From contig JAGVBT010000009.1 in the NCBI GenBank assembly GCA_020059605.1, forward strand, positions 1 through 64,000: DNA of 64,000 nt, written 5' to 3'. The DNA is from Deltaproteobacteria bacterium. GTDB taxonomy: Bacteria > Desulfobacterota > BSN033 > UBA1163. The translations under genes were made by a program, and so were the position numbers. The notes under the pieces are model-generated. The model made no database searches. It saw only the letters and a list, made by a program, of their open reading frames with translations, and was not told where the DNA came from. Positions 1 to 64,000 of the stretch are shown here, piece by piece (position 1 is the stretch's first letter; each line of letters begins with the position of its first letter).

Positions 1-747
1 GCCTGACGGAAGATCAAAAACATAAGATAGGATGAGGCCGGAAATGCAGGCGCCGATCCCCGAAGCCGCCGAAATGAGAAAAAAGTGTTTCAAATTGTAA
101 GTAAGCTGAAGGGCCGTTGCCCCGGGTTGCACGAGCAGGGCAAAAATGAGCAGGCCTCCTACTGTGGCAAGGTTGGACGAGACGACGGCTCCTGTTAGAA
201 AAAGTAACGCATAATAAATCAACCGTTCCGGCACGCCGCTCGCTGCGGCAAGTCTTCGGTTAAACAATACGGAACGGATCTCCTTGAAAAATAACAATAC
301 AAAGAGCACCAGAACCGATGTGATAAGCGTTAACACTACAATATCCACGCCAGACAGCGACAGCAGGCTTCCCCACATCAGATTGAGGGCGCCGGCCTTT
401 GTCCTTGTAAGGATTCCCATCCCGAGAAAGGCCATGCCCATCAGAAATGAAAACAGAAGCCCAAGCACATTCTCAGGGGCCATGTCCGTCCGATCCGAAA
501 GCGGGCCGAGCACTCCCGCCACAAGCAGGCACAGGATCAGTCCACTTAAAAACGGATTGAAGTCAAGCAGCATGCCCAGGACAGCACCCGCAAATGCGGC
601 ATGGGACATGGAGACCCCGATCAGTGGCATTTTCATCAACACCACAAACACAGACAACAGCGAACAGCTTGTTCCGCACAACACGCAGGCAATGGCCGCG
701 CGCTGGATGGGAAGATAGGAAAGCACCTCGATCAAATGCTCACCCAT
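1..747 (-). CDS. Metal ABC transporter permease (ZnuB/TroC type), 3' end outside window
   Basis: Integral inner-membrane subunit that forms the channel of a Zn/Mn/Fe-type ABC importer. The visible 249 codons begin ATG-GGT-GAG at 747 and stay open to the first base of the window, so the C-terminus is missing. Translation shows a run of hydrophobic helices and family-typical text such as MPLIGVSMSHAAFAGAVLG near residue 40 (the conserved early SHA-containing segment) and further helices rich in L, V and G. The start overlaps the stop of the ATPase gene by 8 nt, implying translational coupling and co-transcription with the ATPase and binding-protein genes. The family assignment is secure; the transported metal cannot be told from sequence. 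Confidence 0.88.
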   Translation of the reverse strand, partial: MGEHLIEVLSYLPIQRAAIACVLCGTSCSLLSVFVVLMKMPLIGVSMSHAAFAGAVLGMLLDFNPFLSGLILCLLVAGVLGPLSDRTDMAPENVLGLLFSFLMGMAFLGMGILTRTKAGALNLMWGSLLSLSGVDIVVLTLITSVLVLFVLLFFKEIRSVLFNRRLAAASGVPERLIYYALLFLTGAVVSSNLATVGGLLIFALLVQPGATALQLTYNLKHFFLISAASGIGACISGLILSYVFDLPSG

Positions 748-1516
748 AAGAAATAAATCTCCTGCCATTGCGTTCAAACGTCTCCAGCGGATATTGAAAG
801 AGCCGGCTCAACACATCCCCTGACAAGGCGGTGTTGAGATCTCCATCGAAAACCGCTTTTCCATGATTGAGGAGCACAGCGCGCCTCATCCCGGCAGGGA
901 GCATATTGAAATCGTGTGTGACGAAAAGGATTGTCAGGTTTTCCTGTTTGTGAATTTCATGGATCAGGTTCAAGACTTCCTTCTGGACGGCGATGTCCAG
1001 GTTTACGGTCGGTTCATCCAGAAGAAGGATCTCCGGCTGTTGAAGGAGAGCACGCGCCAACGACACCTTCTGCCGTTCGCCACCGGAAAGCTGACCCAGG
1101 GGCCTGTCTGCAAGATGATCCACGCGCATCATTTGCATTAGATGCATGGCTTTTTCTTTTTCTCGCCTCCCGGGAGATCGAAAAAGCCCAAGACGGCCGA
1201 TCGCACCAGTCATAACGGCCTCCAGAGAAAGTATCGGAAAGGAGCGATCGATGTCGAATAATTGCGGAACATAACCGACACGGAGACGTGCTTCACGGGA
1301 GCGCCTCCATGTCTCGCTTTTTCCGAAAAGATGGAGTGTCCCTTCGAATCTTTCCAGCCCAGCGATGACATTCAACAGCGTGGTTTTCCCTGCGCCGTTG
1401 GGGCCGATGATTCCAACAAATTCATTGCGGGAAACCGCAAGGCTGATTTCCTCCAGCAGCCACCTCTTTCCCCTGCGGACCGTTATGCTTTGAAGTTCGA
1501 TCATGCTTTCGCTCAT
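740..1516 (-). CDS. Metal ABC transporter ATP-binding protein (ZnuC/TroB type)
   Basis: Cytoplasmic ATPase powering the adjacent permease. 258 residues, normal for the family. Walker A GPNGAGKTT near residue 38, Q-loop around YVPQLFDID, ABC signature LSGGERQKVSLARAL near 144, Walker B ILLLDEP and the switch histidine in FVTHDFN are all present, so it should be active. Its ATG overlaps the end of the binding-protein gene by 4 nt (ATGA type) and its stop overlaps the permease start. The C-terminal tail (after about residue 225) is short and carries no extra domain. Metal specificity is inferred only from the family of the ATPase and its neighbours. Confidence 0.93.
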   Translation of the reverse strand: MSESMIELQSITVRRGKRWLLEEISLAVSRNEFVGIIGPNGAGKTTLLNVIAGLERFEGTLHLFGKSETWRRSREARLRVGYVPQLFDIDRSFPILSLEAVMTGAIGRLGLFRSPGRREKEKAMHLMQMMRVDHLADRPLGQLSGGERQKVSLARALLQQPEILLLDEPTVNLDIAVQKEVLNLIHEIHKQENLTILFVTHDFNMLPAGMRRAVLLNHGKAVFDGDLNTALSGDVLSRLFQYPLETFERNGRRFISYG

Positions 1517-2370
1517 AAGGTGGAACGTCGTTTCTTGATCTCCCTGGTTGCTGCCGATAGAACAACATTCACGTTTTCCCTTAGAGTTTCCAGATAACCT
1601 TTTTCGGATGGAAAATTGGTCAAGACCACATGCGGCACACTCAGGGTTTCAGCGATTCCCTTTCCCACATCGGGCCCGGATTGTAGGTTATCCACCACCA
1701 TGAGGACACGCTGATTCTTACCGATTTCTAAAAGCCGGACGACTTCACGTGTGGACATCGCTTCCTGTCTCCCATATTCCGCTACAACACGAAAACCTAT
1801 CCATGCGAGTGGTTCTTTCTGCATGGAGGAGGCCATGACCGGCATTCCGGGAACCCCCGCCTGCGTTATCCTTTTAATGAGCGATGTTGCCTCTGCTTCT
1901 CCTTCTCGGATCGCTTTCTCCTTTCTGATCCTTATTTCATGTAGATCTTCAGGAAAACGCTTCGAAAGTTCCTTAGCCAGGACGCCCAGGCCATATCGAT
2001 ATGAATCCGGGGCCATCCAGTTACGGCTTTCCGCATCCACAAGAAGTTGGGTTCTTTCGTCTAACTTGGTTTTGTTCATGAAGGGCATCCCTCTAAAGGA
2101 GACGATGAGGGTAGCCTTTTTCATCTTCTCGATATCGGATAGTTTTACGTCATAGTGGCCGGGACACTGCCCCGGGGGAAGGATGGCTTCGACGGAATAG
2201 CGATTTGGAGGCAGAAGCGAGGCGATCATTCCGGACAGGAGCGTGTCCGATGTTACGATAGTGCGCACGATCGGTGCCTCCACCTTTGTTACATTGTTCG
2301 AACAGCCGGCGGAAACCCACGCCAACGCCATTGCCACAATCGCAAGAAATAACTTCGTTTTTGTCCGCAT
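1513..2370 (-). CDS. Metal-binding lipoprotein of ABC importer (ZnuA/TroA-like, atypical)
   Basis: Extracytoplasmic solute-binding protein of the cluster A-I type. The N-terminus has a basic start, hydrophobic stretch and a lipobox ending VSAGC at about residue 23, so it is likely a lipoprotein. The family normally carries a histidine motif PGxDPHxYEPTPSD after the first strand. Here the matching segment reads PGQCPGHYDVKLSD, with the histidine displaced and a cysteine in place of the Asp. Other typical His ligands of ZnuA and the acidic/His-rich loop are not obvious. It may therefore bind another metal or a metal complex. It lies between the TonB receptor gene (63-nt gap) and the ATPase gene (4-nt overlap). 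Confidence 0.8.
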   Translation of the reverse strand: MRTKTKLFLAIVAMALAWVSAGCSNNVTKVEAPIVRTIVTSDTLLSGMIASLLPPNRYSVEAILPPGQCPGHYDVKLSDIEKMKKATLIVSFRGMPFMNKTKLDERTQLLVDAESRNWMAPDSYRYGLGVLAKELSKRFPEDLHEIRIRKEKAIREGEAEATSLIKRITQAGVPGMPVMASSMQKEPLAWIGFRVVAEYGRQEAMSTREVVRLLEIGKNQRVLMVVDNLQSGPDVGKGIAETLSVPHVVLTNFPSEKGYLETLRENVNVVLSAATREIKKRRSTL

Positions 2371-2433
2371 TGACTAACCTCCGAAACGGGACAATTCTCA
2401 GGGTTACGCCCCCCTATCCTGCAATCAACAAGC

Positions 2434-4626
2434 TTAACGCAACTTCATGCTGAAACCGGCAAAAGCAGTTGTTCCAGGCATGGGGTAACCCTTGGCGTAT
2501 TCGTAATCCTGATTAAAAATATTGTTGACCGCCACAAAGATCTCCGAATCGCTCAGTCTCAACGGTTTAAAATCGAAACGATAGCTCAATCGGGCATTAA
2601 CCAGTGTCATGTCATTCAGCTTGTCTTTACGGGTGATCTGACCGAAATTAAACGTGCCGCTGCGAACGACCGTGCCTTGATACAGGTCTCTGAGGTGTTG
2701 CATATCCATGAAGAGCCGGAAATGATCCAAAAATTTCCATGTCACTCCGGCCTGGAACTGAAAACCGGGAGTATAAGGCATTTTGGTACGTTCAATACGA
2801 TTATTGCCGGTGGCTTCGGATTTTAACCAGGTGGCGCCGGCGAAGCACTCAAGGCTTTTCACAGGGGTTACTGTGCCTGTGAGTTCCAGCCCACGAATCT
2901 TGTATTGGCCGATAGGGTCATTAAATAGGGTTGGGATAGGTCCAAACATATACGCTTGGAAGCGGTCCTTGCCCTTGTCATAGAAAGCGGTCGCTGCTAA
3001 GGTGGCTATTTTCGGCCAGGTGTGCGTTAAGCCTAATTCATAATGGTCCACTATTTCCGGTTTTATATTTTCCCAGTACTGCTTGGGATTTTTTACTGGC
3101 AAATCGGTGCGCACCATGTTCATCACCGCTACCGGAGAGGGATAGATGACGCCCCGGGAGTAACGGATATGGAGGTCGGTATGTCCATAGCCGGTCACCA
3201 GACCGACCTGGGAAGCTGACGCATTGTTGAACTCATTGTGATCGAAATAACGAAGACCTGCAGAAGGAATGAAATGAAAGCCTTCAGGGCGACCAAGCAT
3301 CTGACTGATGGCCAGATAGGGAGAAAGGAGTGTTGTACCGGGGTAATCCCAGACTCTTTTTGCCCGACCGCCGTTGATTCCCGGAACCGCCAGCCCGCTG
3401 AATGTCCGCTGGGAATTTTTTAGCTCGGCCAGATCCAGGTCTGCCCCTACTAAAAATTCATTCCCCGGCCAAAGACGGAGTTTTTCTCTGGCTCGTAATC
3501 CGAAAAGCGAAATTTCCTGCCGGGACCAGAGTCCGCCGGTGCCGCTGGCATATCGCTTGCCGTTCGTCAATTCCTGCAACAGGTCAAAATCGGTTTCATT
3601 CCAATAGGCTTTAAGGAAACCGGTGAATTGATCATATTGGTGGTTCAGTGTCAATGTCGTTAGAAAGGTTTCGGTATCAAAGCGTTCAGCCATGGGCCAG
3701 CTCACCCCATTTGTCGCGGTGGGTTTGGTGTCTGGCATGGGAGCTTCGGTTTTGCTTTTTACATAGTTGGCCAAAAACCTGACGTTCCAATGATTGTTAA
3801 TTTGATAACCAACATTAGCATAGTAGTTTTGCTGCTGGGCACTGTCTTGGTCACGACGACCCTCTATTTCTGCCCATTTCTGGGAGTCTCGGTGACCTTC
3901 TGTACTTGCAAAACTCTGGGATAGGTAAATGTCAAAAGGACCTTTTTTAATACCACCGGAAAGACTCTCATTGAATGTGCGATGGCTTCCCCCGCTGAAA
4001 TTTAGCACAATCTCACGACCCTCTTTCATCAGATACCTGGGCAGGATATTGATCGACGCATAGCCACTACCGAATTGAGAGGGTTGCGAGCTTTTGTAAA
4101 CCTCAATCCCTCCGATGGTGGAGATGGCAATGCTATCCCCCAGCACCTGGCCGAAGATCGCTCCATAACGGGGGACACCGTCAAACTCGACGGCGAAATC
4201 GGCGCCGGGATGGCTGGAACCCCGGCCGCGAATATAGAGGCTGTGGCTGGTCTGATCCCCCAGAAGATTTTTTTTCTGAAACATGACTCCCGGCACGTCC
4301 CGCAGGGCAGAGTGGAAATCATAAACATTCTGCTCTTTGATCTGTTCCTCGGTTACCAGATTGTACTGGGTGCCGTAGGGGGTCTTCATGGGAGTGACCG
4401 GATTACCATAAGGGGTTCCTATGACGGTAATTTCTTCCAATACCGTCTTCTCTTCTTTTTTCTCTTCCTCCCCTGCCACTCCCGCTGAAACGTTGAACAG
4501 CAAGAAGATAAAAAGAAAAAAGCATAGCAAAACTTTTCTTATTGCATGCACCCAGAAATTTCCCCCCTCTGTTTTTTCTGTTAAACCGGAAATCGTCATA
4601 TCCATCGCCTTTGTTGTTTTTTTCAT
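2434..4626 (-). CDS. TonB-dependent outer-membrane receptor
   Basis: Outer-membrane beta-barrel for energised uptake of a metal chelate or cofactor. I chose ATG 4626 (MKKTTKAMDM) because a GAGGAGG ribosome site sits 6 nt upstream; a longer reading adds 27 residues without one. From this start the protein is 730 residues. After an unusually long N-terminal lead (about residues 1-50, with hydrophobic core CFFLFIFLLF) comes a TonB box-like EEITVIG, a plug domain with VPGVMFQKK and LYIRGRGS, then a barrel ending in the aromatic/Arg-type C-terminus FAGFSMKLR. It sits in one operon with a methyltransferase upstream and a metal ABC importer downstream, suggesting the whole pathway from outer membrane to cytoplasm is encoded together. 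Confidence 0.92.
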   Translation of the reverse strand: MKKTTKAMDMTISGLTEKTEGGNFWVHAIRKVLLCFFLFIFLLFNVSAGVAGEEEKKEEKTVLEEITVIGTPYGNPVTPMKTPYGTQYNLVTEEQIKEQNVYDFHSALRDVPGVMFQKKNLLGDQTSHSLYIRGRGSSHPGADFAVEFDGVPRYGAIFGQVLGDSIAISTIGGIEVYKSSQPSQFGSGYASINILPRYLMKEGREIVLNFSGGSHRTFNESLSGGIKKGPFDIYLSQSFASTEGHRDSQKWAEIEGRRDQDSAQQQNYYANVGYQINNHWNVRFLANYVKSKTEAPMPDTKPTATNGVSWPMAERFDTETFLTTLTLNHQYDQFTGFLKAYWNETDFDLLQELTNGKRYASGTGGLWSRQEISLFGLRAREKLRLWPGNEFLVGADLDLAELKNSQRTFSGLAVPGINGGRAKRVWDYPGTTLLSPYLAISQMLGRPEGFHFIPSAGLRYFDHNEFNNASASQVGLVTGYGHTDLHIRYSRGVIYPSPVAVMNMVRTDLPVKNPKQYWENIKPEIVDHYELGLTHTWPKIATLAATAFYDKGKDRFQAYMFGPIPTLFNDPIGQYKIRGLELTGTVTPVKSLECFAGATWLKSEATGNNRIERTKMPYTPGFQFQAGVTWKFLDHFRLFMDMQHLRDLYQGTVVRSGTFNFGQITRKDKLNDMTLVNARLSYRFDFKPLRLSDSEIFVAVNNIFNQDYEYAKGYPMPGTTAFAGFSMKLR

Positions 4627-4637
4627 CAAAAACCTCC

Positions 4638-5357
4638 TCAAAGTTCTTTTCTCATCTCTTCCCACTTCCACCAGTACATCACGACCCGCGAGGTATGCTT
4701 GATCCATAAGTGTCCGTTTTTCAAAATGATTTTATTCTTTAAATCGCTTATTTCGTCAGGTTGGGGGGGGCTTCCTTTTATAAAAGTCCAGTGCTCAACC
4801 ATTTCATTGAGATGATGATAGGCATAGGAGTTATCCACATCAAAAGATTTAGTCAAGACGACGGTGTAATCTCGACATGGCCATCTCACCCGAATCTCCG
4901 GCGGCCCAAGCTCTGTAATAAGCAAAACATTTCTTGGGCGCGTCCTGAATATCTTTGCAAGCGCCATTTCAAAACCGATCTCTGTCAGGTGAAGGCTGTT
5001 GCAGGCAAGGATGAGGTCGGCATCCAAAAACTCATCACAAGGCACCGCTTCCCATCTGCGGTCATCTACGTTTAACCTGTCCACCCTTTTCTTAAAGGCT
5101 TCTTGGTGCAGCAGGTTTCTCATGCCCATGGATGGCTCAAGGGCGGTCACATGACACCCTTGGCTGTGGAGAGGGAAAGAGAGAATGCCATTTCCAGCGC
5201 CAATATCCAGGACCCTCCAGCCTGGTCCGGTCATCGCCATGAGCACTTCGATGATTTTTCCATGATAATCTGTATGCTCAATCCAGAGTTTATACCATTT
5301 GGCATAGCAGTCCCAAAACTCAACCGATGCCACCCACTTATACGCGGCCTGTCCCAA
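4638..5357 (-). CDS. SAM-dependent class I methyltransferase
   Basis: About 239 residues from a TTG start at 5357 (GQAAYKW follows), chosen because GGAGG lies 6 nt upstream; an upstream start would run back into the terminator hairpins. Motif I VLDIGAGNGILSFP around residue 45 binds S-adenosylmethionine, and the acidic residue of motif II lies in TALEPS. The C-terminal part is rich in Trp, Tyr and Lys and has no recognised specificity domain. The gene is first in the metal-uptake operon, 11 nt before the receptor start, so its substrate may be a metallophore or cofactor precursor. That link is inference from position only. Confidence 0.8.
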   Translation of the reverse strand: MGQAAYKWVASVEFWDCYAKWYKLWIEHTDYHGKIIEVLMAMTGPGWRVLDIGAGNGILSFPLHSQGCHVTALEPSMGMRNLLHQEAFKKRVDRLNVDDRRWEAVPCDEFLDADLILACNSLHLTEIGFEMALAKIFRTRPRNVLLITELGPPEIRVRWPCRDYTVVLTKSFDVDNSYAYHHLNEMVEHWTFIKGSPPQPDEISDLKNKIILKNGHLWIKHTSRVVMYWWKWEEMRKEL

Positions 5358-5423
5358 AATGATTCCTCCATTCGTTTTCTCATTCTTACCGTCCCGGGGG
5401 TTGCTTCCCCATAAACAAAAAAA

Positions 5424-5464
5424 CCACGAAGGGCCTTGCTTCAGCAAGATGAAAACCTCCGTGG
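5424..5464 (-). terminator. Terminator-like hairpin, downstream member of a tandem pair
   Basis: On the minus strand a 9-bp stem (CCACGGAGG with CCTTCGTGG, one G-T pair) encloses an inner hairpin CTTGC-TGAA-GCAAG and is followed by a run of T (plus-strand A from 5416). It lies about 60 nt ahead of the methyltransferase start, in the leader of the metal-uptake operon. Confidence 0.6.
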
Positions 5465-5485
5465 TTTCGGTTTCGGCAAAAAAAA

Positions 5486-5527
5486 AGCCACAAGGGGCTG
5501 GCCTTCTGGCCTCAAACCTTCGTGGCT
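5486..5527 (-). terminator. Terminator-like hairpin, upstream member of a tandem pair
   Basis: A second hairpin of the same design: stem halves GCCACGAAGG and CCTTGTGGC (one bulged G) around an inner hairpin GGCC-AGAA-GGCC, followed by nine T on the minus strand. Both members share CCACGRAGGTTT on the 5' arm and GTGG on the 3' arm. They could be double terminators for an upstream transcript or an attenuator of the operon downstream. Confidence 0.6.
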
Positions 5528-5649
5528 TTAAGACGAAATCTTTTTAATCGATTTTAAACCTTTTGTCAAGAAAAGCTCTTGATTTTTTTGTTCCCCGCCG
5601 TTCTCTTCCTTATCCCAGAGTCGCGGCCACTATTCATTCAGGAGACATT

Positions 5650-5817
5650 TTAGCCATAGTTCGCATAGATGGCAAGGAGCCCATGAAGGGCGGCGCTGAA
5701 GAAAAGGACCACACCGGTCCTTTTATGGACCCCGAATGGAACCTTGATCCATCGAAGTCCCGAGCTGATTTGAAACAAAATCAACAGCATGTTCAGGATC
5801 CCCAGAATCAGTATCAT
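5650..5817 (-). CDS. Small two-helix membrane protein
   Basis: 55 residues from ATG 5817 (MILILGIL), chosen because CGGAGG stands 7 nt upstream; a start 7 codons earlier lacks a site. Two hydrophobic segments (about 1-17 and 33-52) flank a basic loop RWIKVPFGVHKRTG, with a second histidine in LHGLLAIY near the end. The two histidines on opposite helices recall haem-b ligands of small cytochrome-b-like proteins, but there is no firm match and I do not assign a function. It follows the superoxide-reductase-like gene by 58 nt on the same strand and may share its transcript. Confidence 0.6.
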   Translation of the reverse strand: MILILGILNMLLILFQISSGLRWIKVPFGVHKRTGVVLFFSAALHGLLAIYANYG

Positions 5818-5875
5818 TGGAATGCCTCCGATTGTCATTTTTCATCTTCCCCGGGTTGTCTTCATGGGGACTTGT

Positions 5876-6250
5876 TCACTTCAGGCGAATCCTGTGGGTC
5901 GCAGGGCCCCGGCTGCCGTGTCTGTTGCAACTTGCCTCTGCGACGACCTCCGTATCCTCCGTCACTTTCAGCTTGATCTCTTTGGTAAATTGCGCCGCTT
6001 CAGGCCGCTTGTCCGCGGTGAACTCCCATCGGGCGATCTCATTTTTATTTGCGCTCACTTTGAGCCACTCGGTATGATGGGAGGAACTATTGGAATTGTG
6101 CGTCACGGTGATTTTTAAGGTCACTTCTGCCCCCTTCTCAACCTGCGCGGGCCCTTCGATCGAAACTGCCGACTTATCGGCTAAAGCAGGGCCGATCTGA
6201 ATGAATAGAACGGTAAGGATCATCATCCCCAAAGCGATTGTTTTCTTCAA
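5876..6250 (-). CDS. Exported superoxide-reductase-like (neelaredoxin fold) protein
   Basis: 124 residues from TTG 6250, chosen because GCGGAGG is 7 nt upstream and the protein then begins with a clean signal peptide (KKTIALGMMILTVLF, cleavage near PALA-DK). The mature part resembles the iron centre II domain of desulfoferrodoxin/neelaredoxin. His51, then HHTEW (58-62, matching HYIEW of the family) and CNRHG at 108-112 supply the His and Cys ligands. One residue is inserted between the first two His. The family detoxifies superoxide in anaerobes, normally in the cytoplasm; export is unusual. It could instead be a SoxZ-like carrier fold, but the CNxHG signature argues for the SOR family. Confidence 0.7.
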   Translation of the reverse strand: MKKTIALGMMILTVLFIQIGPALADKSAVSIEGPAQVEKGAEVTLKITVTHNSNSSSHHTEWLKVSANKNEIARWEFTADKRPEAAQFTKEIKLKVTEDTEVVAEASCNRHGSRGPATHRIRLK

Positions 6251-6585
6251 TTTTTTACCTCCGCGCAACATTGGTTGAGCTAAATGGAACCTCCATCACT
6301 TAGAGTCATTCCTGGTTACTTTGCTGTCGCCTTAGCCCTTTCCTCCTGGGACATGTTAGCCAGCCATTCGCCTTCCAAGTTCTTGGGATCCGGTCTTCAT
6401 CAGAGTCCTGGATAATAATCATTACTAAAAAAAATTATACCCTATTTAATAAAAACGACAAGCATTTTCAAAGAAAGCGGTCCGCCGCTTCCCGGTCCTG
6501 CGGTCCCTTCTTTGACCGAGGAAGAGCCGAGGGGGAGGAGAGAGGCTCTTGGAAGAAAAGGCAGGTCGCTGCTGGAGACAGCGAA
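6251..6585. other. Intergenic region with Fur-box-like site and relic reading frame
   Basis: No gene is supported. On the minus strand a frame closes with the peptide DPKNLEGEWLANMSQEERAK and a stop near 6320 but has no start codon before an in-frame stop; it may be a gene remnant. Around 6410-6428 the bases read GATAATAATCATTAC, partly matching the Fur consensus GATAATGATAATCATTATC. It lies about 160 nt upstream of the SOR-like start. Confidence 0.4.
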
Positions 6586-7206
6586 TCAGGGCAGGGCCGG
6601 GGGAATGGCCTTGTGGCCCTCTATGAAACCGCGGTCGAAGATTTTCAGGCTCAATTCCCGAAATTTGGAAGGGGTGACCCGCTCGATGGATTGCCTTAAT
6701 TTTTCATGCAGGAATGGAAATCCCGGGTGAGCCGAGGCAAAACCGATAAGGGCGATATTGGTCGACTGGATGGATCCCATTTCACGGGCGACGCGGTCCG
6801 CCGGGAAGATGTCGATCTCGATCCCCCTCTCTTTGAGGTAGTTTCGGATCTCCTCTTTCATGAAACCGGCATCCGGGGCATTGATGAACCCGAGGCCCCC
6901 TCTCCGGCCGGATGTGGCGGGTTTCAGGAAATGGAGCGTTTTATAGGCTTCGTTCTTTTCGAGAGAGAGAAGAATGTCCGCATTCCCCTTTTTTACAAGA
7001 GGGCCATCGAATTGGCCGATTTTCAGATAGGTGATCACCGAGCCTCCCCGCTGGCTCATGCCGTGGTCCTCCGACCCGATGACCGGGTATCCTTCTTTCA
7101 GGGCAAAATCAGAGAAGATTCGCGTCACCAGGAGAACGCCCTGTCCTCCCACGCCCGAGATGATCATCTGGATGTTCATTCTTCCCGATTCGGATTGCTG
7201 ATCCAT
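6586..7206 (-). CDS. iorB: Indolepyruvate:ferredoxin oxidoreductase beta subunit
   Basis: Gamma-type catalytic subunit that pairs with IorA to oxidise aryl-pyruvates (indolepyruvate, phenylpyruvate) to aryl-acetyl-CoA with ferredoxin reduction. About 206 residues from ATG 7206 (MDQQSESGRMN), with AAGGAA 6 nt upstream; ATG 7179 (MNIQMIISG) is the alternative. The diagnostic N-terminal IISGVGGQGVLLVTRI and the segment GMSQRGGSV are present. It follows the fused alpha-subunit gene by 28 nt in the same direction, as last gene of the redox operon. The symbol is based on strong family resemblance. Confidence 0.9.
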   Translation of the reverse strand: MDQQSESGRMNIQMIISGVGGQGVLLVTRIFSDFALKEGYPVIGSEDHGMSQRGGSVITYLKIGQFDGPLVKKGNADILLSLEKNEAYKTLHFLKPATSGRRGGLGFINAPDAGFMKEEIRNYLKERGIEIDIFPADRVAREMGSIQSTNIALIGFASAHPGFPFLHEKLRQSIERVTPSKFRELSLKIFDRGFIEGHKAIPPALP

Positions 7207-7234
7207 CAACATTTCCTTGAAGTTGGTTTCCGGA

Positions 7235-10200
7235 TTAGGATGAAACCTTATAGATTCCGCCCTGGCCGCAGGCTGCCAGGCAGAGGCCACAGTCCACACA
7301 GGTCAACCGGTCGATCTTGACCCGTCCGTCTTCTCCCCGTATCAGAGAGGGACACTCAAATCGTTTCAGACAGAGTCCGCAGGCAATACAGGCGCCTACC
7401 GCAGGCATCTCGATCGTCGACGTAGGACATTCCAGGACACAGACTCGGCAACCCGTGCATTTCTCATAATCGATGAGGTAGGTTTCCCCTGTTCTGGAAA
7501 TGGCTCCTTCGGGGCACTGGACCATGCAGATGTCGCATTGATGACAGGCGCCGCAATGGAGACATCTTTTCGCCTCGGCGATGACGGCATCCTCACCGGG
7601 AAGAAGATGGACTTCGGTGAAACTCCCCCTTCGTTCCTCAAGGGGCAGCAGGGTTTCTTCGATCTTCGATTGCGGATCAACCTGCTCGATAGAGACGGAG
7701 ACTAGTTCCCCAGAGGTTCCCTCTGTCTCTCTATTCATTCTCATGTCCTCTCCGCTTAAGTAACGATGGATGGAGAGAGCGGCCTTTCTCCCTCCGGCCA
7801 GAGCCTCGATGAAGTTTTTAGGCCCTGTAACCCCATCTCCGGCTGCAAAAAGGCCCTCTCTCGGCGTGGCCAGAGTCAAAGGATCAACATGGATGGTTCC
7901 CCATGCGGTCTGCGCAACGGAACCGCCGAAATCCGAAAGGCCGGGGACATAGACAGGGGATGTAATGACAAGATCTGCCTTCAACTTTTTTTCCGGTCTC
8001 CGGAGAGATAAAATCTTTGTCCTTCCGAGACTGGTGGGCTGGCTGAGAACCGCTTCCCGAAAGCTCACTCCCGTTGCCTTTCCATCGGACGAGATGATTT
8101 TCGTTGCAACGGCAAGAAACTGAAAAACGACTCCTTCTCTTTCCGCCTCCTCGATTTCGGATGGCTCGGCCGGCATCTCCTTTTTCGATCGGTTGAAGAG
8201 AAGGATCACCTCCCTTGCTCCGAGACGCAGAGCTGTTCGAGCCGAATCGAGGGCCCGGTCATTCCCTCCCAATACAATGACCCTGGAGAGAGGACCTTTT
8301 TCCTGATTCAATGCCTCTTTCTTCAAGAAAGAGAGGGAGTCTATGACACCAAAGGCATCTTGCCCTGCAAGATCCTGCTCCTTTGGTTTATGAGCCCCTG
8401 GAGCGAGAAGAATGGCCTGATAACCCTGGGCCCTGAGATCGTCGAGAGAGAGGTGATCGCCCACCCGGGTATTTAGCCGGAACTCGGCCCCCATTTTTTT
8501 GACGAGATCGATCTCACGGTTTAAGACCTCTTCGGGGAGTCGAAACCGGGCTGTTCCGACCGCCATGGTTCCGCCCGGCAGGGGAAGAGCTTCAAAGATC
8601 GTCACCTGGTAACCCAACCGTCTCAGATCATAGGCCGCCATCAACCCAGCAGGCCCTGAACCAATGATGGCAACCTTTCCTTCTTTTTCAGGGCCCGGCG
8701 TATCATATCCCCCCGCTCCCTCTTTGCCAACGGGGGAAGATAGGGAGATCTCCATATCGGCGAGATATCGTTTTAATAGATCAATGGCAATGGGTTCATC
8801 CACATCGCCTCGCCTGCAAACCTTTTCACAGGGCCGGGCGCAGAGCCTACCCGTGATTCCGGGGAAAGGATTCTTCTGGCGGACGAGTGCAAGGGCCTCA
8901 TCAAATCTCCCTTTTGCTATGAGAGCAATATAGCCTCTCGCATCGACCTGAATAGGGCAAGCCCCCTGGCAGGGCGCAATCTTATCTCTATAAACCGGGA
9001 GAAGGGAGGAAGGGATGGCCCCGCTTTTCATCTGGGGGAGATCTTTTTCGGGAGGAGGCAGATGCCGGATATCAACCCTGGTCGGATCAGCCTTGAGCTG
9101 CTCTTTCTGATAGGTGATGCAGGGGTAGCGTGCGATCACGACCGCCATTCCCCCCTCGGGCTTTCTGGTGTACCGGTATGCCTTTTTGACCTCGCGAATC
9201 ATTCCCCTGATATCGTAAGGATTGACCACCCGGAGATATTTGACACCGCATCCCTTGACCAGTTCTTCAATGGAAAGAGGCTGACCGGGATGGCCGTCGG
9301 CGGTTGTCCCTGATTCGGGGGTGGGCTGCATTCCGGTCATGGCGGTAATGGAATTATCGAGAATCACCAGAATGAAACGAGCCCCGTTGTATACCGCATT
9401 GAGGAGCCCCGGGGCGCCGGAGTGGTAAAAAGTGGAATCCCCGATCGTGGCAATGATGGGCACCTCCTTTCCGTCCTGATGATAGGCCTGATAAAGTCCG
9501 CTGGCAAAGGTAATGGCCGCTCCCATGTCATGGCAGGTATCGACCGTATCCATATTCATTCCAAGGGTATAACATCCGATGTCACTGGGGAAGATACCTG
9601 TCGGGAAGGCACGCTTCAATGCGAAGAAAGAGGCCCGATGGGCGCACCCGGAGCAGAGGGTTGGCCGACGGATGGGGAGACCGAGATCAGCCACCATCTT
9701 TTCAAGGGGCGTGGTGGGCGTGATCTCCGGCACCGTGATGGAGAATTGTTTGCAAAGCGCGGAGATGATCTGTGTGACGATCTCGGGAAGCATCTCTCCT
9801 TCGCTTGGAACGGTTCCATCAAGCCGCCCGTAGATTTTCGATTTGTCCCTGATCTGAAACTCAATGACCGGTTCGGTCTCTTCGAGCACGAGGACATGAT
9901 CGCATTTTTCAATGAAGGCTTCCACCATCTCCGCGGGAAACGGGAATGGCGTTCCGATCTTAAGAATCGGGATCTCCTCCTTCAAACCCAGTTCGGACAA
10001 CGTGTCGCGCACCATGGCATAGGCGATGCCGCCCGCAATAATTCCGAAGGAAGCCTTCTGCCGGTCGTGATCGATGAAGTTGAGGGCGACCAAGGCATTG
10101 AATTCTTCGGCAATGTTTTTAAGCTTCGCATTGAGTTGCTTGTGGAGGATGAGACGAAATCTCGGAGTGGCGCTCCACCGCTGGGGATTTCGCTGGAAGT

Positions 10201-10771
10201 TGGCCTTTCTTTCAACCCTTCGGATCGGGTTGAAGGTGATTGTCTGCTGGGCATGGGAGACCCTCATCACCGGCCGGAGGATGACAGGAATCTGATATTT
10301 TTCAGAGAGTTCAAAAGCAAAGGGAATCATTTCCTGGGCTTCGCGGGGACTGGAGGGATCAAAGACGGGAACCTTTGCAAACATCGCCATGAACCGGGTA
10401 TCCTGCTCGGTCTGTGACGAATGGGGTCCGGGATCGTCGCAACTGATGATGACGAATCCCCCGATCGTTCCGATGTAGGCGGCGCTCATCAGCGAGTCGG
10501 CAGCGACGTTGAGGCCCACCTGCTTCATGGCTACGGCTGTCCTCTTCCCCGTGTACGAGGCGACCAGGGCATTTTCGAAGGCCACCTTCTCATTGGTGGA
10601 CCACTCCACGTAGATCTCTAAGTTATTCTCCTTTTTGAACCGGACAACAGCGGGAAGAATCTCGGAGCTCGGGGTTCCGGGGTAAGCGGCGAAAAAATGG
10701 CATCCACTCTCCACAATTCCCCGCGCAATGGCCTCGTTTCCGAGAACAACCTTCTCCTCTTTACTTGCCAT
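7235..10771 (-). CDS. iorA: IorA-type TPP oxidoreductase fused to GltD/NfnB-like flavoprotein and ferredoxin clusters
   Basis: 1178 residues, about twice the usual IorA (near 600). Residues 1 to about 570 are the TPP-dependent alpha subunit, with N-terminal GNEAIARGIVESG and AAYPGTPSSE, and a TPP site with CSGCAHRASF, IGDSTFYHSG and N in LDNSITAMTG. Then follows a GltD/NfnB-like unit: cysteine-rich lead (PCQGACPIQ, GRLCARPCEKVCRRG), FAD site VAIIGSGPAGLMAA, NAD(P) site VIVLGGNDRALD and the closing GLFAAGDGVTGP. The last 110 residues hold several ferredoxin motifs (CLHCGACHQC, CTGCRVCVLEC, CIACGLC, CVDCGLCLAAC). The insertion of a pyridine-nucleotide flavoprotein between catalytic and ferredoxin parts could let the enzyme pass electrons to NAD(P) as well as ferredoxin. 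Its ATG overlaps the upstream gene by 11 nt. Confidence 0.9.
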   Translation of the reverse strand: MASKEEKVVLGNEAIARGIVESGCHFFAAYPGTPSSEILPAVVRFKKENNLEIYVEWSTNEKVAFENALVASYTGKRTAVAMKQVGLNVAADSLMSAAYIGTIGGFVIISCDDPGPHSSQTEQDTRFMAMFAKVPVFDPSSPREAQEMIPFAFELSEKYQIPVILRPVMRVSHAQQTITFNPIRRVERKANFQRNPQRWSATPRFRLILHKQLNAKLKNIAEEFNALVALNFIDHDRQKASFGIIAGGIAYAMVRDTLSELGLKEEIPILKIGTPFPFPAEMVEAFIEKCDHVLVLEETEPVIEFQIRDKSKIYGRLDGTVPSEGEMLPEIVTQIISALCKQFSITVPEITPTTPLEKMVADLGLPIRRPTLCSGCAHRASFFALKRAFPTGIFPSDIGCYTLGMNMDTVDTCHDMGAAITFASGLYQAYHQDGKEVPIIATIGDSTFYHSGAPGLLNAVYNGARFILVILDNSITAMTGMQPTPESGTTADGHPGQPLSIEELVKGCGVKYLRVVNPYDIRGMIREVKKAYRYTRKPEGGMAVVIARYPCITYQKEQLKADPTRVDIRHLPPPEKDLPQMKSGAIPSSLLPVYRDKIAPCQGACPIQVDARGYIALIAKGRFDEALALVRQKNPFPGITGRLCARPCEKVCRRGDVDEPIAIDLLKRYLADMEISLSSPVGKEGAGGYDTPGPEKEGKVAIIGSGPAGLMAAYDLRRLGYQVTIFEALPLPGGTMAVGTARFRLPEEVLNREIDLVKKMGAEFRLNTRVGDHLSLDDLRAQGYQAILLAPGAHKPKEQDLAGQDAFGVIDSLSFLKKEALNQEKGPLSRVIVLGGNDRALDSARTALRLGAREVILLFNRSKKEMPAEPSEIEEAEREGVVFQFLAVATKIISSDGKATGVSFREAVLSQPTSLGRTKILSLRRPEKKLKADLVITSPVYVPGLSDFGGSVAQTAWGTIHVDPLTLATPREGLFAAGDGVTGPKNFIEALAGGRKAALSIHRYLSGEDMRMNRETEGTSGELVSVSIEQVDPQSKIEETLLPLEERRGSFTEVHLLPGEDAVIAEAKRCLHCGACHQCDICMVQCPEGAISRTGETYLIDYEKCTGCRVCVLECPTSTIEMPAVGACIACGLCLKRFECPSLIRGEDGRVKIDRLTCVDCGLCLAACGQGGIYKVSS

Positions 10772-12053
10772 GAAGAACCTCTTCTCCTTGATGAAACAGT
10801 TGTTCTACAAATTCATCCCAGTGTTTGCGAACGGTTTTCCGGACGGATTGACCCTCGCAAACATTTCGTTTTCTTTTTGAGCAAAGACCTGCGAGATGGT
10901 TCGCCTGTTGAGCGAACCATACCTTCGCGTTTTCACCCGAATAGAGGCGGAAAATATCCTCAGAGGGATCAGGCCCGATCATGACGAGCCAACCCCGTCG
11001 ATAGGGATCTCTCCAGGCCAGATTCGGAGACTCGACCACATCGCGGTTGACGGCAGAGACCGTTCCCGAAAGAGGAGAAGGGATGATCACCCTTTTATGA
11101 CCGGAAACGACCTCGGCAAGAGTCTCCTTCCTCCTCAGAGAACTGCCCACGGAGGGAAGAATGAGAGAGTCTGCCTCGACTGCGAGAACAGAAGCCATCC
11201 CGTCGATTCCTAACCGGATGCGTTGGTCCATTGGTTTGGCCCATACGTGTTCATCGCTATAGAAGAGATCCGGGTGGAAGATAAACCCGGCCACGGATAA
11301 CGGCTGAAGGTTCTTTGCAGGCTTGATGGCAAAGGCGGGATGGGTTTTGAAACGGTCTTCCATCCCCTGGTCGACCTCGCAGCGCCAGCATTCGAAGCCA
11401 TTGGAACAGACCATAAAGTCGACCAATCCCAGCAAGGCATACCGGCAAGGACGTTGCATTCCGGTTCCGGAGAGTTTGATTTTTCTTGCCCGGTCCATCT
11501 CCATCTTGATGGCTCCGGTGGGGCAGATAAATTCACAGGCCCCGCAGGCAATACATTGATCGGAATCGACCTCGAAGGGCGTTCCGACCTTTTTCAAGGT
11601 GCCTCTCCGGGAGAACCCGATGGCATGAGCCCCCACGATTTCATTGCAGGTCCGGATGCAGAGACCGCAGAGGATACAGTCGTTTTCAGGATGGGGAGCA
11701 TGAAAACGGCCCTTCTCAATCCTGAGATCCCTGGCCAGATTTTGAATCACGGGAACTTCGGGGCATCGAGCCAGGAGGAGTTCAACCAGTGTCCGGCGCA
11801 ACTGGATGACCCGATCCGAATGGGTCTTGACCTCGATTTTTTCCTGGACGGGGAAGTTACAGGCGGTGACCATCCGGGTCTTTCCATTCTTTGAGACCTC
11901 CACCGTGCAGAGCCGGCAGGAGCCATGGGGAACGAGATCCGGATGATAGCAGAGCGTCGGAATGGAAATCCCCATCTTCCGGATAATCTCCAGGAGCGTC
12001 GCGTTCTCCCTAACTTTTACCTGTTTGTTGTTAATCGTGAGCGTAAACATCAT
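10761..12053 (-). CDS. NuoG/HoxU-like iron-sulfur protein with C-terminal glycine-cleavage-H-like domain
   Basis: About 430 residues from ATG 12053 (MMFTLTINN; the next codon, 12050, is equally possible). The N-terminal [2Fe-2S] ferredoxin fold has CYHPDLVPHGSCRLCTVEV and a later Cys in TACNFPV. A His-Cys3-type cluster region and two [4Fe-4S] motifs follow (CILCGLCIRTC, CIACGACEFIC), as in NuoG or HoxU. Around residue 265 to 385 the sequence turns into an H-protein-like barrel (YSDEHVWAKP, LGIDGMASV, PSPLSGTVSAVN, DPYRRGWLVMI). At the usual lipoyl-lysine place it has a His with Lys one position later, so lipoylation is doubtful. It lies between NuoF-like and IorA genes and probably wires NADH and ferredoxin chemistry together. 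Confidence 0.85.
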   Translation of the reverse strand: MMFTLTINNKQVKVRENATLLEIIRKMGISIPTLCYHPDLVPHGSCRLCTVEVSKNGKTRMVTACNFPVQEKIEVKTHSDRVIQLRRTLVELLLARCPEVPVIQNLARDLRIEKGRFHAPHPENDCILCGLCIRTCNEIVGAHAIGFSRRGTLKKVGTPFEVDSDQCIACGACEFICPTGAIKMEMDRARKIKLSGTGMQRPCRYALLGLVDFMVCSNGFECWRCEVDQGMEDRFKTHPAFAIKPAKNLQPLSVAGFIFHPDLFYSDEHVWAKPMDQRIRLGIDGMASVLAVEADSLILPSVGSSLRRKETLAEVVSGHKRVIIPSPLSGTVSAVNRDVVESPNLAWRDPYRRGWLVMIGPDPSEDIFRLYSGENAKVWFAQQANHLAGLCSKRKRNVCEGQSVRKTVRKHWDEFVEQLFHQGEEVLHGK

Positions 12054-12147
12054 CCATTCTCTGTTAGAGGGTCGTTGCACTTGAGGTATTTGATTTATTT
12101 CCCTAAACCTCCGACCTAAAATCAGTCTTTTTAGCCTCCTGCCTCAA

Positions 12148-12164
12148 GCCACGCTTTGCGTGGC
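12148..12164 (-). other. Intercistronic hairpin
   Basis: A perfect 7-bp stem, GCCACGC-TTT-GCGTGGC, lies in the 131-nt gap between the NuoF-like and NuoG-like genes. There is no T-run, so it looks like an mRNA-stability or processing hairpin rather than a terminator. Confidence 0.45.
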
Positions 12165-12184
12165 GCTCCTCCAACCTTATATCA

Positions 12185-14041
12185 TCACTGGATCAGGACC
12201 GCATCAAACTTACAGGCCTCATAACAACCCCGGCACTTGACGCATTTTTCTTCATCCAATTGGTGAACCTTTTTCTTTTCTCCTATAATGGCCTCAACCG
12301 GACAGACCTTGACACAGGCGCCGCAGCCAGTGCATTTTTCGGGGTCGATGGAAAAGGAGATCAGTTCCCTGCAGAACCGGGCCGGGCACTTTTTCTCTTT
12401 GATATGGGTTTCGTACTCTTCTCCGAAATACCGCAGGGTTGAAAGGACAGGGTTGGGAGCAGTAAGCCCGAGGCCGCAAAGAGAGGTGTCGATCATCGTC
12501 TGCGAGAGATCTTCTAATAGTCCGAGGTCTTGGCTCCTCCCTTCCCCCTCGCAGATCCGGTTGAGGATCTCCGCCATCTGGTCAAGTCCCTCCCTGCACG
12601 GTGTGCATTTGCCGCAGGACTCTTCCTGGAGGAAGCGGACAAAATAACGGGCCATGTCGACCATGCAGTTATCCTCGTCCATGACGATCATCCCGCCCGA
12701 GCCCATCATGGAGCCGGCTTCCTGGAGACGGTCGAAATCAACCGGAAGATCGAGAAGATTTTCGGGAAGACATCCTCCGGATGGCCCTCCGGTCTGAACC
12801 GCTTTGAAACGTTTGCCTCCCGGGATCCCTCCGCCGATTTCGAAGATGATCTTTCGGAGCGAGATCCCCATCTCCACCTCGACCAGGCCTGTATTATTAA
12901 TCTTTCCCACGAGGGAGAATATCTTTGTCCCCTTGGAGCCCTCTGTTCCAAGGGAGGCAAACCATTCAGCCCCCTGATGGATAATGATCGGCACATTGGC
13001 CCAGGTCTCCACATTGTTGAGATTGGTGGGCTGGTCCCAGAGGCCCTGCTCAACGGTGTGGATATATTTGGCCCTCGGCTCTCCGACCCTTCCCTCGAGA
13101 GAGGCCATCAGGGCTGTGGATTCGCCACAGACAAAGGCGCCGCCCCCGCGGTTGATCCTGATATTGAGGTTCAACCCCGAACCGAGAATATTCTGCCCGA
13201 GGAGACCGTATTCCTTTGCTTGTTCGATTGCCAGACGAAGATTTTCAACGGCGAGAGGATATTCGTTACGCACATAAACATAACCTTCCTCCGCCCCAAT
13301 GGCATAGGCGCCGATGATCATCCCTTCGATCACGCTGTGGGGATTGCCCTCGAGAAGGGACCGGTCCATGTACGCGCCCGGATCTCCTTCGTCTGCGTTA
13401 CAGATGACGAATTTCTCCCTTCCTCCCGCCTTTCGGCAGGTTTCCCATTTCAGGCCGGCCGGGAAGCCTCCGCCTCCCCGGCCTCTCAGTCCGGATCTTT
13501 TAATGATGTCGATGACTCCCTCCGGCTTGATCGAGGAAAGAACTTTTTCAAGGCCCTGGTAGCCTCCGATGGCGATATAATCATCGATCTCTTTCGGATC
13601 GATTTTTCCATTGCTTCCGAAGACCACCCGGCGCTGAAACTTGTAGAATGGAATGTCATGCTCGTGGACGATCTTCTCTTTTGTGGAGGGATCTTCATAA
13701 AGGAGGTGGTCAATCACCCTGCCCTGAAGAACGGTCGCCGTAAGGATCTCGGAAGCATCTTCCGGTTTGACATTCATGTAGCAGATCATCTCCGGCCGGA
13801 TGACTACGAGCGGGCCGCGCTCGCAAAAGCCATGGCATCCGGTGGCACGGATCTCTATTTTGCTCTCGAGATCCAGGTCGCGGTGTATTTTTTTAAGAGC
13901 CTCCACCACATCCCGAGCTCCGCAGGCCTGGCAGCCGGTTCCGGCACAGACGGCAAGGCTTCGTCTCCCTCCGTCTCTTGAGCTCTGAAGAGACTGGCGC
14001 ATCCGTCGAAGCCCCGAAATGGTCTTGACTCTGTGGTTCAT
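12185..14041 (-). CDS. NuoF/HoxF-like NADH-binding flavoprotein with extra ferredoxin domains
   Basis: 618 residues. The N-terminal 110 residues form a thioredoxin-like [2Fe-2S] domain ([11 protein letters not shown] and [11 protein letters not shown]). Then comes the FMN/NADH module with [15 protein letters not shown], the NAD-binding [14 protein letters not shown] and the [4Fe-4S] motif [12 protein letters not shown]. The C-terminal 60 residues hold two ferredoxin motifs ([22 protein letters not shown]). This layout is that of the NADH module of bifurcating hydrogenases and NADH-dependent ferredoxin oxidoreductases. Its ATG overlaps the stop of the NuoE-like gene (ATGA), so the two are coupled. 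It should oxidise NADH or reduce NAD for the IOR complex. Confidence 0.93.
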
Positions 14042-14550
14042 TTGTCCCTATATTTTTTCAAAATGGGCTCGATCTTATCGATATGGATTCGCCCGAAATA
14101 TTTCCGGTCGATTACCATGACGGGCCCCAGGGCGCAGGCTCCCAGGCAGTTGACGCTTTCGAGCGTGAAGGAAAGATCCTTCGTAGTTCCTCCCGCCTTT
14201 ACCTCGAGGAGGTTTTCGAGATAGCTGAGAATCCTCGCTCCTCCCCGCACATGGCAGGCTGTTCCAAGGCATACCTGTAGGGTATGCCTTCCCTTTGGCT
14301 CAAGGCTGAAGGCCTTATAAAACGTTGCCACCTCATAAATATTCGTCAGGGGGATGTCGAGGCTCCTGGATACATGGAGGAGCGCCTTTCGCGGAAGGTA
14401 GTTCATCCTCTCCTGGATATCCTGGAGGATGCCGATCAAAGCACTGCTCTGGTAACCATGTTTTTCGATGATCTCACAGATTTGATTCGTGTCGACCTGC
14501 ATCGGTTTTTCAAAGCCCTTTCTCCTCTTGAGGGAGAAGGTATTACTCAT
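14038..14550 (-). CDS. NuoE/HoxE-like [2Fe-2S] subunit
   Basis: 170 residues; partner of the NuoF-like flavoprotein. The C-terminal thioredoxin-like fold carries the four-cysteine pattern [10 protein letters not shown] followed by [12 protein letters not shown]. The N-terminal helical part [20 protein letters not shown] is typical of the family. The start is uncertain: ATG 14550 lacks a clear ribosome site, and ATG 14502 (MQVDTNQI) would also keep the whole domain. It is the first of the NuoE-F-G-like trio and lies 16 nt after the aminotransferase gene. Confidence 0.92.
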
Positions 14551-14566
14551 ATGACTATTTTAAATT

Positions 14567-15661
14567 TTAACTGATACGGTTCAGGACCTCAATTCCCCTG
14601 AGAAGGGTTTCTTCAGAGGCAGCAAAGGAGATCCTCACGTGGGAGTTTCTCTTGGAGAAGACGCTTCCCGGGACAATGAAGACATGGTTCTGTATGGCCT
14701 TCTCAACGAAGGCCTCCCCGTCTCCTCCGGGGACTTCCGGAAAGAGATAGAAAGCACCCTGCGGTTTTTGAACATGAAACTTTTCCTTCAACCCCTCATA
14801 GATCAGGTCCCTCTTTATCTTGTAACGCTTGATGTGATCCTCCACATTAAAATCGAGCGCCTTGACCGCCGCCTTCTGTGCAAAGGAACTGACGCTGGAA
14901 AAGGTATATTGTTGAAGCGTGATCATCTGCTGGAGGATGTCCTTCGGGCCGGCCACATAACCCAAACGCCACCCCGTCATCGCCCAACCCTTTGAGAAGC
15001 CGCCGAAGGTCAGGGTTTTGTCATAAAGTTGTCCGATGCAGGCGCAGGAGGGTTGGTCGAAAACAAAGTTATCATAAATATCGTCCGAAAGAATTAAAAG
15101 ATCTCTCTCCCGGGCAACCCTGACGACCATCCTCAGGTCCTCCTCCGGGTAGATTGCTCCGGTTGGGTTGTTTGGGCTGTTGATGATGATGAATTTTGTC
15201 TTGTTCGATAATTTCTTAGTGAACGCTTCCTCTCTCAACCGGAAATCCGGATAGGTATCCACAAAAACAGGGACTCCTCCCATGAGAAGAACCTGGTATT
15301 CATACATCACAAAAAAGGGATCGGGGATGACGACCTCGTCGCCCGGATTGATCAAAGCGAGGCTGGCCAAAAGCAACCCGCCGGTCACGCCGGCGGTGAC
15401 CATCACCTCTTCAAAATGGACCCCCTTTTTCTTTAAATGGGAGGCAATCTTCTCCCTCAGCTCCGGGATCCCCTGGGTTGGAGTATATTTGTTGAATCCT
15501 TTCCGAATCCATTCGATCCCCTCCTCCTTGAGAGGCTCCGGGATATCATAGTCGGGTTCTCCTATGCTGAGGTTGATAGGGTCTTTCATCTGGCGGGCAA
15601 GGTCAAAGATCCGTCTCACCCCTGAAGGTTTGATATTCTTGAGTCGATCGGAGATCAGCAT
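14567..15661 (-). CDS. PLP-dependent class I aminotransferase (aspartate/aromatic type)
   Basis: 364 residues, the usual length for fold-type I group Ib aminotransferases. The PLP-binding lysine lies in GGFSKGWAMTGWRLGY, with the conserved Arg shortly after; NNPTGAIY supplies the Asn that stacks on the cofactor, and SDDIYDNF the Asp that pairs with the pyridine nitrogen. Upstream position in the operon with NuoEFG-like proteins and indolepyruvate oxidoreductase fits a role in making aryl-pyruvate or other 2-oxoacids from amino acids, feeding IorAB. Substrate is an inference from context. The gene starts 4 nt after the preceding small gene. Confidence 0.9.
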   Translation of the reverse strand: MLISDRLKNIKPSGVRRIFDLARQMKDPINLSIGEPDYDIPEPLKEEGIEWIRKGFNKYTPTQGIPELREKIASHLKKKGVHFEEVMVTAGVTGGLLLASLALINPGDEVVIPDPFFVMYEYQVLLMGGVPVFVDTYPDFRLREEAFTKKLSNKTKFIIINSPNNPTGAIYPEEDLRMVVRVARERDLLILSDDIYDNFVFDQPSCACIGQLYDKTLTFGGFSKGWAMTGWRLGYVAGPKDILQQMITLQQYTFSSVSSFAQKAAVKALDFNVEDHIKRYKIKRDLIYEGLKEKFHVQKPQGAFYLFPEVPGGDGEAFVEKAIQNHVFIVPGSVFSKRNSHVRISFAASEETLLRGIEVLNRIS

Positions 15662-15665
15662 TCTC

Positions 15666-15935
15666 TCACGTCCCTTCTTTTTTTATCTTTTTGGCTTTTT
15701 CGATCAGCTCGAGAATCGTATCGAGTCTTGTCTTGGTGGGAGGCGCCAGGGCGCATTGCACCTGGTCCATGGAGTAATGTTCACCTAAAAAGTTGGATAT
15801 TTCTATTTTGAACTCCCAGCAGACGATGATTTTTCGGCAGGGAAGGCTCTCATTAAGGGTTCGGCAATATCGAAAAGGGATTTCTCCTCCCAATTGAGGG
15901 CAGTAAATGATCAGACCATCGTATTCTTCAATCAT
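15666..15935 (-). CDS. Small hypothetical protein with scattered cysteines
   Basis: 89 residues, no family recognised. It has four Cys (IIYCPQLG, FRYCRTLN, LPCRK, VCWEF) in the first half, which could bind a metal or cluster, and a Lys-rich helical tail ILELIEKAKKIKKEG. It ends 4 nt before the aminotransferase start on the same strand and is therefore probably first in the redox operon. The tight spacing argues for a real gene. Confidence 0.6.
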   Translation of the reverse strand: MIEEYDGLIIYCPQLGGEIPFRYCRTLNESLPCRKIIVCWEFKIEISNFLGEHYSMDQVQCALAPPTKTRLDTILELIEKAKKIKKEGT

Positions 15936-15985
15936 GGGTCTTCCGGGTACTTTGAGTAATTTAGCACAAGCTCAAGCAACAAAAA

Positions 15986-16015
15986 ATCCTACGGGCCAAG
16001 CAAAGCCCGTAGGAT
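15986..16015 (-). terminator. Intrinsic terminator of the TrpB2 gene
   Basis: Perfect 11-bp stem (ATCCTACGGGC with GCCCGTAGGAT, 8-nt loop) followed on the minus strand by six T. It starts 12 nt after the TrpB2 stop and separates that gene from the redox operon. Confidence 0.85.
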
Positions 16016-16027
16016 CCATAATGTTGA

Positions 16028-17419
16028 TTAAATGGGTTTACCCTTCTTTAACATCAGTGGTTTCGGCAGTCCCTCGATGGATTTGAGGGATTTTTTCATC
16101 TCGTCTTCCGGTAAGGGATAATCTATAAGTCTCCCGCTGAAATAGGAGTCGTAACCACCGAGATCCATGAGGCCATGGCCGCTCCAGTTAAGAAGAATGA
16201 CCTTCTCCTTTCCTTCTTCCTTAGCCCTCTTCGCCTCTTCAATAACAGCCTGTATGGCATGACTGGTTTCAGGAGCAGGAATGGCCCCTTCGGTTCTCGC
16301 CCATTGGACAGCGGCAGCATAGCACTCCAACTGATTGTAAGCCCGGGGTTCCAGCAATCCCTCGATAATCAATTGACTCACCAGGGGGGCCAGGCCGTGA
16401 TATCTCAATCCTCCTGCATGGATGGGAGCCGGGATAAAGGCGTGTCCGAGGCTGTGCATCGCAAGAAGCGGGGTTGTGGCGGCTGTGTCGCCGAAATCAT
16501 AGACAAAGGGAGCCTTGGTCATCGTTGGGCAGGAAGTCGGCTCCGCCGGGATGATCGTAATATTGGCGCCGTTGATCTTATCCAGCACAAAGGGAAAGGC
16601 AAGACCGGCGAAATTACTTCCACCTCCCACGCATCCGACTACGACATCGACCTTTTTTTCTCCAAACTTCTCCAGCTGTTTTTTTGCCTCGAGCCCAATG
16701 ATCGTTTGATGCATCATCACATGATTCAAAACGCTTCCGAGGGAGTACCGGGTGTCCTTGGTGGTGACGGCATCCTCAATGGCTTCGCTGATGGCGATCC
16801 CGAGGCTTCCGGGAGAATCCGGATTCTCCTCGAGAATCTTTCTTCCCGCATTGGTATCTTTGCTCGGGCTGGGGACACAGTTTGCTCCCCAGGTGTTCAT
16901 CATCAGGCGGCGGTAAGGTTTTTGATCGTAACTGATCCTCACCATAAAGACCTTGCATTCCAGCCCAAAGAGACAGCAGGCGAAACTGAGGGCGCTTCCC
17001 CATTGGCCCGCGCCGGTCTCCGTGGAAATCCGTTTAATCCCGAAAACTTTGTTATAATAGGCCTGGGCAATCGCCGTATTGGGTTTATGACTTCCGGGAG
17101 GGCTCACTCCTTCGTTCTTGTAATAAATCCTGGCCGGTGTTCCGAGGGCCTTTTCCAGGGCATAAGCTCGATGAAGGGGGGTCGGTCTCCAGATGAGGAG
17201 TTTCTCCATCACCTCATGAGGGATATCGATCCATCGCTGTGTGCTGACCTCCTGCTCGATCAGGTTCATTGGAAAGACAGGGGCAAGGTCCTGGGGACCG
17301 ATGGGTTGGCCGGTTCCGGGGTGCAGGGGAGGTTGAAGAGGGGTTGGCAGATCGGCCTGGATATTGTACCACTGTTTTGGGATCTCATCTTCCTTCAGAA
17401 AAACTTTAAATTCCTTCAT
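16028..17419 (-). CDS. trpB2: Tryptophan synthase beta-like protein, TrpB2 group
   Basis: 463 residues, longer than TrpB1 (about 400) because of the N-terminal extension typical of TrpB2 ([19 protein letters not shown]). The PLP lysine is in [15 protein letters not shown], the phosphate-binding glycine loop is [10 protein letters not shown], and the family ending [15 protein letters not shown] is present. TrpB2 condenses serine with indole without needing TrpA. No trpA is nearby, so it may salvage free indole or act on another substrate, possibly linked to the indolepyruvate pathway downstream. The start ATG has GGGAG upstream. It is a single-gene unit with its own promoter and terminator. 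Confidence 0.93.
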
Positions 17420-17541
17420 GTTCTCCCTCCTTTTAGTTAAAAAAATTCTTTAAAAAGCGATAAAAACCCTCTTCATCACCTCCTTTTCCAAATGTTTATT
17501 TGTTGTTTTTTTAAATATCCCCACCTTCAAAAGCAGGATTT

Positions 17542-17570
17542 CAAATATCAATAATTAACAGAGTTGTCAA
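17542..17570 (-). promoter_or_regulatory. Sigma-70-type promoter upstream of TrpB2
   Basis: On the minus strand TTGACA (17570-17565), a 17-nt spacer and TATTTG (17547-17542). It stands about 120 nt ahead of the TrpB2 start codon. Confidence 0.5.
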
Positions 17571-17610
17571 GGAATTTTTTAGGTGATTTTTTAGGTGACT
17601 GAATCAAAAA

Positions 17611-17641
17611 AAAGGCATGCCGTTTGGTCAGACATGCCTTT
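17611..17641 (-). terminator. Intrinsic terminator of the VOC gene
   Basis: Stem AAAGGCATG / CATGCCTTT with a 13-nt loop, followed by T on the minus strand, 22 nt beyond the stop of the VOC-fold gene. Confidence 0.8.
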
Positions 17642-17662
17642 TGATGCGGTGATGGGGTTTCC

Positions 17663-18085
17663 CTATTTTTTCTTGAATTCGTCCCAGGGATAGTCGATCA
17701 GCTCAAGCAAAACGCCGTTGACCTCTTTGGGATGGACAAAGGCAAATTTACAGCCCCTGAAGGGTCTCAGCCCGCCGATAAATTTGTATCCTTTTGCTTT
17801 GAGCTCATTCATGGCTGCTTCGGTGCTGTCCACATTCAGGCCGATGATCATGACGCCCTCTCCCCTTTTTTCGATGAACTTGGCCACATCGCCGTCAGGG
17901 GTCGTGGATTCCATCAATTCGAATCCCACTTCGCCCAACCAGTATCTGGCCACCCTGATCTTCTCAGGCTCATCCACATAGGGATCATCGGGCTGAGGTT
18001 TTCCAAGGATGGGCTCCCAGGTTTTTCGCGCTGCATCAAGATCCTTCACGGCAATACAGATATGATCGATCTTATTGATTTTCAT
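17663..18085 (-). CDS. VOC-fold protein, methylmalonyl-CoA epimerase-like
   Basis: 140 residues made of two glyoxalase-like beta-alpha-beta-beta-beta units. Metal-ligand positions of the epimerase family are visible: His in KIDHICIAV, Glu in FELMEST, His in FAFVHPKEVNG and Glu in VLLELIDYP. The length and the ending PKEVNGVLLEL match methylmalonyl-CoA epimerases, which convert (S)- to (R)-methylmalonyl-CoA in propionate metabolism. The neighbours (ferredoxin, OYE flavoprotein) do not include a mutase, so another VOC reaction remains possible. Confidence 0.78.
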   Translation of the reverse strand: MKINKIDHICIAVKDLDAARKTWEPILGKPQPDDPYVDEPEKIRVARYWLGEVGFELMESTTPDGDVAKFIEKRGEGVMIIGLNVDSTEAAMNELKAKGYKFIGGLRPFRGCKFAFVHPKEVNGVLLELIDYPWDEFKKK

Positions 18086-18218
18086 CCTACACCTCCTGTT
18101 TTTTTCAATATCCCGGATATTTTCCGCTGAATCTTAGAATGTCCACAAAGCCGGCCGGCCTTGTGAATTCCTCACCTTTCGCCCCTTCGAAAGAAAGGGC
18201 CCGGAATGCCTGAGGGGT

Positions 18219-18443
18219 TTACCTCCTCGAAAGGTGCATGATATTTCCGGTTTCGTAACCACCGTTCGGAAGTTCATTCACAATCGAGACGAAGGGACAA
18301 ACAAAGGCGCAGATCCCGCACTCCACGCAGAGATCGGTTAAAATCGCCGCCTTATTGTTCACCAAACCGATGATATGTTCCGGGCATTCCCGGACGCATG
18401 TTCCACAACCCGTACACTTGAAAACGTCGACATGGGGTACCAT
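18219..18443 (-). CDS. 2[4Fe-4S] ferredoxin
   Basis: 74 residues with CTGCGTCVRECPEH and CVECGICAFVCPF, each a full CxxCxxCxxxCP set, so two [4Fe-4S] clusters. It begins ATGGTACCCCATG with a GAGAGG site upstream. It lies 119 nt downstream of the FeS flavoprotein gene on the same strand and is a likely electron donor or acceptor for it. Confidence 0.92.
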   Translation of the reverse strand: MVPHVDVFKCTGCGTCVRECPEHIIGLVNNKAAILTDLCVECGICAFVCPFVSIVNELPNGGYETGNIMHLSRR

Positions 18444-18490
18444 AAGCCTCTCCTTTTTAGTTGTGATTGCAATTCACTTCGGTGCGAGTT

Positions 18491-18540
18491 GCTGGTTGCG
18501 GGTTAACGGGTTTTTAAACCCGGGACTCGTAACCCGTAAC
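18491..18540. repeat. Intergenic nested inverted repeat
   Basis: Between the flavoprotein and ferredoxin genes, GTTGCGGGTT faces AACCCGTAAC (one mismatch), with an inner near-palindrome ACGGGTTTTTAAACCCG. It would form a long hairpin on either strand and may attenuate expression of the ferredoxin gene. Confidence 0.45.
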
Positions 18541-18562
18541 ATTAATTCACGAAGCTCGTTTC

Positions 18563-20554
18563 TTAATGTTTGATCCGGTGATAAGTTTGATAGGGAAAGA
18601 AGTCCACCCTCATCCCCATCCTGTAAGCATCACGAATCGCCGCTGTTCCTCTTCGGACCTGGACAGCATCCCCGATCATATAAACATCCTTTGCATATTT
18701 ACCATAGCCAACTTCTTTATTGGGAATGAGATTGGCGAGGACAACGGAATCCGCAGGGATGGTTGTCTCCTTCTTTTCCGGGCCTTCCACCACCACTTCC
18801 TTATCCCGGATTTCTTTTACGGTGCTGAGGACCATCTGGACCACGTTTCCTTCCTTCAACTTCTTCATATAACGCCAGACATAGGATGGGTTGACATCCA
18901 AACCGAATTTTTTGGGCTTGTCAATCATGGTCACAGAGTGTTTTCCCTTATCGATGATATAGAGGGCTGTTGAGATAGCTGCTCCTGTGCCTCCTACGAT
19001 GACCACGTTCTGGCCAAGCTTTGCTTTTCCCTCTAAGACATCGAAGAGAGAAACAACATGCTTCTTGTCGCTGCCGGGAACAGATTTGTCCGGGGTGGCG
19101 CCCGTAGCGATGATCACGGAGTCTGCCTTTTCCTTTTCCAGAAGCTCCTTGGTCGCAGGGGTTTTGAGGATGACCCTTGCGCCGTGCTTATCGCACTGCA
19201 CTCTCAGATAATCGACCATCCGTTGAAATTCCTGGTCGCCCCAGGGCCCATGGGCGGCTGCGGCGAACTGGCCGCCGACATGATCGTTTTTCTCATAGAC
19301 CGTGACCTCATGGCCTTTTTCGGCGGCGATGGCGGCCACCTGAAGCCCTGCAATCCCCGACCCGACGACGATCACCTTTTTCTTTGTCTTCGACTTTTCA
19401 AAACCGTAGAAACCCCATTCCACCTCGTTCTCATGCCCGAGGGAGGGCCGGACCGTGCAGCAAAGTTCCGTATCCCTGAAGAGCCGGGCTAGGCAGACAT
19501 TGCAGGCGATACAGGGAATGATGTCCTGCTGGCGGTCTTCCAGGATCTTCTTGGGAAGAAATGGATCGGCGATCATGGGCCGGCACATCTCCCAGAGGTC
19601 GAGTTTCCCCTCTGCCATGGCCTTCTCCGGGATTTCCGGAACGAAGAGGCGATAGGCCATGCTGACCGGGACCTTGATATTCTTCTTCATCCGGTCTGCG
19701 ATGTAGAGCCAGTTCCCCATGGGAACATCCCGGGAGATGACCGAAACGGGAGATTCCTGCCAACCCGCGGTAACGCTGAGGTAATCAAGCCCTGCCTTTT
19801 CCGCAATCTTGATCGACTCCAGGCTCTCCTCCGGGGTATTTCCACCCCGGTCATCCAGCAATTCCTCGCCACAGAGCCGAATTCCAATGGCCACTTCGGA
19901 AGGGACGGCTTTTCGAATTCCCTCAATAATCTCCTTCATAAACCTGGATCTGCCGTGGATATCCCCCCCATACTCATCCGTCCGCTTGTTGGTATAGGCT
20001 GAAATGAAGTTAGAAATCAGGTAACCCACGATTCCGGATACCTCGACGATCTGAAAACCGGCTTCGACCGCCCTGACGGCTCCATCCACGTGGTCTTGGA
20101 TGCACTGCCGGACGTATTCTTTTGACATTTCTTTCGGGGGGCGAAAAATCGGGAGCTTTTGAGGAACATCGGAGGGTCCAACGGTATAGGGAAGTTCAAT
20201 TCCACCGACCCTTCCGCAGTGCATCAATTGAAGGCAGGAAACGGAGTCATGTTTCTTAATGGCGTCGGCAATCTTTTTAAGGCCCGGGATAAATTTATCA
20301 TCCCAAATGGCCATCATTCCCACATAACCCTTGCCTTCCCCTTTCGGTTCCGTAAATGCGCCTTGAGACGTTACAATGCCCGCTCCACCCCGGGCCTGGG
20401 CTTCCATGTAACCTACTTCCTTGTCAGAAACATACCCGTCCCGGTAGTTAAAATTGGTCTCTGTGGAGGCATATTTAATACGGTTCTTAATCTCCAATTT
20501 GCCGATCTTGATAGGACTGAAAATATGCGGATACTTTTTAATTCCTGGGTACAT
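18563..20554 (-). CDS. Old-yellow-enzyme family FeS flavoprotein (2,4-dienoyl-CoA reductase-like)
   Basis: 663 residues from ATG 20554 (MYPGIKKYPHIF), chosen because GGAGGA lies just upstream; a 35-residue longer reading has no such site. The N-terminal TIM barrel of about 370 residues binds FMN (IKIGKLEIKNRI at the start, HCGRVGG). The cluster motif CIACNVCLARLF with a later Cys holds one [4Fe-4S]. The C-terminal FAD/NAD(P) part has VIVVGSGIAGLQVA and VVIVGGTGAAIS. The layout equals that of 2,4-dienoyl-CoA reductase and trimethylamine dehydrogenase. The catalytic Tyr/His pattern cannot be resolved by eye. Its promoter carries a strong palindrome, suggesting control by a dedicated repressor. 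Confidence 0.88.
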   Translation of the reverse strand: MYPGIKKYPHIFSPIKIGKLEIKNRIKYASTETNFNYRDGYVSDKEVGYMEAQARGGAGIVTSQGAFTEPKGEGKGYVGMMAIWDDKFIPGLKKIADAIKKHDSVSCLQLMHCGRVGGIELPYTVGPSDVPQKLPIFRPPKEMSKEYVRQCIQDHVDGAVRAVEAGFQIVEVSGIVGYLISNFISAYTNKRTDEYGGDIHGRSRFMKEIIEGIRKAVPSEVAIGIRLCGEELLDDRGGNTPEESLESIKIAEKAGLDYLSVTAGWQESPVSVISRDVPMGNWLYIADRMKKNIKVPVSMAYRLFVPEIPEKAMAEGKLDLWEMCRPMIADPFLPKKILEDRQQDIIPCIACNVCLARLFRDTELCCTVRPSLGHENEVEWGFYGFEKSKTKKKVIVVGSGIAGLQVAAIAAEKGHEVTVYEKNDHVGGQFAAAAHGPWGDQEFQRMVDYLRVQCDKHGARVILKTPATKELLEKEKADSVIIATGATPDKSVPGSDKKHVVSLFDVLEGKAKLGQNVVIVGGTGAAISTALYIIDKGKHSVTMIDKPKKFGLDVNPSYVWRYMKKLKEGNVVQMVLSTVKEIRDKEVVVEGPEKKETTIPADSVVLANLIPNKEVGYGKYAKDVYMIGDAVQVRRGTAAIRDAYRMGMRVDFFPYQTYHRIKH

Positions 20555-20723
20555 AATCTTCCTCCTTCCGATAGGGTTAACATTCCTGGAATAGAAAAAA
20601 CTACTAACATCGCCTCCTTCCTTTGTCAAGAAATAATTCACAAATGCTTTTTCACTCAAACCGCTCCATTTAACCGGATGCGGTCAAGAGATCCTTTTTG
20701 AAGCATCTCCCGCAAGAAAAGAA

Positions 20724-20759
20724 TGTATACTGTATACAAAATTAATGCGCCTTTGTCAA
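20724..20759 (-). promoter_or_regulatory. Promoter with palindromic operator over the -10 box
   Basis: On the minus strand TTGACA (20759-20754), a 17-nt spacer, then TATACA (20736-20731). The -10 box is inside a perfect 15-bp palindrome TGTATACTGTATACA (20724-20738). It lies about 170 nt upstream of the FeS flavoprotein start. Half-sites of the GTATAC kind are used by GntR- and TetR-family repressors. Confidence 0.6.
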
Positions 20760-20846
20760 GGTAAAAAAGGAGACTCTTTAAAATGCCTTCTGCTGCCGTG
20801 AAGAGTGGATGGGTTCAGTGAGAGGAGGGATTGTATCAAAAAAGAG

Positions 20847-22529
20847 CTACGATCTGGGTTTTTCCACCATCAGTTTCAGTCTCTCGGAGGGATAGATTCG
20901 ATCGTTGCCGTCAAGGTTGTTCCAGTGCTTGATCTCTGAGACGCTCACGTTATATCGGCTGGCAATGCTCCAGAGGGAGTCCCCTTTTTTCACTACATAG
21001 GTGATCTCTCTTTTTCTTTTTTCATTTTGGGAAGTTGCAGAGGGGCTGTCTCCACCCGCGACTTTTATCTTAAGCTGGTCTCCCGGCATGAGTTTCGTTT
21101 CCGGGTGGAGTTTATTCCAGGCAGTGAGGGCGCCGATGTTAACCCCCATCTCATTGGAAATGCTCCATAATGTATCCCCCTTTTTGATGATGTAGGTCAT
21201 CTCTTCTGTTCCGGAAGGCCTTCCTTTTTCACCGGTTGATTTGGAGGCTTTAGCCTGCGTCTCTTTCGGGATGGGGATGAGGAGGGTCGTACCCACCGAC
21301 AGGCGGCTTCTTTTTCCCAGCCGGTTCATTTCGAGGATCGGTTCCAATTCAACCCGATAAAGGCGGGCGATCCGTTCAGGGGTATCTCCCTTCTTGACAA
21401 CATGGGTTTTAAAGGATGTTCCTGCTCCGGGACGCAGGGATTCGAAATTCTTCAGGAAGAGATCTCTCTTCCCGAAGGGAATTTTGATCTCATATTCCTG
21501 CGCATCGGGGGGAGTGCACCATCTCCGCAATTCGGGGTTGAGTTCTTTCAACTCTTCAACACTGATCTCAGAAGCCTTCGCGATGAGCCGGAGGTCAATC
21601 GCAGGGGGCACCAAGACCTTGTCATAACGAAGGGGTTCCTGGTATTCGATACCCGTGAATCCATATTTTTCGGGGTCCTTGGCGAGAAGGGCGGCAGCAA
21701 TCATCTGAGGAACGTAATGCTTGGTTTCCTGTTTCAGGTATCCGTATTTGGTCAATTCCCAGAAGTCCTCCGTCCGGTAGCGTTTCATCGCGCGAGCGAT
21801 CTTGTTCTCCCCGGCGTTGTATCCGGCTGCGGCAAGATACCAGCATTCGAACATGTCATAGAGATCTCTGAGATATTTGGCCGCGGCGATCGTTGATTTT
21901 TCAGGATCCCTCCTCTCGTCCACCCACCAGTTGACCTTCAAACCGTATCTTTTCCCGGTCAGGTAGATGAACTGCCAGGGCCCCACGGCCTTGCTCCTCG
22001 AATAGGCATAGGGATTGAACCCGCTCTCGATGAGCGCAAGATAGACGAGATCTTCGGGAAGACCCTTCTCCTTCAGGAGATCCCGCATGAAGGGAATGTA
22101 TTTTTCGGACCTGGCGAGCCAGTTGGAAAAATTGTTTTTCGCCGTGGTTTGAAAATATTGAATAAAATGTTCCACTTTTTCATTGATGACGATGGGTATG
22201 TCAAAGCTTTTCCCCCCTCCCGGTTGATCTCCGGGAAGCATTTCAAGAATGAAATCATCGCTGGACTCATCGCTGATGGGGAGGTCTAAGCTCCGGATGA
22301 ACGCATGTTTTTCCATGGAAGAGAAAGGAGAGACCTCAGGAGGGTCTTCCTGAAGCGGAGCGGGTTGGTGGGAAAAAAGCTCCTCCAGCTCGGATGGGGT
22401 GAAAAGGGAAGATTCTCTCTCTTCGCCGGCAGGGGGATCGAGGAGGTTTTTTGAGGCGGGGGAATCCATGCGAGGGAAACATCCCGAGAAGAGAAACAAG
22501 ATCAGCCCCAAGCCCAAAACCTTGTGCAT
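20847..22529 (-). CDS. mltD: Membrane-bound lytic murein transglycosylase D-like lipoprotein with three LysM domains
   Basis: About 560 residues from ATG 22529 (MHKVLGLGLILFLFSGC), chosen for GGGGAGG upstream and the lipobox LFSGC. Family 23-like SLT domain around residues 150-300, with the catalytic Glu in ALIESGFNPYAYS and the usual AVGPWQFIYLTG and AAAGYNAGENKI. Three LysM peptidoglycan-binding repeats follow (VVKKGDTPERIA, IIKKGDTLWSIS, VVKKGDSLWSIA). It should cleave glycan strands in the periplasm. It is monocistronic as far as can be seen. Confidence 0.92.
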   Translation of the reverse strand: MHKVLGLGLILFLFSGCFPRMDSPASKNLLDPPAGEERESSLFTPSELEELFSHQPAPLQEDPPEVSPFSSMEKHAFIRSLDLPISDESSDDFILEMLPGDQPGGGKSFDIPIVINEKVEHFIQYFQTTAKNNFSNWLARSEKYIPFMRDLLKEKGLPEDLVYLALIESGFNPYAYSRSKAVGPWQFIYLTGKRYGLKVNWWVDERRDPEKSTIAAAKYLRDLYDMFECWYLAAAGYNAGENKIARAMKRYRTEDFWELTKYGYLKQETKHYVPQMIAAALLAKDPEKYGFTGIEYQEPLRYDKVLVPPAIDLRLIAKASEISVEELKELNPELRRWCTPPDAQEYEIKIPFGKRDLFLKNFESLRPGAGTSFKTHVVKKGDTPERIARLYRVELEPILEMNRLGKRSRLSVGTTLLIPIPKETQAKASKSTGEKGRPSGTEEMTYIIKKGDTLWSISNEMGVNIGALTAWNKLHPETKLMPGDQLKIKVAGGDSPSATSQNEKRKREITYVVKKGDSLWSIASRYNVSVSEIKHWNNLDGNDRIYPSERLKLMVEKPRS

Positions 22530-22841
22530 GATAAGCAATCCTCCCCATCGATTGAAATTCCCGGAAAGGGTCGAAAGATAAAATTTAAAGAAGGATGGCA
22601 TAGATCTTTTATTCTTGTCAAGTCCAAAATCAGAAAATTCACTCCGGGCTACAGAACCAATGAGCGCTCCGATGAAAGAATAAAAACACAATTGCACAAT
22701 CCTGAATGGGGTTTCCCCAAAAGCTGTTCAAATTTGTTCTGTGGTTAACCGCACTTTTTATTGTCTTATCGTTATTTTAACGGAATGGATTGAATATCCC
22801 CGGTAATTAGCAAAATTTGTGCCATAAATCGCGGGGGACCG
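22530..22841. other. Intergenic region without recognisable feature
   Basis: A 312-base A/T-rich stretch between the transglycosylase and rhodanese genes. I see no open frame with a ribosome site, no convincing terminator and no RNA signature. Confidence 0.5.
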
Positions 22842-23834
22842 TTACGGATTCACTGAAATATGGACCGGCATGTTTCTGTCGGCGGACCATTCGACCCAGG
22901 ATCCCCGGTAGAGGCGAACGGCGGGAAAGGCGAGGACATATTTCAATGTGAAATAGAGATGGCTGGCTTCTCTTCCAGTGCGGCAATAAACGACGATCTC
23001 CTTGTCCTTCGTGATTCCCGATTCCGCAAAAAGTTTCTCCAGATTCTCTCTCTTCTTCAAGGTCCTCACCTCATCCCCTTCAAGGGTTGTCTCCCAGAAC
23101 AGGTTCTTCGCCCCCGGGATGTGGCCCCTGCGGATTGTTTCTCCCTCTTCCCCCCGGAATTGTTTGGGAGAACGGGCATCAACCATCACGACCCCCTTGG
23201 TTGACAGGTGGTCCTGAACCCACTTTTTTCCCGCCAGGTTTTCGGGCATGACTTTGCCGAAAAATTTTTGGGGAGAAAGAGAGGGATAGTCCTGCGTGAC
23301 CGGGAGGTCCTCCATGGCCCATTTCTCCCACCCTCCATTGAGGACGCCGACTTTTTTATGGCCTAAATGATCGAGGACCCATGCGAAAGAGGTCGCGTTG
23401 GGATTCGATTTCTCCGAATAGAGAATGACCCACATCGGATTCGAAATACTTAAATAATCCCCGATCAATTTCTCCAGAAAAATCCGGTCAGGCCCCTGGG
23501 CGGGGATTCCCGATCGTGGAATCTGAAGGGTCCCGGCGGGGAGATAGACGGCATTGGGCAGATGGCCCCTGAGATAGTCCGACAGGGAACTCCGCATGTC
23601 GATGATGCGGACGGAGGGGTGGTTTACAAAAGAAGCCAGCTCCGTTGTCTCGATGAGCCTCGGGAAGTGCATGTTTTTAAAAGGTGGGGTTTTGGCATCG
23701 GGGAAAGCCGGGGAAAAGAGAATCGAGAAGAAGAAGCATCCTGTCAGAAGAGGGAGGGCGAACTTTCTCGTTTTTTCGATTTTCAATTTGCGATTTTCAA
23801 TTTGCAATTTAGGATGTTCCCCTCTTCTTTTCAA
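22842..23834 (-). CDS. Exported two-domain rhodanese (thiosulfate/3-mercaptopyruvate sulfurtransferase type)
   Basis: 330 residues, read from a TTG start (KRRGEH follows) with AGGAAGG 3 nt upstream, overlapping the glycogen synthase gene by 26 nt. The N-terminus has an odd Lys/Asn-rich lead encoded by an AT-rich repeat, then a signal-peptide core FALPLLTGCFFFSILFSPAF. The first rhodanese domain is inactive (LYSEKSNPN replaces the Cys loop). The second has the active loop VVYCRTGREASH, so Cys in that loop carries the persulfide. Role: sulfur transfer outside the cytoplasm. The true start may be further inside the repeat-derived segment. Confidence 0.85.
   Translation of the reverse strand: MKRRGEHPKLQIENRKLKIEKTRKFALPLLTGCFFFSILFSPAFPDAKTPPFKNMHFPRLIETTELASFVNHPSVRIIDMRSSLSDYLRGHLPNAVYLPAGTLQIPRSGIPAQGPDRIFLEKLIGDYLSISNPMWVILYSEKSNPNATSFAWVLDHLGHKKVGVLNGGWEKWAMEDLPVTQDYPSLSPQKFFGKVMPENLAGKKWVQDHLSTKGVVMVDARSPKQFRGEEGETIRRGHIPGAKNLFWETTLEGDEVRTLKKRENLEKLFAESGITKDKEIVVYCRTGREASHLYFTLKYVLAFPAVRLYRGSWVEWSADRNMPVHISVNP
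23770..23815. repeat. Short AT-rich tandem repeat inside coding sequence
   Basis: Plus strand carries TTTTCAATTTGCGA followed by TTTTCAATTTGCAA, a two-unit imperfect 14-nt repeat at the junction of the glycogen synthase and rhodanese genes. It encodes the atypical QIENRKLKIEK lead of the rhodanese. Similar runs are common as intergenic filler. Confidence 0.5.
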
Positions 23835-25287
23835 GGGCCTTCCTGTAAAGGTGAAGATAGGCCCCCGCCGATCTTTGCCACGAAAAATCCGAGGTCATCG
23901 CATTTCGGACAAGCTTCTTCCAATGTTCCGGTTGTGCATAGAGGTCCATGGCCGCCTTGATCTGGCCCAGGAAATCCTTTGCGTCGTAGCGGGTGAATTT
24001 CAGCCCGTTTCCTGTTCCCGTCGAAGGATCATAGTGGGTGATCGTATCGTCCAGCCCGCCGGTCGCCCGGACGATTGGAATGGTGCCGTACTTCAGGCTA
24101 TAGATCTGGTTGAGTCCGCAAGGTTCATACTTGGAAGGCATGAGGAAGAGATCGGATCCGGCTTCGATTTTATGAGCGAGTCGATCGTCATAGGCGATTC
24201 GAATGCCTGCTTTTTTGGGATATTTCCCGGCGATCTGGTTGAAGAGGTCGTGGTATTTCTGTTCTCCTGTGCCCAACAGGACGAAGCCGATATCGAAGGT
24301 GAAGAGCTGATCGATAATTTCTGCAAGGAGGTCAAATCCTTTCTGGTCTGCGAGCCTTGAGATCATCCCGAAGAGGGGAGCCTTTTCGAGATCGGAAGGC
24401 AGGCCGAATTCCTTGAGCAGATCCTTCTTGCACTCCTTCTTTCCCGAGAGATCGTTCGCATCATAGCGGGCGATCAAGTGGGGGTCGTTGGAGGGATCCC
24501 AGTCCTGGTAGTCCACGCCATTGAGGATGCCGTAAAGGTCCTCTTTCCTTTTTCTTAAGATACCCTCCAGCCCATAACCGTATTCAGGGCTCTGTATCTC
24601 TTCGCTATATTTCTGACTCACGGTATTGATGACATCGGCATAGACGATCCCTGACTTCATCAAATTGATCCTCTCCCAGAATTCAATTCCCTCAGGGTTA
24701 TACATCTCCGGAGGGAGACCGGTAAGCGGGAATTTCTCCTTTTTGAAGAGGCCCTGATAAGCAATGTTGTGGATGGTGAAGACCGTCGCGGTTCGTGCGA
24801 AAAGGTCATCGGTCCGGTCAATTGACCGTAAATAGGCCGGGATCAATCCGGTCTGCCACTCATGGTGGTGGATGACGTCCGGTGACCATTGGATATGCCG
24901 CGCGAAGCGGAGAACCGCCCTGGAGAAGAAGACGAAGCGTTCCGCATTGTCAAAATAGTCCCCCTTGGGGGTGCTGTAGAGATATTCCCTGTCAAAAAAC
25001 TCATCCCTGGCAATGAAGTAGACGGGGATTGTTTGATCCAGAAAGCCCTGATAAACCTCAGCCCGAAGCGTTTCGTCCCCGAGAGGGACCTCAACCACTT
25101 CACCCAGATACTGGAGCGGGACCCCGGATTGTTTGACCATCCGGTAATAGGGCATGACCAGAATCACTTCGCATCCAAGGGGTTGGAGGTATTTGGGAAG
25201 GGCGCCTGCCACATCCGCCAGTCCCCCTGTTTTTGCAAAGGGGACCGCCTCCGGGGTGGCAAATAAAACGCGGATGGGCTTATTCAT
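23809..25287 (-). CDS. glgA: Glycogen synthase (ADP-glucose type)
   Basis: 492 residues, the normal length of bacterial GT5 glycogen/starch synthase. The ADP-glucose-binding KTGGLADVAGALP motif is at residues 19-31, and the C-terminal acceptor/nucleotide site FLMPSKYEPCGLNQIYSLKYG is complete. It elongates alpha-1,4-glucan from ADP-glucose in the cytoplasm. It stands 30 nt after the small coiled-coil membrane protein on the same strand and overlaps the rhodanese gene. No glgC, glgB or glgP is in the window. Confidence 0.95.
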   Translation of the reverse strand: MNKPIRVLFATPEAVPFAKTGGLADVAGALPKYLQPLGCEVILVMPYYRMVKQSGVPLQYLGEVVEVPLGDETLRAEVYQGFLDQTIPVYFIARDEFFDREYLYSTPKGDYFDNAERFVFFSRAVLRFARHIQWSPDVIHHHEWQTGLIPAYLRSIDRTDDLFARTATVFTIHNIAYQGLFKKEKFPLTGLPPEMYNPEGIEFWERINLMKSGIVYADVINTVSQKYSEEIQSPEYGYGLEGILRKRKEDLYGILNGVDYQDWDPSNDPHLIARYDANDLSGKKECKKDLLKEFGLPSDLEKAPLFGMISRLADQKGFDLLAEIIDQLFTFDIGFVLLGTGEQKYHDLFNQIAGKYPKKAGIRIAYDDRLAHKIEAGSDLFLMPSKYEPCGLNQIYSLKYGTIPIVRATGGLDDTITHYDPSTGTGNGLKFTRYDAKDFLGQIKAAMDLYAQPEHWKKLVRNAMTSDFSWQRSAGAYLHLYRKALEKKRGTS

Positions 25288-25317
25288 ATCCGAACCTCTC
25301 TCCCGAGACCGCTTGCC

Positions 25318-25629
25318 TTATTCGGGTTTTTCCGTTTTTCGGATCACCTTCTCCAGGCGGTCCAGGGCATCCGCCGTTTTCTCCCTGAGGGCATCGGTCA
25401 TGGCGATCATGGCATCAACCTGCTTCTTTAGATCCTCGGGAGGCCCTGATGATTCAATTTTCTTTTTCAGATCGAGGGTCATGCCTGTCCGATGGAGGGC
25501 CAGGATGGAAAGGCCAAGGGAGATGAGCGAGACGATGAGGGCAACCGGAGCGCCCATTCCGGCGCCGAAGGCTACAATAATTGAGAGAATCAGCGCAACT
25601 CCAGCGATCAGGATGAATAATAAAAGCAT
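25318..25629 (-). CDS. Small membrane protein with cytoplasmic coiled-coil tail
   Basis: 103 residues. Two hydrophobic segments (1-23, rich in L, I and V, and 26-45) are joined by a short glycine turn, followed by about 55 charged residues (DALREKTADALDRLEKVIRK) likely to form a coiled coil. No family recognised. It sits 2 nt after the DUF502 gene and 30 nt before glgA, so it is part of the ftsH-DUF502 operon. Confidence 0.72.
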   Translation of the reverse strand: MLLLFILIAGVALILSIIVAFGAGMGAPVALIVSLISLGLSILALHRTGMTLDLKKKIESSGPPEDLKKQVDAMIAMTDALREKTADALDRLEKVIRKTEKPE

Positions 25630-25631
25630 GT

Positions 25632-26333
25632 TCAGAGCCCTCCTTCATTTTTAAAATCAGGATACTTCATCTGTTCCACATTTTCAATCGAATCCTTGGT
25701 CGGCGTCGCTCGGGATAACGAAACGGAGAGGGCGTGGGGGGTGACAATCCCCAACGACATAATGGCCTTGACCGCTTCTTCGATGGTCAGCCGTGAGGGG
25801 ATCACCCTCTCTTTTGGAAGAAAGAGGAGGAAACCCATCGGCGGCACGAAGGCCGTGGGAATGAAGACCGACACCTTGGGTTGGGCTGAAAGGTCGAAAA
25901 GCTCATTGGTGATGAATCCGATGACGAAACTTCCCTCCTGCGGAAATTCGACGAAGACAGCCTGCCGAAAGGCCCCTTTCCGTGTGGTGGAGAAGGCGTC
26001 GGTGAGCTGTTTTGAAGAGAGGTAGATGTTCTTCACGATCGGGAGATTGGTGAAGAAGCGGTCCGCCCAGCCCACCAGCTTTCGACCCATCACGTTGGTT
26101 GCAATCAGGCCCAGCAGGTAGAGGAGGAGCAAGAAAATGATGATCCCAAGGCCCGGGATCGGAATTTCCCGGCGAAAGAGAAAGTGGGTAACCTCCGGGC
26201 CCAAAGGGCCAACAAAATTGTTGAGGGTGGTGAATACAAACTTCAGGATGAAGACGGTGATCCCAAGAGGGAGGATGACAAGCACTCCCGCCAGGATCTT
26301 CGTTCGAAGATGTTTGAAGATTTTTTTTACCAT
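25632..26333 (-). CDS. DUF502 family membrane protein
   Basis: 233 residues. N-terminal signature LRTKILAGVLVILPLGITVFI, a second membrane segment (LGIIIFLLLLYLLGLIATNVMG) and a soluble part with PIVKNIYLSSKQL and the family-typical FIPTAFVPPMGFLLFLP. DUF502 proteins are widespread in bacteria and plants; their biochemical role is unknown. The gene lies 6 nt after ftsH and 2 nt before the next small gene. Confidence 0.9.
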   Translation of the reverse strand: MVKKIFKHLRTKILAGVLVILPLGITVFILKFVFTTLNNFVGPLGPEVTHFLFRREIPIPGLGIIIFLLLLYLLGLIATNVMGRKLVGWADRFFTNLPIVKNIYLSSKQLTDAFSTTRKGAFRQAVFVEFPQEGSFVIGFITNELFDLSAQPKVSVFIPTAFVPPMGFLLFLPKERVIPSRLTIEEAVKAIMSLGIVTPHALSVSLSRATPTKDSIENVEQMKYPDFKNEGGL

Positions 26334-26339
26334 CCTTCT

Positions 26340-28217
26340 CTATCCCGGCGGTTGAAGGACCCTCTTCAGATCCGCTTCCTCGACGACCTCCTTCTCAAGG
26401 AGGAGGAGGGCCAGCTCTCCCAGTTTGTCTTTTTTCGAGAGGAGAATCCCTTTCGTCTTTTCATAGGTTTGATCGATGATTCTCTTCACCTCTTCATCGA
26501 TCTTTTTCGCAGTCTCCTCGCTGTACTCCTTCGACGAGGTGAACGAGGAAGGGAGAAAAAGAGGCTTCTTCTCCTTCTCAAAAGTGACATAGCCAAGGGC
26601 CTCGCTCATTCCGAACTCTTTGACCATGCTGGTCGCAATATCGGTTGCCCTCTGGAGGTCGTTATGGGCGCCTGTGGAGATTTCTCCGAAGACAATTTCC
26701 TCCGCCACGCGGCCTCCCAGGAGAACGGCCAGGCGGTCCAGAAGCTCTGATCGGGTCATCAGGTACCTGTCCTCCGTGGGAAGCTGAAGGGTATAGCCAA
26801 GGGCGGAGATTCCTCTCGGAATGATGGAGATGCGGCGAACCGGATCCGCGCCCGGCAGGGTGGTGGCCACAATCGCATGACCGGACTCATGGAAGGCGAC
26901 GATCTCTTTTTCCTTCTTCGACATCAACCGCCTCTTTTTCTCAAGCCCTGCCACGACCCGGTCAATGGCCTCTTCGATATCGGCCGTCTCCACGGCTTCC
27001 TTATTTTTTCGCGCAGCCAGCAAGGCTGCCTCGTTGACGATATTGGCGAGGTCTGCGCCCACGAATCCCGGCGTCCTGGAGGCGATGACCTTGAGATCCA
27101 CCTCCGGGGACAGTTTGATCTGTCGTGTGTGAATCTTGAGAATCTCCTCCCTGCCGATGATATCGGGCCGGTCAACCAGCACATGCCGGTCGAACCTGCC
27201 GGGCCGAAGCAAGGCGGGATCCAGGATCTCCGGCCGGTTGGTGGCGGCCATGATGATCACACCTGCGTTGGGATCAAAGCCGTCCATTTCCGCCAGGAGT
27301 TGGTTGAGGGTTTGCTCCTGTTCGTCATGTCTGCCTACGGGGTTCATCCCCCGCGCTTTCCCAAGGGCATCCAGTTCATCGATGAAGATGATGCAGGGGG
27401 CATGGTTCTGGGCCTGGGCGAAGAGATCCCTCACCCTGGCGGCTCCTACGCCGACAAACATCTCCACGAAATTGGAGCCGCTGATTGAGAAGAAGGGGAC
27501 ATTGGCTTCCCCCGCAACCGCTTTGGCAAGCAGCGTCTTTCCTGTTCCCGGCGTTCCCACCAGGAGCACGCCTTTGGGGATCTTTGCCCCGAGGCGTTGA
27601 AACTTGCCGGGAATTTTGAGAAATTCGACGACCTCCTTTAACTCCTCCTTGGCTTCGTCGATGCCGGCCACATCAGCAAAAGTGACTTTTTTATCCTTCT
27701 CCGCAATGATTTTTGCCCGGCTCTTGCCGAACGACATCACGCTCGTCTCCGGTCCGATTCGGGAGAAGAGAAACCTCCAGATCAGGATAAAGAAGATGAG
27801 GGGGATGACCCAGGAAAGAATGTTGGCCACCCATTTGCTGTCAATTTTGCCTGTATATCTTACCCTCTGGGTTTCCAGTTCCTTCACCAGATCGGCATCC
27901 TCCACCCGGACAGTCTGAAATTTCCGGGGTCCCTTTTCCGTCATCCACTCTCCGGAGATCGTTTCCGGTGTGATCGTAAGTTCCTTGATTTTGCCCGTCC
28001 TTAACGACTCCTTGAACTCGCTGTAAGGGATTACATCTTCCGATCCCTTGGAGACGAAGTAGTTCTGTAGAAGCAGGATGATGAGAAAGGCGATGACAAA
28101 GTACCAGATGGTAAAATTTGTCTTTTTAAAAAAGGGCTGCTTTCCCTTGCGATCCGGCGGCTCTTTGATTCCGAGAAGTTCTTTGAGATTGGGAGGCGGT
28201 TTTGGGTCTTTTTTCAT
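26340..28217 (-). CDS. ftsH: ATP-dependent zinc metalloprotease FtsH
   Basis: 625 residues. Two N-terminal membrane helices ([18 protein letters not shown] near 35 and [16 protein letters not shown] near 135) flank a small periplasmic domain. The AAA+ module has Walker A GTPGTGKT, Walker [10 protein letters not shown] and the SRH segment [20 protein letters not shown]. The protease domain has the zinc motif HESGHA. It degrades membrane and regulatory proteins. The first residue of Walker A is GTPG instead of the usual GPPG, a tolerated variant. It follows purB with no gap. Confidence 0.97.
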
Positions 28218-29516
28218 TTAGGTTGTTCCGAATACTCTTTGAAAGATATCGTCCACATGGCGAAGATGGCTGCGGACGTCGAGGATGTGGTCGAGTTCCT
28301 CGCGGGCGACGAGGCGCCGGATCGTTTCATCCTGGGAAAGAAGGGTTTTGAAATCGGCTCCCCTCTCCCAGACCTGCATGGCATTTCGCTGGACCACCCC
28401 GTAAGCTTCCTCCCTGGACAGGCCTTTTCGAGTGAGAAGGAGAAGAATGGCCTCCGAATGGATGAGTCCCCCCATCTTCTCAAGATTGGCCTTCATGTTC
28501 TCCGGATAGACGATGAGATGTTCGATGAGAGAGGCGAGTCGGTTGAACATGTAGTCGACCAAAATGGTGGCATCGGGTCCGATCACCCGTTCGACCGAGG
28601 AATGGCTGATGTCCCGCTCATGCCAGAGGGGCATGTTCTCCAAGGCCGCCATACTATAGGACCGGACCAGTCGGGCCAGCCCGGAGAGATTCTCCGCCGA
28701 GATGGGGTTGCGCTTGTGCGGCATGGCGGAGGATCCCTTCTGCCCTTTGGAAAAAAATTCTTCGGTTTCAAGGACCTCGGTCCGCTGGAGGTGCCTCAGC
28801 TCCACGGCAAACTTTTCTACGGAGGAGGCGAGGATGGCCAGGGTGGCGAAGAATTCGGCATGGTGGTCCCTCTGGACGATCTGCGTGGAGATGGGAGCCG
28901 GCTTGAGCCCCAACCGCTTGCAGACCGTCTCTTCGACCGAGGGTGGAATGTGCGCAAAGGTTCCGACCGCACCCGACATTTTACCGACACGGACCGCCTC
29001 CTTTGCCCTCTCCATCCGGATGAGGTTTCGTTTCATCTCGTCGTACCAGAGTGCCATCTTGAGGCCGAAGGTGATGGGTTCGGCATGAATCCCGTGGGAA
29101 CGTCCGATCATCAACGTGTCCTTATGGGCGAGGGCCTTTTCCTTTAAGACTCCAAGGACCCGCTGGATGTCTTGAAGGATGAGATCGGAGGCCTCCTGGA
29201 GCAAGAGAGCGAGAGAGGTGTCGAGAATATCGGAGGAGGTGAGGCCGTAGTGGAGGTAACGGGAGAGGGGGCCGATCGATTCTCCCACGTTGGTGAGAAA
29301 GGCGATGACATCGTGCTTGGTCACCTTCTCCAGTTCATTCACCCGATCGACATTGAATGTTGCCTTCCCTTTGATTTCCTTAACGGCCTCGGTAGGGATC
29401 TCTCCCGTTTCAGCAAGGGCTTCGCAAACCGCAAGCTCGATCTCAAGCCAGGTTTCATACTTTCTTTGCTCTGTCCAGATTTTTGCCATCTCTGGCCGGG
29501 TGTATCTCGGGATCAT
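28218..29516 (-). CDS. purB: Adenylosuccinate lyase
   Basis: 432 residues. Cleaves adenylosuccinate to AMP and SAICAR to AICAR in purine synthesis. The fumarase/ASL superfamily signature GSSAMPHKRNPI is complete, including the catalytic Ser in the flexible loop. The N-terminus MIPRYTRPEMAKIW matches the short bacterial form. It heads the purB-ftsH-DUF502 run; its start is divergent from the methionine aminopeptidase gene, with about 120 nt between them. Confidence 0.97.
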   Translation of the reverse strand: MIPRYTRPEMAKIWTEQRKYETWLEIELAVCEALAETGEIPTEAVKEIKGKATFNVDRVNELEKVTKHDVIAFLTNVGESIGPLSRYLHYGLTSSDILDTSLALLLQEASDLILQDIQRVLGVLKEKALAHKDTLMIGRSHGIHAEPITFGLKMALWYDEMKRNLIRMERAKEAVRVGKMSGAVGTFAHIPPSVEETVCKRLGLKPAPISTQIVQRDHHAEFFATLAILASSVEKFAVELRHLQRTEVLETEEFFSKGQKGSSAMPHKRNPISAENLSGLARLVRSYSMAALENMPLWHERDISHSSVERVIGPDATILVDYMFNRLASLIEHLIVYPENMKANLEKMGGLIHSEAILLLLTRKGLSREEAYGVVQRNAMQVWERGADFKTLLSQDETIRRLVAREELDHILDVRSHLRHVDDIFQRVFGTT

Positions 29517-29600
29517 GCCGATCTCCTCTTGCTTTCAATATAACACCATTCATTTTTACTGGTTGGAGCAATAAAGTCAATAAGAAGCGGGTTTCTCTTA

Positions 29601-29629
29601 TTGACAACCCTGCGGCTCGAATGCATACT
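29601..29629 (+). promoter_or_regulatory. Promoter of the methionine aminopeptidase gene
   Basis: Perfect -35 TTGACA (29601-29606), a 17-nt spacer and a -10 CATACT (29624-29629, 4 of 6). The predicted transcription start falls at about 29636, the GTG that best fits the protein start, suggesting a leaderless message. Confidence 0.5.
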
Positions 29630-29635
29630 AATCCT

Positions 29636-30388
29636 GTGATTATCATTAAATCCCCCCGCGAGATTCACGAATTAAGGAAATCGAATGCCATCGTGGCGGA
29701 GGTCTTCCAGAAACTGAGGAAGGCGGTGGCCCCGGGGGTGTCCACCCGGGAGCTCGATCGGATGGCGGAGGAAATCATCCTATCGAGGGGAGCCACTCCG
29801 GCGTTCAAAGGTTACCGGAACTACCCTGCCACCCTCTGCGTCTCGATCAACGAGGAGGTGGTCCACGGCATTCCGGGGTCAAGGAGATTAAAGGATGGAG
29901 ATATCGTGAGCATCGATGTCGGCGCCAACCTCAATGGTTATTTCGGAGATGCGGCTATTACCCTTCCTGTCGGCGAAGTGGATCAAGAGGTAAGAAGACT
30001 GCTGGAGGTGACGGAAAGGGCGCTCCATACCGGGATTGAGATAGCAAGAGTCGGGAATCGCCTCTTTGACATCTCCCACGGCATCCAGAAATGGGTCGAA
30101 TCAAAAGGGTTTTCCGTGGTCAGGGATTTCGTCGGCCATGGCATCGGCAAAAATCTTCACGAGGAACCCCAGGTCCCGAACTTTGGGTCTCCCGGCCAGG
30201 GACCGAGGCTGGAGAAAGGGATGGTATTTGCCCTCGAACCGATGGTCAACGAGGGTTCCCATGAGGTGAAAATCCTCTCCGACGGATGGACCGTGGTGAC
30301 CGTCGATGGAAAACGCTCCGCCCATTTCGAACATACGATCGCAATCACCGACGAAAACGCAGAGATTTTGAGTACGCTATCATACTGA
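29636..30388 (+). CDS. map: Methionine aminopeptidase, type I
   Basis: 250 residues from GTG 29636 (IIIKSPREIHELRKS follows), the length and N-terminus of type I enzymes. ATG 29621 would add five residues but has no ribosome site. The metal ligands are present: Asp in SIDVGANLNGYFGDAA (two Asp), His in RDFVGHGIGKNLHEEP, Glu in ALEPMVNEGS and the last Glu in SAHFEHTIAI. It removes initiator methionine from nascent proteins. It is transcribed divergently from purB. Confidence 0.95.
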   Translation: MIIIKSPREIHELRKSNAIVAEVFQKLRKAVAPGVSTRELDRMAEEIILSRGATPAFKGYRNYPATLCVSINEEVVHGIPGSRRLKDGDIVSIDVGANLNGYFGDAAITLPVGEVDQEVRRLLEVTERALHTGIEIARVGNRLFDISHGIQKWVESKGFSVVRDFVGHGIGKNLHEEPQVPNFGSPGQGPRLEKGMVFALEPMVNEGSHEVKILSDGWTVVTVDGKRSAHFEHTIAITDENAEILSTLSY

Positions 30389-30535
30389 TTAATATGGACG
30401 ATGGGATTAGTCTTTGGGCTAAAGGCGAGGAAACCAGTTTAGGTTAGGTCAATGGGTTGCGGTTAAAGGCCAACAACATAATCCTTTAACGAAACGGGCA
30501 TCTTTACCGTGACCTTCAGGCCATTAACTTTATTT

Positions 30536-30543
30536 AAGGAGGC
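30536..30543 (+). promoter_or_regulatory. Strong ribosome binding site of the cysteine synthase gene
   Basis: AAGGAGGC lies 9 nt before ATG 30553 and fixes that start. Confidence 0.75.
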
Positions 30544-30552
30544 GTAGAATCT

Positions 30553-31545
<993 letters not shown>

Positions 31546-31619
31546 GCTTCCTCAGGGCAGCGCCTGCATCAAGAGGGTCCATCGGAGAAAAATTAGGCAA
31601 TTTCGAAGGAGAAGATTGC

Positions 31620-32198
31620 ATGACAGATGATCGTGAGTTGAAGGTAAACGGCGCTTGGTCAAAGGAAGGTATTGACTCATCCAGGCGAAAACGAGTCGGA
31701 TCCGCCGACAGCAAATCCCTCCGTATTTTACTTGTCAGTCTACTTATCTTGATTTTTGCCGGGGGCATCATTTACTTCCTCAGCAAAGGACGCGTCACCC
31801 GCGGGGAGAACCTTTTGCAGCTAAAGGTGACCGCTTTGGAGCAGAAGATCTCCGAGCTGGAACAACAGCTCACGGACCTCCAGGGGAAAATCGCTGCTTC
31901 AGGGCAGGACCCAGCCCTTCTTCAGCAGGTCAACGCCCTTGCCCAGAAAGTAGAGTCACTGGAAAAACAGAAACAGCCGGCAGGCAAACCAAAAGCAAAG
32001 CCTTCTCCTTCCTCAAAACCGGCCGTCTCAGCCCAAAAAAAATACCACACGGTTCAGAAAGGAGAAACGCTCTACCGGATCAGCCAAAAATACGGGATCA
32101 GCGTGGAGGAACTCCGAAAACAGAACAACCTGCCTGCGGATCAACCGGTTCGTGCCGGGCAAAAATTACTGGTGTCGACCGGACATGAGAAAAAATAA
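31620..32198 (+). CDS. Membrane-anchored LysM protein with coiled coil
   Basis: 192 residues from ATG 31620 (MTDDRELK), with AAGGAGA upstream. A cytoplasmic lead of about 40 residues, one membrane helix (ILLVSLLILIFAGGIIYFL), a coiled coil (LEQKISELEQQLTDLQGK and VNALAQKVESLEKQ), a Pro/Lys/Ser linker and a single C-terminal LysM (YHTVQKGETLYRISQKYGIS). Likely an inner-membrane protein reaching to peptidoglycan. It starts about 75 nt after the cysteine synthase stop. Confidence 0.88.
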   Translation: MTDDRELKVNGAWSKEGIDSSRRKRVGSADSKSLRILLVSLLILIFAGGIIYFLSKGRVTRGENLLQLKVTALEQKISELEQQLTDLQGKIAASGQDPALLQQVNALAQKVESLEKQKQPAGKPKAKPSPSSKPAVSAQKKYHTVQKGETLYRISQKYGISVEELRKQNNLPADQPVRAGQKLLVSTGHEKK

Positions 32199-32629
32199 AC
32201 GGAACATGACAACGCCCCCCCCCAATGATCGGGGCCCTTGTTTCCATCCATATCCTTGACGACCAACAAGATCAGTGGCTGGTCTCAACGGAAGTCCATA
32301 GCATATAAACGGGCTCGTTGGCAGGCCAGGATCAAGCAATATACCTTCCGCCTTATCTCTTCCTTTTCAGAAGTGGAATTTGGGTCATATTTGTGAATTT
32401 TTTATGACCAAAATGGTGACCCGGATATTGAAAACTAAAGGGCTTTTTGCGACAAGACCTCCAGGGCTCTTGAGTAATAAAAAATCATAAATCGAAAGAT
32501 ACCGATCAGACGAGGAAAATATTTGGAACAGGATGAGGGGATTGTTAAGGGATTGGGAGATTTTCAGGGCTTGATCACAGGGACTTTGGATGGCTCTTTT
32601 TCAAAAAACTTTTTGCCAAAGATTTAATT
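32199..32629. other. Intergenic region between core genes and island edge
   Basis: 431 bases without a supported gene. A nine-C run follows the LysM gene at about 32213. The rest has no ribosome-site-led frame, and I see no terminator with a T-run. It may hold decayed sequence from past insertions at the neighbouring tmRNA site. Confidence 0.45.
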
Positions 32630-32831
32630 TTAGAGCCTTTTTTTAGCAAGAGCGCGGCCAATCATTGAAAGCAATTGCGGTTTTTATACTCCAGGGCCTA
32701 TATTTGGAGTTGTGATCGCACCCTCCGGAGTTATGTGATTTCAGCCGAGCATTGAGATCTTCAGTAAAACCGGTATAGAATCTTTCCTGGTCGATCTCGG
32801 ATTGCAAAACGTAAACATAATAAAACTTCAT
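32630..32831 (-). pseudogene. Broken GIY-YIG nuclease-like gene with internal deletion
   Basis: Starts ATG 32831, MKFYYVYVLQSE, with the family signature FYTGFTEDLNARLKSHN. It reads normally to TAIAFND, then in this frame ends WPRSC-stop at 32643. In the next frame the bases right after FND encode GRALAKKRL-stop (stop at 32630), which matches the family C-terminus (SGRAFAKKRL). The roughly 15 residues normally between (a Lys/Glu-rich helix with FEKYLKS) are missing. So a deletion of about 45 nt, not a multiple of three, broke the gene. Members of this family are small single-domain proteins of unclear role, often near tRNA-like genes. Confidence 0.75.
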
Positions 32832-32909
32832 CCGCATTCGTTTAATGGCTGCGGCGCGGCAGCCGCCTACGCTCACGGGGCTTCGGCGGGCTAAAGACTT
32901 CGCTTCAGA

Positions 32910-32939
32910 CTTCGCTTCGACCAAAATTTCGAAGCGAAG
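32910..32939. repeat. Perfect 11-bp inverted repeat
   Basis: CTTCGCTTCGA and TCGAAGCGAAG separated by 8 nt, immediately beyond the CCA end of the tmRNA fragment. A further copy of ACTTCGCTTC lies just before it. It may be the original tmRNA terminator or a mobile-element end. Confidence 0.6.
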
Positions 32940-32941
32940 TA

Positions 32942-32972
32942 TGGTGGAGGCGGCGGGAATCGAACCCGCGTC
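32942..32972 (-). other. tmRNA (ssrA) 3' fragment, probable attachment site
   Basis: On the minus strand GACGCGGGTTCGATTCCC leads into GCCGCCTCCACCA. The T-arm is a 5-bp stem GCGGG/CCCGC with loop TTCGATT, followed by the acceptor half-strand CGCCTCC and ACCA. This matches the end of many bacterial tmRNAs. Upstream of it (32973 to 33170) there is no acceptor 5' strand, pseudoknot or tag sequence, so only the 3' end exists. A tRNA-Ser end is a less likely alternative. Such fragments mark one end of elements integrated at ssrA. Confidence 0.75.
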
Positions 32973-33024
32973 ACGCCAAAAATTCAATTGATATTATTAC
33001 ACTTTTTTGACGAAAAATCAAAAT

Positions 33025-33060
33025 GGTAAAAGTTTTGTAAAAGTCTCGGTAAAAGTTTTG
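33025..33060 (+). repeat. Three phased direct repeats beside the att fragment
   Basis: GTAAAAGTTTTG, GTAAAAGTCTCG and GTAAAAGTTTTG start at 33026, 33037 and 33049, spaced 11 and 12 nt, 54 nt inside the island from the tmRNA fragment. Position and helical phasing fit integrase arm-type binding sites. Confidence 0.5.
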
Positions 33061-33176
33061 GTCACGGAAGAAGATGAAGGGCTGTGCTTTCAGCATTTGC
33101 TGAAAATATGAAAAATAGTGAAGATGCGAGAGGGGACAGCCAAGCGGCCGGAGCCTGCCCCGGCTGGAGTGAATGG

Positions 33177-33482
33177 TTACATACGATGTCCATTAAATAT
33201 GATGTCCTCTTTCTTGGATCGAGGCAAAGCTTTTATCCGTGCTTCTCGAATAAGAGCTTCGGAATGCGTCAACCCTTCTTGTTGATAAAGCAGCTTGACG
33301 GGCAGGCGGGTTCGGGTGTAGGTTGCTCCCCGACCCTCACTATGTTGCTTGACCCGGGCATGTACATCTTTTGCTATCCCCGTGTAGAATGACCCGTCGC
33401 CACAGAGGAGCATGTAGACTGTCCAATCCTTCTGCCCCTGTCTCTTCATTCCCTGAATCATTCTTAGGTATTTGGTCTCCAC
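33177..33482 (-). CDS. GIY-YIG domain protein (UPF0213-like)
   Basis: About 101 residues from GTG 33482 (ETKYLRMIQG), preceded by AAAGGAG; ATG 33461 or 33449 are alternatives. The signature is DWTVYMLLCGDGSFYTGIAKDV, with RVKQHSEGRGATYT and an ending with the Arg/Lys-rich helix ALIREARIKALPRSKK. It is intact, unlike the GIY-YIG gene on the other side of the att fragment. Single-domain members are thought to be nucleases, and their cellular role is not settled. It follows the AbiEii-like gene by 16 nt on the same strand. Confidence 0.85.
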   Translation of the reverse strand: METKYLRMIQGMKRQGQKDWTVYMLLCGDGSFYTGIAKDVHARVKQHSEGRGATYTRTRLPVKLLYQQEGLTHSEALIREARIKALPRSKKEDIIFNGHRM

Positions 33483-33498
33483 ATCGATCCCTTCTCCT

Positions 33499-33867
33499 TT
33501 AGAAAACGGGGTTATCCCCGCCAGGAAAAAGTTCCTGCAGGGCCGACATGAATTCACCGAGCTGCAATTCGGGGCGATAGTATCTGCTTTCCCTCATTCG
33601 GATCATGCCCAGACGGTCAAGGGCGGAAAAGTGTTCAGCGACCAGGCGCCCGGCTTCTATAAAAAATGGATCACTTTCTTGTCGCTTTTGGAATTCAATG
33701 GCCTGGTTCCACTCCATTTCCATCGTTGTCGCCAGGATGGTGTACAAATCCAGGGCATGGTAGCGGCCGAACTCTTTATCGGCATCGTCAAGCCGATCCC
33801 TGAAGGCAAACAGTTTCATCATCATGAAAGTGTAAGGATGCGGGAGACAGTCAGGCATCGTAATCAT
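33499..33867 (-). CDS. Short AbiEii-like protein lacking the nucleotidyltransferase core
   Basis: 122 residues from ATG 33867 (MITMPDCLPHPYTF), which overlaps the AbiEi-like stop as ATGA and is therefore translationally coupled. The text LPHPYTFMMMKLFAFRDRLDD followed by HALDLYTILA resembles the part of AbiEii-type nucleotidyltransferases after the active site (the MKLxAxRDRxKD segment). The GSx10DxD catalytic motif that should precede it is absent from this protein and from the DNA before it. It is either a truncated toxin or a short partner in its own right. I am confident of the gene, less so of the family. Confidence 0.6.
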   Translation of the reverse strand: MITMPDCLPHPYTFMMMKLFAFRDRLDDADKEFGRYHALDLYTILATTMEMEWNQAIEFQKRQESDPFFIEAGRLVAEHFSALDRLGMIRMRESRYYRPELQLGEFMSALQELFPGGDNPVF

Positions 33868-34958
33868 TTCTGCACCGGCTGAAGATTCTTCAGGATGAAG
33901 GACTTCACCTGTTCGGCGGTCTCCCGATCGCGCTTGTCGCCAGCCATCAACTCCAGGTACACCTGGACGGGGGATGCCCACCAGGAGTTGCCTTCCTTCC
34001 GGGTATCGAAGTAGACCGTTTCATCTTCTGTCTCGATGAGTTCGAGATTCGGAAAGCGATCCGATTGACTTCCTGGCAGCCTGTCCAGCAACATCTCCAG
34101 ACGCGGGCAGTAGACAGATAACACATCTCCCCGCTGCATCACGGCATATTGCGTAACCGAAGATGTCCCCGTAGTTACGAGGGGGAGGTTAAGGTCCTGA
34201 GATTGCTTTTGGAGCAATTCCCAGAGGGCCCCACTTTCCCCCGGGACTTTGAGGCGGACTCGTTCACTGATTTTCGGGGAAACGTAATTTTCACTCAGCT
34301 TTTCCAATAGCTTGTCGGGCTGGACAAGGCGAATGGTGTCCTTGCGCTCGACAATCAGGTCCTCCTCCAGCGTCTTCAACGATTTCGACACCGTTGACAG
34401 GCTCATGGGTTTCCTGTTCCAACGGTTAATGAGCATGTTTCGGCGGTTGATTTCCGAGCAGATCTCCTGAACGGCGCTGTAACGGGGAAGGGCGAGAAAG
34501 ATCCTTCCGACCATCGAGCTATTTTTCCGGTAGATGTTCTTGATCGGGGCTGAGGAGGAAAAGCGATTCTTCGCACCGTTGCGGAAGACGGAAAACATGC
34601 CAGGCACGATCACCACGCCATTTCCGCACAGGTCGATGCCGCTGATTCCTTCCCGCTCGAGTTCCTGCAATTGTAGATCGCCGAAGAAAGGCATGACAAG
34701 CATCGGCCGGTATCCCTTTGGGAGAGACATTGACCTTAGCAGGTTGAGTCCGTCCCTAAACGCCCTGGGCGTCGAGATGGACTTACATTCGATGGCGAAC
34801 CTCGCGGTGTTTTTCCGCCAGGATGCCTCGACATAAGCATCGAGAGCCTTCGGCTGTTCTTCCAGAAAACGAATAGAGAGGGGAGGCAATGAGACCTTGC
34901 CTCTCCGCAACTGCTCGATCATCTCTTTACCGGTTGGTATTTTCCTGATATTGTCCAT
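33864..34958 (-). CDS. AbiEi-like type IV antitoxin / transcriptional regulator
   Basis: 364 residues from ATG 34958 (MDNIRKIPTGKEM). A longer reading would run through a palindromic operator. The N-terminal half has a restriction-like AIECKS stretch and LDAYVEASW. The middle has a winged-helix-like segment (STVSKSLKTLEEDLIVERKDT). The C-terminal half ends SPVQVYLELMAGDKRDRETAEQ, typical of AbiEi-family antitoxins. AbiEi proteins repress their own operon by binding inverted repeats. The next gene is coupled by an ATGA overlap, as expected of an AbiE pair. Confidence 0.7.
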   Translation of the reverse strand: MDNIRKIPTGKEMIEQLRRGKVSLPPLSIRFLEEQPKALDAYVEASWRKNTARFAIECKSISTPRAFRDGLNLLRSMSLPKGYRPMLVMPFFGDLQLQELEREGISGIDLCGNGVVIVPGMFSVFRNGAKNRFSSSAPIKNIYRKNSSMVGRIFLALPRYSAVQEICSEINRRNMLINRWNRKPMSLSTVSKSLKTLEEDLIVERKDTIRLVQPDKLLEKLSENYVSPKISERVRLKVPGESGALWELLQKQSQDLNLPLVTTGTSSVTQYAVMQRGDVLSVYCPRLEMLLDRLPGSQSDRFPNLELIETEDETVYFDTRKEGNSWWASPVQVYLELMAGDKRDRETAEQVKSFILKNLQPVQK

Positions 34959-35000
34959 TTTCTTAATCAAGAAAATAACATTATTTAGGAAAACAGTCAA
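34957..35000 (-). promoter_or_regulatory. Promoter and palindromic operator of the AbiE-like pair
   Basis: Perfect inverted repeat ATTTTCTT-AATC-AAGAAAAT at 34957-34976, touching the start codon. On the minus strand a -35-like TTGACT (35000-34995), a 17-nt spacer and TATTTT (34977-34972) place the -10 on the operator and leave almost no leader. This fits negative autoregulation. Confidence 0.55.
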
Positions 35001-35127
35001 GGATTATTTTTTACTTATCGCCACGTTGTCGGTTCACCGGGGACCTCCCTCGCAGTTGTTTGCCGATGATATGCCATTCAATGATTCTTTATAATATCAA
35101 TAGCTTGTCATATAAGAGAGGACGATC

Positions 35128-35514
35128 TTATCTTCGAGCCATGAGAAGAGGCATGATGGCAAAAACCCCCAGCATCGCGTAATAGACCGTTCCTGACACA
35201 GGATCTCGACTGGCAAGGTACTCGCTGATCGATAGACCCCGAAGCAGCACAAGGATAAACTCAGCAACCAGCATGAAGCCGAGGGCGATACAACCCATAC
35301 CCAGTCGGCTGAACGTTGCGGATGGTAGAGCGAAACGCCGGACGACCCACCGAGCTGCGAGAATGGTAACCAGGAGCATGATGGGCGCTTCCATCAACTC
35401 AGCCATTCTCGTCCCGAAACGCGGAACGGCCCACAATAATCGAATAGGGCCAAGCACGAACCCTGCTCCGAATACGATTGCAAAATAGAGGACGCCAGCT
35501 TTCACAATCCGCAT
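35128..35514 (-). CDS. Four-helix membrane protein
   Basis: 128 residues with about four hydrophobic helices (VLYFAIVFGAGFVLGPIRLL, PIMLLVTILAARWVV, GCIALGFMLVAEFILVLL, VYYAMLGVFAIMPLLMA). No catalytic motif. Similar small proteins occur in Proteobacteria without known function. It lies 9 nt downstream of the first HU gene on the same strand, so the two may be co-transcribed. Confidence 0.75.
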   Translation of the reverse strand: MRIVKAGVLYFAIVFGAGFVLGPIRLLWAVPRFGTRMAELMEAPIMLLVTILAARWVVRRFALPSATFSRLGMGCIALGFMLVAEFILVLLRGLSISEYLASRDPVSGTVYYAMLGVFAIMPLLMARR

Positions 35515-35523
35515 GACGGCAGG

Positions 35524-35826
35524 CTATTTCTTTGACGGGACGATGGCTTCTTTGAAAGCTTTGGCAGGTCTGATTTTCACGATGGTCTTCGCCGGGATAT
35601 TGATGGCCTCGCCGGTAGCCGGGTTCCGGCCGGTCCGGGCTTTTCTCTTTACGAGAACTGATTTTCCAATGCCCGGGAGCACAAAGGCTCCTTTCTTCTT
35701 GGTTTCGGCAATCGCCAGCGCCGCGTATTCATCGATCATGCACGCAGCGGCCTTCTTGGAGATCTCAAATTCTCCGGCAAAATGAGCCACGATTTGTCCC
35801 TTTGTCATCAGTTTCTTCGGTGCCAT
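35524..35826 (-). CDS. HU-family DNA-binding protein, copy 1
   Basis: 100 residues with the HU/IHF fold: N-terminal helices (LMTKGQIVAHFAGEFEISKKAA), beta arm with GRNPATGEAINIPA and the C-terminal KAFKEAIVPSKK. Ribosome site GAGGAGGG. Nearly identical to the second copy at 38637 (most differences are conservative, for example MIDEY/FVDEY). These nucleoid proteins bend DNA and assist site-specific recombination. An extra HU on an island may serve integration or silencing. Confidence 0.92.
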   Translation of the reverse strand: MAPKKLMTKGQIVAHFAGEFEISKKAAACMIDEYAALAIAETKKKGAFVLPGIGKSVLVKRKARTGRNPATGEAINIPAKTIVKIRPAKAFKEAIVPSKK

Positions 35827-35872
35827 ATTGTGTGCCCTCCTCTTGAGAATAAGGTGATTTCAACGGGGTTTA

Positions 35873-35901
35873 ATATAAGGGAAAACGATTCAATAAATCA
35901 A
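35873..35901 (-). promoter_or_regulatory. Promoter of HU copy 1
   Basis: TTGATT (35901-35896), 17-nt spacer, TTATAT (35878-35873) on the minus strand. The same arrangement and most flanking bases recur ahead of copy 2. Confidence 0.6.
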
Positions 35902-35993
35902 GAGAAAAGAGCGGGGTATGGATGACAAAGAAAGATCAATTTTGGAAAAGCAAGTCAAGAAGATTTTAGAAAATTCAAAGACAGAGTTGTTCT

Positions 35994-37442
35994 CTATTCT
36001 GGAGGCAAGCACTTCTCGAGTTGCTGATACCTTACGTAGAGATCTTGTGCGGCCCGGTGATTGCTGATTTCCAGATCAACAAAGTGCCCAAGAGCGTTAA
36101 ATATAGCATCCTGAACTATTTCGTGAGCCAAATGGATTAAGGAAGAAACCTCCCTTGACAAAGGTGAACTCCTTCCGTGCATTAGGTCCGAACGCCACCG
36201 ATAAAGCTTTCGGGCATTTTCGCGCGCTCGCTTCAGCAAATTAGGTTTGTATGACCGTACCGTGAGCAAAGCAGTCCTCCGAGTTACAATATCTGTAAGT
36301 TCTTGGCGACAATTTTCATTTGGATGGTCTTTTGGGGTAACAGTCAATCGCTCCAGCGCGGCCACATACTTGACTAGCTTAGCCGATGGAAGCCGTTCCG
36401 ACACTGCCTGACCGTACCAATTAAGGGCATCAAGCCAGCGGTCCCGGTGATGGCTCTTATTCCTTGGATTTAAATAACCTTCTATTGCGCTACCTGCGGC
36501 CTGAAGGATCCATGCATTTTGCTTCACCATCTGCTCATACCAGCCGGCATCGAGCAATGCGCCTTCCCCGCGCTGACCGATTGAAGGTCGGAAGATTCCA
36601 TCAGGCCCACGCGCAAGGCTGGCTGTTTTTTTAGAATAACCGCGATCATGCCCGATGCGAAGGTCGCGCCCGCCGTAAGAGCCAAAAAACAATTTAAGAA
36701 TGTCCAAGGCTGCCTGGACCGTTGTTTCAGCTCTCGCTCTAGAAACCTTTGGATCGCAAATGGGTACGGTCACCTCGGCTATCCAGGCATATGACTTGTA
36801 GTATTCATAAATCCAATCGATGAAGAGCTTATCCAATCTTGCACGTTCTTCTTCCCCGAGCTCTTTCTCTGGAAAGTATTTCCTTTCAGCGATTAATTTT
36901 TTCAACTCATCGCGCTGGCGTTTGTTTGCTTCTTTATCATCGGCGAGAATTTTATCACCAAAATCCAGAAAGAACTTCTCAGTGGAAAAGAACCGGACGG
37001 GTCCGATTACAAATTCAGGTGGATCACCTTTTGCCGTAACGACGCACGGAAAGTAATAAGTAATCGATTCATGTCTCTGTTTAGCACGCTTGACAGCACG
37101 GGCCAATATACGATCAATCCATTTACGCTCATCATATGGCCTACGCTTTATTATGAAAGTCTCCACAAAACCTGCCCTAAGAGCCCGATCTATAGCTTCA
37201 ACATCGAGGCTGTCTGGATCAGAATCAACCGCTCGTTGCCTTTCCGCAAGCTGGTGGAAGCGAAGTGCGGCTTCACGGCTCATTGGCATATGTCCATGAG
37301 TCGGGATGTCCAAATAATGCATCTTGTCTTCGGGATGATCTTTGATATGAAGCTTGTATTCGAGAAATGTCATCTTAGCAAATTTGGCTATTTCTTCCGC
37401 GATGATATTTATGTCACGTAGGTCTTCTTGTGGTTTGCCCAT
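35994..37442 (-). CDS. Large protein with C-terminal HEPN (Apea-like) motif
   Basis: 482 residues, no overall family recognised. The C-terminal 100 residues hold RKLYRWRSDLMHGRSSPL, with Arg417 and His422 giving the RX4H arrangement of HEPN ribonucleases. It is followed by helices LIHLAHEIVQDAIFNAL, typical of Apea-like HEPN domains. The first 200 residues are charged and may bind a partner. A HEPN protein in an island next to toxin-antitoxin genes suggests an abortive-infection or RNase role, which is inference. It lies between the two HU copies and is encoded alone. Confidence 0.7.
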   Translation of the reverse strand: MGKPQEDLRDINIIAEEIAKFAKMTFLEYKLHIKDHPEDKMHYLDIPTHGHMPMSREAALRFHQLAERQRAVDSDPDSLDVEAIDRALRAGFVETFIIKRRPYDERKWIDRILARAVKRAKQRHESITYYFPCVVTAKGDPPEFVIGPVRFFSTEKFFLDFGDKILADDKEANKRQRDELKKLIAERKYFPEKELGEEERARLDKLFIDWIYEYYKSYAWIAEVTVPICDPKVSRARAETTVQAALDILKLFFGSYGGRDLRIGHDRGYSKKTASLARGPDGIFRPSIGQRGEGALLDAGWYEQMVKQNAWILQAAGSAIEGYLNPRNKSHHRDRWLDALNWYGQAVSERLPSAKLVKYVAALERLTVTPKDHPNENCRQELTDIVTRRTALLTVRSYKPNLLKRARENARKLYRWRSDLMHGRSSPLSREVSSLIHLAHEIVQDAIFNALGHFVDLEISNHRAAQDLYVRYQQLEKCLPPE

Positions 37443-37592
37443 TTTAGAATTTTAACAAAGAAATTAAACATGAATAGTCAAATAGAGACGAAACCGGGAG
37501 GAGTTTCTTGGTAGGAATTGAGACCAGCGGTAGCCAAAGACCGAAGGCGTTGGCCGCTTCTGCCGTGATGGTGCCTCTTTTGGCCAAAATTC

Positions 37593-37808
37593 TCATACCA
37601 TCCCCTCATGGATGGATACTTCCATGTTCTCGGAAAAGAATCCGTAAGTCTTTCTGATCAGGGCAATGACCTCTTCTTCTGAACTTGTTGATGGATCAAA
37701 CCTTTTGCCCGGTTCCATGATAATGTCTTTTAAGGGGATCAAAAATTCCATATGATAGTCTCGGAAAACCCTTCCGATCAGCCAATTATTTCCAATGCAT
37801 ATATGCAC
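37593..37808 (-). CDS. Short hypothetical protein
   Basis: At most 71 residues from GTG 37808 (HICIGNNWL); ATG 37751 (MEFLIPLKDI) would leave 52. The text SEEEVIALIRKTYGFFSEN looks helical and protein-like, but I recognise no family. No strong ribosome site. It may be a remnant. Confidence 0.35.
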   Translation of the reverse strand: MHICIGNNWLIGRVFRDYHMEFLIPLKDIIMEPGKRFDPSTSSEEEVIALIRKTYGFFSENMEVSIHEGMV

Positions 37809-37909
37809 CTTTCAGCCCATTCTGTCAAATCTTACGTCCAGATCTTACGTATAGAAAATTCAAAAAATACATTTTTTGTCTGAGTTTATTGTCTGTTGAC
37901 ATACAACCT

Positions 37910-38222
37910 TAATGGTTCTATGTTGAGAATGGCGAAGACGAAGAAAGATACCTTGAGGGGATGGTGGCGATCAACAATGGGACCAAGATCGGTGGGATCA
38001 ATGAAACGCCTGATGGCGTTGGATTCCTGGGCTACCTCTACACGAAACAATAGAAAATGGGTTGAGGGTTTGAAAATTCCGCAATCCGCAATCAACAATC
38101 GACAATCCAAATGGATGGATAGCTTTAGAGACCTGGCCCAGCAATTGATTAAAATAAGAAAGTCTCGTCCTGGCAAGAAAATCCGAGGGGCCAAGAGAGG
38201 CAAAAAAACCGAAAAGGGATAA
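37910..38222 (+). pseudogene. Decayed copy of the small protein at 42180
   Basis: In one frame the bases encode VENGEDEERYLEGM, NNGTKIGGINETP and GVGFLGYLYTKQ, then TAG at 38051. These match the intact protein at 42180-42584 almost residue for residue. The 5' third is missing (a TAA precedes the match). After the stop, about 60 bases of degenerate AATCNNC repeats intervene before homology resumes as FRDLAQQLIKIRKS. So the copy is truncated and interrupted. Confidence 0.75.
38062..38110 (+). repeat. Degenerate 7-nt repeat run
   Basis: Units of the form AATCCGC, AATCAAC, AATCGAC, AATCC are repeated head to tail inside the decayed gene. They split it between TKQ and the FRDLAQQL helix. Confidence 0.5.
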
Positions 38223-38242
38223 GCCCTGTCGGAGAACTAGTA

Positions 38243-38467
38243 TTGTTCGTGAACGTATGCAATATCGTTGGTGTTTATGACTTCCCGCAATGCGCCGGGA
38301 TACGCGACCTGCATGGAGATATTGGGTTCCTGGGTTATTTGAACACCCGGTTACCGGAGAAATACAGAAGGCAGCAAATGGAATACTTCAAAAAAGAAGC
38401 CGAGGGTTTGATGAGAATAAGGAAATCAGGTCATATTCCGACGATAGAACCTGAGATTCCGAGGTGA
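38243..38467 (+). pseudogene. Third, partial member of the small-protein family at 42180
   Basis: Up to 74 residues from a TTG. HGDIGFLGYLNTRLPEKYRRQQ and MEYFKKEAEGLMRIRKSG align with NDVGFLGYLYTKQPKK and MDHFKDLAQQLMKIRESG of the intact member. The N-terminal 60 residues of the family are replaced by unrelated sequence and there is no clear ribosome site, so it is probably a fragment. It lies 20 nt after the other decayed copy. Confidence 0.5.
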
Positions 38468-38636
38468 CGGAAAAGATAAAAAAGATGCCCGACGCTAAGA
38501 TGTTACTACAGACCGACGGCCCTCGATAAACCCATGGTTGAAGAAAGGGCCAGTATCTAAAGTTCAGTTCAAAGGTGCAAACCGCTCTGCGTTAGTTCAA
38601 CTGCCCCTGCCCTGGGTCTCTCAGTGAATCAAGAAG

Positions 38637-38933
38637 CTATTTCTTTGATGGGACGATGGCTTCTTTGAAAGCTTTTGCAGGTCTGATTTTCACAACGGTC
38701 TTCGCCGGGATCTTAATTGTCTCGCCGGTAGCCGGGTTCCGGCCCATCCTGGCCTTTCTCTTGACAAGGACGGATTTCCCGATACCGGGGAGCACAAAGG
38801 CTCCCTTTTTCTTTGTTTCGGCAATCGCCAGCGCCGCGTATTCATCAACAAAACATGCAGCGGCCTTCTTTGAAGTATCGAATTTCCCGGCTAATTGAGT
38901 CACGATCTGTCCCTTTGTCATCAGTTTGGCCAT
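38637..38933 (-). CDS. HU-family DNA-binding protein, copy 2
   Basis: 98 residues, same fold and almost the same sequence as copy 1 (MAKLMTKGQIVTQLAGKFDTSKKAA; GRNPATGETIKIPAKT; identical C-terminus). Ribosome site GAGGAGGG and about 60 upstream bases are also shared, so the duplication included the promoter. The pair stand in direct orientation 3.1 kb apart. Confidence 0.92.
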   Translation of the reverse strand: MAKLMTKGQIVTQLAGKFDTSKKAAACFVDEYAALAIAETKKKGAFVLPGIGKSVLVKRKARMGRNPATGETIKIPAKTVVKIRPAKAFKEAIVPSKK

Positions 38934-38979
38934 ATTCTACACCCTCCTCTTGAGAATAAGGTGATTTCAATGAGGTTTA

Positions 38980-39008
38980 ATATAAGAGAAAAAGGTCGAA
39001 TGAATCAA
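38980..39008 (-). promoter_or_regulatory. Promoter of HU copy 2
   Basis: TTGATT (39008-39003), 17-nt spacer, TTATAT (38985-38980) on the minus strand, the same as copy 1. Confidence 0.6.
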
Positions 39009-39018
39009 GCGAGAGATA

Positions 39019-39711
39019 CTATGGATGCTTGCACTCATAGTAAAACCTCTCGCCTCTGGCATTTACGATCTGCCAAGGCTCCGACGGAATGCCCGGCTGA
39101 GGCACAGGCCACACCCCGTCCAATTGTCGTTTCTCCACAGGAGCATTGTCCCAGAGTCGCACAAGGATCTCAACGGTATCAGCTACTGGTTGATCCGGTT
39201 CGCATGTGACACAGGCGCCAGCCTTCCCCTGGCTACACCAATCACTAATTACGGCTTCCTTGCTTCCGGTAGCTGGACCCATACGTAAATTATTTAACAC
39301 CTCGTCGTTACTGCCAGGCATTAACCTCAGTTTCAACCCGGACTCCCTTCTCCATCGGTTGGCAACTTGCCCCACGGGCTCAAGAGGAAGGCGTACGCCG
39401 TTTTCGATCTGGACCTTCGCTTTAGTGGTTGCTTCGATACATTTCACGAAAGCCTCGATCTGTTCTGGCGTTGCACCCGTTTGGACACCCCGTTGGCCAG
39501 AGAAATCCAACTTCACTCTACCTTTGCCCGCGCTTTCGAGATTTATTCCGACTCTCTTATTCTGCGGTAATACTTCCAAACATAATTTCGAGAGGTCAGG
39601 TTCGCGAAATACCTGCCAAATCAAGTAAACGGCTACTCCCGCCGCTAATAATATCCCGATTGTTAATGGCAGTGACAACCATCTCTTGCTCTTCTGAAAA
39701 GGGAGTGTCAT
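39019..39711 (-). CDS. Single-pass membrane protein of unknown function
   Basis: 230 residues from ATG 39711 (MTLPFQKSKRW), which overlaps the upstream stop as ATGA. One helix near the N-terminus (LPLTIGILLAAGVAVYLIWQVF), then an extracytoplasmic domain of about 190 residues with four or five Cys (CLEVLPQ, VKCIEATT, WCSQGKAGACVTC, ECKHP) that may form disulfides. No family recognised. Coupled to the preceding exported protein and probably working with it. Confidence 0.75.
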   Translation of the reverse strand: MTLPFQKSKRWLSLPLTIGILLAAGVAVYLIWQVFREPDLSKLCLEVLPQNKRVGINLESAGKGRVKLDFSGQRGVQTGATPEQIEAFVKCIEATTKAKVQIENGVRLPLEPVGQVANRWRRESGLKLRLMPGSNDEVLNNLRMGPATGSKEAVISDWCSQGKAGACVTCEPDQPVADTVEILVRLWDNAPVEKRQLDGVWPVPQPGIPSEPWQIVNARGERFYYECKHP

Positions 39712-40352
39712 TTCGGGCTCCCGCAGCGTGGCGCGATGCGTGCCGGTGACCAATTCGCCTTAAACATAATCCAAAGGCCTTCGCTCGTTGTGAACTCGAT
39801 ACAGCCCGGCGACACTATAGCACGCCCAATCGTCTCGGTTCTTATGCTTACGCCTCGAAGGTATTCATCTGAACGATCCATCCACATCTTCATGGCATCC
39901 ACGTTGAAGGCCGCGTTGATATGTCTCCTGAGATTATTGGATCGAGCAGCATCCACCAGTTCTCTTAAGCTTTTCAATGGAACCGATCTCGGTATTCGGG
40001 CGCTTTGGTTCCCAGCCGCCACAGTCATATAAATCAATACAGTATCAACTAATCGTTCCTCTCCGACCAAGCTAAGCGTCTGCAAGGATTGGAAAGGGTT
40101 CAACTCAGTATCGGATAATGTTAGTTTCATGTGCCCTGACTCAATTAGCAACTGCGCGGCACGTCTCTCACTTTCCAGTCCGAACAAGTTAAAGTCGATG
40201 TTACAGCGACCACCGCTTTCACTTGCGGAGCAACTGGTAAGCCCCTCGCCATCGGCGGGGACCTTTGGACAAGAGCATTGCACCTTTCCATTTGCGGGAA
40301 TCGCCATGAGAACAATCATGATTGCTGTACACCAAGAAAAGACACGAAGCAT
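39708..40352 (-). CDS. Exported protein of unknown function
   Basis: 214 residues from ATG 40352 (MLRVFSWCTAIMIVLMAIPANG), fixed by GGAGG 6 nt upstream. A signal peptide is followed by a Cys-rich mature start (VQCSCPKVPADG, TSCSASESGGRC). The rest is mixed alpha/beta without known motifs. It is coupled by an ATGA overlap to the next gene. The trio 40457, 39708, 39019 looks like a small envelope module. Confidence 0.72.
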   Translation of the reverse strand: MLRVFSWCTAIMIVLMAIPANGKVQCSCPKVPADGEGLTSCSASESGGRCNIDFNLFGLESERRAAQLLIESGHMKLTLSDTELNPFQSLQTLSLVGEERLVDTVLIYMTVAAGNQSARIPRSVPLKSLRELVDAARSNNLRRHINAAFNVDAMKMWMDRSDEYLRGVSIRTETIGRAIVSPGCIEFTTSEGLWIMFKANWSPARIAPRCGSPK

Positions 40353-40456
40353 TGTCGTCCTCCAGGAAGATCTCGCGAAATTTCTCCTTGGTTTATTGCC
40401 AACAGTCGAACTCAGCACTCGTGGCAATATGAATAGGTAATCAACTTTAAGGTTTC

Positions 40457-41131
40457 CTATGGAGCAGCGCCGAGTTTCTGCCACCGGTTATAATCCCAAT
40501 CGTCTTTCAGTTTTTCCTTGTTCTTTTTGCAATACTCGATGCCCTCAACTGTCAAGAAAACCATTCCATTTTCGGGGTTCACAACCGTCAAGCCAAGTTT
40601 CATTGTCTCGCCCACGCCTATTGCATATGTGCGGTAATGAAGACTCCCTGGCCCTACAACGAATCCCCAAAATTGAGGGTCATACTTCTGTTGATGCTTC
40701 CAGAGAGTAGATAATACCTTTATCGCTTCCTCTGAGAGTTTAATGGTTTCCAGGTCCGGCGGTGTTGTACTTACACCGGTGGTTGATCTTACACCCTCTG
40801 CAACAGCCGGAATCAAGACTGTGTTTTGGATTTTAATGTCAGATTTGAGGTTTACTATCTGCTCCTTAAATTCGAGCCGTTGTTCCTTGACTTCCGATCT
40901 TAGGGAGTCGATCTCCTTTTTCAAGCTGAAGCCGAATAAGTTGATTTCTTTGAATAGCGGCCAGAGTAGGAGGGCTATCCAGACAAGGAAGGGAATGATT
41001 TCGTGCCCCTTTATTTGAATAAGATTCCCATCCAGAGTAGGACTCCACAGCGGTAATGTCATAAGTGAGAAGAATAACAACATTGCAGCCCACCATATGA
41101 GCCTGGAATAAGTCTTGAGCCATTTCATCAT
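40457..41131 (-). CDS. Membrane protein with two helices and coiled coil
   Basis: 224 residues from ATG 41131 (MMKWLKTYSRL), with AGGAAGG upstream; the longer frame has no site. Two helices (LIWWAAMLLFFSLMTLPLW and IIPFLVWIALLLWPLF) are followed by a coiled coil (IDSLRSEVKEQRLEFKEQIVNLK). A soluble C-terminal domain has SEEAIKVLSTLWKHQQK and NGMVFLTVEGIEYCKKN, reminiscent of a winged-helix. Function unknown. It is first of the three envelope-related genes on this strand. Confidence 0.72.
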   Translation of the reverse strand: MMKWLKTYSRLIWWAAMLLFFSLMTLPLWSPTLDGNLIQIKGHEIIPFLVWIALLLWPLFKEINLFGFSLKKEIDSLRSEVKEQRLEFKEQIVNLKSDIKIQNTVLIPAVAEGVRSTTGVSTTPPDLETIKLSEEAIKVLSTLWKHQQKYDPQFWGFVVGPGSLHYRTYAIGVGETMKLGLTVVNPENGMVFLTVEGIEYCKKNKEKLKDDWDYNRWQKLGAAP

Positions 41132-41430
41132 TGGTCCTACCTTCCTGTGCGAGACAATTTTATTAAATTCGATCCAAGTGGTCAAATGAATAATTTGAGA
41201 TCGAGGAGGAAAACGATGATCTCGGTCCCGGGTACTACCTCTCCCCGTTGACACCAAAGGAGGTATGGGAGAAGCTCTAAGTCAATCCTCCTTCCTCCAT
41301 TTGCACATTGTGTCTAACCCTGACAAAAAAGGTCACTTCCTGAAATTTTGTTCTTTCTTTTTGGGATCCCTGTTTATGTCGATCCCTAATCATTTTGAAT
41401 AGTTAACCTTTGGAGACCCCGCTTGATTAT
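41132..41430. other. Intergenic region upstream of the riboswitch promoter
   Basis: No supported gene or RNA; several short A/T- and C/T-rich stretches only. Confidence 0.4.
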
Positions 41431-41446
41431 TGGCACTTAGAATGCA
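41431..41446 (+). promoter_or_regulatory. Sigma-54 (RpoN) promoter
   Basis: TGGCACTTAGAATGCA matches the -24/-12 consensus TGGCAC-N5-TTGCA at all but one fixed base. The key GG (41432-41433) and GC (41444-41445) are separated by exactly 10 nt. The expected start at about 41457 is just ahead of the riboswitch. Confidence 0.7.
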
Positions 41447-41472
41447 TATCATAGGTTGAGTTGAAATAAGTA

Positions 41473-41549
41473 ACGATAAAGCCAAACCACGAGCAATCGT
41501 GGGACGGAAAGCCACGGGTCCTCCAGGGATGGCCGGGTTGCCGAATCGT
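41473..41549 (+). promoter_or_regulatory. GEMM-I cyclic dinucleotide riboswitch (c-di-GMP-I type)
   Basis: P1 is a perfect ACGAT/ATCGT (41473-41477 with 41545-41549). P2 is CCACGA-GCAA-TCGTGG, with a GNRA tetraloop. The conserved joiners AAACC, GGGACGGAAAGCC and GCCGGGTTGCC are present. Using Vc2 numbering, position 20 is G (41481), the c-di-GMP-type base, while 21-46 is C-G instead of G-C, a covariation also seen in cGAMP-type members. c-di-GMP is the more likely ligand, with cGAMP not excluded. Confidence 0.88.
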
Positions 41550-41560
41550 GAGAGTTATTG

Positions 41561-41594
41561 AAGGCCCGTGGTCCGTTATGGCACGGGCCTTTTT
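41561..41594 (+). terminator. Terminator of the riboswitch expression platform
   Basis: Perfect 10-bp stem AAGGCCCGTG/CACGGGCCTT with an 11-nt loop and T-run. CCCGTGG at its 5' side (41565-41571) can instead pair with CCACGGG of the aptamer (41512-41518), giving an antiterminator. Confidence 0.8.
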
Positions 41595-41743
41595 GCTTGA
41601 AGCGGCCCAAAACAAGAAAAAAAGGAGGAGCAGGGAAATAGAGGCCTTGCTTTATTCCCAAGAGATAACTGCCTGGTTGAATGAGCCAGTCAGGGAGAGT
41701 GGCCGGTCGGGATTAAGATTCGAATCACCTTATGGCCGGTCGG

Positions 41744-42082
41744 ATGAAGGCGTGGGCTGTGAAAAAGATACTCACATTATTCCCCCATGTGAAGACGGGA
41801 GGTCATCCCTCTTCTCTGGTGAGCCTGTTGTTGCTCCTTGGAGTATTTCTACTGTTGCCTCTAAGTGCCGACGACTGTGCGGAACGCGCTGATCCTCTCC
41901 CAGACGAATTTCTGGATTTGCTGGGCGTGATCAAGACTCCGGTTAAGAACATGGATATTTCGTTCCTCCTCCTCTTTCTCAAGTTTAATCCAGGCTTGGA
42001 AAGCCCTAACCATCCGCATCCACTAGAAATTGTCCTTATGATTACCTCATTGGTTATCCCGTCCACGGTGATCCGTATTTAG
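41744..42082 (+). CDS. Putative exported peptide controlled by the riboswitch
   Basis: At most 112 residues from ATG 41744 (MKAWAVKKILTLF). A signal-peptide-like segment (SLVSLLLLLGVFLLLPLSADD) is followed by a short acidic stretch (DPLPDEFLDLLG). The second half (FLLLFLKFNP, PLEIVLMITSLVIP) does not look like a normal mature protein, so the gene may be decayed or frameshifted. It is the first candidate gene after the sigma-54 promoter, riboswitch and terminator. A 10-nt direct repeat GGCCGGTCGG (41701 and 41734) lies just before it. No family recognised. Confidence 0.4.
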   Translation: MKAWAVKKILTLFPHVKTGGHPSSLVSLLLLLGVFLLLPLSADDCAERADPLPDEFLDLLGVIKTPVKNMDISFLLLFLKFNPGLESPNHPHPLEIVLMITSLVIPSTVIRI

Positions 42083-42179
42083 TCTTCTCCGGTTTCCCAA
42101 ATCACTGCAAACCCGGTTCCCTGTCTGACTAATGCGGGCGGTGGCTATTTGACCGGCTTTCCTGCGAAAGGGGGGACAT

Positions 42180-42584
42180 ATGAGAAAGGAACTGCAACAG
42201 ATGGTGTCGGCTTATGAGGGATGGGTAGCTGTCTTCTTCTCTTATAATGATGGGAAGATTTTCCACGAACCGATCGTTTGTTGGGCTTTTGTGTCCGAAA
42301 GGCCGCACGTTGAGAACGGCGCGGACGAAGAAAAATACTTTGAGGGGATGGTGGTTATCGATGACGGCACCAAGGTCGGCGGGATCAACGAGACGCCTAA
42401 TGACGTTGGATTCCTGGGTTATCTTTATACGAAACAGCCGAAGAAAACGATAAAGGAGCGGATGGATCACTTTAAAGACCTGGCCCAGCAATTGATGAAA
42501 ATAAGAGAATCGGGTCGGCGCCCTGACAAGAAGATCGGAAGCACCAAAGGAGGCAGAAGGGTCAAGGTCAGCAATTTTCGATAA
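42180..42584 (+). CDS. Intact member of an unknown small-protein family
   Basis: 134 residues, ATG preceded by GGGGGGAC. The core motif GTKVGGINETPNDVGFLGYL is followed by a helical segment MDHFKDLAQQLMKIRESG and a basic tail (KKIGSTKGGRRVK). Two degraded relatives lie at 37910 and 38243. No known domain; the basic tail could bind nucleic acid. The family looks local to this island. Confidence 0.7.
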   Translation: MRKELQQMVSAYEGWVAVFFSYNDGKIFHEPIVCWAFVSERPHVENGADEEKYFEGMVVIDDGTKVGGINETPNDVGFLGYLYTKQPKKTIKERMDHFKDLAQQLMKIRESGRRPDKKIGSTKGGRRVKVSNFR

Positions 42585-42910
42585 CATGCACGACATTATT
42601 TCAATGCTTTCCTGCACATAAAGTACAATTCCTATTATTTGGATAGGATAAGGAGGATGCTGTGCGATTGTCTGGAAAAATCGGGTGGGGTTACTCCTGG
42701 CAAAATGACCCCATCTCACTTCTCGAATGGGTCCTCTGCCATGGGGAGATGAAACTATCTGGGAATTGCCATAAGATTCGATTTCTGGTATAAATACTTC
42801 AACTTCCGGGGGTGATTCACTCTGCTGAATTCTTTGGGGAAAAGAGTATCTATCTGTCCGTAAAGTAGGTTTTTCTTTATCGGCTTCTAAGAATTGCGGG
42901 ATTTTTAGAA
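42585..42910. other. Intergenic region upstream of radC
   Basis: 326 bases with no supported gene. A plus-strand promoter for the long defence array must lie here or just before it, but I see no clear -35/-10 pair. Confidence 0.4.
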
Positions 42911-43600
42911 ATGAAACCTGAGAAGCGCCACTTCCATGAGCATCGAAAGCGCCTGCGCGAAAGATTCATAAGAAACGGTCTCGAAGGACTTGCTGATTAT
43001 GAAGTTGTTGAATTACTCCTTACCCTTGCCATTCCGCGCCTTGATGTGAAAGAACCAGCAAAGGCTTTAATCGCTCGGTTTAGCAATTTGAGAGGAATAC
43101 TCGATGCCCCACTTGAAGAACTCCAAGCAATAAAAGGTATCGGGAAGGTAACCCCGGTTGCCCTGCGCATCATTCGCGAAACCGCCAATCTTTACCTTCA
43201 ACAAGCAGCTGAACGGCGTGATTCATTTGCCGATCCGGAGGCACTATTTCTTTTCTGGCGTATGAAAATCGGGCCATTGTCTAACGAAGTTTTCCAGGTT
43301 GGATATCTTGACTCCGGCTTTCATCTGGTCAGGGACGGAATTGAAACGCTTGAAGAAGGCACAGTTGACAAGGCCGCTGTTTATCCCCGGCGTGTAATTG
43401 AGGCTGCCTTGCGACGCGGTGCCGCTGCCGTTGTTTTTGCGCACAATCACCCAAATGGAAATATCCAACCCACAGAACAGGATAGATTATTGACGCGGGC
43501 ACTCGTGCTGGCGGCGACGGCCGTCCAGTTGAAGGTGCTTGATCACTTGATCGTATCTACGGAGAATGTATTTAGCTTTCGGAAAGAGGGCCTGTTGTGA
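42911..43600 (+). CDS. radC: RadC-like JAB-domain protein
   Basis: 229 residues. The N-terminal helix-hairpin-helix part (LEELQAIKGIGKVTPVALRII) is followed by a JAB/MPN domain with Glu early and the zinc motif FAHNHPNGNIQPTEQD (HxHP then Asp). RadC-like proteins are frequent on islands, and their role in repair is doubtful. Its stop overlaps the GTG of the helicase gene (GTGA), so it is part of the array rather than a bystander. Confidence 0.9.
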   Translation: MKPEKRHFHEHRKRLRERFIRNGLEGLADYEVVELLLTLAIPRLDVKEPAKALIARFSNLRGILDAPLEELQAIKGIGKVTPVALRIIRETANLYLQQAAERRDSFADPEALFLFWRMKIGPLSNEVFQVGYLDSGFHLVRDGIETLEEGTVDKAAVYPRRVIEAALRRGAAAVVFAHNHPNGNIQPTEQDRLLTRALVLAATAVQLKVLDHLIVSTENVFSFRKEGLL

Positions 43601-46455
43601 ATATCGCTCCTGTCCTTCTGGAAGAGTACCCCCAACTAAATGATGCTCAAAAGGCCATCATCGGCCACGGAAATGGACCGCTTCTTGTAATTGCTGGGCC
43701 TGGATCTGGAAAAACTTTCAGCTTAGTCCTCCGCGCTTTAAATCTGCTCCTCCTTCGGAAGACCCTTCCCCGTGAATTGGTCATCTGTACCTTTACTGAA
43801 AAGGCCGCTTTTGAATTACGTGATCGAATCTGTACCGTGGCGCGTAAAATCGAGTATAAGGAAGACCTCTCTGAATTGAGGGTTTCCACCATTCATGGTT
43901 TGTGTAATCGCTTCCTCATGGAGTACCGACATCACACTCAGTTAGGAAGCAACTACGAAACGCTTGATGAGCTGACTCAACTTCTATTCATTTTTGAACA
44001 CTTTGATGAAATCGTGGGGCCTGAGAAGGATGGCCAATTTCTGGGAAAATGGGCGACAAGGTGGACCGCCATTGAAGGGATAAGTGGTTACTTCAATAAA
44101 ATCACTGAAGAGCTTGTTGGCCCAAATGAAATGCTTAAGAATTCAAAACTATTTTTAAAACAGATTGCCGAGGCCTACCTCGCCTACCAGAGAACACTTC
44201 ATTCCAGTAACCGGCTTGACTTTGCTCACCAGCAGAAACTTCTGCACGATTTGCTTTTGGATCCTGAGATCAACGCGAAAATAGTGAAAGGGATCAAATA
44301 CATTCTGGTTGACGAATATCAAGATACTAATTACATTCAGGAGCAGATCCTGCTTAAACTTGCTGCCAATAACAATCTTTGCGTCGTTGGTGATGAAGAT
44401 CAGAGCCTTTATCGTTTCCGTGGGGCAACCGTCCGCAATATTCTGGAGTTCCCCAAGCAGGTCCCAACTTGTGCGATAGTAAAGCTAATCACTAACTACC
44501 GCTCGCACAAAGGTATTGTGAAGGCTTATAACCACTGGATGGCTTCTGCCGATTGGTCAAACCGAAATGGTCTGCCTTTCCGTTACGATAAGACCATAGA
44601 ACCCGACCCAAAAGCTGATCATCCGGATTATCCCGCTATTTTTTCCATTTGGGGAAGGAATAAGCAGGACGAGGCCGATCGTTTTGCCAACATGGTCGCT
44701 TTTCTTAAAGAGAATAGTGTCATTAAAGATTACAGCCAGGTCGCTCTGCTTCTGCATAGCGTGCGAAGCGAACACAGCGGGCACTATATTTCCGCCCTTG
44801 AAGCGAAAGGGATTAATGCTTTCTGCCCCCGCGCCCGAGCTTACTTTGATAATGAAGAAATCCAATTGGTGGTAGGGTGCTTCGCTCTTATCTTTGGTTA
44901 TTATGGAGAAGGAAGGGGGAATCTCAGCAGTCCAGTCCTTCAGAAGCTGGCTCATTATGTTGATGAGTGCATTATTGCCCTAGCACGACAATATAGCGCA
45001 CCACATCCGTTGTCCGTTGCACTGCAAGAATATGCGGGGGAAATCGGGAATTTGCGTCCGGGGGAGTCACTTGACCTCCGTCCCGCCGATTACTTTTATA
45101 GACTATTGGCCTTCGAACCTTTCTCACTTTTAGTAGGGAACGAGAATCGGGCTCGAAACCTTGCCATTTTTTCTCAGCTTTTGAATACTTTTCAGAATTA
45201 TTACCATTATACTGTCATAACCTTTCGGAATAGGGAGTACATTCGTTTCCATCTCTTCAACAGTTTCCTCCGGCTTCTATATGAGGGGGGGATCAACGAG
45301 TATGAGGATCCAGACCAGCCTTTCCCAAAAGGCCATGTCCAGATCATGACCATTCATCAGGCCAAGGGGCTGGAATTCTCGGTCGTTACTGTAGGATCAC
45401 TGGACAAACAGCTTTCTACGAGCAAAATGATAGATCGTGATTTGGAGCCACATTATCACCGGCCTGCATTCGAGCCAGAAAATAGAGTTACTCATTTCGA
45501 CCGTATGCGCCTCCACTATGTCGCTTTTTCACGAGCTGAGAAAATTCTTGTCTTAACGAGTAACTCTCAACCAAAAGACTACTTTGCTCCTATCTGGCAA
45601 AGTCTGCCCCAGTGGCCCTATGTTCAACGGGACCTCCTTGTTGCCCAGAATTTTAGCCCGAAAGAACGAATACCCCTTAAGCGATCTTTCAGTTTCACTG
45701 GTGATATTAAAGTTTATGAAACATGCCCGCGGCAATATCAATTCTTTCGAGAGTACGACTTTACTCCTTCTCGATCAGCGGTTATCTTTTTTGGCCTCCT
45801 CGTTCATCAGACCATTGAAGAAATCCATCGCCTAATTCTCGATGGTCAGATGAAGGCCCTGAATGAGAAACGAATTCGAGGATTGTTTGATCGCACTTTT
45901 AATTTCCTTACACTTTCGGATGTCCGGCCAATCGGCCAGATGGCAAAAGAGGCCGCTTTCAAACAGGTGATAAATTACTTTGAGCAAAATAGGGAAGAGA
46001 TGCAGAGGGTAATTGCGACAGAAGTGGATGTTTCGGTTGAACTCGATAATTACATACTAACCGGCAAGGTGGATCTGTTGCTGGGAGGAGACGGCAAGCT
46101 TGAACTTCTGGACTTCAAAACTGCGGAACGTCCTACCGATTCCCCGGAACTCATTGCTGCTTATGGACGGCAGCTTTGCACCTATGCTCACATTCTTGAG
46201 CGTAGACACAAGAAGAGACCAGAGCGACTCTTCGTTTACTGGACGGCTGAGCCAGAAAAGAAGGAAGCCCTGATGGCGTTCCCGTACCAGCCTAAGCTTG
46301 TAAAAGAGGCAGGCATGTATTTTGATCAAGTAGTGAATAAGATCCTTCAAAAGGATTTTGGCATTCCCAAAATACCCGAGGCGAAAATCTGTAAGGAATG
46401 CGATATTCGGGCCTACTGTAGAACCAAGGGGGAATCCCATGGCTCTCAATCTTAA
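43597..46455 (+). CDS. UvrD/PcrA-type SF1 helicase fused to RecB-like FeS nuclease
   Basis: 952 residues from GTG 43597. SF1A motifs: Q-motif LNDAQKAII, Walker A AGPGSGKT (33-40), TFTEKAAFELRDR, STIHGLCNRF, Walker B VDEYQDTN, VVGDEDQSLYRFRGA, TIHQAKGLEFSVV and YVAFSRAEKILVL. The last 230 residues are a PD-(D/E)xK nuclease. KVYETCPRQYQFF gives the first Cys, LLDFKTAERP the catalytic Asp and Lys, and AKICKECDIRAYC the last three Cys of a Cas4/AddB-like [4Fe-4S] cluster. It likely unwinds and cuts DNA. It overlaps radC upstream and the GHKL ATPase gene downstream by 17 nt. Confidence 0.92.
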   Translation: MNIAPVLLEEYPQLNDAQKAIIGHGNGPLLVIAGPGSGKTFSLVLRALNLLLLRKTLPRELVICTFTEKAAFELRDRICTVARKIEYKEDLSELRVSTIHGLCNRFLMEYRHHTQLGSNYETLDELTQLLFIFEHFDEIVGPEKDGQFLGKWATRWTAIEGISGYFNKITEELVGPNEMLKNSKLFLKQIAEAYLAYQRTLHSSNRLDFAHQQKLLHDLLLDPEINAKIVKGIKYILVDEYQDTNYIQEQILLKLAANNNLCVVGDEDQSLYRFRGATVRNILEFPKQVPTCAIVKLITNYRSHKGIVKAYNHWMASADWSNRNGLPFRYDKTIEPDPKADHPDYPAIFSIWGRNKQDEADRFANMVAFLKENSVIKDYSQVALLLHSVRSEHSGHYISALEAKGINAFCPRARAYFDNEEIQLVVGCFALIFGYYGEGRGNLSSPVLQKLAHYVDECIIALARQYSAPHPLSVALQEYAGEIGNLRPGESLDLRPADYFYRLLAFEPFSLLVGNENRARNLAIFSQLLNTFQNYYHYTVITFRNREYIRFHLFNSFLRLLYEGGINEYEDPDQPFPKGHVQIMTIHQAKGLEFSVVTVGSLDKQLSTSKMIDRDLEPHYHRPAFEPENRVTHFDRMRLHYVAFSRAEKILVLTSNSQPKDYFAPIWQSLPQWPYVQRDLLVAQNFSPKERIPLKRSFSFTGDIKVYETCPRQYQFFREYDFTPSRSAVIFFGLLVHQTIEEIHRLILDGQMKALNEKRIRGLFDRTFNFLTLSDVRPIGQMAKEAAFKQVINYFEQNREEMQRVIATEVDVSVELDNYILTGKVDLLLGGDGKLELLDFKTAERPTDSPELIAAYGRQLCTYAHILERRHKKRPERLFVYWTAEPEKKEALMAFPYQPKLVKEAGMYFDQVVNKILQKDFGIPKIPEAKICKECDIRAYCRTKGESHGSQS

Positions 46456-49400
46456 GAACCAAGCTAATGGCCATTATCTCTCACGAGGAACTGATCATCT
46501 TGGGCTCCTCGGGGCCAAATTAAGAGACCTTCGCGGTTTTGCAACCCTAGGATACGAACTTATTCAAAATGCTGATGATGCTTTTAGGGATACGGAGGAC
46601 GCAATTGGAGCTACCGAAATATCCTTCGATGTTAGGAAGGACGCTCTGATCGTAGACAACAATGGCGTTTTTAGCGATTGTGGACAGGTTGAAGATCCAT
46701 TGTGCCCCTGGAAAGAGGATCCAAAGTTAAAACATCGGTGTGACTTTCATCGCTTTCGCCTAGTCGCCAGCGGAGACAAACGTGAACAAATTGGAACGAC
46801 GGGAGCATTCGGCATAGGTTTCATTGCTGTTTATCAAATAACTGACTGGCCGGAGCTAATTTCCAGGGGTCGCCACTGGGTTCTTGAAGAGGACCAACCT
46901 GAAGAACGGCGGATAAAGGTTTGCTCTGGTTGTAGTTTATGCCAGGGTTCGGAGGTTCCGGGAACACGGTTTATACTCCCTTGGGCACAAAATCCAGAGA
47001 GTTTTTTAAGGAAGGCACTTCGTGCCGAAATTATCTCTCGTGACGATCCTACTAAGTTAATTCAAGAATTGGAAAAGACCTTCCCAACCGCAATCCTTTT
47101 CTTAAAGCATCTAAATCGGATAGATATTAGAAAAGATGGCAAGCTTTGGAGACGAATTGAACGTATTGAAGATGGAGACGACTTAATCATAAATGACGGA
47201 ATCAAAGATCAAATATGGCATTTGTTCCGTGGCGACTTCAGAAAGGAAGCTGATCAACTAATTAATATTCATCAAGGCCGCATTGAACCAAAGAGGTCGC
47301 CCTCTGTTACTTTAGCCATACCCGCCGCTCCCTTGGATAAAGGCCTCTTGTGCGCAGTGTTACCAACTCAACACGAGACCGGTCTTCCATTCCATATAAA
47401 TGCTGATTTTTTCCCGTCATCCGATCGAAAGAAGATCATTTTTGAATCCGACTATCAATCAGAATGGAATCGCGCGGCAATCAAAGCTGGCGCCGAAATC
47501 TTTCAAATCTCCTTGGATCGACTTAGAAATCTTCTGGACCATAAACGACTGTGGAAAATAATTGATTCAATACGGAAAGTCGCCTCGGAGGCGGAGAAGG
47601 GCCAAGGAGAAAGATCATTTAGTTATTTTTGGGAGAAGGCGTCCAACAATATTGGAAAGAAGCAGATCTTTTATACAACGCGGAATGAATGGAGAACTGC
47701 ATCGGAAGTTTTGCTTTTCTCTGAACCGGAGGAGGAAGAGGCTATCCCCCTTTGTGAAGGGATGGGGGTTTCACTTGTTCATACTGATCTACGGCCTTAT
47801 TTCAGTTTGCTTCGCTCTATCGAGATAGGGGTCCAATTACTCGATATTCCCCATATCACAGAGGGCTTAAGAAAGTTTGGGCTTAATAAGCGGGTTGACT
47901 TATCCCGGCTCCCAGGTCTGTTGCGCAAAGAGACACAATGTCAAATTCTCTGGCGTGAATTAGCGGTTCTTCTTAAGAGGCGTCGAAATTATCAGGAACA
48001 ACAACGGCTGGAGCGAGATCTTTCGGCTTGTTCGATTGCTCTGGGGCGAGACATGGCACTCTGGCCATGTCAAGAAATTTATCAAGCAGATGAAAGTACG
48101 ATAGACCTCTTCAGCAAAATTGATTCGGGAATTCCTTTTTTGAAAGACCCAGGTGAGGAGGGTGAGTGTATCAAAAAGCTTTGCAAAACGTTCTCAGCCT
48201 CTGCAGCCATTCAAATCCTGTCAAAATTTAGTGGAATCGATTTCGAAAAAGCAAAGGAAGAAGGAAGGCTTGATCCCGCGCGATTAATCCGCTGGTTCGA
48301 AGGCCGGCAAGGAGAGATTCTCAACTCCTTGGACCTAAAGCGTGCCCTTTCAGATTTGCCTATCTTCCCAACTTCATTAGGCCTCAAGTCTCTGTCAGCA
48401 CTAGCTCTCCCAGGTGATTTCAATGATCTCATAGGCATCATTGATCTTGTCGACATTAGCATCCTCGACGGTCGCCGAGAATTCTTACGAGACTTAGGTG
48501 CAAGAGAGCTAACCTTTCAGCAGTATGTTTCCAGCTACATTCCTCTCGCTTTCAACAATTCCGGTGTTCCACCCGAAAAGAAACATGCGGTTGTCCGCTT
48601 AGTGGCAGAACAACTTGGTAAGATTCGAGATTTTCCGGATATCCAGGAGAATTTAACTGGCATAGATATCATTGAATGTGACGACGGCAATTTTCGGAAA
48701 CCCAACGATGCCTACCTAACTCCTCAAGTAAAAGAGATCCTTGGCTCTGATATACCAATAGCCGTAATTCCTAAAGAAAATCCAGAATCGATTCGCGAGT
48801 TTTATCGGTGGCTTGGTGTATCGGAAAAACCTCACCCGTCTGATATATTGATGAGAATAGACCGCATAATCAGGAATTCACCATCAACCGATGGGGTTAA
48901 GGACATCCAGATTATAGTTTCCCATCTCGGAGAGCGATTTCGGGAGGATACTTTTCCAAGAGAGGTAATGTCTCCATTACGTTCGATGGCATGGCTGCCC
49001 GTCAGAGGTGATTTAGATCAATGGTTCGCACCTAACAAAGTCTATGCTGATTTTCAGAGTTATCTTTTTGAGACTCAGGGAACATTTCTTGATTTACCTC
49101 ACAAGGTACAAACCTCTTGTGTGAACCTTTTTCAGTTCTTGGGTATCAACGATAAGCCAACACCATCCCATGTAGTCGCGCATCTTATCAAATGCATGGA
49201 ACTGAACGAACCTGTTAATAAGGAAGTGTACAGATTTCTAAACGACAATTGTCAGGATAAGACCATTGCTCCACTAAGACATAAAGCCTGCCTTCTTCTG
49301 CCATCAGGCATATATGTCAAACCATCAGAAGTATTTTGGAGCGATCATCCTTTTGGAGGATTCAGATATAAGCTATCGCCGGATTTGCGGAGTTACGGAA

Positions 49401-50881
49401 GCTTGTTTGCGGCTCTTCAGGTAAGAGAAAATCCTGATCAGCATGATGCTATTGAAGTCATAATGGAAATCTCCTCAATATATGGGTCGGCAAATGATAA
49501 GCTGGATGATGATGCCTACACTATATTGATTAACTGCTGGCAAATGCTTAGCAGGACATGGGAGGAAAAGGATCCGGATCCAAGCGATCTGGAGGAATTC
49601 CGAGATCGAAAGGTCATTCCTGATATTCGACATGTACTAAACCCTCCGGATTGGATATTTTTTGAAGATCGGGCCGGACTTCCCGCCAAATTTGGCGATT
49701 ATCTCAAGAATAATGTTATCCCAAAGCCACAGACTGCATGGAGAGCTATGGCTGCGGCGGGAGTTCGAACACTTAGTAATGCTGTAAAAGCGAACATGGT
49801 AGAGTGCGAGGACCCAATAGAAGATGACCTGGTGCTCAACCGTTTATTGGAGCGACGGAGGTTACTTGCCAGAATTTTTGAGACACAAAAAGGAGAGATG
49901 ATTCCCAAATATGAGATCCTTGACAAATTGAGAGTTGTTTCTGCAAAAGAGATCAAGATTCAATACATATTAAACATTTTTAAAAAAGAGCTTAGTAGTG
50001 CAGTAGAGCCTGTCCCGTCACATTTTAGCATTGATGATCTAACGTTGTACTTAGTGAAGCGAAACGGCGGTGTCCCCTGGGCTGCTATGGGAAGAGAACT
50101 GGCGTTGGCGTTGTGTCCATATGGTGAGCCAGGTCAGTTTGCGTCGGGAATAAAGGAGGTTCTCTCTGCTGAGACTCAAGAAAATGCCAACAGACTTCTA
50201 GATGAATTGGGATTTCCGCTTGTAGAATCCTCGCCCCCCCCGATAGGGGATGGAGGTTATGTAAAAGAATTGGGTGGGGGCGAAAAACCTGATGGAGGAT
50301 TAGAACCGTTAACTCCTGGGGAGGCAATTGAGAAAATGCTAGGCGGCGTACCCCCTCGACCTTCTGGTATGCCGGAAGAATTGGACAAGTTAAGTGGTGG
50401 ACCTGATTTAGGTCAAGGTACTGATCATAAACGGAAAAAACAGCGGGGAAAACTTCGAACTTATGTCTCTACTGAAGGGGCAGAAAAGGAAGGTAGCGTG
50501 GATCACCCTGATGAAAGAGACCCAGTCGACAGACATGGTGTGAATCACGTTTTGGAATACGAACGTGATCGCGGCAGATATCCGGAAGAGAAGCCATTTC
50601 ATTTTCCTGGTTATGATATCGAGTCGAAGGATTCAAATGGGAATATCGTGAGGTATATTGAGGTTAAAGCAACCTCGGGTGAGTGGGGGTCCCTTGGAGC
50701 TGCTCTATCTAAGCCTCAATTCACCAGAGCCATGGAACTGGGAGATAAATACTGGTTGTATGTCGTCGAATGTGCTGGGCAAGAAACTTATCGAATCTAT
50801 CGTATACAAGATCCGGCGGTTCGGGTAAACCAATATATTTATGACGATGGGTGGAAGGTACTGAAAGAAGAAGAAGATTGA
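46439..50881 (+). CDS. Giant sacsin-like GHKL ATPase with C-terminal DUF3883 domain
   Basis: 1480 residues from ATG 46439 (MALNLKNQANG), with a G-rich site upstream, inside the helicase end. The N-terminal HSP90/sacsin-type ATPase has the N-box GYELIQNADDAF, G1 IVDNNGVF and G2 GTTGAFGIGFIAVYQI. Unusual is a Cys-rich insertion CSGCSLCQGSEVPGTRF. About 1000 residues of unassigned helical/beta sequence follow. The C-terminus (from about 1375) has HVLEYERDRGRYPEE, GYDIESKD, YIEVKATSG and LYVVECAG, the DUF3883 domain, a putative restriction-fold nuclease or DNA-binding unit. MORC/sacsin-like GHKL ATPases are known from restriction-type operons, and its place between helicase and type III R-M genes fits. 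Confidence 0.85.
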   Translation: MALNLKNQANGHYLSRGTDHLGLLGAKLRDLRGFATLGYELIQNADDAFRDTEDAIGATEISFDVRKDALIVDNNGVFSDCGQVEDPLCPWKEDPKLKHRCDFHRFRLVASGDKREQIGTTGAFGIGFIAVYQITDWPELISRGRHWVLEEDQPEERRIKVCSGCSLCQGSEVPGTRFILPWAQNPESFLRKALRAEIISRDDPTKLIQELEKTFPTAILFLKHLNRIDIRKDGKLWRRIERIEDGDDLIINDGIKDQIWHLFRGDFRKEADQLINIHQGRIEPKRSPSVTLAIPAAPLDKGLLCAVLPTQHETGLPFHINADFFPSSDRKKIIFESDYQSEWNRAAIKAGAEIFQISLDRLRNLLDHKRLWKIIDSIRKVASEAEKGQGERSFSYFWEKASNNIGKKQIFYTTRNEWRTASEVLLFSEPEEEEAIPLCEGMGVSLVHTDLRPYFSLLRSIEIGVQLLDIPHITEGLRKFGLNKRVDLSRLPGLLRKETQCQILWRELAVLLKRRRNYQEQQRLERDLSACSIALGRDMALWPCQEIYQADESTIDLFSKIDSGIPFLKDPGEEGECIKKLCKTFSASAAIQILSKFSGIDFEKAKEEGRLDPARLIRWFEGRQGEILNSLDLKRALSDLPIFPTSLGLKSLSALALPGDFNDLIGIIDLVDISILDGRREFLRDLGARELTFQQYVSSYIPLAFNNSGVPPEKKHAVVRLVAEQLGKIRDFPDIQENLTGIDIIECDDGNFRKPNDAYLTPQVKEILGSDIPIAVIPKENPESIREFYRWLGVSEKPHPSDILMRIDRIIRNSPSTDGVKDIQIIVSHLGERFREDTFPREVMSPLRSMAWLPVRGDLDQWFAPNKVYADFQSYLFETQGTFLDLPHKVQTSCVNLFQFLGINDKPTPSHVVAHLIKCMELNEPVNKEVYRFLNDNCQDKTIAPLRHKACLLLPSGIYVKPSEVFWSDHPFGGFRYKLSPDLRSYGSLFAALQVRENPDQHDAIEVIMEISSIYGSANDKLDDDAYTILINCWQMLSRTWEEKDPDPSDLEEFRDRKVIPDIRHVLNPPDWIFFEDRAGLPAKFGDYLKNNVIPKPQTAWRAMAAAGVRTLSNAVKANMVECEDPIEDDLVLNRLLERRRLLARIFETQKGEMIPKYEILDKLRVVSAKEIKIQYILNIFKKELSSAVEPVPSHFSIDDLTLYLVKRNGGVPWAAMGRELALALCPYGEPGQFASGIKEVLSAETQENANRLLDELGFPLVESSPPPIGDGGYVKELGGGEKPDGGLEPLTPGEAIEKMLGGVPPRPSGMPEELDKLSGGPDLGQGTDHKRKKQRGKLRTYVSTEGAEKEGSVDHPDERDPVDRHGVNHVLEYERDRGRYPEEKPFHFPGYDIESKDSNGNIVRYIEVKATSGEWGSLGAALSKPQFTRAMELGDKYWLYVVECAGQETYRIYRIQDPAVRVNQYIYDDGWKVLKEEED

Positions 50882-50899
50882 TTAAGTAACAAATCATTA

Positions 50900-52762
50900 A
50901 TGGAGACTATGATGCGAAAAATTGAAATTACCAAGACCGAACTTGTCTGGCCAGGCAAGTACAACGAGAACGCTACTCTCAAGGAGGTGCCACGTGTCAG
51001 CCTCCCCTTTCAGGTCATCGAGACTGTCAACGAGAGCCGAGCGACGCGCGAAACGGAGAAAAAGCGCCAGCCCACACTCTTCGATATTTATGAGGGTAAA
51101 GAAGGTGACACTTTTGAAGAAGGTTGGAAGAACAAGCTTATCTGGGGAGATAACCTGCTGGTAATGGGTTCGCTCCTAGAAAGATTTGCAGGTAAGATCG
51201 ATCTTATCTATATCGATCCACCGTTCGCAACAGGAGCAGATTTCTCTTTTGTCACGCAAATCGGTGATGGTGATCTCGAAATAACGAAGGAGCAATCCAT
51301 CATAGAAGAAAAGGCTTATAGAGATACATGGGGGTTGGGAATAGATTCTTATCTGAATATGATGAGATCGCGCATGGAAATAATGCATGACTTACTCGCT
51401 CCGAATGGAACAATATATGTCCATATTGATTGGACAGTTGGTCATTATCTAAAGCTTGTGCTTGATGAGATTTTTGGTGAACAGAACTTTCGGAACGAAA
51501 TTATCTGGTTTTACACTAATAAGCTTGGAACCGGTGGCAATACTTTCGACAAACATCATGACATTTTACTCGTTTATGTAAATGGTCCAAAATGGACCCA
51601 CAACCCTTTAATGAGGCCGGTGAAAGTGCAAAAATTGCAACCTGTAACAAAGAAGATTGAAGGTGAGCGAGTATGGCTTCGAGATGAGAATGGTAAGAGA
51701 TTATATGAAATGAGTAAGTCGGAAACTAAAATAGGCGATGTATGGGAGATTCCATATATAAATCCGGTTGCCTCTGAGCGGCTGGGATATGCAACTCAGA
51801 AACCTGAAGCCCTTCTTGATTACGTCATACGAGCATCAAGCGACAAAGGAGAATTAGTCGCTGATTTCTTTTGTGGTTCTGGAACTACACTTGCCGTTGC
51901 CGAAAATTTGGGCCGCCGCTGGATCGGTTGTGATCTGGGGAGGTATGCTATCCATATCACTCGCAAGCGACTTCTTGGTGTCGAAAGTTGCAGACCTTTT
52001 GAAATCCTTAATCTCGGTAAATACGAACGACAATACTGGCAGGGGGTAACTTTTGGTAATAATACTAAGACCATAACAGAACAGGCCCTTTATGAGTACC
52101 TAGCTTTTATGCTTAAGCTTTATGGGGCCCAGCCGGTGGCAGGGCTTGTACATCTTCATGGCAAGAAAGGCAAGGCCATGGCTCATATTGGGGCAGTGGA
52201 TGCACCAGTGACAATTGATGAAATCAGTGCTGCTGTTGGCGAGTGTGTCCAGCTTAAACAGAGCGAACTCCATATACTCGGATGGGAATGGGAAATGGGG
52301 CTCTACGACCTGATGGTGACGGAAGCGAAGAAGCAAGGAGTGAAACTACTTCTTTTGCAAATCCCGCGAGAAGTCATGGAACAGCAGGCCGTGGATAAAG
52401 GGGATATAAAATTCTTCGAACTTGCCTACCTCGAAGTTCAAATCAAGACTCTAAAGAAGATGGCCGCACAAGTCATCTTGAAGGATTTTGTGATTCCTAA
52501 CACTGAACTGATTCCAGAAGAGGTGCGTGACAAGGTAAAAAAATGGTCCGACTATATCGATTACTGGGCTGTCGACTGGGATTTTCAGAGCGATACCTTC
52601 ATGCAGGGCTGGGTGACTTACCGTACGCGAAAAGACAGAACACTCGTCCTGACCTCCGATCCGCATCCGTACGAAAAACCCGGGAAGTATCGGGTCCTTG
52701 TTAAGGTAGTTGATATCTTTGGAAATGACACTTCTCAGGCTTTTGATGTCGAGGTTAAATAG
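50900..52762 (+). CDS. mod: Type III restriction-modification DNA methyltransferase (Mod)
   Basis: About 620 residues from ATG 50900; ATG 50912 (MRKIEITKT), with GGAG ahead, is an equally good start. The catalytic motif IV IYIDPPFATGADF is at about residue 105, and the SAM motif I VADFFCGSGTTLAVAENLGRR comes later: beta-class order for N6-adenine methylation. The middle holds the target-recognition region (GNTFDKHHDILLVYVNG). The end HPYEKPGKYRVLVKVVDIFG is a PKD-like beta-sandwich. It stands 18 nt after the GHKL gene and 2 nt before Res. Confidence 0.93.
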   Translation: METMMRKIEITKTELVWPGKYNENATLKEVPRVSLPFQVIETVNESRATRETEKKRQPTLFDIYEGKEGDTFEEGWKNKLIWGDNLLVMGSLLERFAGKIDLIYIDPPFATGADFSFVTQIGDGDLEITKEQSIIEEKAYRDTWGLGIDSYLNMMRSRMEIMHDLLAPNGTIYVHIDWTVGHYLKLVLDEIFGEQNFRNEIIWFYTNKLGTGGNTFDKHHDILLVYVNGPKWTHNPLMRPVKVQKLQPVTKKIEGERVWLRDENGKRLYEMSKSETKIGDVWEIPYINPVASERLGYATQKPEALLDYVIRASSDKGELVADFFCGSGTTLAVAENLGRRWIGCDLGRYAIHITRKRLLGVESCRPFEILNLGKYERQYWQGVTFGNNTKTITEQALYEYLAFMLKLYGAQPVAGLVHLHGKKGKAMAHIGAVDAPVTIDEISAAVGECVQLKQSELHILGWEWEMGLYDLMVTEAKKQGVKLLLLQIPREVMEQQAVDKGDIKFFELAYLEVQIKTLKKMAAQVILKDFVIPNTELIPEEVRDKVKKWSDYIDYWAVDWDFQSDTFMQGWVTYRTRKDRTLVLTSDPHPYEKPGKYRVLVKVVDIFGNDTSQAFDVEVK

Positions 52763-52764
52763 CT

Positions 52765-55545
52765 ATGGCGAAAAGTATCGTATCATATGATAAAGATCTT
52801 CCTGAAATCCCTGGGCGTTGCCCCTGGGAAAACCCCACATCGTTTCTGGTTAAGGACCCTGCGGCCCCGAATGAATGGCGAGTAGACAATTCAGGGCGCA
52901 GGCCGAGCAATCTTTTGCTCATAACTAAATTGCGTGCCGATGTAGATCAATGGCGGGCTAAGAGGTATCCGGGAGCATTCGAGGTTTCCAAACGACTTTT
53001 AGAGTACTGGTTTGAGGAAGACCATGAAATCCCCGGTTTTTCTACCCCGTTTCGTTACCACTTCTGCCAGAGGGAAGCAATTGAAACACTTATTTACATG
53101 TATGAAGTGGCAGGATATCGTGATACCAAAGATCTGATAAGGGCCTATGCTAAGGTTTTTCGAAAAGATCTTCTATCCGATTCGGTTACTTTTCAGGAAA
53201 CTATGGATGGTCGACGCCAAATCCGCCGTTTTGTTCCTGAGCTCAATTCTGAAGGAGTTCAAGATTTGCCGCCGAAGAACCTTAGACGTTATGCCTTCAA
53301 GATGGCTACCGGCTCGGGTAAAACTTGGGTCATGGCCATGGCCATTATCTGGGCACAATTTTATAAAAAGCGTGTTCCTGATTCGGACCTTTCCACAAAT
53401 TTCCTTATCATCGCGCCCAATGTCATCGTATATCAAAGGCTGGAAAAGGATTTCAGTAGCAATCAGATATTTCATGATCTACCCCTTATCCCTCCCGAAT
53501 GGCGAGGAGCATGGAGCCAGAAAGTTATTTTGAGAGGAGAAAGCGCAGACCCTGGTCCATCGGGTAATCTGTTTCTCACGAATATTCAACAACTCTATGA
53601 GGCCCGCGAACAAGAATGGACGCCACAAAACGCAGTTGATGCACTCCTTGGAAAGAAACCGATTAAGGATTTGGCTTCTTATCAACGCTCTATGCTTGAA
53701 CGGGTTAAGGACCTGAAAGATTTGATCGTCCTGAATGATGAGGCCCATCATGTTCATGATGAAGATCTTGCGTGGAGTCAATCGCTCCTGGCTATAAATA
53801 GAAATCTGCCGAAAGGACTCGCCCTTTGGTTGGATTTTTCTGCAACCCCTAAAGACCAGAATGGAATGTATTTTCCTTGGACGGTTGTAGACTGGCCACT
53901 GGCCCAGGCCGTGGAAGACCGAATCATCAAAGCCCCGATCATCGTAACTAAGGAAGACGATCCAAAACGCCCTACGAAAGATCCAGACGATGTCAAGAAA
54001 GAAAATGTTACAGAAAAGTACGCCTACTGGATTCAAGCCGCCGTGCAACGCTGGAAGGAGCACGAAAGGACCTTTAAGAAACTGGGGAAGAAGTCAGTCC
54101 TGTTTATCATGGCTGAAAAGAATGCCTTTGCTGATGTTATAGGCGAATACCTGTGGAAGACAAAAGAATTCGGGTTTAAGGAATCGGAGGTCCTCATCAT
54201 CCATACGGATGAGGCTGGGGAAATTACAAAGAAGGATCTGGAAAAGGCCCGAGAAGCAGCCCGCGATATTGATAAGCCCGAAAGTAGAATCAAGGCAATC
54301 GTAAGCGTGATGATGCTTCGAGAGGGGTGGGACGTTCGTAATGTTTCCGTTACCCTCGGGCTGCGACCTTTCACGGCAAAAGCAGAAATTCTGCCAGAAC
54401 AGGTAATCGGAAGAGGCCTAAGGCTGATGACGGGGATTGGGCCAGATACGCAGACGCTGGAAGTGCTGGGTACAAGGAATTTACTTAATGTCCTTCGTGA
54501 TCAACTCGAAGCCGAAGGCGTAGGTGTGATAACAACCAAGAGTGATCCACCAAGACCAGTCGTCATTGAACCAATAAAAGATATGCTGAGTTATGATATC
54601 GCTATTCCAATTACCAAGCCGCAACTCACCCATAATTTCAGAAATCTCTCTTTGTTCAATCCCTCCATGCTTGAAGCTATCTACGATCAAGAAGACCTGG
54701 AAGAAGTCCAACGGATAACATTGAAGATGGCCTTTGCTACCACGGAGACGGAGGTTCATCAGGCAGAGTTGACAGCGGGGTTTCTGCCTATGGCCCAGGA
54801 ACTGATAGGGTCCATCACCAACAAAGTAATCCAACACGCCAAGTTGGCTAATGTATTTGCGGAACTCTATCCTCTTGTACGGACATATGTGACCTCTCGC
54901 TGTTTTGGGAAGGAAGTTCAGGCTGAGGATGAAAATATACGTTCCCACCTTCACCGCCTTGATTTACAAGAAGGCATTGCAAAGTATCTATCAAGAAGGA
55001 TTGCGGAATTGACTATCGAGAAACGAGACCTAGAATTCGAAAAAGCTGACTTCCGACTTTCCCAAACAAAACCCTTCAGATGGTTGCGAAACCTTCCACC
55101 CCTGGAAGCAAAACGAACCATATTTAATTACGTAGCCACTTATAACGATTTTGAGAGGAAATTCGCAGAATTCCTTGATAAGGCCCAGGATGTACTTCGT
55201 TTCGCCAGTCTTGGGACAACCGAGCAAGGCGAATCTGGCACCCAATTCAGGGTTGATTACATTAAACCAAGTGGCGCGATTGGTTTTTACCATCCAGATT
55301 GGGTGGTAGTACAGAAGACTATCGAAGGGGAGGTTAACTGGATTATAGAAACGAAAGGCCGCGTTTGGGAAGGAACAGAGGCCAAAGATACGGCGATGAA
55401 TCAATGGTGCATCCGTATCACGGAACGAACAGGGCAAACATGGCGATTTAAACGCATTGACCAGTTCGCTTTCGAAGCCCAAATGCCGCGAATGTTGGAA
55501 GAGGCAACAGGTAGTCTCAAGGGGTCTTCTCGATTATTTGAATGA
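52765..55545 (+). CDS. res: Type III restriction enzyme Res subunit (SF2 helicase-nuclease)
   Basis: 926 residues. SF2 motifs: FKMATGSGKTWVMA (Walker A 181-187), LNDEAHHVHDE (DEAH 325-328), DFSATPKD (359-), REGWDVRNVSVTLGLRPF and QVIGRGLRLM (motifs V/VI). The C-terminal WIIETKGRVWEGTEAK holds the PD-(D/E)xK Glu and Lys of the nuclease domain. It translocates on DNA and cuts when two unmodified sites meet. Only 2 nt separate it from mod. Confidence 0.92.
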   Translation: MAKSIVSYDKDLPEIPGRCPWENPTSFLVKDPAAPNEWRVDNSGRRPSNLLLITKLRADVDQWRAKRYPGAFEVSKRLLEYWFEEDHEIPGFSTPFRYHFCQREAIETLIYMYEVAGYRDTKDLIRAYAKVFRKDLLSDSVTFQETMDGRRQIRRFVPELNSEGVQDLPPKNLRRYAFKMATGSGKTWVMAMAIIWAQFYKKRVPDSDLSTNFLIIAPNVIVYQRLEKDFSSNQIFHDLPLIPPEWRGAWSQKVILRGESADPGPSGNLFLTNIQQLYEAREQEWTPQNAVDALLGKKPIKDLASYQRSMLERVKDLKDLIVLNDEAHHVHDEDLAWSQSLLAINRNLPKGLALWLDFSATPKDQNGMYFPWTVVDWPLAQAVEDRIIKAPIIVTKEDDPKRPTKDPDDVKKENVTEKYAYWIQAAVQRWKEHERTFKKLGKKSVLFIMAEKNAFADVIGEYLWKTKEFGFKESEVLIIHTDEAGEITKKDLEKAREAARDIDKPESRIKAIVSVMMLREGWDVRNVSVTLGLRPFTAKAEILPEQVIGRGLRLMTGIGPDTQTLEVLGTRNLLNVLRDQLEAEGVGVITTKSDPPRPVVIEPIKDMLSYDIAIPITKPQLTHNFRNLSLFNPSMLEAIYDQEDLEEVQRITLKMAFATTETEVHQAELTAGFLPMAQELIGSITNKVIQHAKLANVFAELYPLVRTYVTSRCFGKEVQAEDENIRSHLHRLDLQEGIAKYLSRRIAELTIEKRDLEFEKADFRLSQTKPFRWLRNLPPLEAKRTIFNYVATYNDFERKFAEFLDKAQDVLRFASLGTTEQGESGTQFRVDYIKPSGAIGFYHPDWVVVQKTIEGEVNWIIETKGRVWEGTEAKDTAMNQWCIRITERTGQTWRFKRIDQFAFEAQMPRMLEEATGSLKGSSRLFE

Positions 55546-55648
55546 TTAACAAGAATACCGCGATACGGTAGACGCCGACTGTACGGCACACTTGGAAGAC
55601 TAACTCCACTTTTCTCAACCTTCCCCGTGAGGCGGATCGTTATCATCA

Positions 55649-57409
55649 ATGGGAAAGCAAACTCAGACTTCTCCGATTCTCCTTCGTTGGAATGAACATG
55701 TTCCGGCATCTGATGTCCAAGACCCCTTAGGTCTTGGACTCAGGGGATCAGCTCGCCTGGCCAGCCGCTTGCTTTACTGCATCACGTCCGTCACTCCAAG
55801 AGCGAGATATTTTTCGTTCATTCCTTGGTGTGTCTTAGACTATCGGCAGCACGAGCAAGGCAAGCCTTTCGCTTCGGGCTTGCGGGATGCAATTGTTCTT
55901 CGGGAACAGGTGCTCACCTCGGCTTGCATTGTTCACCACGGGGGAAAACCTTGCAGCGGCGGAGCGTTGGTCGGCTCACAAGGTGCCCAGAGATGGTTCA
56001 ATAGGGATGAAAAAGCTGCAAACTTCAAAAGACTGAAGTTTGCAAAGAATCCTGCTTTATCTGCCTACTTCAATTCAATTGTAAATCTTGGTTTCTTCGC
56101 CACTGAGAGCGAACTGCCGGATACCGATGAAGAGAGTAATGTCCAGGAGTCCACATTTGACGACATCGAGCTTTCTGATCTGGGCCTCGACTTGGCAAAG
56201 CGATACGACTCAGTAGTAAGCAAACTGGCTGTGACAAAGCGAATCGCAACAAAGGATCGATCAACCTCCCTGGCTAGTCTTGCTGAGTTTGGCAACCTCG
56301 GGGGCCTATGTGAACTCCCCCACAAAGGGGCCGCTGATCGCGAGCTTTTACAGAACGTCTTTTTCGCACTCGTTGCTTCGAAGGGAGATTCACACCGGAT
56401 CCGGAGGCAGTCTTTGCTCCTGATACTTGAACTCTGTCGCCAGTTCAGTACCAACCAATGGGTATCCCGTGAAACTGAGTTTGGAGGCGCAATTTACTAC
56501 GGGGAAGTTGCCAATGAAAAATATCGTCTTAATGTTGTCGTGCCCAAGCAGCTGATCGACATTGCCACCCGCTGGCGTATGTTCTACTTCCACCATTTCA
56601 TGGGAGTCGCCCTGGAAGGTCTCTTTTCTTGGTTAGTAACCCAGCTTGCCGACCATGGACTTGCAGGAACAACTGTAGAGGCCCTTATCGCCCGACTCGA
56701 CGAATCGTCTGTTAGGAAGAATCTCTCTGAGATTCTTCAAGTTAATCTGAAAGGCTCGTTTGGCGAATCGAATCCGTCGAATTCGTTTTCCAGCATCGGT
56801 TTGTCGAAAGGCGACCTTGATGTTCATTTAAGCAAGTCTCTCGATAAGACAGTGCGAAGCCTGGCTCCATTTGCTGAAGACAGCCTCGAAGACATGATTC
56901 GGAGCAAGGAACACCTGTATTCCTCCACGGGATTGGCCCTTCCCATGATCCTATTGGTGACAACACTTGCACGGTATATGCAATGGGAGGTGACTAACTA
57001 CGGGAAATGGCTTGCGAGTGCAGCGAGTGATCCCTACCTCGATCTCGTTCCACCGTTGGTCACATCGGGCCTCTCCCGACGGTTCGGCAACTGGTGGAAA
57101 TGTACTTGGAAGGAATTGGCCAGTTTTGTGGTGTCCCGATACGTTATTCTGCAACATCAATCGATGTCTTACGAGAAAACCTTTACTGGGGATCGCTGCC
57201 TTCTTCAGGTTGATGGGCCGAGGGTTGTTTCGACTGGCAATTATGATGAGATCGGCATGACTAACCCCCGTCTACGCAGTGCGCTTCAGATTCTTAAGGA
57301 CTTGGGGATGACGGAGGACGACGACGATGGAGTTACCCACCTAACGACCGATGGAAAACAATTCCTAAAGAGGGAGCTGGTGAAGGAGGCCGAAAATGAA
57401 GTTTCTTGA
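55649..57409 (+). CDS. Unknown 586-residue protein coupled to a PLD-family nuclease
   Basis: I recognise no domain. The N-terminal text LGLRGSARLASRLLYCITSVTPRARYFSFIPW is distinctive and basic, suggesting nucleic acid contact. The middle is helical (LLLILELCRQF, IDIATRWRMFYFHHFMGVALEGLF). The C-terminus (RLRSALQILKDLGMTEDDDD, TTDGKQFLKRE) looks like a winged-helix. The stop overlaps the next start by 14 nt, and the gene is 103 nt behind res. It is probably a partner of the phospholipase-D protein. Confidence 0.7.
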   Translation: MGKQTQTSPILLRWNEHVPASDVQDPLGLGLRGSARLASRLLYCITSVTPRARYFSFIPWCVLDYRQHEQGKPFASGLRDAIVLREQVLTSACIVHHGGKPCSGGALVGSQGAQRWFNRDEKAANFKRLKFAKNPALSAYFNSIVNLGFFATESELPDTDEESNVQESTFDDIELSDLGLDLAKRYDSVVSKLAVTKRIATKDRSTSLASLAEFGNLGGLCELPHKGAADRELLQNVFFALVASKGDSHRIRRQSLLLILELCRQFSTNQWVSRETEFGGAIYYGEVANEKYRLNVVVPKQLIDIATRWRMFYFHHFMGVALEGLFSWLVTQLADHGLAGTTVEALIARLDESSVRKNLSEILQVNLKGSFGESNPSNSFSSIGLSKGDLDVHLSKSLDKTVRSLAPFAEDSLEDMIRSKEHLYSSTGLALPMILLVTTLARYMQWEVTNYGKWLASAASDPYLDLVPPLVTSGLSRRFGNWWKCTWKELASFVVSRYVILQHQSMSYEKTFTGDRCLLQVDGPRVVSTGNYDEIGMTNPRLRSALQILKDLGMTEDDDDGVTHLTTDGKQFLKRELVKEAENEVS

Positions 57410-59576
57410 CTTCACGACCCTCTTCGACACCGAGCCTGCCAGTCTTGCTGTCCTATCCACGTATCAGTTGGATCCTGACTTTTTCGAACGGAGACTGCTT
57501 CGTTGTTCTACTCTAGTCAAAGCACGGAGAATTGTCGTTTTCATGGATGCAGGGCAGTGGTTGAACCTTCTTAATCAGGATGTTCCAGCACGCTTCCTTA
57601 ACCGAAGATACTTGGTGGTGCCCATACGACCATCCAAGGGCGTATTTCATCCGAAACTGAATCTGCTGATTAGGGAACAGGGTGGACAGGTCCAGTGCGG
57701 AAGCAACAACCTGACACGGTCGGGATGTTCCAGTAACCTTGAACTGCTGAATTCTTTCTCCTTCGATTTAGAAGGGGGGGACGAGGAGGCGATCCGTATT
57801 GCCCAAGAAGCGTTTACGTTCTTTAAGTACGTCTGTGCTGATGCCAAGGAGGAAACAGGCCGGATCGCTAGACAGTGGTTTGAAGAGTTGGCTGGAACAG
57901 TGCCGTGGCTTACGGCTCCCTTGCCTCAGAGCGACAACCGCAATGTCAGACTCTTACACACTTACGGAGGGAGTCTTTGGGACCGTTTGGAGACCATTCT
58001 CAACCATTCACCTCCCAATAAGTTGCTGGTCATCTCGCCCTTCTATGACCCAGACGGTGAAATGGTCAAGAGAGTCTATCAACGTTGGCCAAAATGCCAG
58101 ATCGAACTCGTTGTTCAGCAGCGGACCACAAACCTTCCGGTCTCGCCGCTGAAGAAACTTCGTAAACGGGTTAGCCTATCCGAGCTTCGCAATTCATCCC
58201 GCCGACTTCATGCCAAGCTCGTGGGATGGAAATCAGCAAATGGGACTGGCTGCCTTGTTGGGAGTGCGAACTTTACGACAGCCGCATATGATGCCAGGAA
58301 CGTCGAAACGTGCCTTTTGGTGTCCGCCGCCGCGTCCTTTGTTGAGAGTTTGTTCGACAAGCAATTAGGGACACGGTCGATTTCTTTTGAGGACTTCGAA
58401 CCGGGTACGGAGAGTGAACCGGGAACGCTTGAAGAGGAATCGATCGATATCCGATTGACATCTGCCCTTCTGACAGCGGACGGGAAACTCCGCTTAGACT
58501 ATCGTCATTGCCTAGAGCCCAAGCCAACGAGCATTCGGTTGGCGCTTCGAACACCAGGGGAACAAAGACCCCGTTCCTTTGTCACCGTTCCCAACAGGCA
58601 AAGCGGTACGGCCACTGTGACACCACCGGATACCGCGTTGCTGGATGCACATGGCGCAATATTCGCTTCCCTGGTTGCTGAAGCGGAAAACTACCGTGTC
58701 GAAAGCCCTCCGATCTGGGTGATTCAAGAAGAACGACTGACCTACGAACCAAGTGGCGAAGGAGCGTCTTCACCCAAGTTGAGAATCGAAGAAACAGGGG
58801 AGGGTCTTACCGAGTTTCTTGAGGAGATTGGGAAGCGGGATGGTGCTGCCGCAGTCATCGAATATCTCCGTCACTTGAATATTCGATTTCATGACGGCGG
58901 GGATAGACTTTTGGGTAAAAAGAGGTTTAGGCTCCGCATTCGTGACCCCTTCCATCCTGACGTTGCCCCTGAATGGCTTCTCGACGCCAAAACCGAGACC
59001 CAAAATCTTGAAGAGGCGATTTACGAATTTGTGGATCGTCACGAAAAGCATCGGCTTCGGAGGCATGGCAAAAGAGGCAACGTCAATGGCATGGAAAATT
59101 TTCTTGACATTTTCACTGCACTCATCCGTTTGCTCTATGTCTATTATTCGCGAGGAGTTGTCCACCGACCCATGTTCATCGACCGGTTGTGCAACTACCT
59201 GAAAATAGCAACAAGCGGCATTGATTTGGATGATGATTACACCGAGGGGTACTTAAGCACCGTATATGAAAACCTGGGTGGTGATACGGACTACCTCCAA
59301 GAGGTCTGCAATGATCTCAATCTTCTTGGACATCTTAGGACTGCTCTTTTAATCGTCCAAAAGGTCCGCTTTGTCCCAGGGGAGCAAGATAAGTGGGGAG
59401 AGGGCCCCAAACGCCCAAGCGAGTGCTTATCCTTCATCGCCGACAAACTAAAGAATGTGTTAAAAGATTTGGCTTTGAATGAACCGTCAAAGATAGAAAT
59501 CATGAAGGCAATGGATGAGTACAAAATGTTCTCGCCTTCGGAACTGGCCGAGTTTGAGAAAGAAATCAATTTGTGA
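57396..59576 (+). CDS. Phospholipase-D-family nuclease with two HKD-like half-sites
   Basis: 726 residues. First half-site VFHPKLNLLI (His85, Lys87) with CGSNNLT (103-106). Second half-site RLHAKLVGW (His272, Lys274) with VGSANFTTAA (289-292). Together they form a typical PLD/HKD active site; relatives include nucleases in restriction systems (for example the DISARM PLD subunit). The last 350 residues lack known motifs; from about 540 they are helical with many basic residues. It is coupled to the unknown 586-residue protein by a 14-nt overlap. No helicase partner stands within the pair itself. Confidence 0.82.
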   Translation: MKFLDFTTLFDTEPASLAVLSTYQLDPDFFERRLLRCSTLVKARRIVVFMDAGQWLNLLNQDVPARFLNRRYLVVPIRPSKGVFHPKLNLLIREQGGQVQCGSNNLTRSGCSSNLELLNSFSFDLEGGDEEAIRIAQEAFTFFKYVCADAKEETGRIARQWFEELAGTVPWLTAPLPQSDNRNVRLLHTYGGSLWDRLETILNHSPPNKLLVISPFYDPDGEMVKRVYQRWPKCQIELVVQQRTTNLPVSPLKKLRKRVSLSELRNSSRRLHAKLVGWKSANGTGCLVGSANFTTAAYDARNVETCLLVSAAASFVESLFDKQLGTRSISFEDFEPGTESEPGTLEEESIDIRLTSALLTADGKLRLDYRHCLEPKPTSIRLALRTPGEQRPRSFVTVPNRQSGTATVTPPDTALLDAHGAIFASLVAEAENYRVESPPIWVIQEERLTYEPSGEGASSPKLRIEETGEGLTEFLEEIGKRDGAAAVIEYLRHLNIRFHDGGDRLLGKKRFRLRIRDPFHPDVAPEWLLDAKTETQNLEEAIYEFVDRHEKHRLRRHGKRGNVNGMENFLDIFTALIRLLYVYYSRGVVHRPMFIDRLCNYLKIATSGIDLDDDYTEGYLSTVYENLGGDTDYLQEVCNDLNLLGHLRTALLIVQKVRFVPGEQDKWGEGPKRPSECLSFIADKLKNVLKDLALNEPSKIEIMKAMDEYKMFSPSELAEFEKEINL

Positions 59577-59740
59577 AGCAGCCTTCCTAAAGTGAAGAAC
59601 CCCGATATCAACCCTAACGTTTGTCCCCGAGGAGATGTCTTAACGTTTCCCCTTAAAGACCAGAGTTATTTGTAATATATCAAAATTATTAAGTTATTTC
59701 TATTATTTACCCAATATTTTCAGAAAAATTCAAAAAACAC

Positions 59741-59782
59741 TTGACAAATAGCCTACCTTGTAGTATCCTACACTTTAGGATA
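59741..59782 (+). promoter_or_regulatory. Promoter and operator of the BrnT-like / Lon-RNase HIII operon
   Basis: TTGACA (59741-59746), 17-nt spacer, TATCCT (59764-59769). The -10 lies in a perfect inverted repeat TATCCTA-CACTT-TAGGATA (59764-59782). The gene starts 23 nt later. This is the layout of an autoregulated toxin-antitoxin promoter. Confidence 0.7.
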
Positions 59783-59804
59783 TACCGAACGTGAGGATCC
59801 ATGA

Positions 59805-60089
59805 ATGCGTATTGAATATCTATATTGGAAAGACCACATCGTGGATAAGATTACAGAAAAACATGGAGTAACCCCTGATGAGGTGGAAGAGGTTATCTAC
59901 GAAGGTGATCCGGAGATACGAAAATCCGGCAAGATCCGGTATCTCATATGGGGCCAAAGTTGCGCCGGGCGGTACTTGTTTATTGTTGTGGAGGAAGAAT
60001 CCCAAGGAGTTTTCGTACCGTTGACAGCGCGGGACATGACGGAATCAGAAAAGAGAGCTTTTAAAAAACGCCAAGGGTCTAGTTATTAG
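59805..60089 (+). CDS. BrnT-like toxin
   Basis: 94 residues, ATG preceded by GAGG. The family pattern is clear: ITEKHGVTPDEVEEVIYEG, then RYLIWGQSCAGRYLFIVVEE, then LTARDMTESEKRAFKKR. BrnT-type toxins have a compact RelE-like ribonuclease fold with conserved Lys, His and Arg residues. The partner gene follows after 50 nt. Toxicity is inferred from the family. Confidence 0.75.
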   Translation: MRIEYLYWKDHIVDKITEKHGVTPDEVEEVIYEGDPEIRKSGKIRYLIWGQSCAGRYLFIVVEEESQGVFVPLTARDMTESEKRAFKKRQGSSY

Positions 60090-60139
60090 TAAGCCTTACT
60101 GACCGCTCGATGGACCCTCGAACATAAAAGGAGGAAACC

Positions 60140-61216
60140 GTGAAAGCACTGAAGCTACCTAACGATAAAGATCATGAACGGTTGATTAACGAAGAGTCTT
60201 GCGAATATTGGGATGAGCATGATTCTTCTGAGATGATAGAAACCGGTGAAAGAATAAAACTTGAGATTGCAAGACCCGCATATGTTTGTGAGAGGTGCAA
60301 GTCTTCCCGAATTCGTAGACGCATAATTGATATTCCTGTTCTTCGTGGCAAAGTCGTATTGAAAAGGATGAAGACTTTTTATTGCGCGGACTGCGGAGCT
60401 TCCTCAGTAGAAGAAGAGAGTTTGAAAGAGTTGAAGGATGAATTCCGCCAGTTAGCGACGCTGGATGCCAATACTCTTTTGAGTTCTCTGAAAGAAGGGT
60501 TAACTTTTCATGATAAGAAATGGAAAGAGAAAGCAAATGAGAGAAAAGTTATTTCTATCTATTTTCCAACAAAGGAGGGAACTCCAGCAAAAGCACAGAT
60601 CTCCCTTCTTGTTTCAGATCCGCTTTATCCAAGACTACGCTCGCTGACAAGTGAAGATGCCCGCAACATGCTCGGGTTACAATATCTTGAAGACTTGGAA
60701 AGGGAAGCAAGGGGACAAAATCGCACGATCAGCCAGTATCTTAAACTCGAATTAGCCAAGCTGTTACTTGGCGATGCTTCCGGGTCTAACGTAGAAAAGG
60801 CGAGCGAAGTAAATAAGGAAGAGGATCTTCCGCCATGGATGCCAAACCTCACTATCATTCCCCGAAAAGTGGACCCGAATTATTTTGCGGATCAATCAAG
60901 CGCCCAGTACAAATTGGCTGCAAGAACAGAAGAGCGTGAAGTTTATCTTCTAGAAACGGAAGACAAGAGTTTTGTGGGGATCTTGAAGTATGATTACGGT
61001 GATGCTTCTTTGTCCGTAGATGTTGTCAAAAACGCTATCAATCTAAATGTGTTTGACGTGGAATTGTTTATGAATGACAAGCAAGTAGTAAACAGGGAAG
61101 ATTTAAGAATTCAAGATAACCGAATTCTGCTTCTTTCTGAAACAAAATATACAAGTCCAAGTGTCTCTAAAATCATAATAAGACTGAAGAACGGAGTGCG
61201 AGATGGAAGAGAATGA
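60140..61216 (+). CDS. Antitoxin-like protein fused to zinc ribbon and unknown C-terminal domain
   Basis: 358 residues from GTG 60140 with AGGAGG 5 nt upstream. Residues 10-45 (LINEESCEYWDEHDSSEMIETGE, split here by eye into the EYWDEHD motif) match the EFWDTHD antitoxin family that pairs with BrnT-type toxins. Cys50, 53, 82 and 85 (VCERC, YCADC) form a YgiT/MqsA-like zinc ribbon. A short ribbon-helix-helix-like segment (NRTISQYLKLELAKLLL) follows near residue 200. The last 120 residues are an unassigned beta-rich domain. It is far larger than a normal antitoxin (about 90). It overlaps the next gene by 14 nt. Confidence 0.65.
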   Translation: MKALKLPNDKDHERLINEESCEYWDEHDSSEMIETGERIKLEIARPAYVCERCKSSRIRRRIIDIPVLRGKVVLKRMKTFYCADCGASSVEEESLKELKDEFRQLATLDANTLLSSLKEGLTFHDKKWKEKANERKVISIYFPTKEGTPAKAQISLLVSDPLYPRLRSLTSEDARNMLGLQYLEDLEREARGQNRTISQYLKLELAKLLLGDASGSNVEKASEVNKEEDLPPWMPNLTIIPRKVDPNYFADQSSAQYKLAARTEEREVYLLETEDKSFVGILKYDYGDASLSVDVVKNAINLNVFDVELFMNDKQVVNREDLRIQDNRILLLSETKYTSPSVSKIIIRLKNGVRDGRE

Positions 61217-63545
61217 TTTCATTAGCCTTCTTACGAAACTGAAAAAGGTTCTTCGCGAGGCCTCGCTTCTCTTGTCCCTCCAAAGAGATGAAAAAAGAGC
61301 CGAATTGGACGAGTGTTTCAATAATGTCTGCCATATTCTTTTCGCTAACGACTATTACCAAAATCTCTGGGACGAAAGCGTTCTTCTGCAATTGGACAGA
61401 CTTTTCCAATTCAAGCGACCATCAGAGAAAGTGTATGGTCAGCATCTGAAGGTGATCGCAGGGCGTACCATGATTGTCAAACAGATAAATGACTTGTTTT
61501 TTCTTGCCCTTATCAACGAGATAACACCCGAAGAAGTCTGTGATAAATTAACCTCGCTTGCCAACGTTGGCGAAGCTACCCTATCAAAAATTAAGGCATT
61601 TGATCGCATACGAGAGATTAGATCGAGCAAATATTCAGTATCGGAAAAGCTTGATGCCTTTGTGGAACATCTCAAAAACGATATAGGCATTAATTTTGGA
61701 GAAAAAGAACGAGACATCAGGCAAGTTATTGCCTCCATAAAGGTTCAGGAAACTCCCGGAAGGATAAATGCTCTTCTAATTAGCACCGCAAGCAATGCAG
61801 GCATGCTGATTCCATTGTCTATTCAGCTTCGGGACGGTAGCGGTGGAATACACTGCCTTGTCTGTGGGAGCATGGAATTCAAATCAGCAATTGACAGGGC
61901 CAGACTTGCGATGGTCACCAATAACTATCTCAGAAAAACAGACGACGTCACATATTCTTTGGACGTTACTGAAGCGGAGTATAGTGGAAATTCTTTAGGA
62001 TTGGCGGCTGCTATTGGAATGTATACTGCTGCCGCCGGGCAGGCCATTGACCCTTACACAGCGTTTACCGGAAATATAAACCTTGAGGGCAGTCAGTATA
62101 AGATCATTTCTGTTAAGGGAATTAATGCAAAACTGGATGCTGCCTTACTTTTTGGATGCCGCCGTGTATTCGTTCCAAAAGAGAACACGCTGGATGTTGA
62201 TGAAAAGTTTAATACAAAATTGAAGATTATCCATGTTTCTGACATTGTGGATGTTCTTTTGAAATTGCAAGCTTCCCTTGAACCCATCATCGGGGACTCA
62301 CGCCAGGTCAAAAAGATAAATTTTTTGAAAGGTTATTGCCAAGATCGTGGATGGGACCTGGGCTCACCGGAGTCAGTTCAGGACGGGTCGCTGTTTACTG
62401 CATCGCCTCCGCATCCGCCAGAGTTGAAGGTTACAATCTTTGCCTCCGGTGCCCACTCCCCCAAGACACACCCGATAGCAGAATTTCAGGAACTGCTTAA
62501 CAAGCTTGGAGATTTGGACAAATCGACGATTCCTATTCAAAAAGTTGAGCAAACTTTTTTAATCAAGGATACTGAGCTTAAGCACCGGATAAGGGAGAAG
62601 CTGGACGGGTTGAAACCGGCTGAAATCCGAAAAGAACAATACTGTGATTACTCGTACCGGTTCGAAAATGGGAAAGAGAAAATAGCAGTAAAACAATACA
62701 CAAATGGGAAATTGCATTTGCAGGGCGTGGGAGGAGAGCTGTACAAGAACATCCTCGATATTGTGATTACTTTATATAATCTCAAATATCCCAATGCCCA
62801 GCTATCCTTGGACGACTACATAAGACATGAAGCTGAAGAGAGCTCGACCTTGAAGAGAGGATCTTTGGGGGCACCTCAAGCAAATATCCCATTCCCGCAT
62901 ATCGGAACAGATGAATCAGGGAAAGGGGATTATTTTGGTCCTATGGTTATTGCAGGGATTTGGGTGGACGAACCGATAAAAGCTAAGCTTGAGGCTATGG
63001 GAATTAAGGATTCCAAATTATTATCTGACAACCGTTGTCGAGAATTGGCGGCAAAGATTCGAGCCACATGTAATGGAAAATTTGTAGAAGTAGAATTACA
63101 ACCAGAGAAATATAATGAATTGTACGACCAGTTTAAAAAAGAGGGAAAGAATCTTAACCATCTGTTGGCATGGGGACATGCGCGGGCCATTGAGAGCCTC
63201 CTTGAGAAGAACCCATGCACCCACGCTGTAGCTGACCAGTTTGGTGATGAAAAGCTAATAATTTCTAAGCTTATGGAGAAAGGTAAGAGATTGGAACTCA
63301 TTCAAACACCGAAGGGCGAGCGGTACATTGCCGTGGCGGCAGCGTCAGTCTTAGCTCGGGATCGATTTTTAACACGTATGGACAAATTGAGCCAAGAATA
63401 CACTATTGCCTTGCCAAAAGGAGCTTCTGAAGCGGTAATTCAACCAGCCCGGCAAATCATTGACAAAAAGGGTAGTGCAGAACTGAAGAAGGTAGCTAAA
63501 CTTCATCATAAAACAACAGAAAGAATCATAGAAAAGGGAAGGTGA
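61203..63545 (+). CDS. Lon-type (S16) protease domain fused to RNase HIII
   Basis: 780 residues. 1-190: helical, unassigned. 190-355: Lon proteolytic domain with Ser264 in SGNSLGLAAAIGM and Lys310 in GINAKLDAALLFG, 46 apart, aligned to the Ser-Lys dyad of Lon (43 apart in E. coli Lon); VFVPKEN follows as in Lon. There is no AAA+ domain. 405-540: RNase HIII N-terminal TBP-like domain (VKQYTNGKLHLQGVG). 565-780: catalytic RNase HIII with GTDESGKGDYFGP (Asp570, Glu571), IKDSKLLS and AVADQFGDE, so all acidic positions are present. It should cut RNA in RNA-DNA hybrids. It overlaps the zinc-ribbon gene and precedes a TPR gene by 4 nt. Confidence 0.88.
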   Translation: MEENDFISLLTKLKKVLREASLLLSLQRDEKRAELDECFNNVCHILFANDYYQNLWDESVLLQLDRLFQFKRPSEKVYGQHLKVIAGRTMIVKQINDLFFLALINEITPEEVCDKLTSLANVGEATLSKIKAFDRIREIRSSKYSVSEKLDAFVEHLKNDIGINFGEKERDIRQVIASIKVQETPGRINALLISTASNAGMLIPLSIQLRDGSGGIHCLVCGSMEFKSAIDRARLAMVTNNYLRKTDDVTYSLDVTEAEYSGNSLGLAAAIGMYTAAAGQAIDPYTAFTGNINLEGSQYKIISVKGINAKLDAALLFGCRRVFVPKENTLDVDEKFNTKLKIIHVSDIVDVLLKLQASLEPIIGDSRQVKKINFLKGYCQDRGWDLGSPESVQDGSLFTASPPHPPELKVTIFASGAHSPKTHPIAEFQELLNKLGDLDKSTIPIQKVEQTFLIKDTELKHRIREKLDGLKPAEIRKEQYCDYSYRFENGKEKIAVKQYTNGKLHLQGVGGELYKNILDIVITLYNLKYPNAQLSLDDYIRHEAEESSTLKRGSLGAPQANIPFPHIGTDESGKGDYFGPMVIAGIWVDEPIKAKLEAMGIKDSKLLSDNRCRELAAKIRATCNGKFVEVELQPEKYNELYDQFKKEGKNLNHLLAWGHARAIESLLEKNPCTHAVADQFGDEKLIISKLMEKGKRLELIQTPKGERYIAVAAASVLARDRFLTRMDKLSQEYTIALPKGASEAVIQPARQIIDKKGSAELKKVAKLHHKTTERIIEKGR

Positions 63546-63549
63546 GAAT

Positions 63550-64000
63550 ATGGAACAGGCGTCGCCTCAAATTGACCAGATGGACGAAAAAGAATCAATC
63601 GAAAGAGCGCAGGCTTTGATTTCGGAAGAAAAGTGGGGTGAAGCGACCTCGCTTTTGAAGCCATTCAAAGAAGCAGGAAACCTTTCAAGTGATGGCTTGC
63701 ATATTCTTGCTTATTGTTACTCCCGAAGTAGAAAGTATAATGAGGCCATTAGGATCTACGAGGGGTTATGTGAAAGATTCCCGAATGAAGCGAAATGGCT
63801 TTACTTTCTTGCTTATCAATATAGGAGCAAAAAGGATGTTCAAAGTGCGATCCAAGCTTATGAGAAGTGTTTAGAACTTTCCCCGAAGTGGCTAAATGTA
63901 TTTGGGGAACTGGGACCTCTGTATGAAGAAAATGGGTCCACTGAGAAAGCTCTTGAATCCTATCGTAATGGTATCCAGACATACAAGGCCATGAAGCCAG
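63550..64000 (+). CDS. TPR-repeat protein, 3' end outside window
   Basis: 150 residues visible from ATG 63550 (MEQASPQIDQMDEKES), with GGTGAG ahead, open to the last base. Several TPR units: WGEATSLLKPFKEAG, YNEAIRIYEGLCERFP, VQSAIQAYEKCLELSP, TEKALESYRNGIQTY. Four nt follow the Lon-RNase HIII stop, so it is the next gene of the same operon. TPR proteins usually scaffold protein partners. Further domains may lie beyond the window. Confidence 0.85.
   Translation, partial: MEQASPQIDQMDEKESIERAQALISEEKWGEATSLLKPFKEAGNLSSDGLHILAYCYSRSRKYNEAIRIYEGLCERFPNEAKWLYFLAYQYRSKKDVQSAIQAYEKCLELSPKWLNVFGELGPLYEENGSTEKALESYRNGIQTYKAMKP

Follow-up and report, generated by a model that had tools for sequence, protein, structure and literature searches.

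In toxin-antitoxin-chaperone (TAC) systems, the antitoxin carries a transferable C-terminal tail, the ChAD, which binds the third component (PMC5105189). In CalpL, a Lon protease is joined to a nucleotide sensor that also destroys its own activator (PMC11417357). Here we describe a four-gene cassette at the end of the window, i.e. the whole stretch of 64,000 nucleotides that was analysed, and compare it with these and other known systems.

With TAC systems, including MqsRAC and HigBAC, the cassette would share the three-part control of a BECR-type toxin (PMC5105189, PMC11980606). Furthermore, the antitoxins of both have an extra C-terminal region that is linked to the third gene and can move from one antitoxin to an unrelated one; in the cassette, this region may also mediate binding. 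MqsA-family antitoxins occur in both. Unlike in TAC systems, the third gene of the cassette encodes a Lon-RNase HIII fusion, it is followed by a fourth, TPR-cold-shock gene, and the antitoxin tail is a domain of ~110 residues. The cassette resembles CalpL/T/S in having a Lon domain without AAA+ ATPase that is fused to a nucleic-acid-related sensor or nuclease (PMC11417357), in the proposed use of a regulator protein as substrate and, putatively, in the union of sensor and signal destroyer in one domain. However, it is devoid of a SAVED/CARF domain and of an anti-sigma/sigma pair, no CRISPR link was seen, and what it would release is an RNase toxin.

Compared with the BrnTA and DUF4258-MqsA families (PMC11980606), the toxin candidate of the window is BrnT/DUF4258-like, albeit below the Pfam cut-off for BrnT, and two antitoxins of related loci (L002 and L004, see below) pass the MqsA cut-off; unlike in these families, the antitoxins bear an additional tail, and a protease-nuclease and an RNA-binding gene follow in the operon. 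Finally, the fusion shares a TBP-like N-terminal module with RNase HIII (RnhC) and RnlA (RNase LS), and in the case of RNase HIII the whole catalytic domain as well. In contrast to RnhC, this RNase HIII sits behind a Lon domain in genomes that keep a separate RNase HII, and in contrast to RnlA the fusion has no HEPN toxin domain. A Lon-RNase H/HIII system was not found in the open-access literature searched, and to our knowledge there is no named system like the four-gene cassette.

Gene content of the locus

The four genes at the window end are co-directional (+) and overlap or nearly touch each other according to the ORF calls: the toxin gene is followed after a 50-nt gap by the gene of the zinc-ribbon protein, which overlaps the fusion gene by 14 nt, and the TPR gene begins after a further 4-nt gap. 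The ORF calls and domain matches agree with a first-pass annotation, made from the sequence alone, which had reported this gene content and spacing. The following features were assigned:

59741..59769, +, sigma-70-like promoter TTGACA-17-TATCCT, 10/12 consensus matches
59764..59782, +, inverted repeat TATCCTA-N5-TAGGATA, possible operator, overlapping the -10 hexamer
59805..60089, +, BrnT-family / DUF4258-like toxin candidate, 94 aa (PF04365, E 3.5e-5, below cut-off)
60140..61216, +, antitoxin candidate, 358 aa, with N-terminal extension, zinc ribbon, middle region and conserved C-terminal tail
60188..60247, +, N-terminal antitoxin motif NEESCEYWDEHDSSEMIETG, residues 17-36, resembling FWDxHS of BrnT-partner CopG antitoxins
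60287..60394, +, zinc ribbon CxxC...CxxC, residues 50-85, with CxxC at residues 50 and 82
60854..61183, +, conserved antitoxin tail, about residues 239-348, predicted beta-sandwich, homologous to L002-L004
61203..63545, +, Lon-RNase HIII fusion, 780 aa, one ORF
61203..61742, +, N-terminal helical domain of the fusion, residues 1-180, its least conserved part
61743..62276, +, Lon (S16) protease domain with Ser264-Lys310 dyad, aligned to A. fulgidus LonB 1z0b (E 1.4e-13)
62310..62792, +, TBP-like hybrid-binding region of the RNase HIII N-terminal / RnlA_toxin type (PF15935), residues 370-530
62901..63518, +, RNase HIII catalytic domain, residues 567-772, aligned to RNase HIII 2d0a
63550..64000, +, TPR protein, first 150 of 437 aa inside the window, running on past it

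Distribution and genomic context

The same gene order (toxin, zinc-ribbon antitoxin, fusion, TPR) was also found in two Nitrospirota genomes and one Acidobacteriota genome, hence the intact cassette occurs in three phyla, counting that of the window genome, which appears to be the third, and the flanking genes are unrelated between the loci. Only four full-length fusions were found (window, L002, L003 and L004), all of which (4/4) lie in the complete four-gene order. Because L002 and L003 come from one order, the co-occurrence rests on three independent lineages with four loci. For the first-pass annotation, toxin and zinc-ribbon genes beside such fusions in several phyla, within defence islands, would support one system, and freely changing neighbours would speak against it. 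Both genes are indeed present at each fusion, albeit in the only four loci of a very rare family, and the three relatives keep all four genes in order. Since this order is maintained in every locus with a full-length fusion and the flanks differ, we treat the four genes as a single unit.

The cassette is very sporadic: it was detected in 1 of 395 genomes of its own phylum, and samples of two other phyla gave 1 of 396 each. Further cassettes were not found in the genomes of the three phyla and of the relatives' orders, where the extra matches were two stand-alone RNase HIII genes. Likewise, viral contigs (scanned with the fusion, the tail and the L003-type toxin), phages and plasmids (scanned with the fusion, the L003 antitoxin, the tail and the L003 toxin) yielded no cassette, only ordinary RNase HII/HIII. 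A defence island with TmtA-like, type III restriction-modification and ZacB-like genes adjoins the window locus; no obvious multi-system island was seen around L003. The operon shows a mosaic pattern of divergence. In all four genomes (4/4), RNase HII is encoded separately, which makes the fusion an accessory gene. The sporadic distribution, the mosaic divergence and the mobile or defence surroundings fit a mobile cassette better than a housekeeping operon.

The Lon-RNase HIII fusion and the TPR-cold-shock protein

The profiles Lon_C (PF05362, 34.4 bits, cut-off 21.1) and RNase_HII (PF01351, 106 bits, E 2.4e-30) match the same ORF, and the NCBIfam profile rnhC (TIGR00716) reached 191 bits compared with a cut-off of 161.2. 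The Lon dyad Ser264-Lys310 and the RNase HIII carboxylates Asp570, Glu571, Asp603 and Asp678 are invariant in the four fusions. Only the proteolytic domain of Lon matches, with no AAA+ module, and the P-loop GxxxxGK[ST] was not found anywhere in the fusion. The N-terminal domain is 39-42% identical to L002/L003 and 26% to L004; it has no sequence match to solved structures, and its helices are predicted in a low-confidence model. The AlphaFold2 model of the fusion (pLDDT 47) was too poor to use for domain contacts.

In the TBP-like region, PF15935 was matched with E 1e-4 in L003 and 0.01 in the window, covering ~38 residues of the TBP-like domain, and the first part of the region weakly matches the N-terminus of stand-alone RNase HIII (E 0.002). 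Homology of the entire linker to RnlA is not supported, as the comparison with E. coli RnlA gave 21 columns only; RNase HIII itself explains the TBP-like module. Between L002 and L003 the RNase HIII domain is 99% identical with a dS of only 0.04, which makes recent recombination likely, so that this identity is not a sign of constraint.

The fourth gene runs to contig position 64863, beyond the window, and its 437-aa product bears a C-terminal cold-shock domain (PF00313, E 1.7e-12). The protein had initially been regarded as a scaffold. The TPR repeats were recovered; the cold-shock domain lies past the window, out of sight of the first-pass annotation. The combination of both domains makes the protein probably a nucleic-acid binder and more than a scaffold.

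Toxin and antitoxin

The window toxin scored 24.5 bits with BrnT PF04365 (Pfam cut-off 34.5) and is 34-41% identical to annotated plasmid BrnT toxins, which adjoin CopG or BrnA antitoxins. The toxins of L002-L004 match no toxin family in Pfam, NCBIfam or PADLOC and gave only weak matches to a local DUF4258 profile.

In the antitoxin, the four zinc-ribbon cysteines are invariant in the four loci, and the ribbon of the window is of MqsA type, by a weak match. L002 (66.6 bits) and L004 (62.2) pass the cut-off of the MqsA family TIGR03830 (61.8 bits), the window antitoxin (18.5) fails. Antitoxins L002-L004 carry a DNA-binding HTH; the window antitoxin has no HTH match. Its N-terminal motif NEESCEYWDEHDSSEMIETG reached profile scores of 7.7-8.5 bits, compared with 6.4 for the best of 1000 shuffles, and pairwise shuffle p values were <=0.0025 for two of four partners; its likeness to FWDxHS is suggestive only. 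RHH, BrnA and CopG domains had no match in the window antitoxin; the likeness to CopG partners is confined to this short motif, and a CopG/RHH DNA-binding domain in the middle region was not supported.

The informative part of the antitoxin is its C-terminal tail, which was missing from the first-pass annotation. Only the tail is modelled fairly confidently by AlphaFold2 (pLDDT about 70-86 over residues 280 to 350). The MATH domain of SPOP was its best structural match, but the Z score of 5.9 lies within background and the match was not used. In 513 genome searches, every tail detected lay next to the fusion.

Exchange of modules between the loci

The strongest new evidence comes from a module swap. 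The window and L003 are 61% identical in the fusion and 65% in the TPR protein, yet their toxins have no detectable similarity, and BLASTP aligns only the tails of their antitoxins (~110 residues, 37% identity, E 7e-20). L003 and L004, in contrast, have toxins with 54% identity and a common operator, TGTAAAATATTTTACA; their antitoxins are 62% identical in the zinc ribbon and 44% in the middle, but only 23% in the tail. The ranking of identities thus flips between head and tail within a single antitoxin gene. In these comparisons, the tail is inherited with the fusion across the toxin swap, and the head goes with the toxin and the operator. This co-inheritance implies that the tail would contact the fusion or the TPR protein, by analogy to the ChAD tail of toxin-antitoxin-chaperone systems. 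The tail could bind the TPR protein equally well.

In L003 and L004, the shared operator TGTAAAATATTTTACA is present twice, with 31-34 nt between the copies, an arrangement not explained by chance; judged from these repeats, a real operator is present in the relatives. It is absent from the window. There, the first-pass annotation had pointed to a perfect operator palindrome, which does exist. However, inverted repeats with arms of 7 bp and a gap of 0-8 nt arise in 13.6% of shuffled upstream regions (chance frequency 0.136), and we rejected the palindrome as proof of an operator. The promoter is weak alone, since two promoter-like sites were found in the region compared with 1.6 expected.

Proposed function and alternative explanations

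As best explanation, with a probability of roughly 45%, we propose that the four genes form one mobile, modular stress or defence cassette, in which a type II-like toxin-antitoxin pair would be controlled by a hybrid-triggered protease-nuclease that frees the toxin through cleavage of the antitoxin. The invariant Lon dyad, the invariant RNase HIII residues and the tail that follows the fusion are consistent with such a mechanism. In resting cells, the antitoxin head would bind the small BrnT/DUF4258-like toxin and the antitoxin would repress the promoter, whereas its tail would dock on the fusion or on the TPR-cold-shock protein; the latter may link antitoxin, fusion and nucleic acid to one another. 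When RNA-DNA hybrids become abundant (replication primers of phages or plasmids, R-loops), the TBP-like/RNase HIII part would engage them and activate the ATPase-less Lon domain, which would cut the antitoxin at or near the tail. The freed toxin could then cut RNA and arrest the cell, and destruction of the hybrid by RNase HIII would in addition serve as a timer. The more detailed version, in which an ATP-independent Lon is controlled by hybrids via a TBP-like/RNase HIII part that reads and erases the trigger, and frees exchangeable toxins via a standard docking tail on their antitoxins, would be a new class of immunity switch; it is possible but rather doubtful. If this holds, a protease would read RNA-DNA hybrids as a sign of infection, and a docking tail added to the antitoxin would suffice to rewire a toxin-antitoxin pair; CalpL would be joined by a second kind of Lon-based immune protease, and SecB-type TAC by a second kind of tripartite control.

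Less probable, though to be taken seriously, is a TAC-like stabiliser, in which the fusion and/or the TPR-cold-shock protein would hold and fold the antitoxin via its tail; phage or stress would titrate this partner, housekeeping proteases would remove the antitoxin and free the toxin, and Lon and RNase H would serve other steps. TPR proteins are commonly co-chaperones, which counts for this reading. Furthermore, TAC systems are recognised by a C-terminal extension which antitoxins with unrelated heads have in common and which is passed on together with the third component (PMC5105189), and MqsA-family antitoxins occur in TAC modules (PMC11980606). However, no SecB-like match was found among the operon genes in Pfam, NCBIfam and PADLOC scans, the folded-looking tail of ~110 residues is unlike the short, disordered ChAD, and a pure holdase does not need the invariant Lon dyad.

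It is unlikely that the fusion and the TPR-cold-shock protein are the effector, acting on hybrids of invading replicons, and that the toxin-antitoxin pair only prevents loss of the cassette. Any toxin-antitoxin head would suffice for this purpose, which fits the swapped toxin, head and operator, and RNase HIII is the best conserved domain between the window and its relatives (79-80%); but such a guard has no need for a common antitoxin tail, and the tail stays with the fusion through the swap. We consider it quite unlikely that the locus serves stress or housekeeping regulation, as an accessory operon for the processing of hybrids (by RNase HIII, Lon quality control and a cold-shock RNA chaperone) with a toxin-antitoxin-derived repressor and no role in defence: structured nucleic acid is a target of both the cold-shock domain and RNase H, and the HTH of the L002-L004 antitoxins suits a repressor, but the sporadic, mosaic pattern in mobile or defence surroundings and the RNase HII already present in each genome argue against it. 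An ordinary toxin-antitoxin pair beside an unrelated protease-nuclease operon is most improbable. Such islands often contain toxin-antitoxin genes (DUF4258 genes are present in 46/118 genomes of the window's phylum), but the relatives' loci contradict this reading, as do the overlaps and the common antitoxin tail: three lineages have the identical four-gene order.

With regard to the preferred reading of a hybrid-triggered release, the natural head swap on a common tail offers two ready-made variants for testing the docking-tail idea.

Conservation of the cassette

The first-pass annotation had described four adjacent genes, with a Lon-RNase HIII fusion as the third and a TPR protein as the fourth, and all of this could be confirmed, the domains with Pfam and NCBIfam. 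The genes are separated, in order, by 50 nt, -14 nt (an overlap) and 4 nt.

59805-60089: candidate toxin, BrnT/DUF4258-like
60140-61216: candidate antitoxin with MqsA-type zinc ribbon
61203-63545: Lon_C and RNase HII/HIII in a single uninterrupted 780-aa open reading frame
from 63550: TPR protein, extending past the window on the contig; 437 aa, with a C-terminal cold-shock domain (CSD)

A scan of 84,980 genomes (one per species), which is sensitive to close relatives only, resulted in three further full-length fusions. The co-occurrence proposed as a check on the system was found at 3/3 of these loci, where the same order is kept: a small ORF (98-110 aa), an MqsA-family zinc-ribbon/HTH protein, the fusion and a TPR protein. 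The flanks are unlike between the window, L003 and L004.

Table. Loci with a full-length fusion
Window: defence island upstream; nucleotidyltransferase-HEPN pair downstream
L002, Thermodesulfovibrionales: TPR gene cut short near the contig end
L003, Nitrospirae CG02: further toxin-antitoxin-like pair, type IIG restriction-modification gene, then gyrB-dnaN-dnaA
L004, Acidobacteria gp2: IS3-type transposase, integrase

The fusion is rare, with 1/395 sampled genomes in the window's own phylum, 1/396 in Nitrospirota and 1/396 in Acidobacteriota; the sampled orders of L002 and L004 contained no additional one, and it was absent from six other sampled genomes of the window's genus. Since the three phylum samples have no genome in common, the window genome seems to belong to a third phylum.

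In the L002-L003 comparison, all segments that could be measured have a dN/dS below 1 (toxin 0.12, antitoxin head 0.09, antitoxin tail, i.e. the C-terminal ~110 residues, 0.33, N-terminal helical domain of the fusion 0.25, Lon 0.36, TBP-like region 0.22, RNase HIII 0.10), which indicates at the sequence level that all measured parts are maintained. We consider the cassette as one functional unit (probability about 0.93); the main weakness is that it is known from sequence alone, from MAGs and from three independent lineages.

The CSD also occurs at the end of the L004 TPR gene, but in a shifted frame, and is therefore probably ancestral. The different frames of CSD and repeats there (L004 5096-6400) point either to an error in sequencing or assembly or to a disrupted gene.

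Probable replacement of toxin and antitoxin head

Window and L003 share 61% identity in the fusion and 65% in the TPR protein, while no similarity was detected between their toxins, and the alignment of their antitoxins is confined to window residues 239-348 (37%, E 7e-20). L003 and L004 are 54% identical in the toxin, 62% in the zinc ribbon, 44% in the HTH region, 23% in the tail and ~46% in the fusion (from identical/compared counts); the window tail still matches that of L004 (30%, E 3e-12). Hence, the ranking flips inside the antitoxin gene: the head has 32/151 identical positions for window-L003 versus 78/158 for L003-L004, the tail 37/115 versus 27/115 (interaction z ~4.4, hand calculation). 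The most plausible explanation is that head, toxin and promoter were exchanged up to a breakpoint ahead of the tail, and that the tail was inherited together with the fusion.

The promoter fits this explanation. L002, L003 and L004 share an operator of two copies of TGTAAAATATTTTACA, spaced by 31-34 nt, which has no match in the window. The palindrome proposed earlier as the window operator does exist, but it is individually insignificant and different from the shared one.

By sequence, the window toxin falls near BrnT toxins whose genes adjoin CopG or BrnA antitoxins, and the extra N-terminus of its antitoxin carries a motif resembling, suggestively, that of these BrnT partners; the new head thus seems to have brought its own toxin-recognition piece. 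Between L002 and L003, dS forms a mosaic (toxin 0.85, tail 0.17, fusion N-terminus 0.68, RNase HIII 0.04, start of the TPR gene 0), which suggests repeated recombination within the operon.

In the window's phylum, a DUF4258 gene is directly followed by a 75-97-aa CxxC...CxxC protein at four loci (L033, L041, L045, L052); these proteins are zinc-finger antitoxin candidates without HTH.

The fusion protein and a possible mechanism

The Lon domain aligns over its full length with archaeal LonB, all four fusions retain its catalytic residues Ser 264 and Lys 310, and no P-loop was found in the fusion. The active-site carboxylates of the RNase HIII domain are kept. A TBP-like region of the type found in RNase HIII and RnlA separates the two domains; its RNase HIII counterpart binds DNA-RNA hybrids (PMC3710099). 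The N-terminal helical domain changes fastest (26-42% identity). The window RNase HIII domain groups with L002/L003 (small tree, support 100/99). The order of these two also contains unfused RNase HIII genes with 58% identity in the catalytic domain; RNase HII is also present in 4/4 cassette genomes. In three Chloroflexota (L005 10016-11383, L006 5059-6274, L007 7507-8874), a short RNase HIII without TBP-like domain adjoins a macrodomain-like gene, and this pairing is conserved.

We infer that the tail is a docking handle that puts whichever toxin is plugged in under the control of the fusion or the TPR-CSD protein, and its contact with one of the two is likely. In the most economical scheme, the fusion would bind an RNA-DNA hybrid, which would activate Lon to cleave the antitoxin and free the toxin. 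Toxin release by proteolysis has an even chance, the hybrid as trigger is rather doubtful, and phage or plasmid defence is somewhat favoured as the main role.

Two known systems offer parallels. In toxin-antitoxin-chaperone (TAC) systems, a transferable C-terminal sequence makes antitoxins dependent on a third protein (PMC5105189), as proposed here for the tail; in CalpL, the sensor domain switches on the Lon protease and itself destroys its activator (PMC11417357), resembling the proposed sensor-activated Lon. However, membership in either family cannot be claimed, because SecB (TAC) and SAVED (CalpL) are absent from the cassette.

Neighbouring genes

Immediately upstream of the cassette lies a large co-directional defence-type island, which may represent one composite system. 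The last two of its genes show weak similarity to ZacA and clear similarity to ZacB.

42911-59576 (window): RadC-like gene, UvrD/GajB-like helicase, TmtA-like 1500-aa protein (1448 bits), type III methyltransferase, type III restriction enzyme-like helicase, two Zac-like genes
L010 15450-16090 (contig C6 ~65449-66089), minus strand: nucleotidyltransferase (MNT, PADLOC PDC-S09) and HEPN-like pair, shortly after the TPR-CSD gene
L003 5330-5820: second small toxin-antitoxin-like pair (93 aa, ~75 aa), immediately 3' of the cassette
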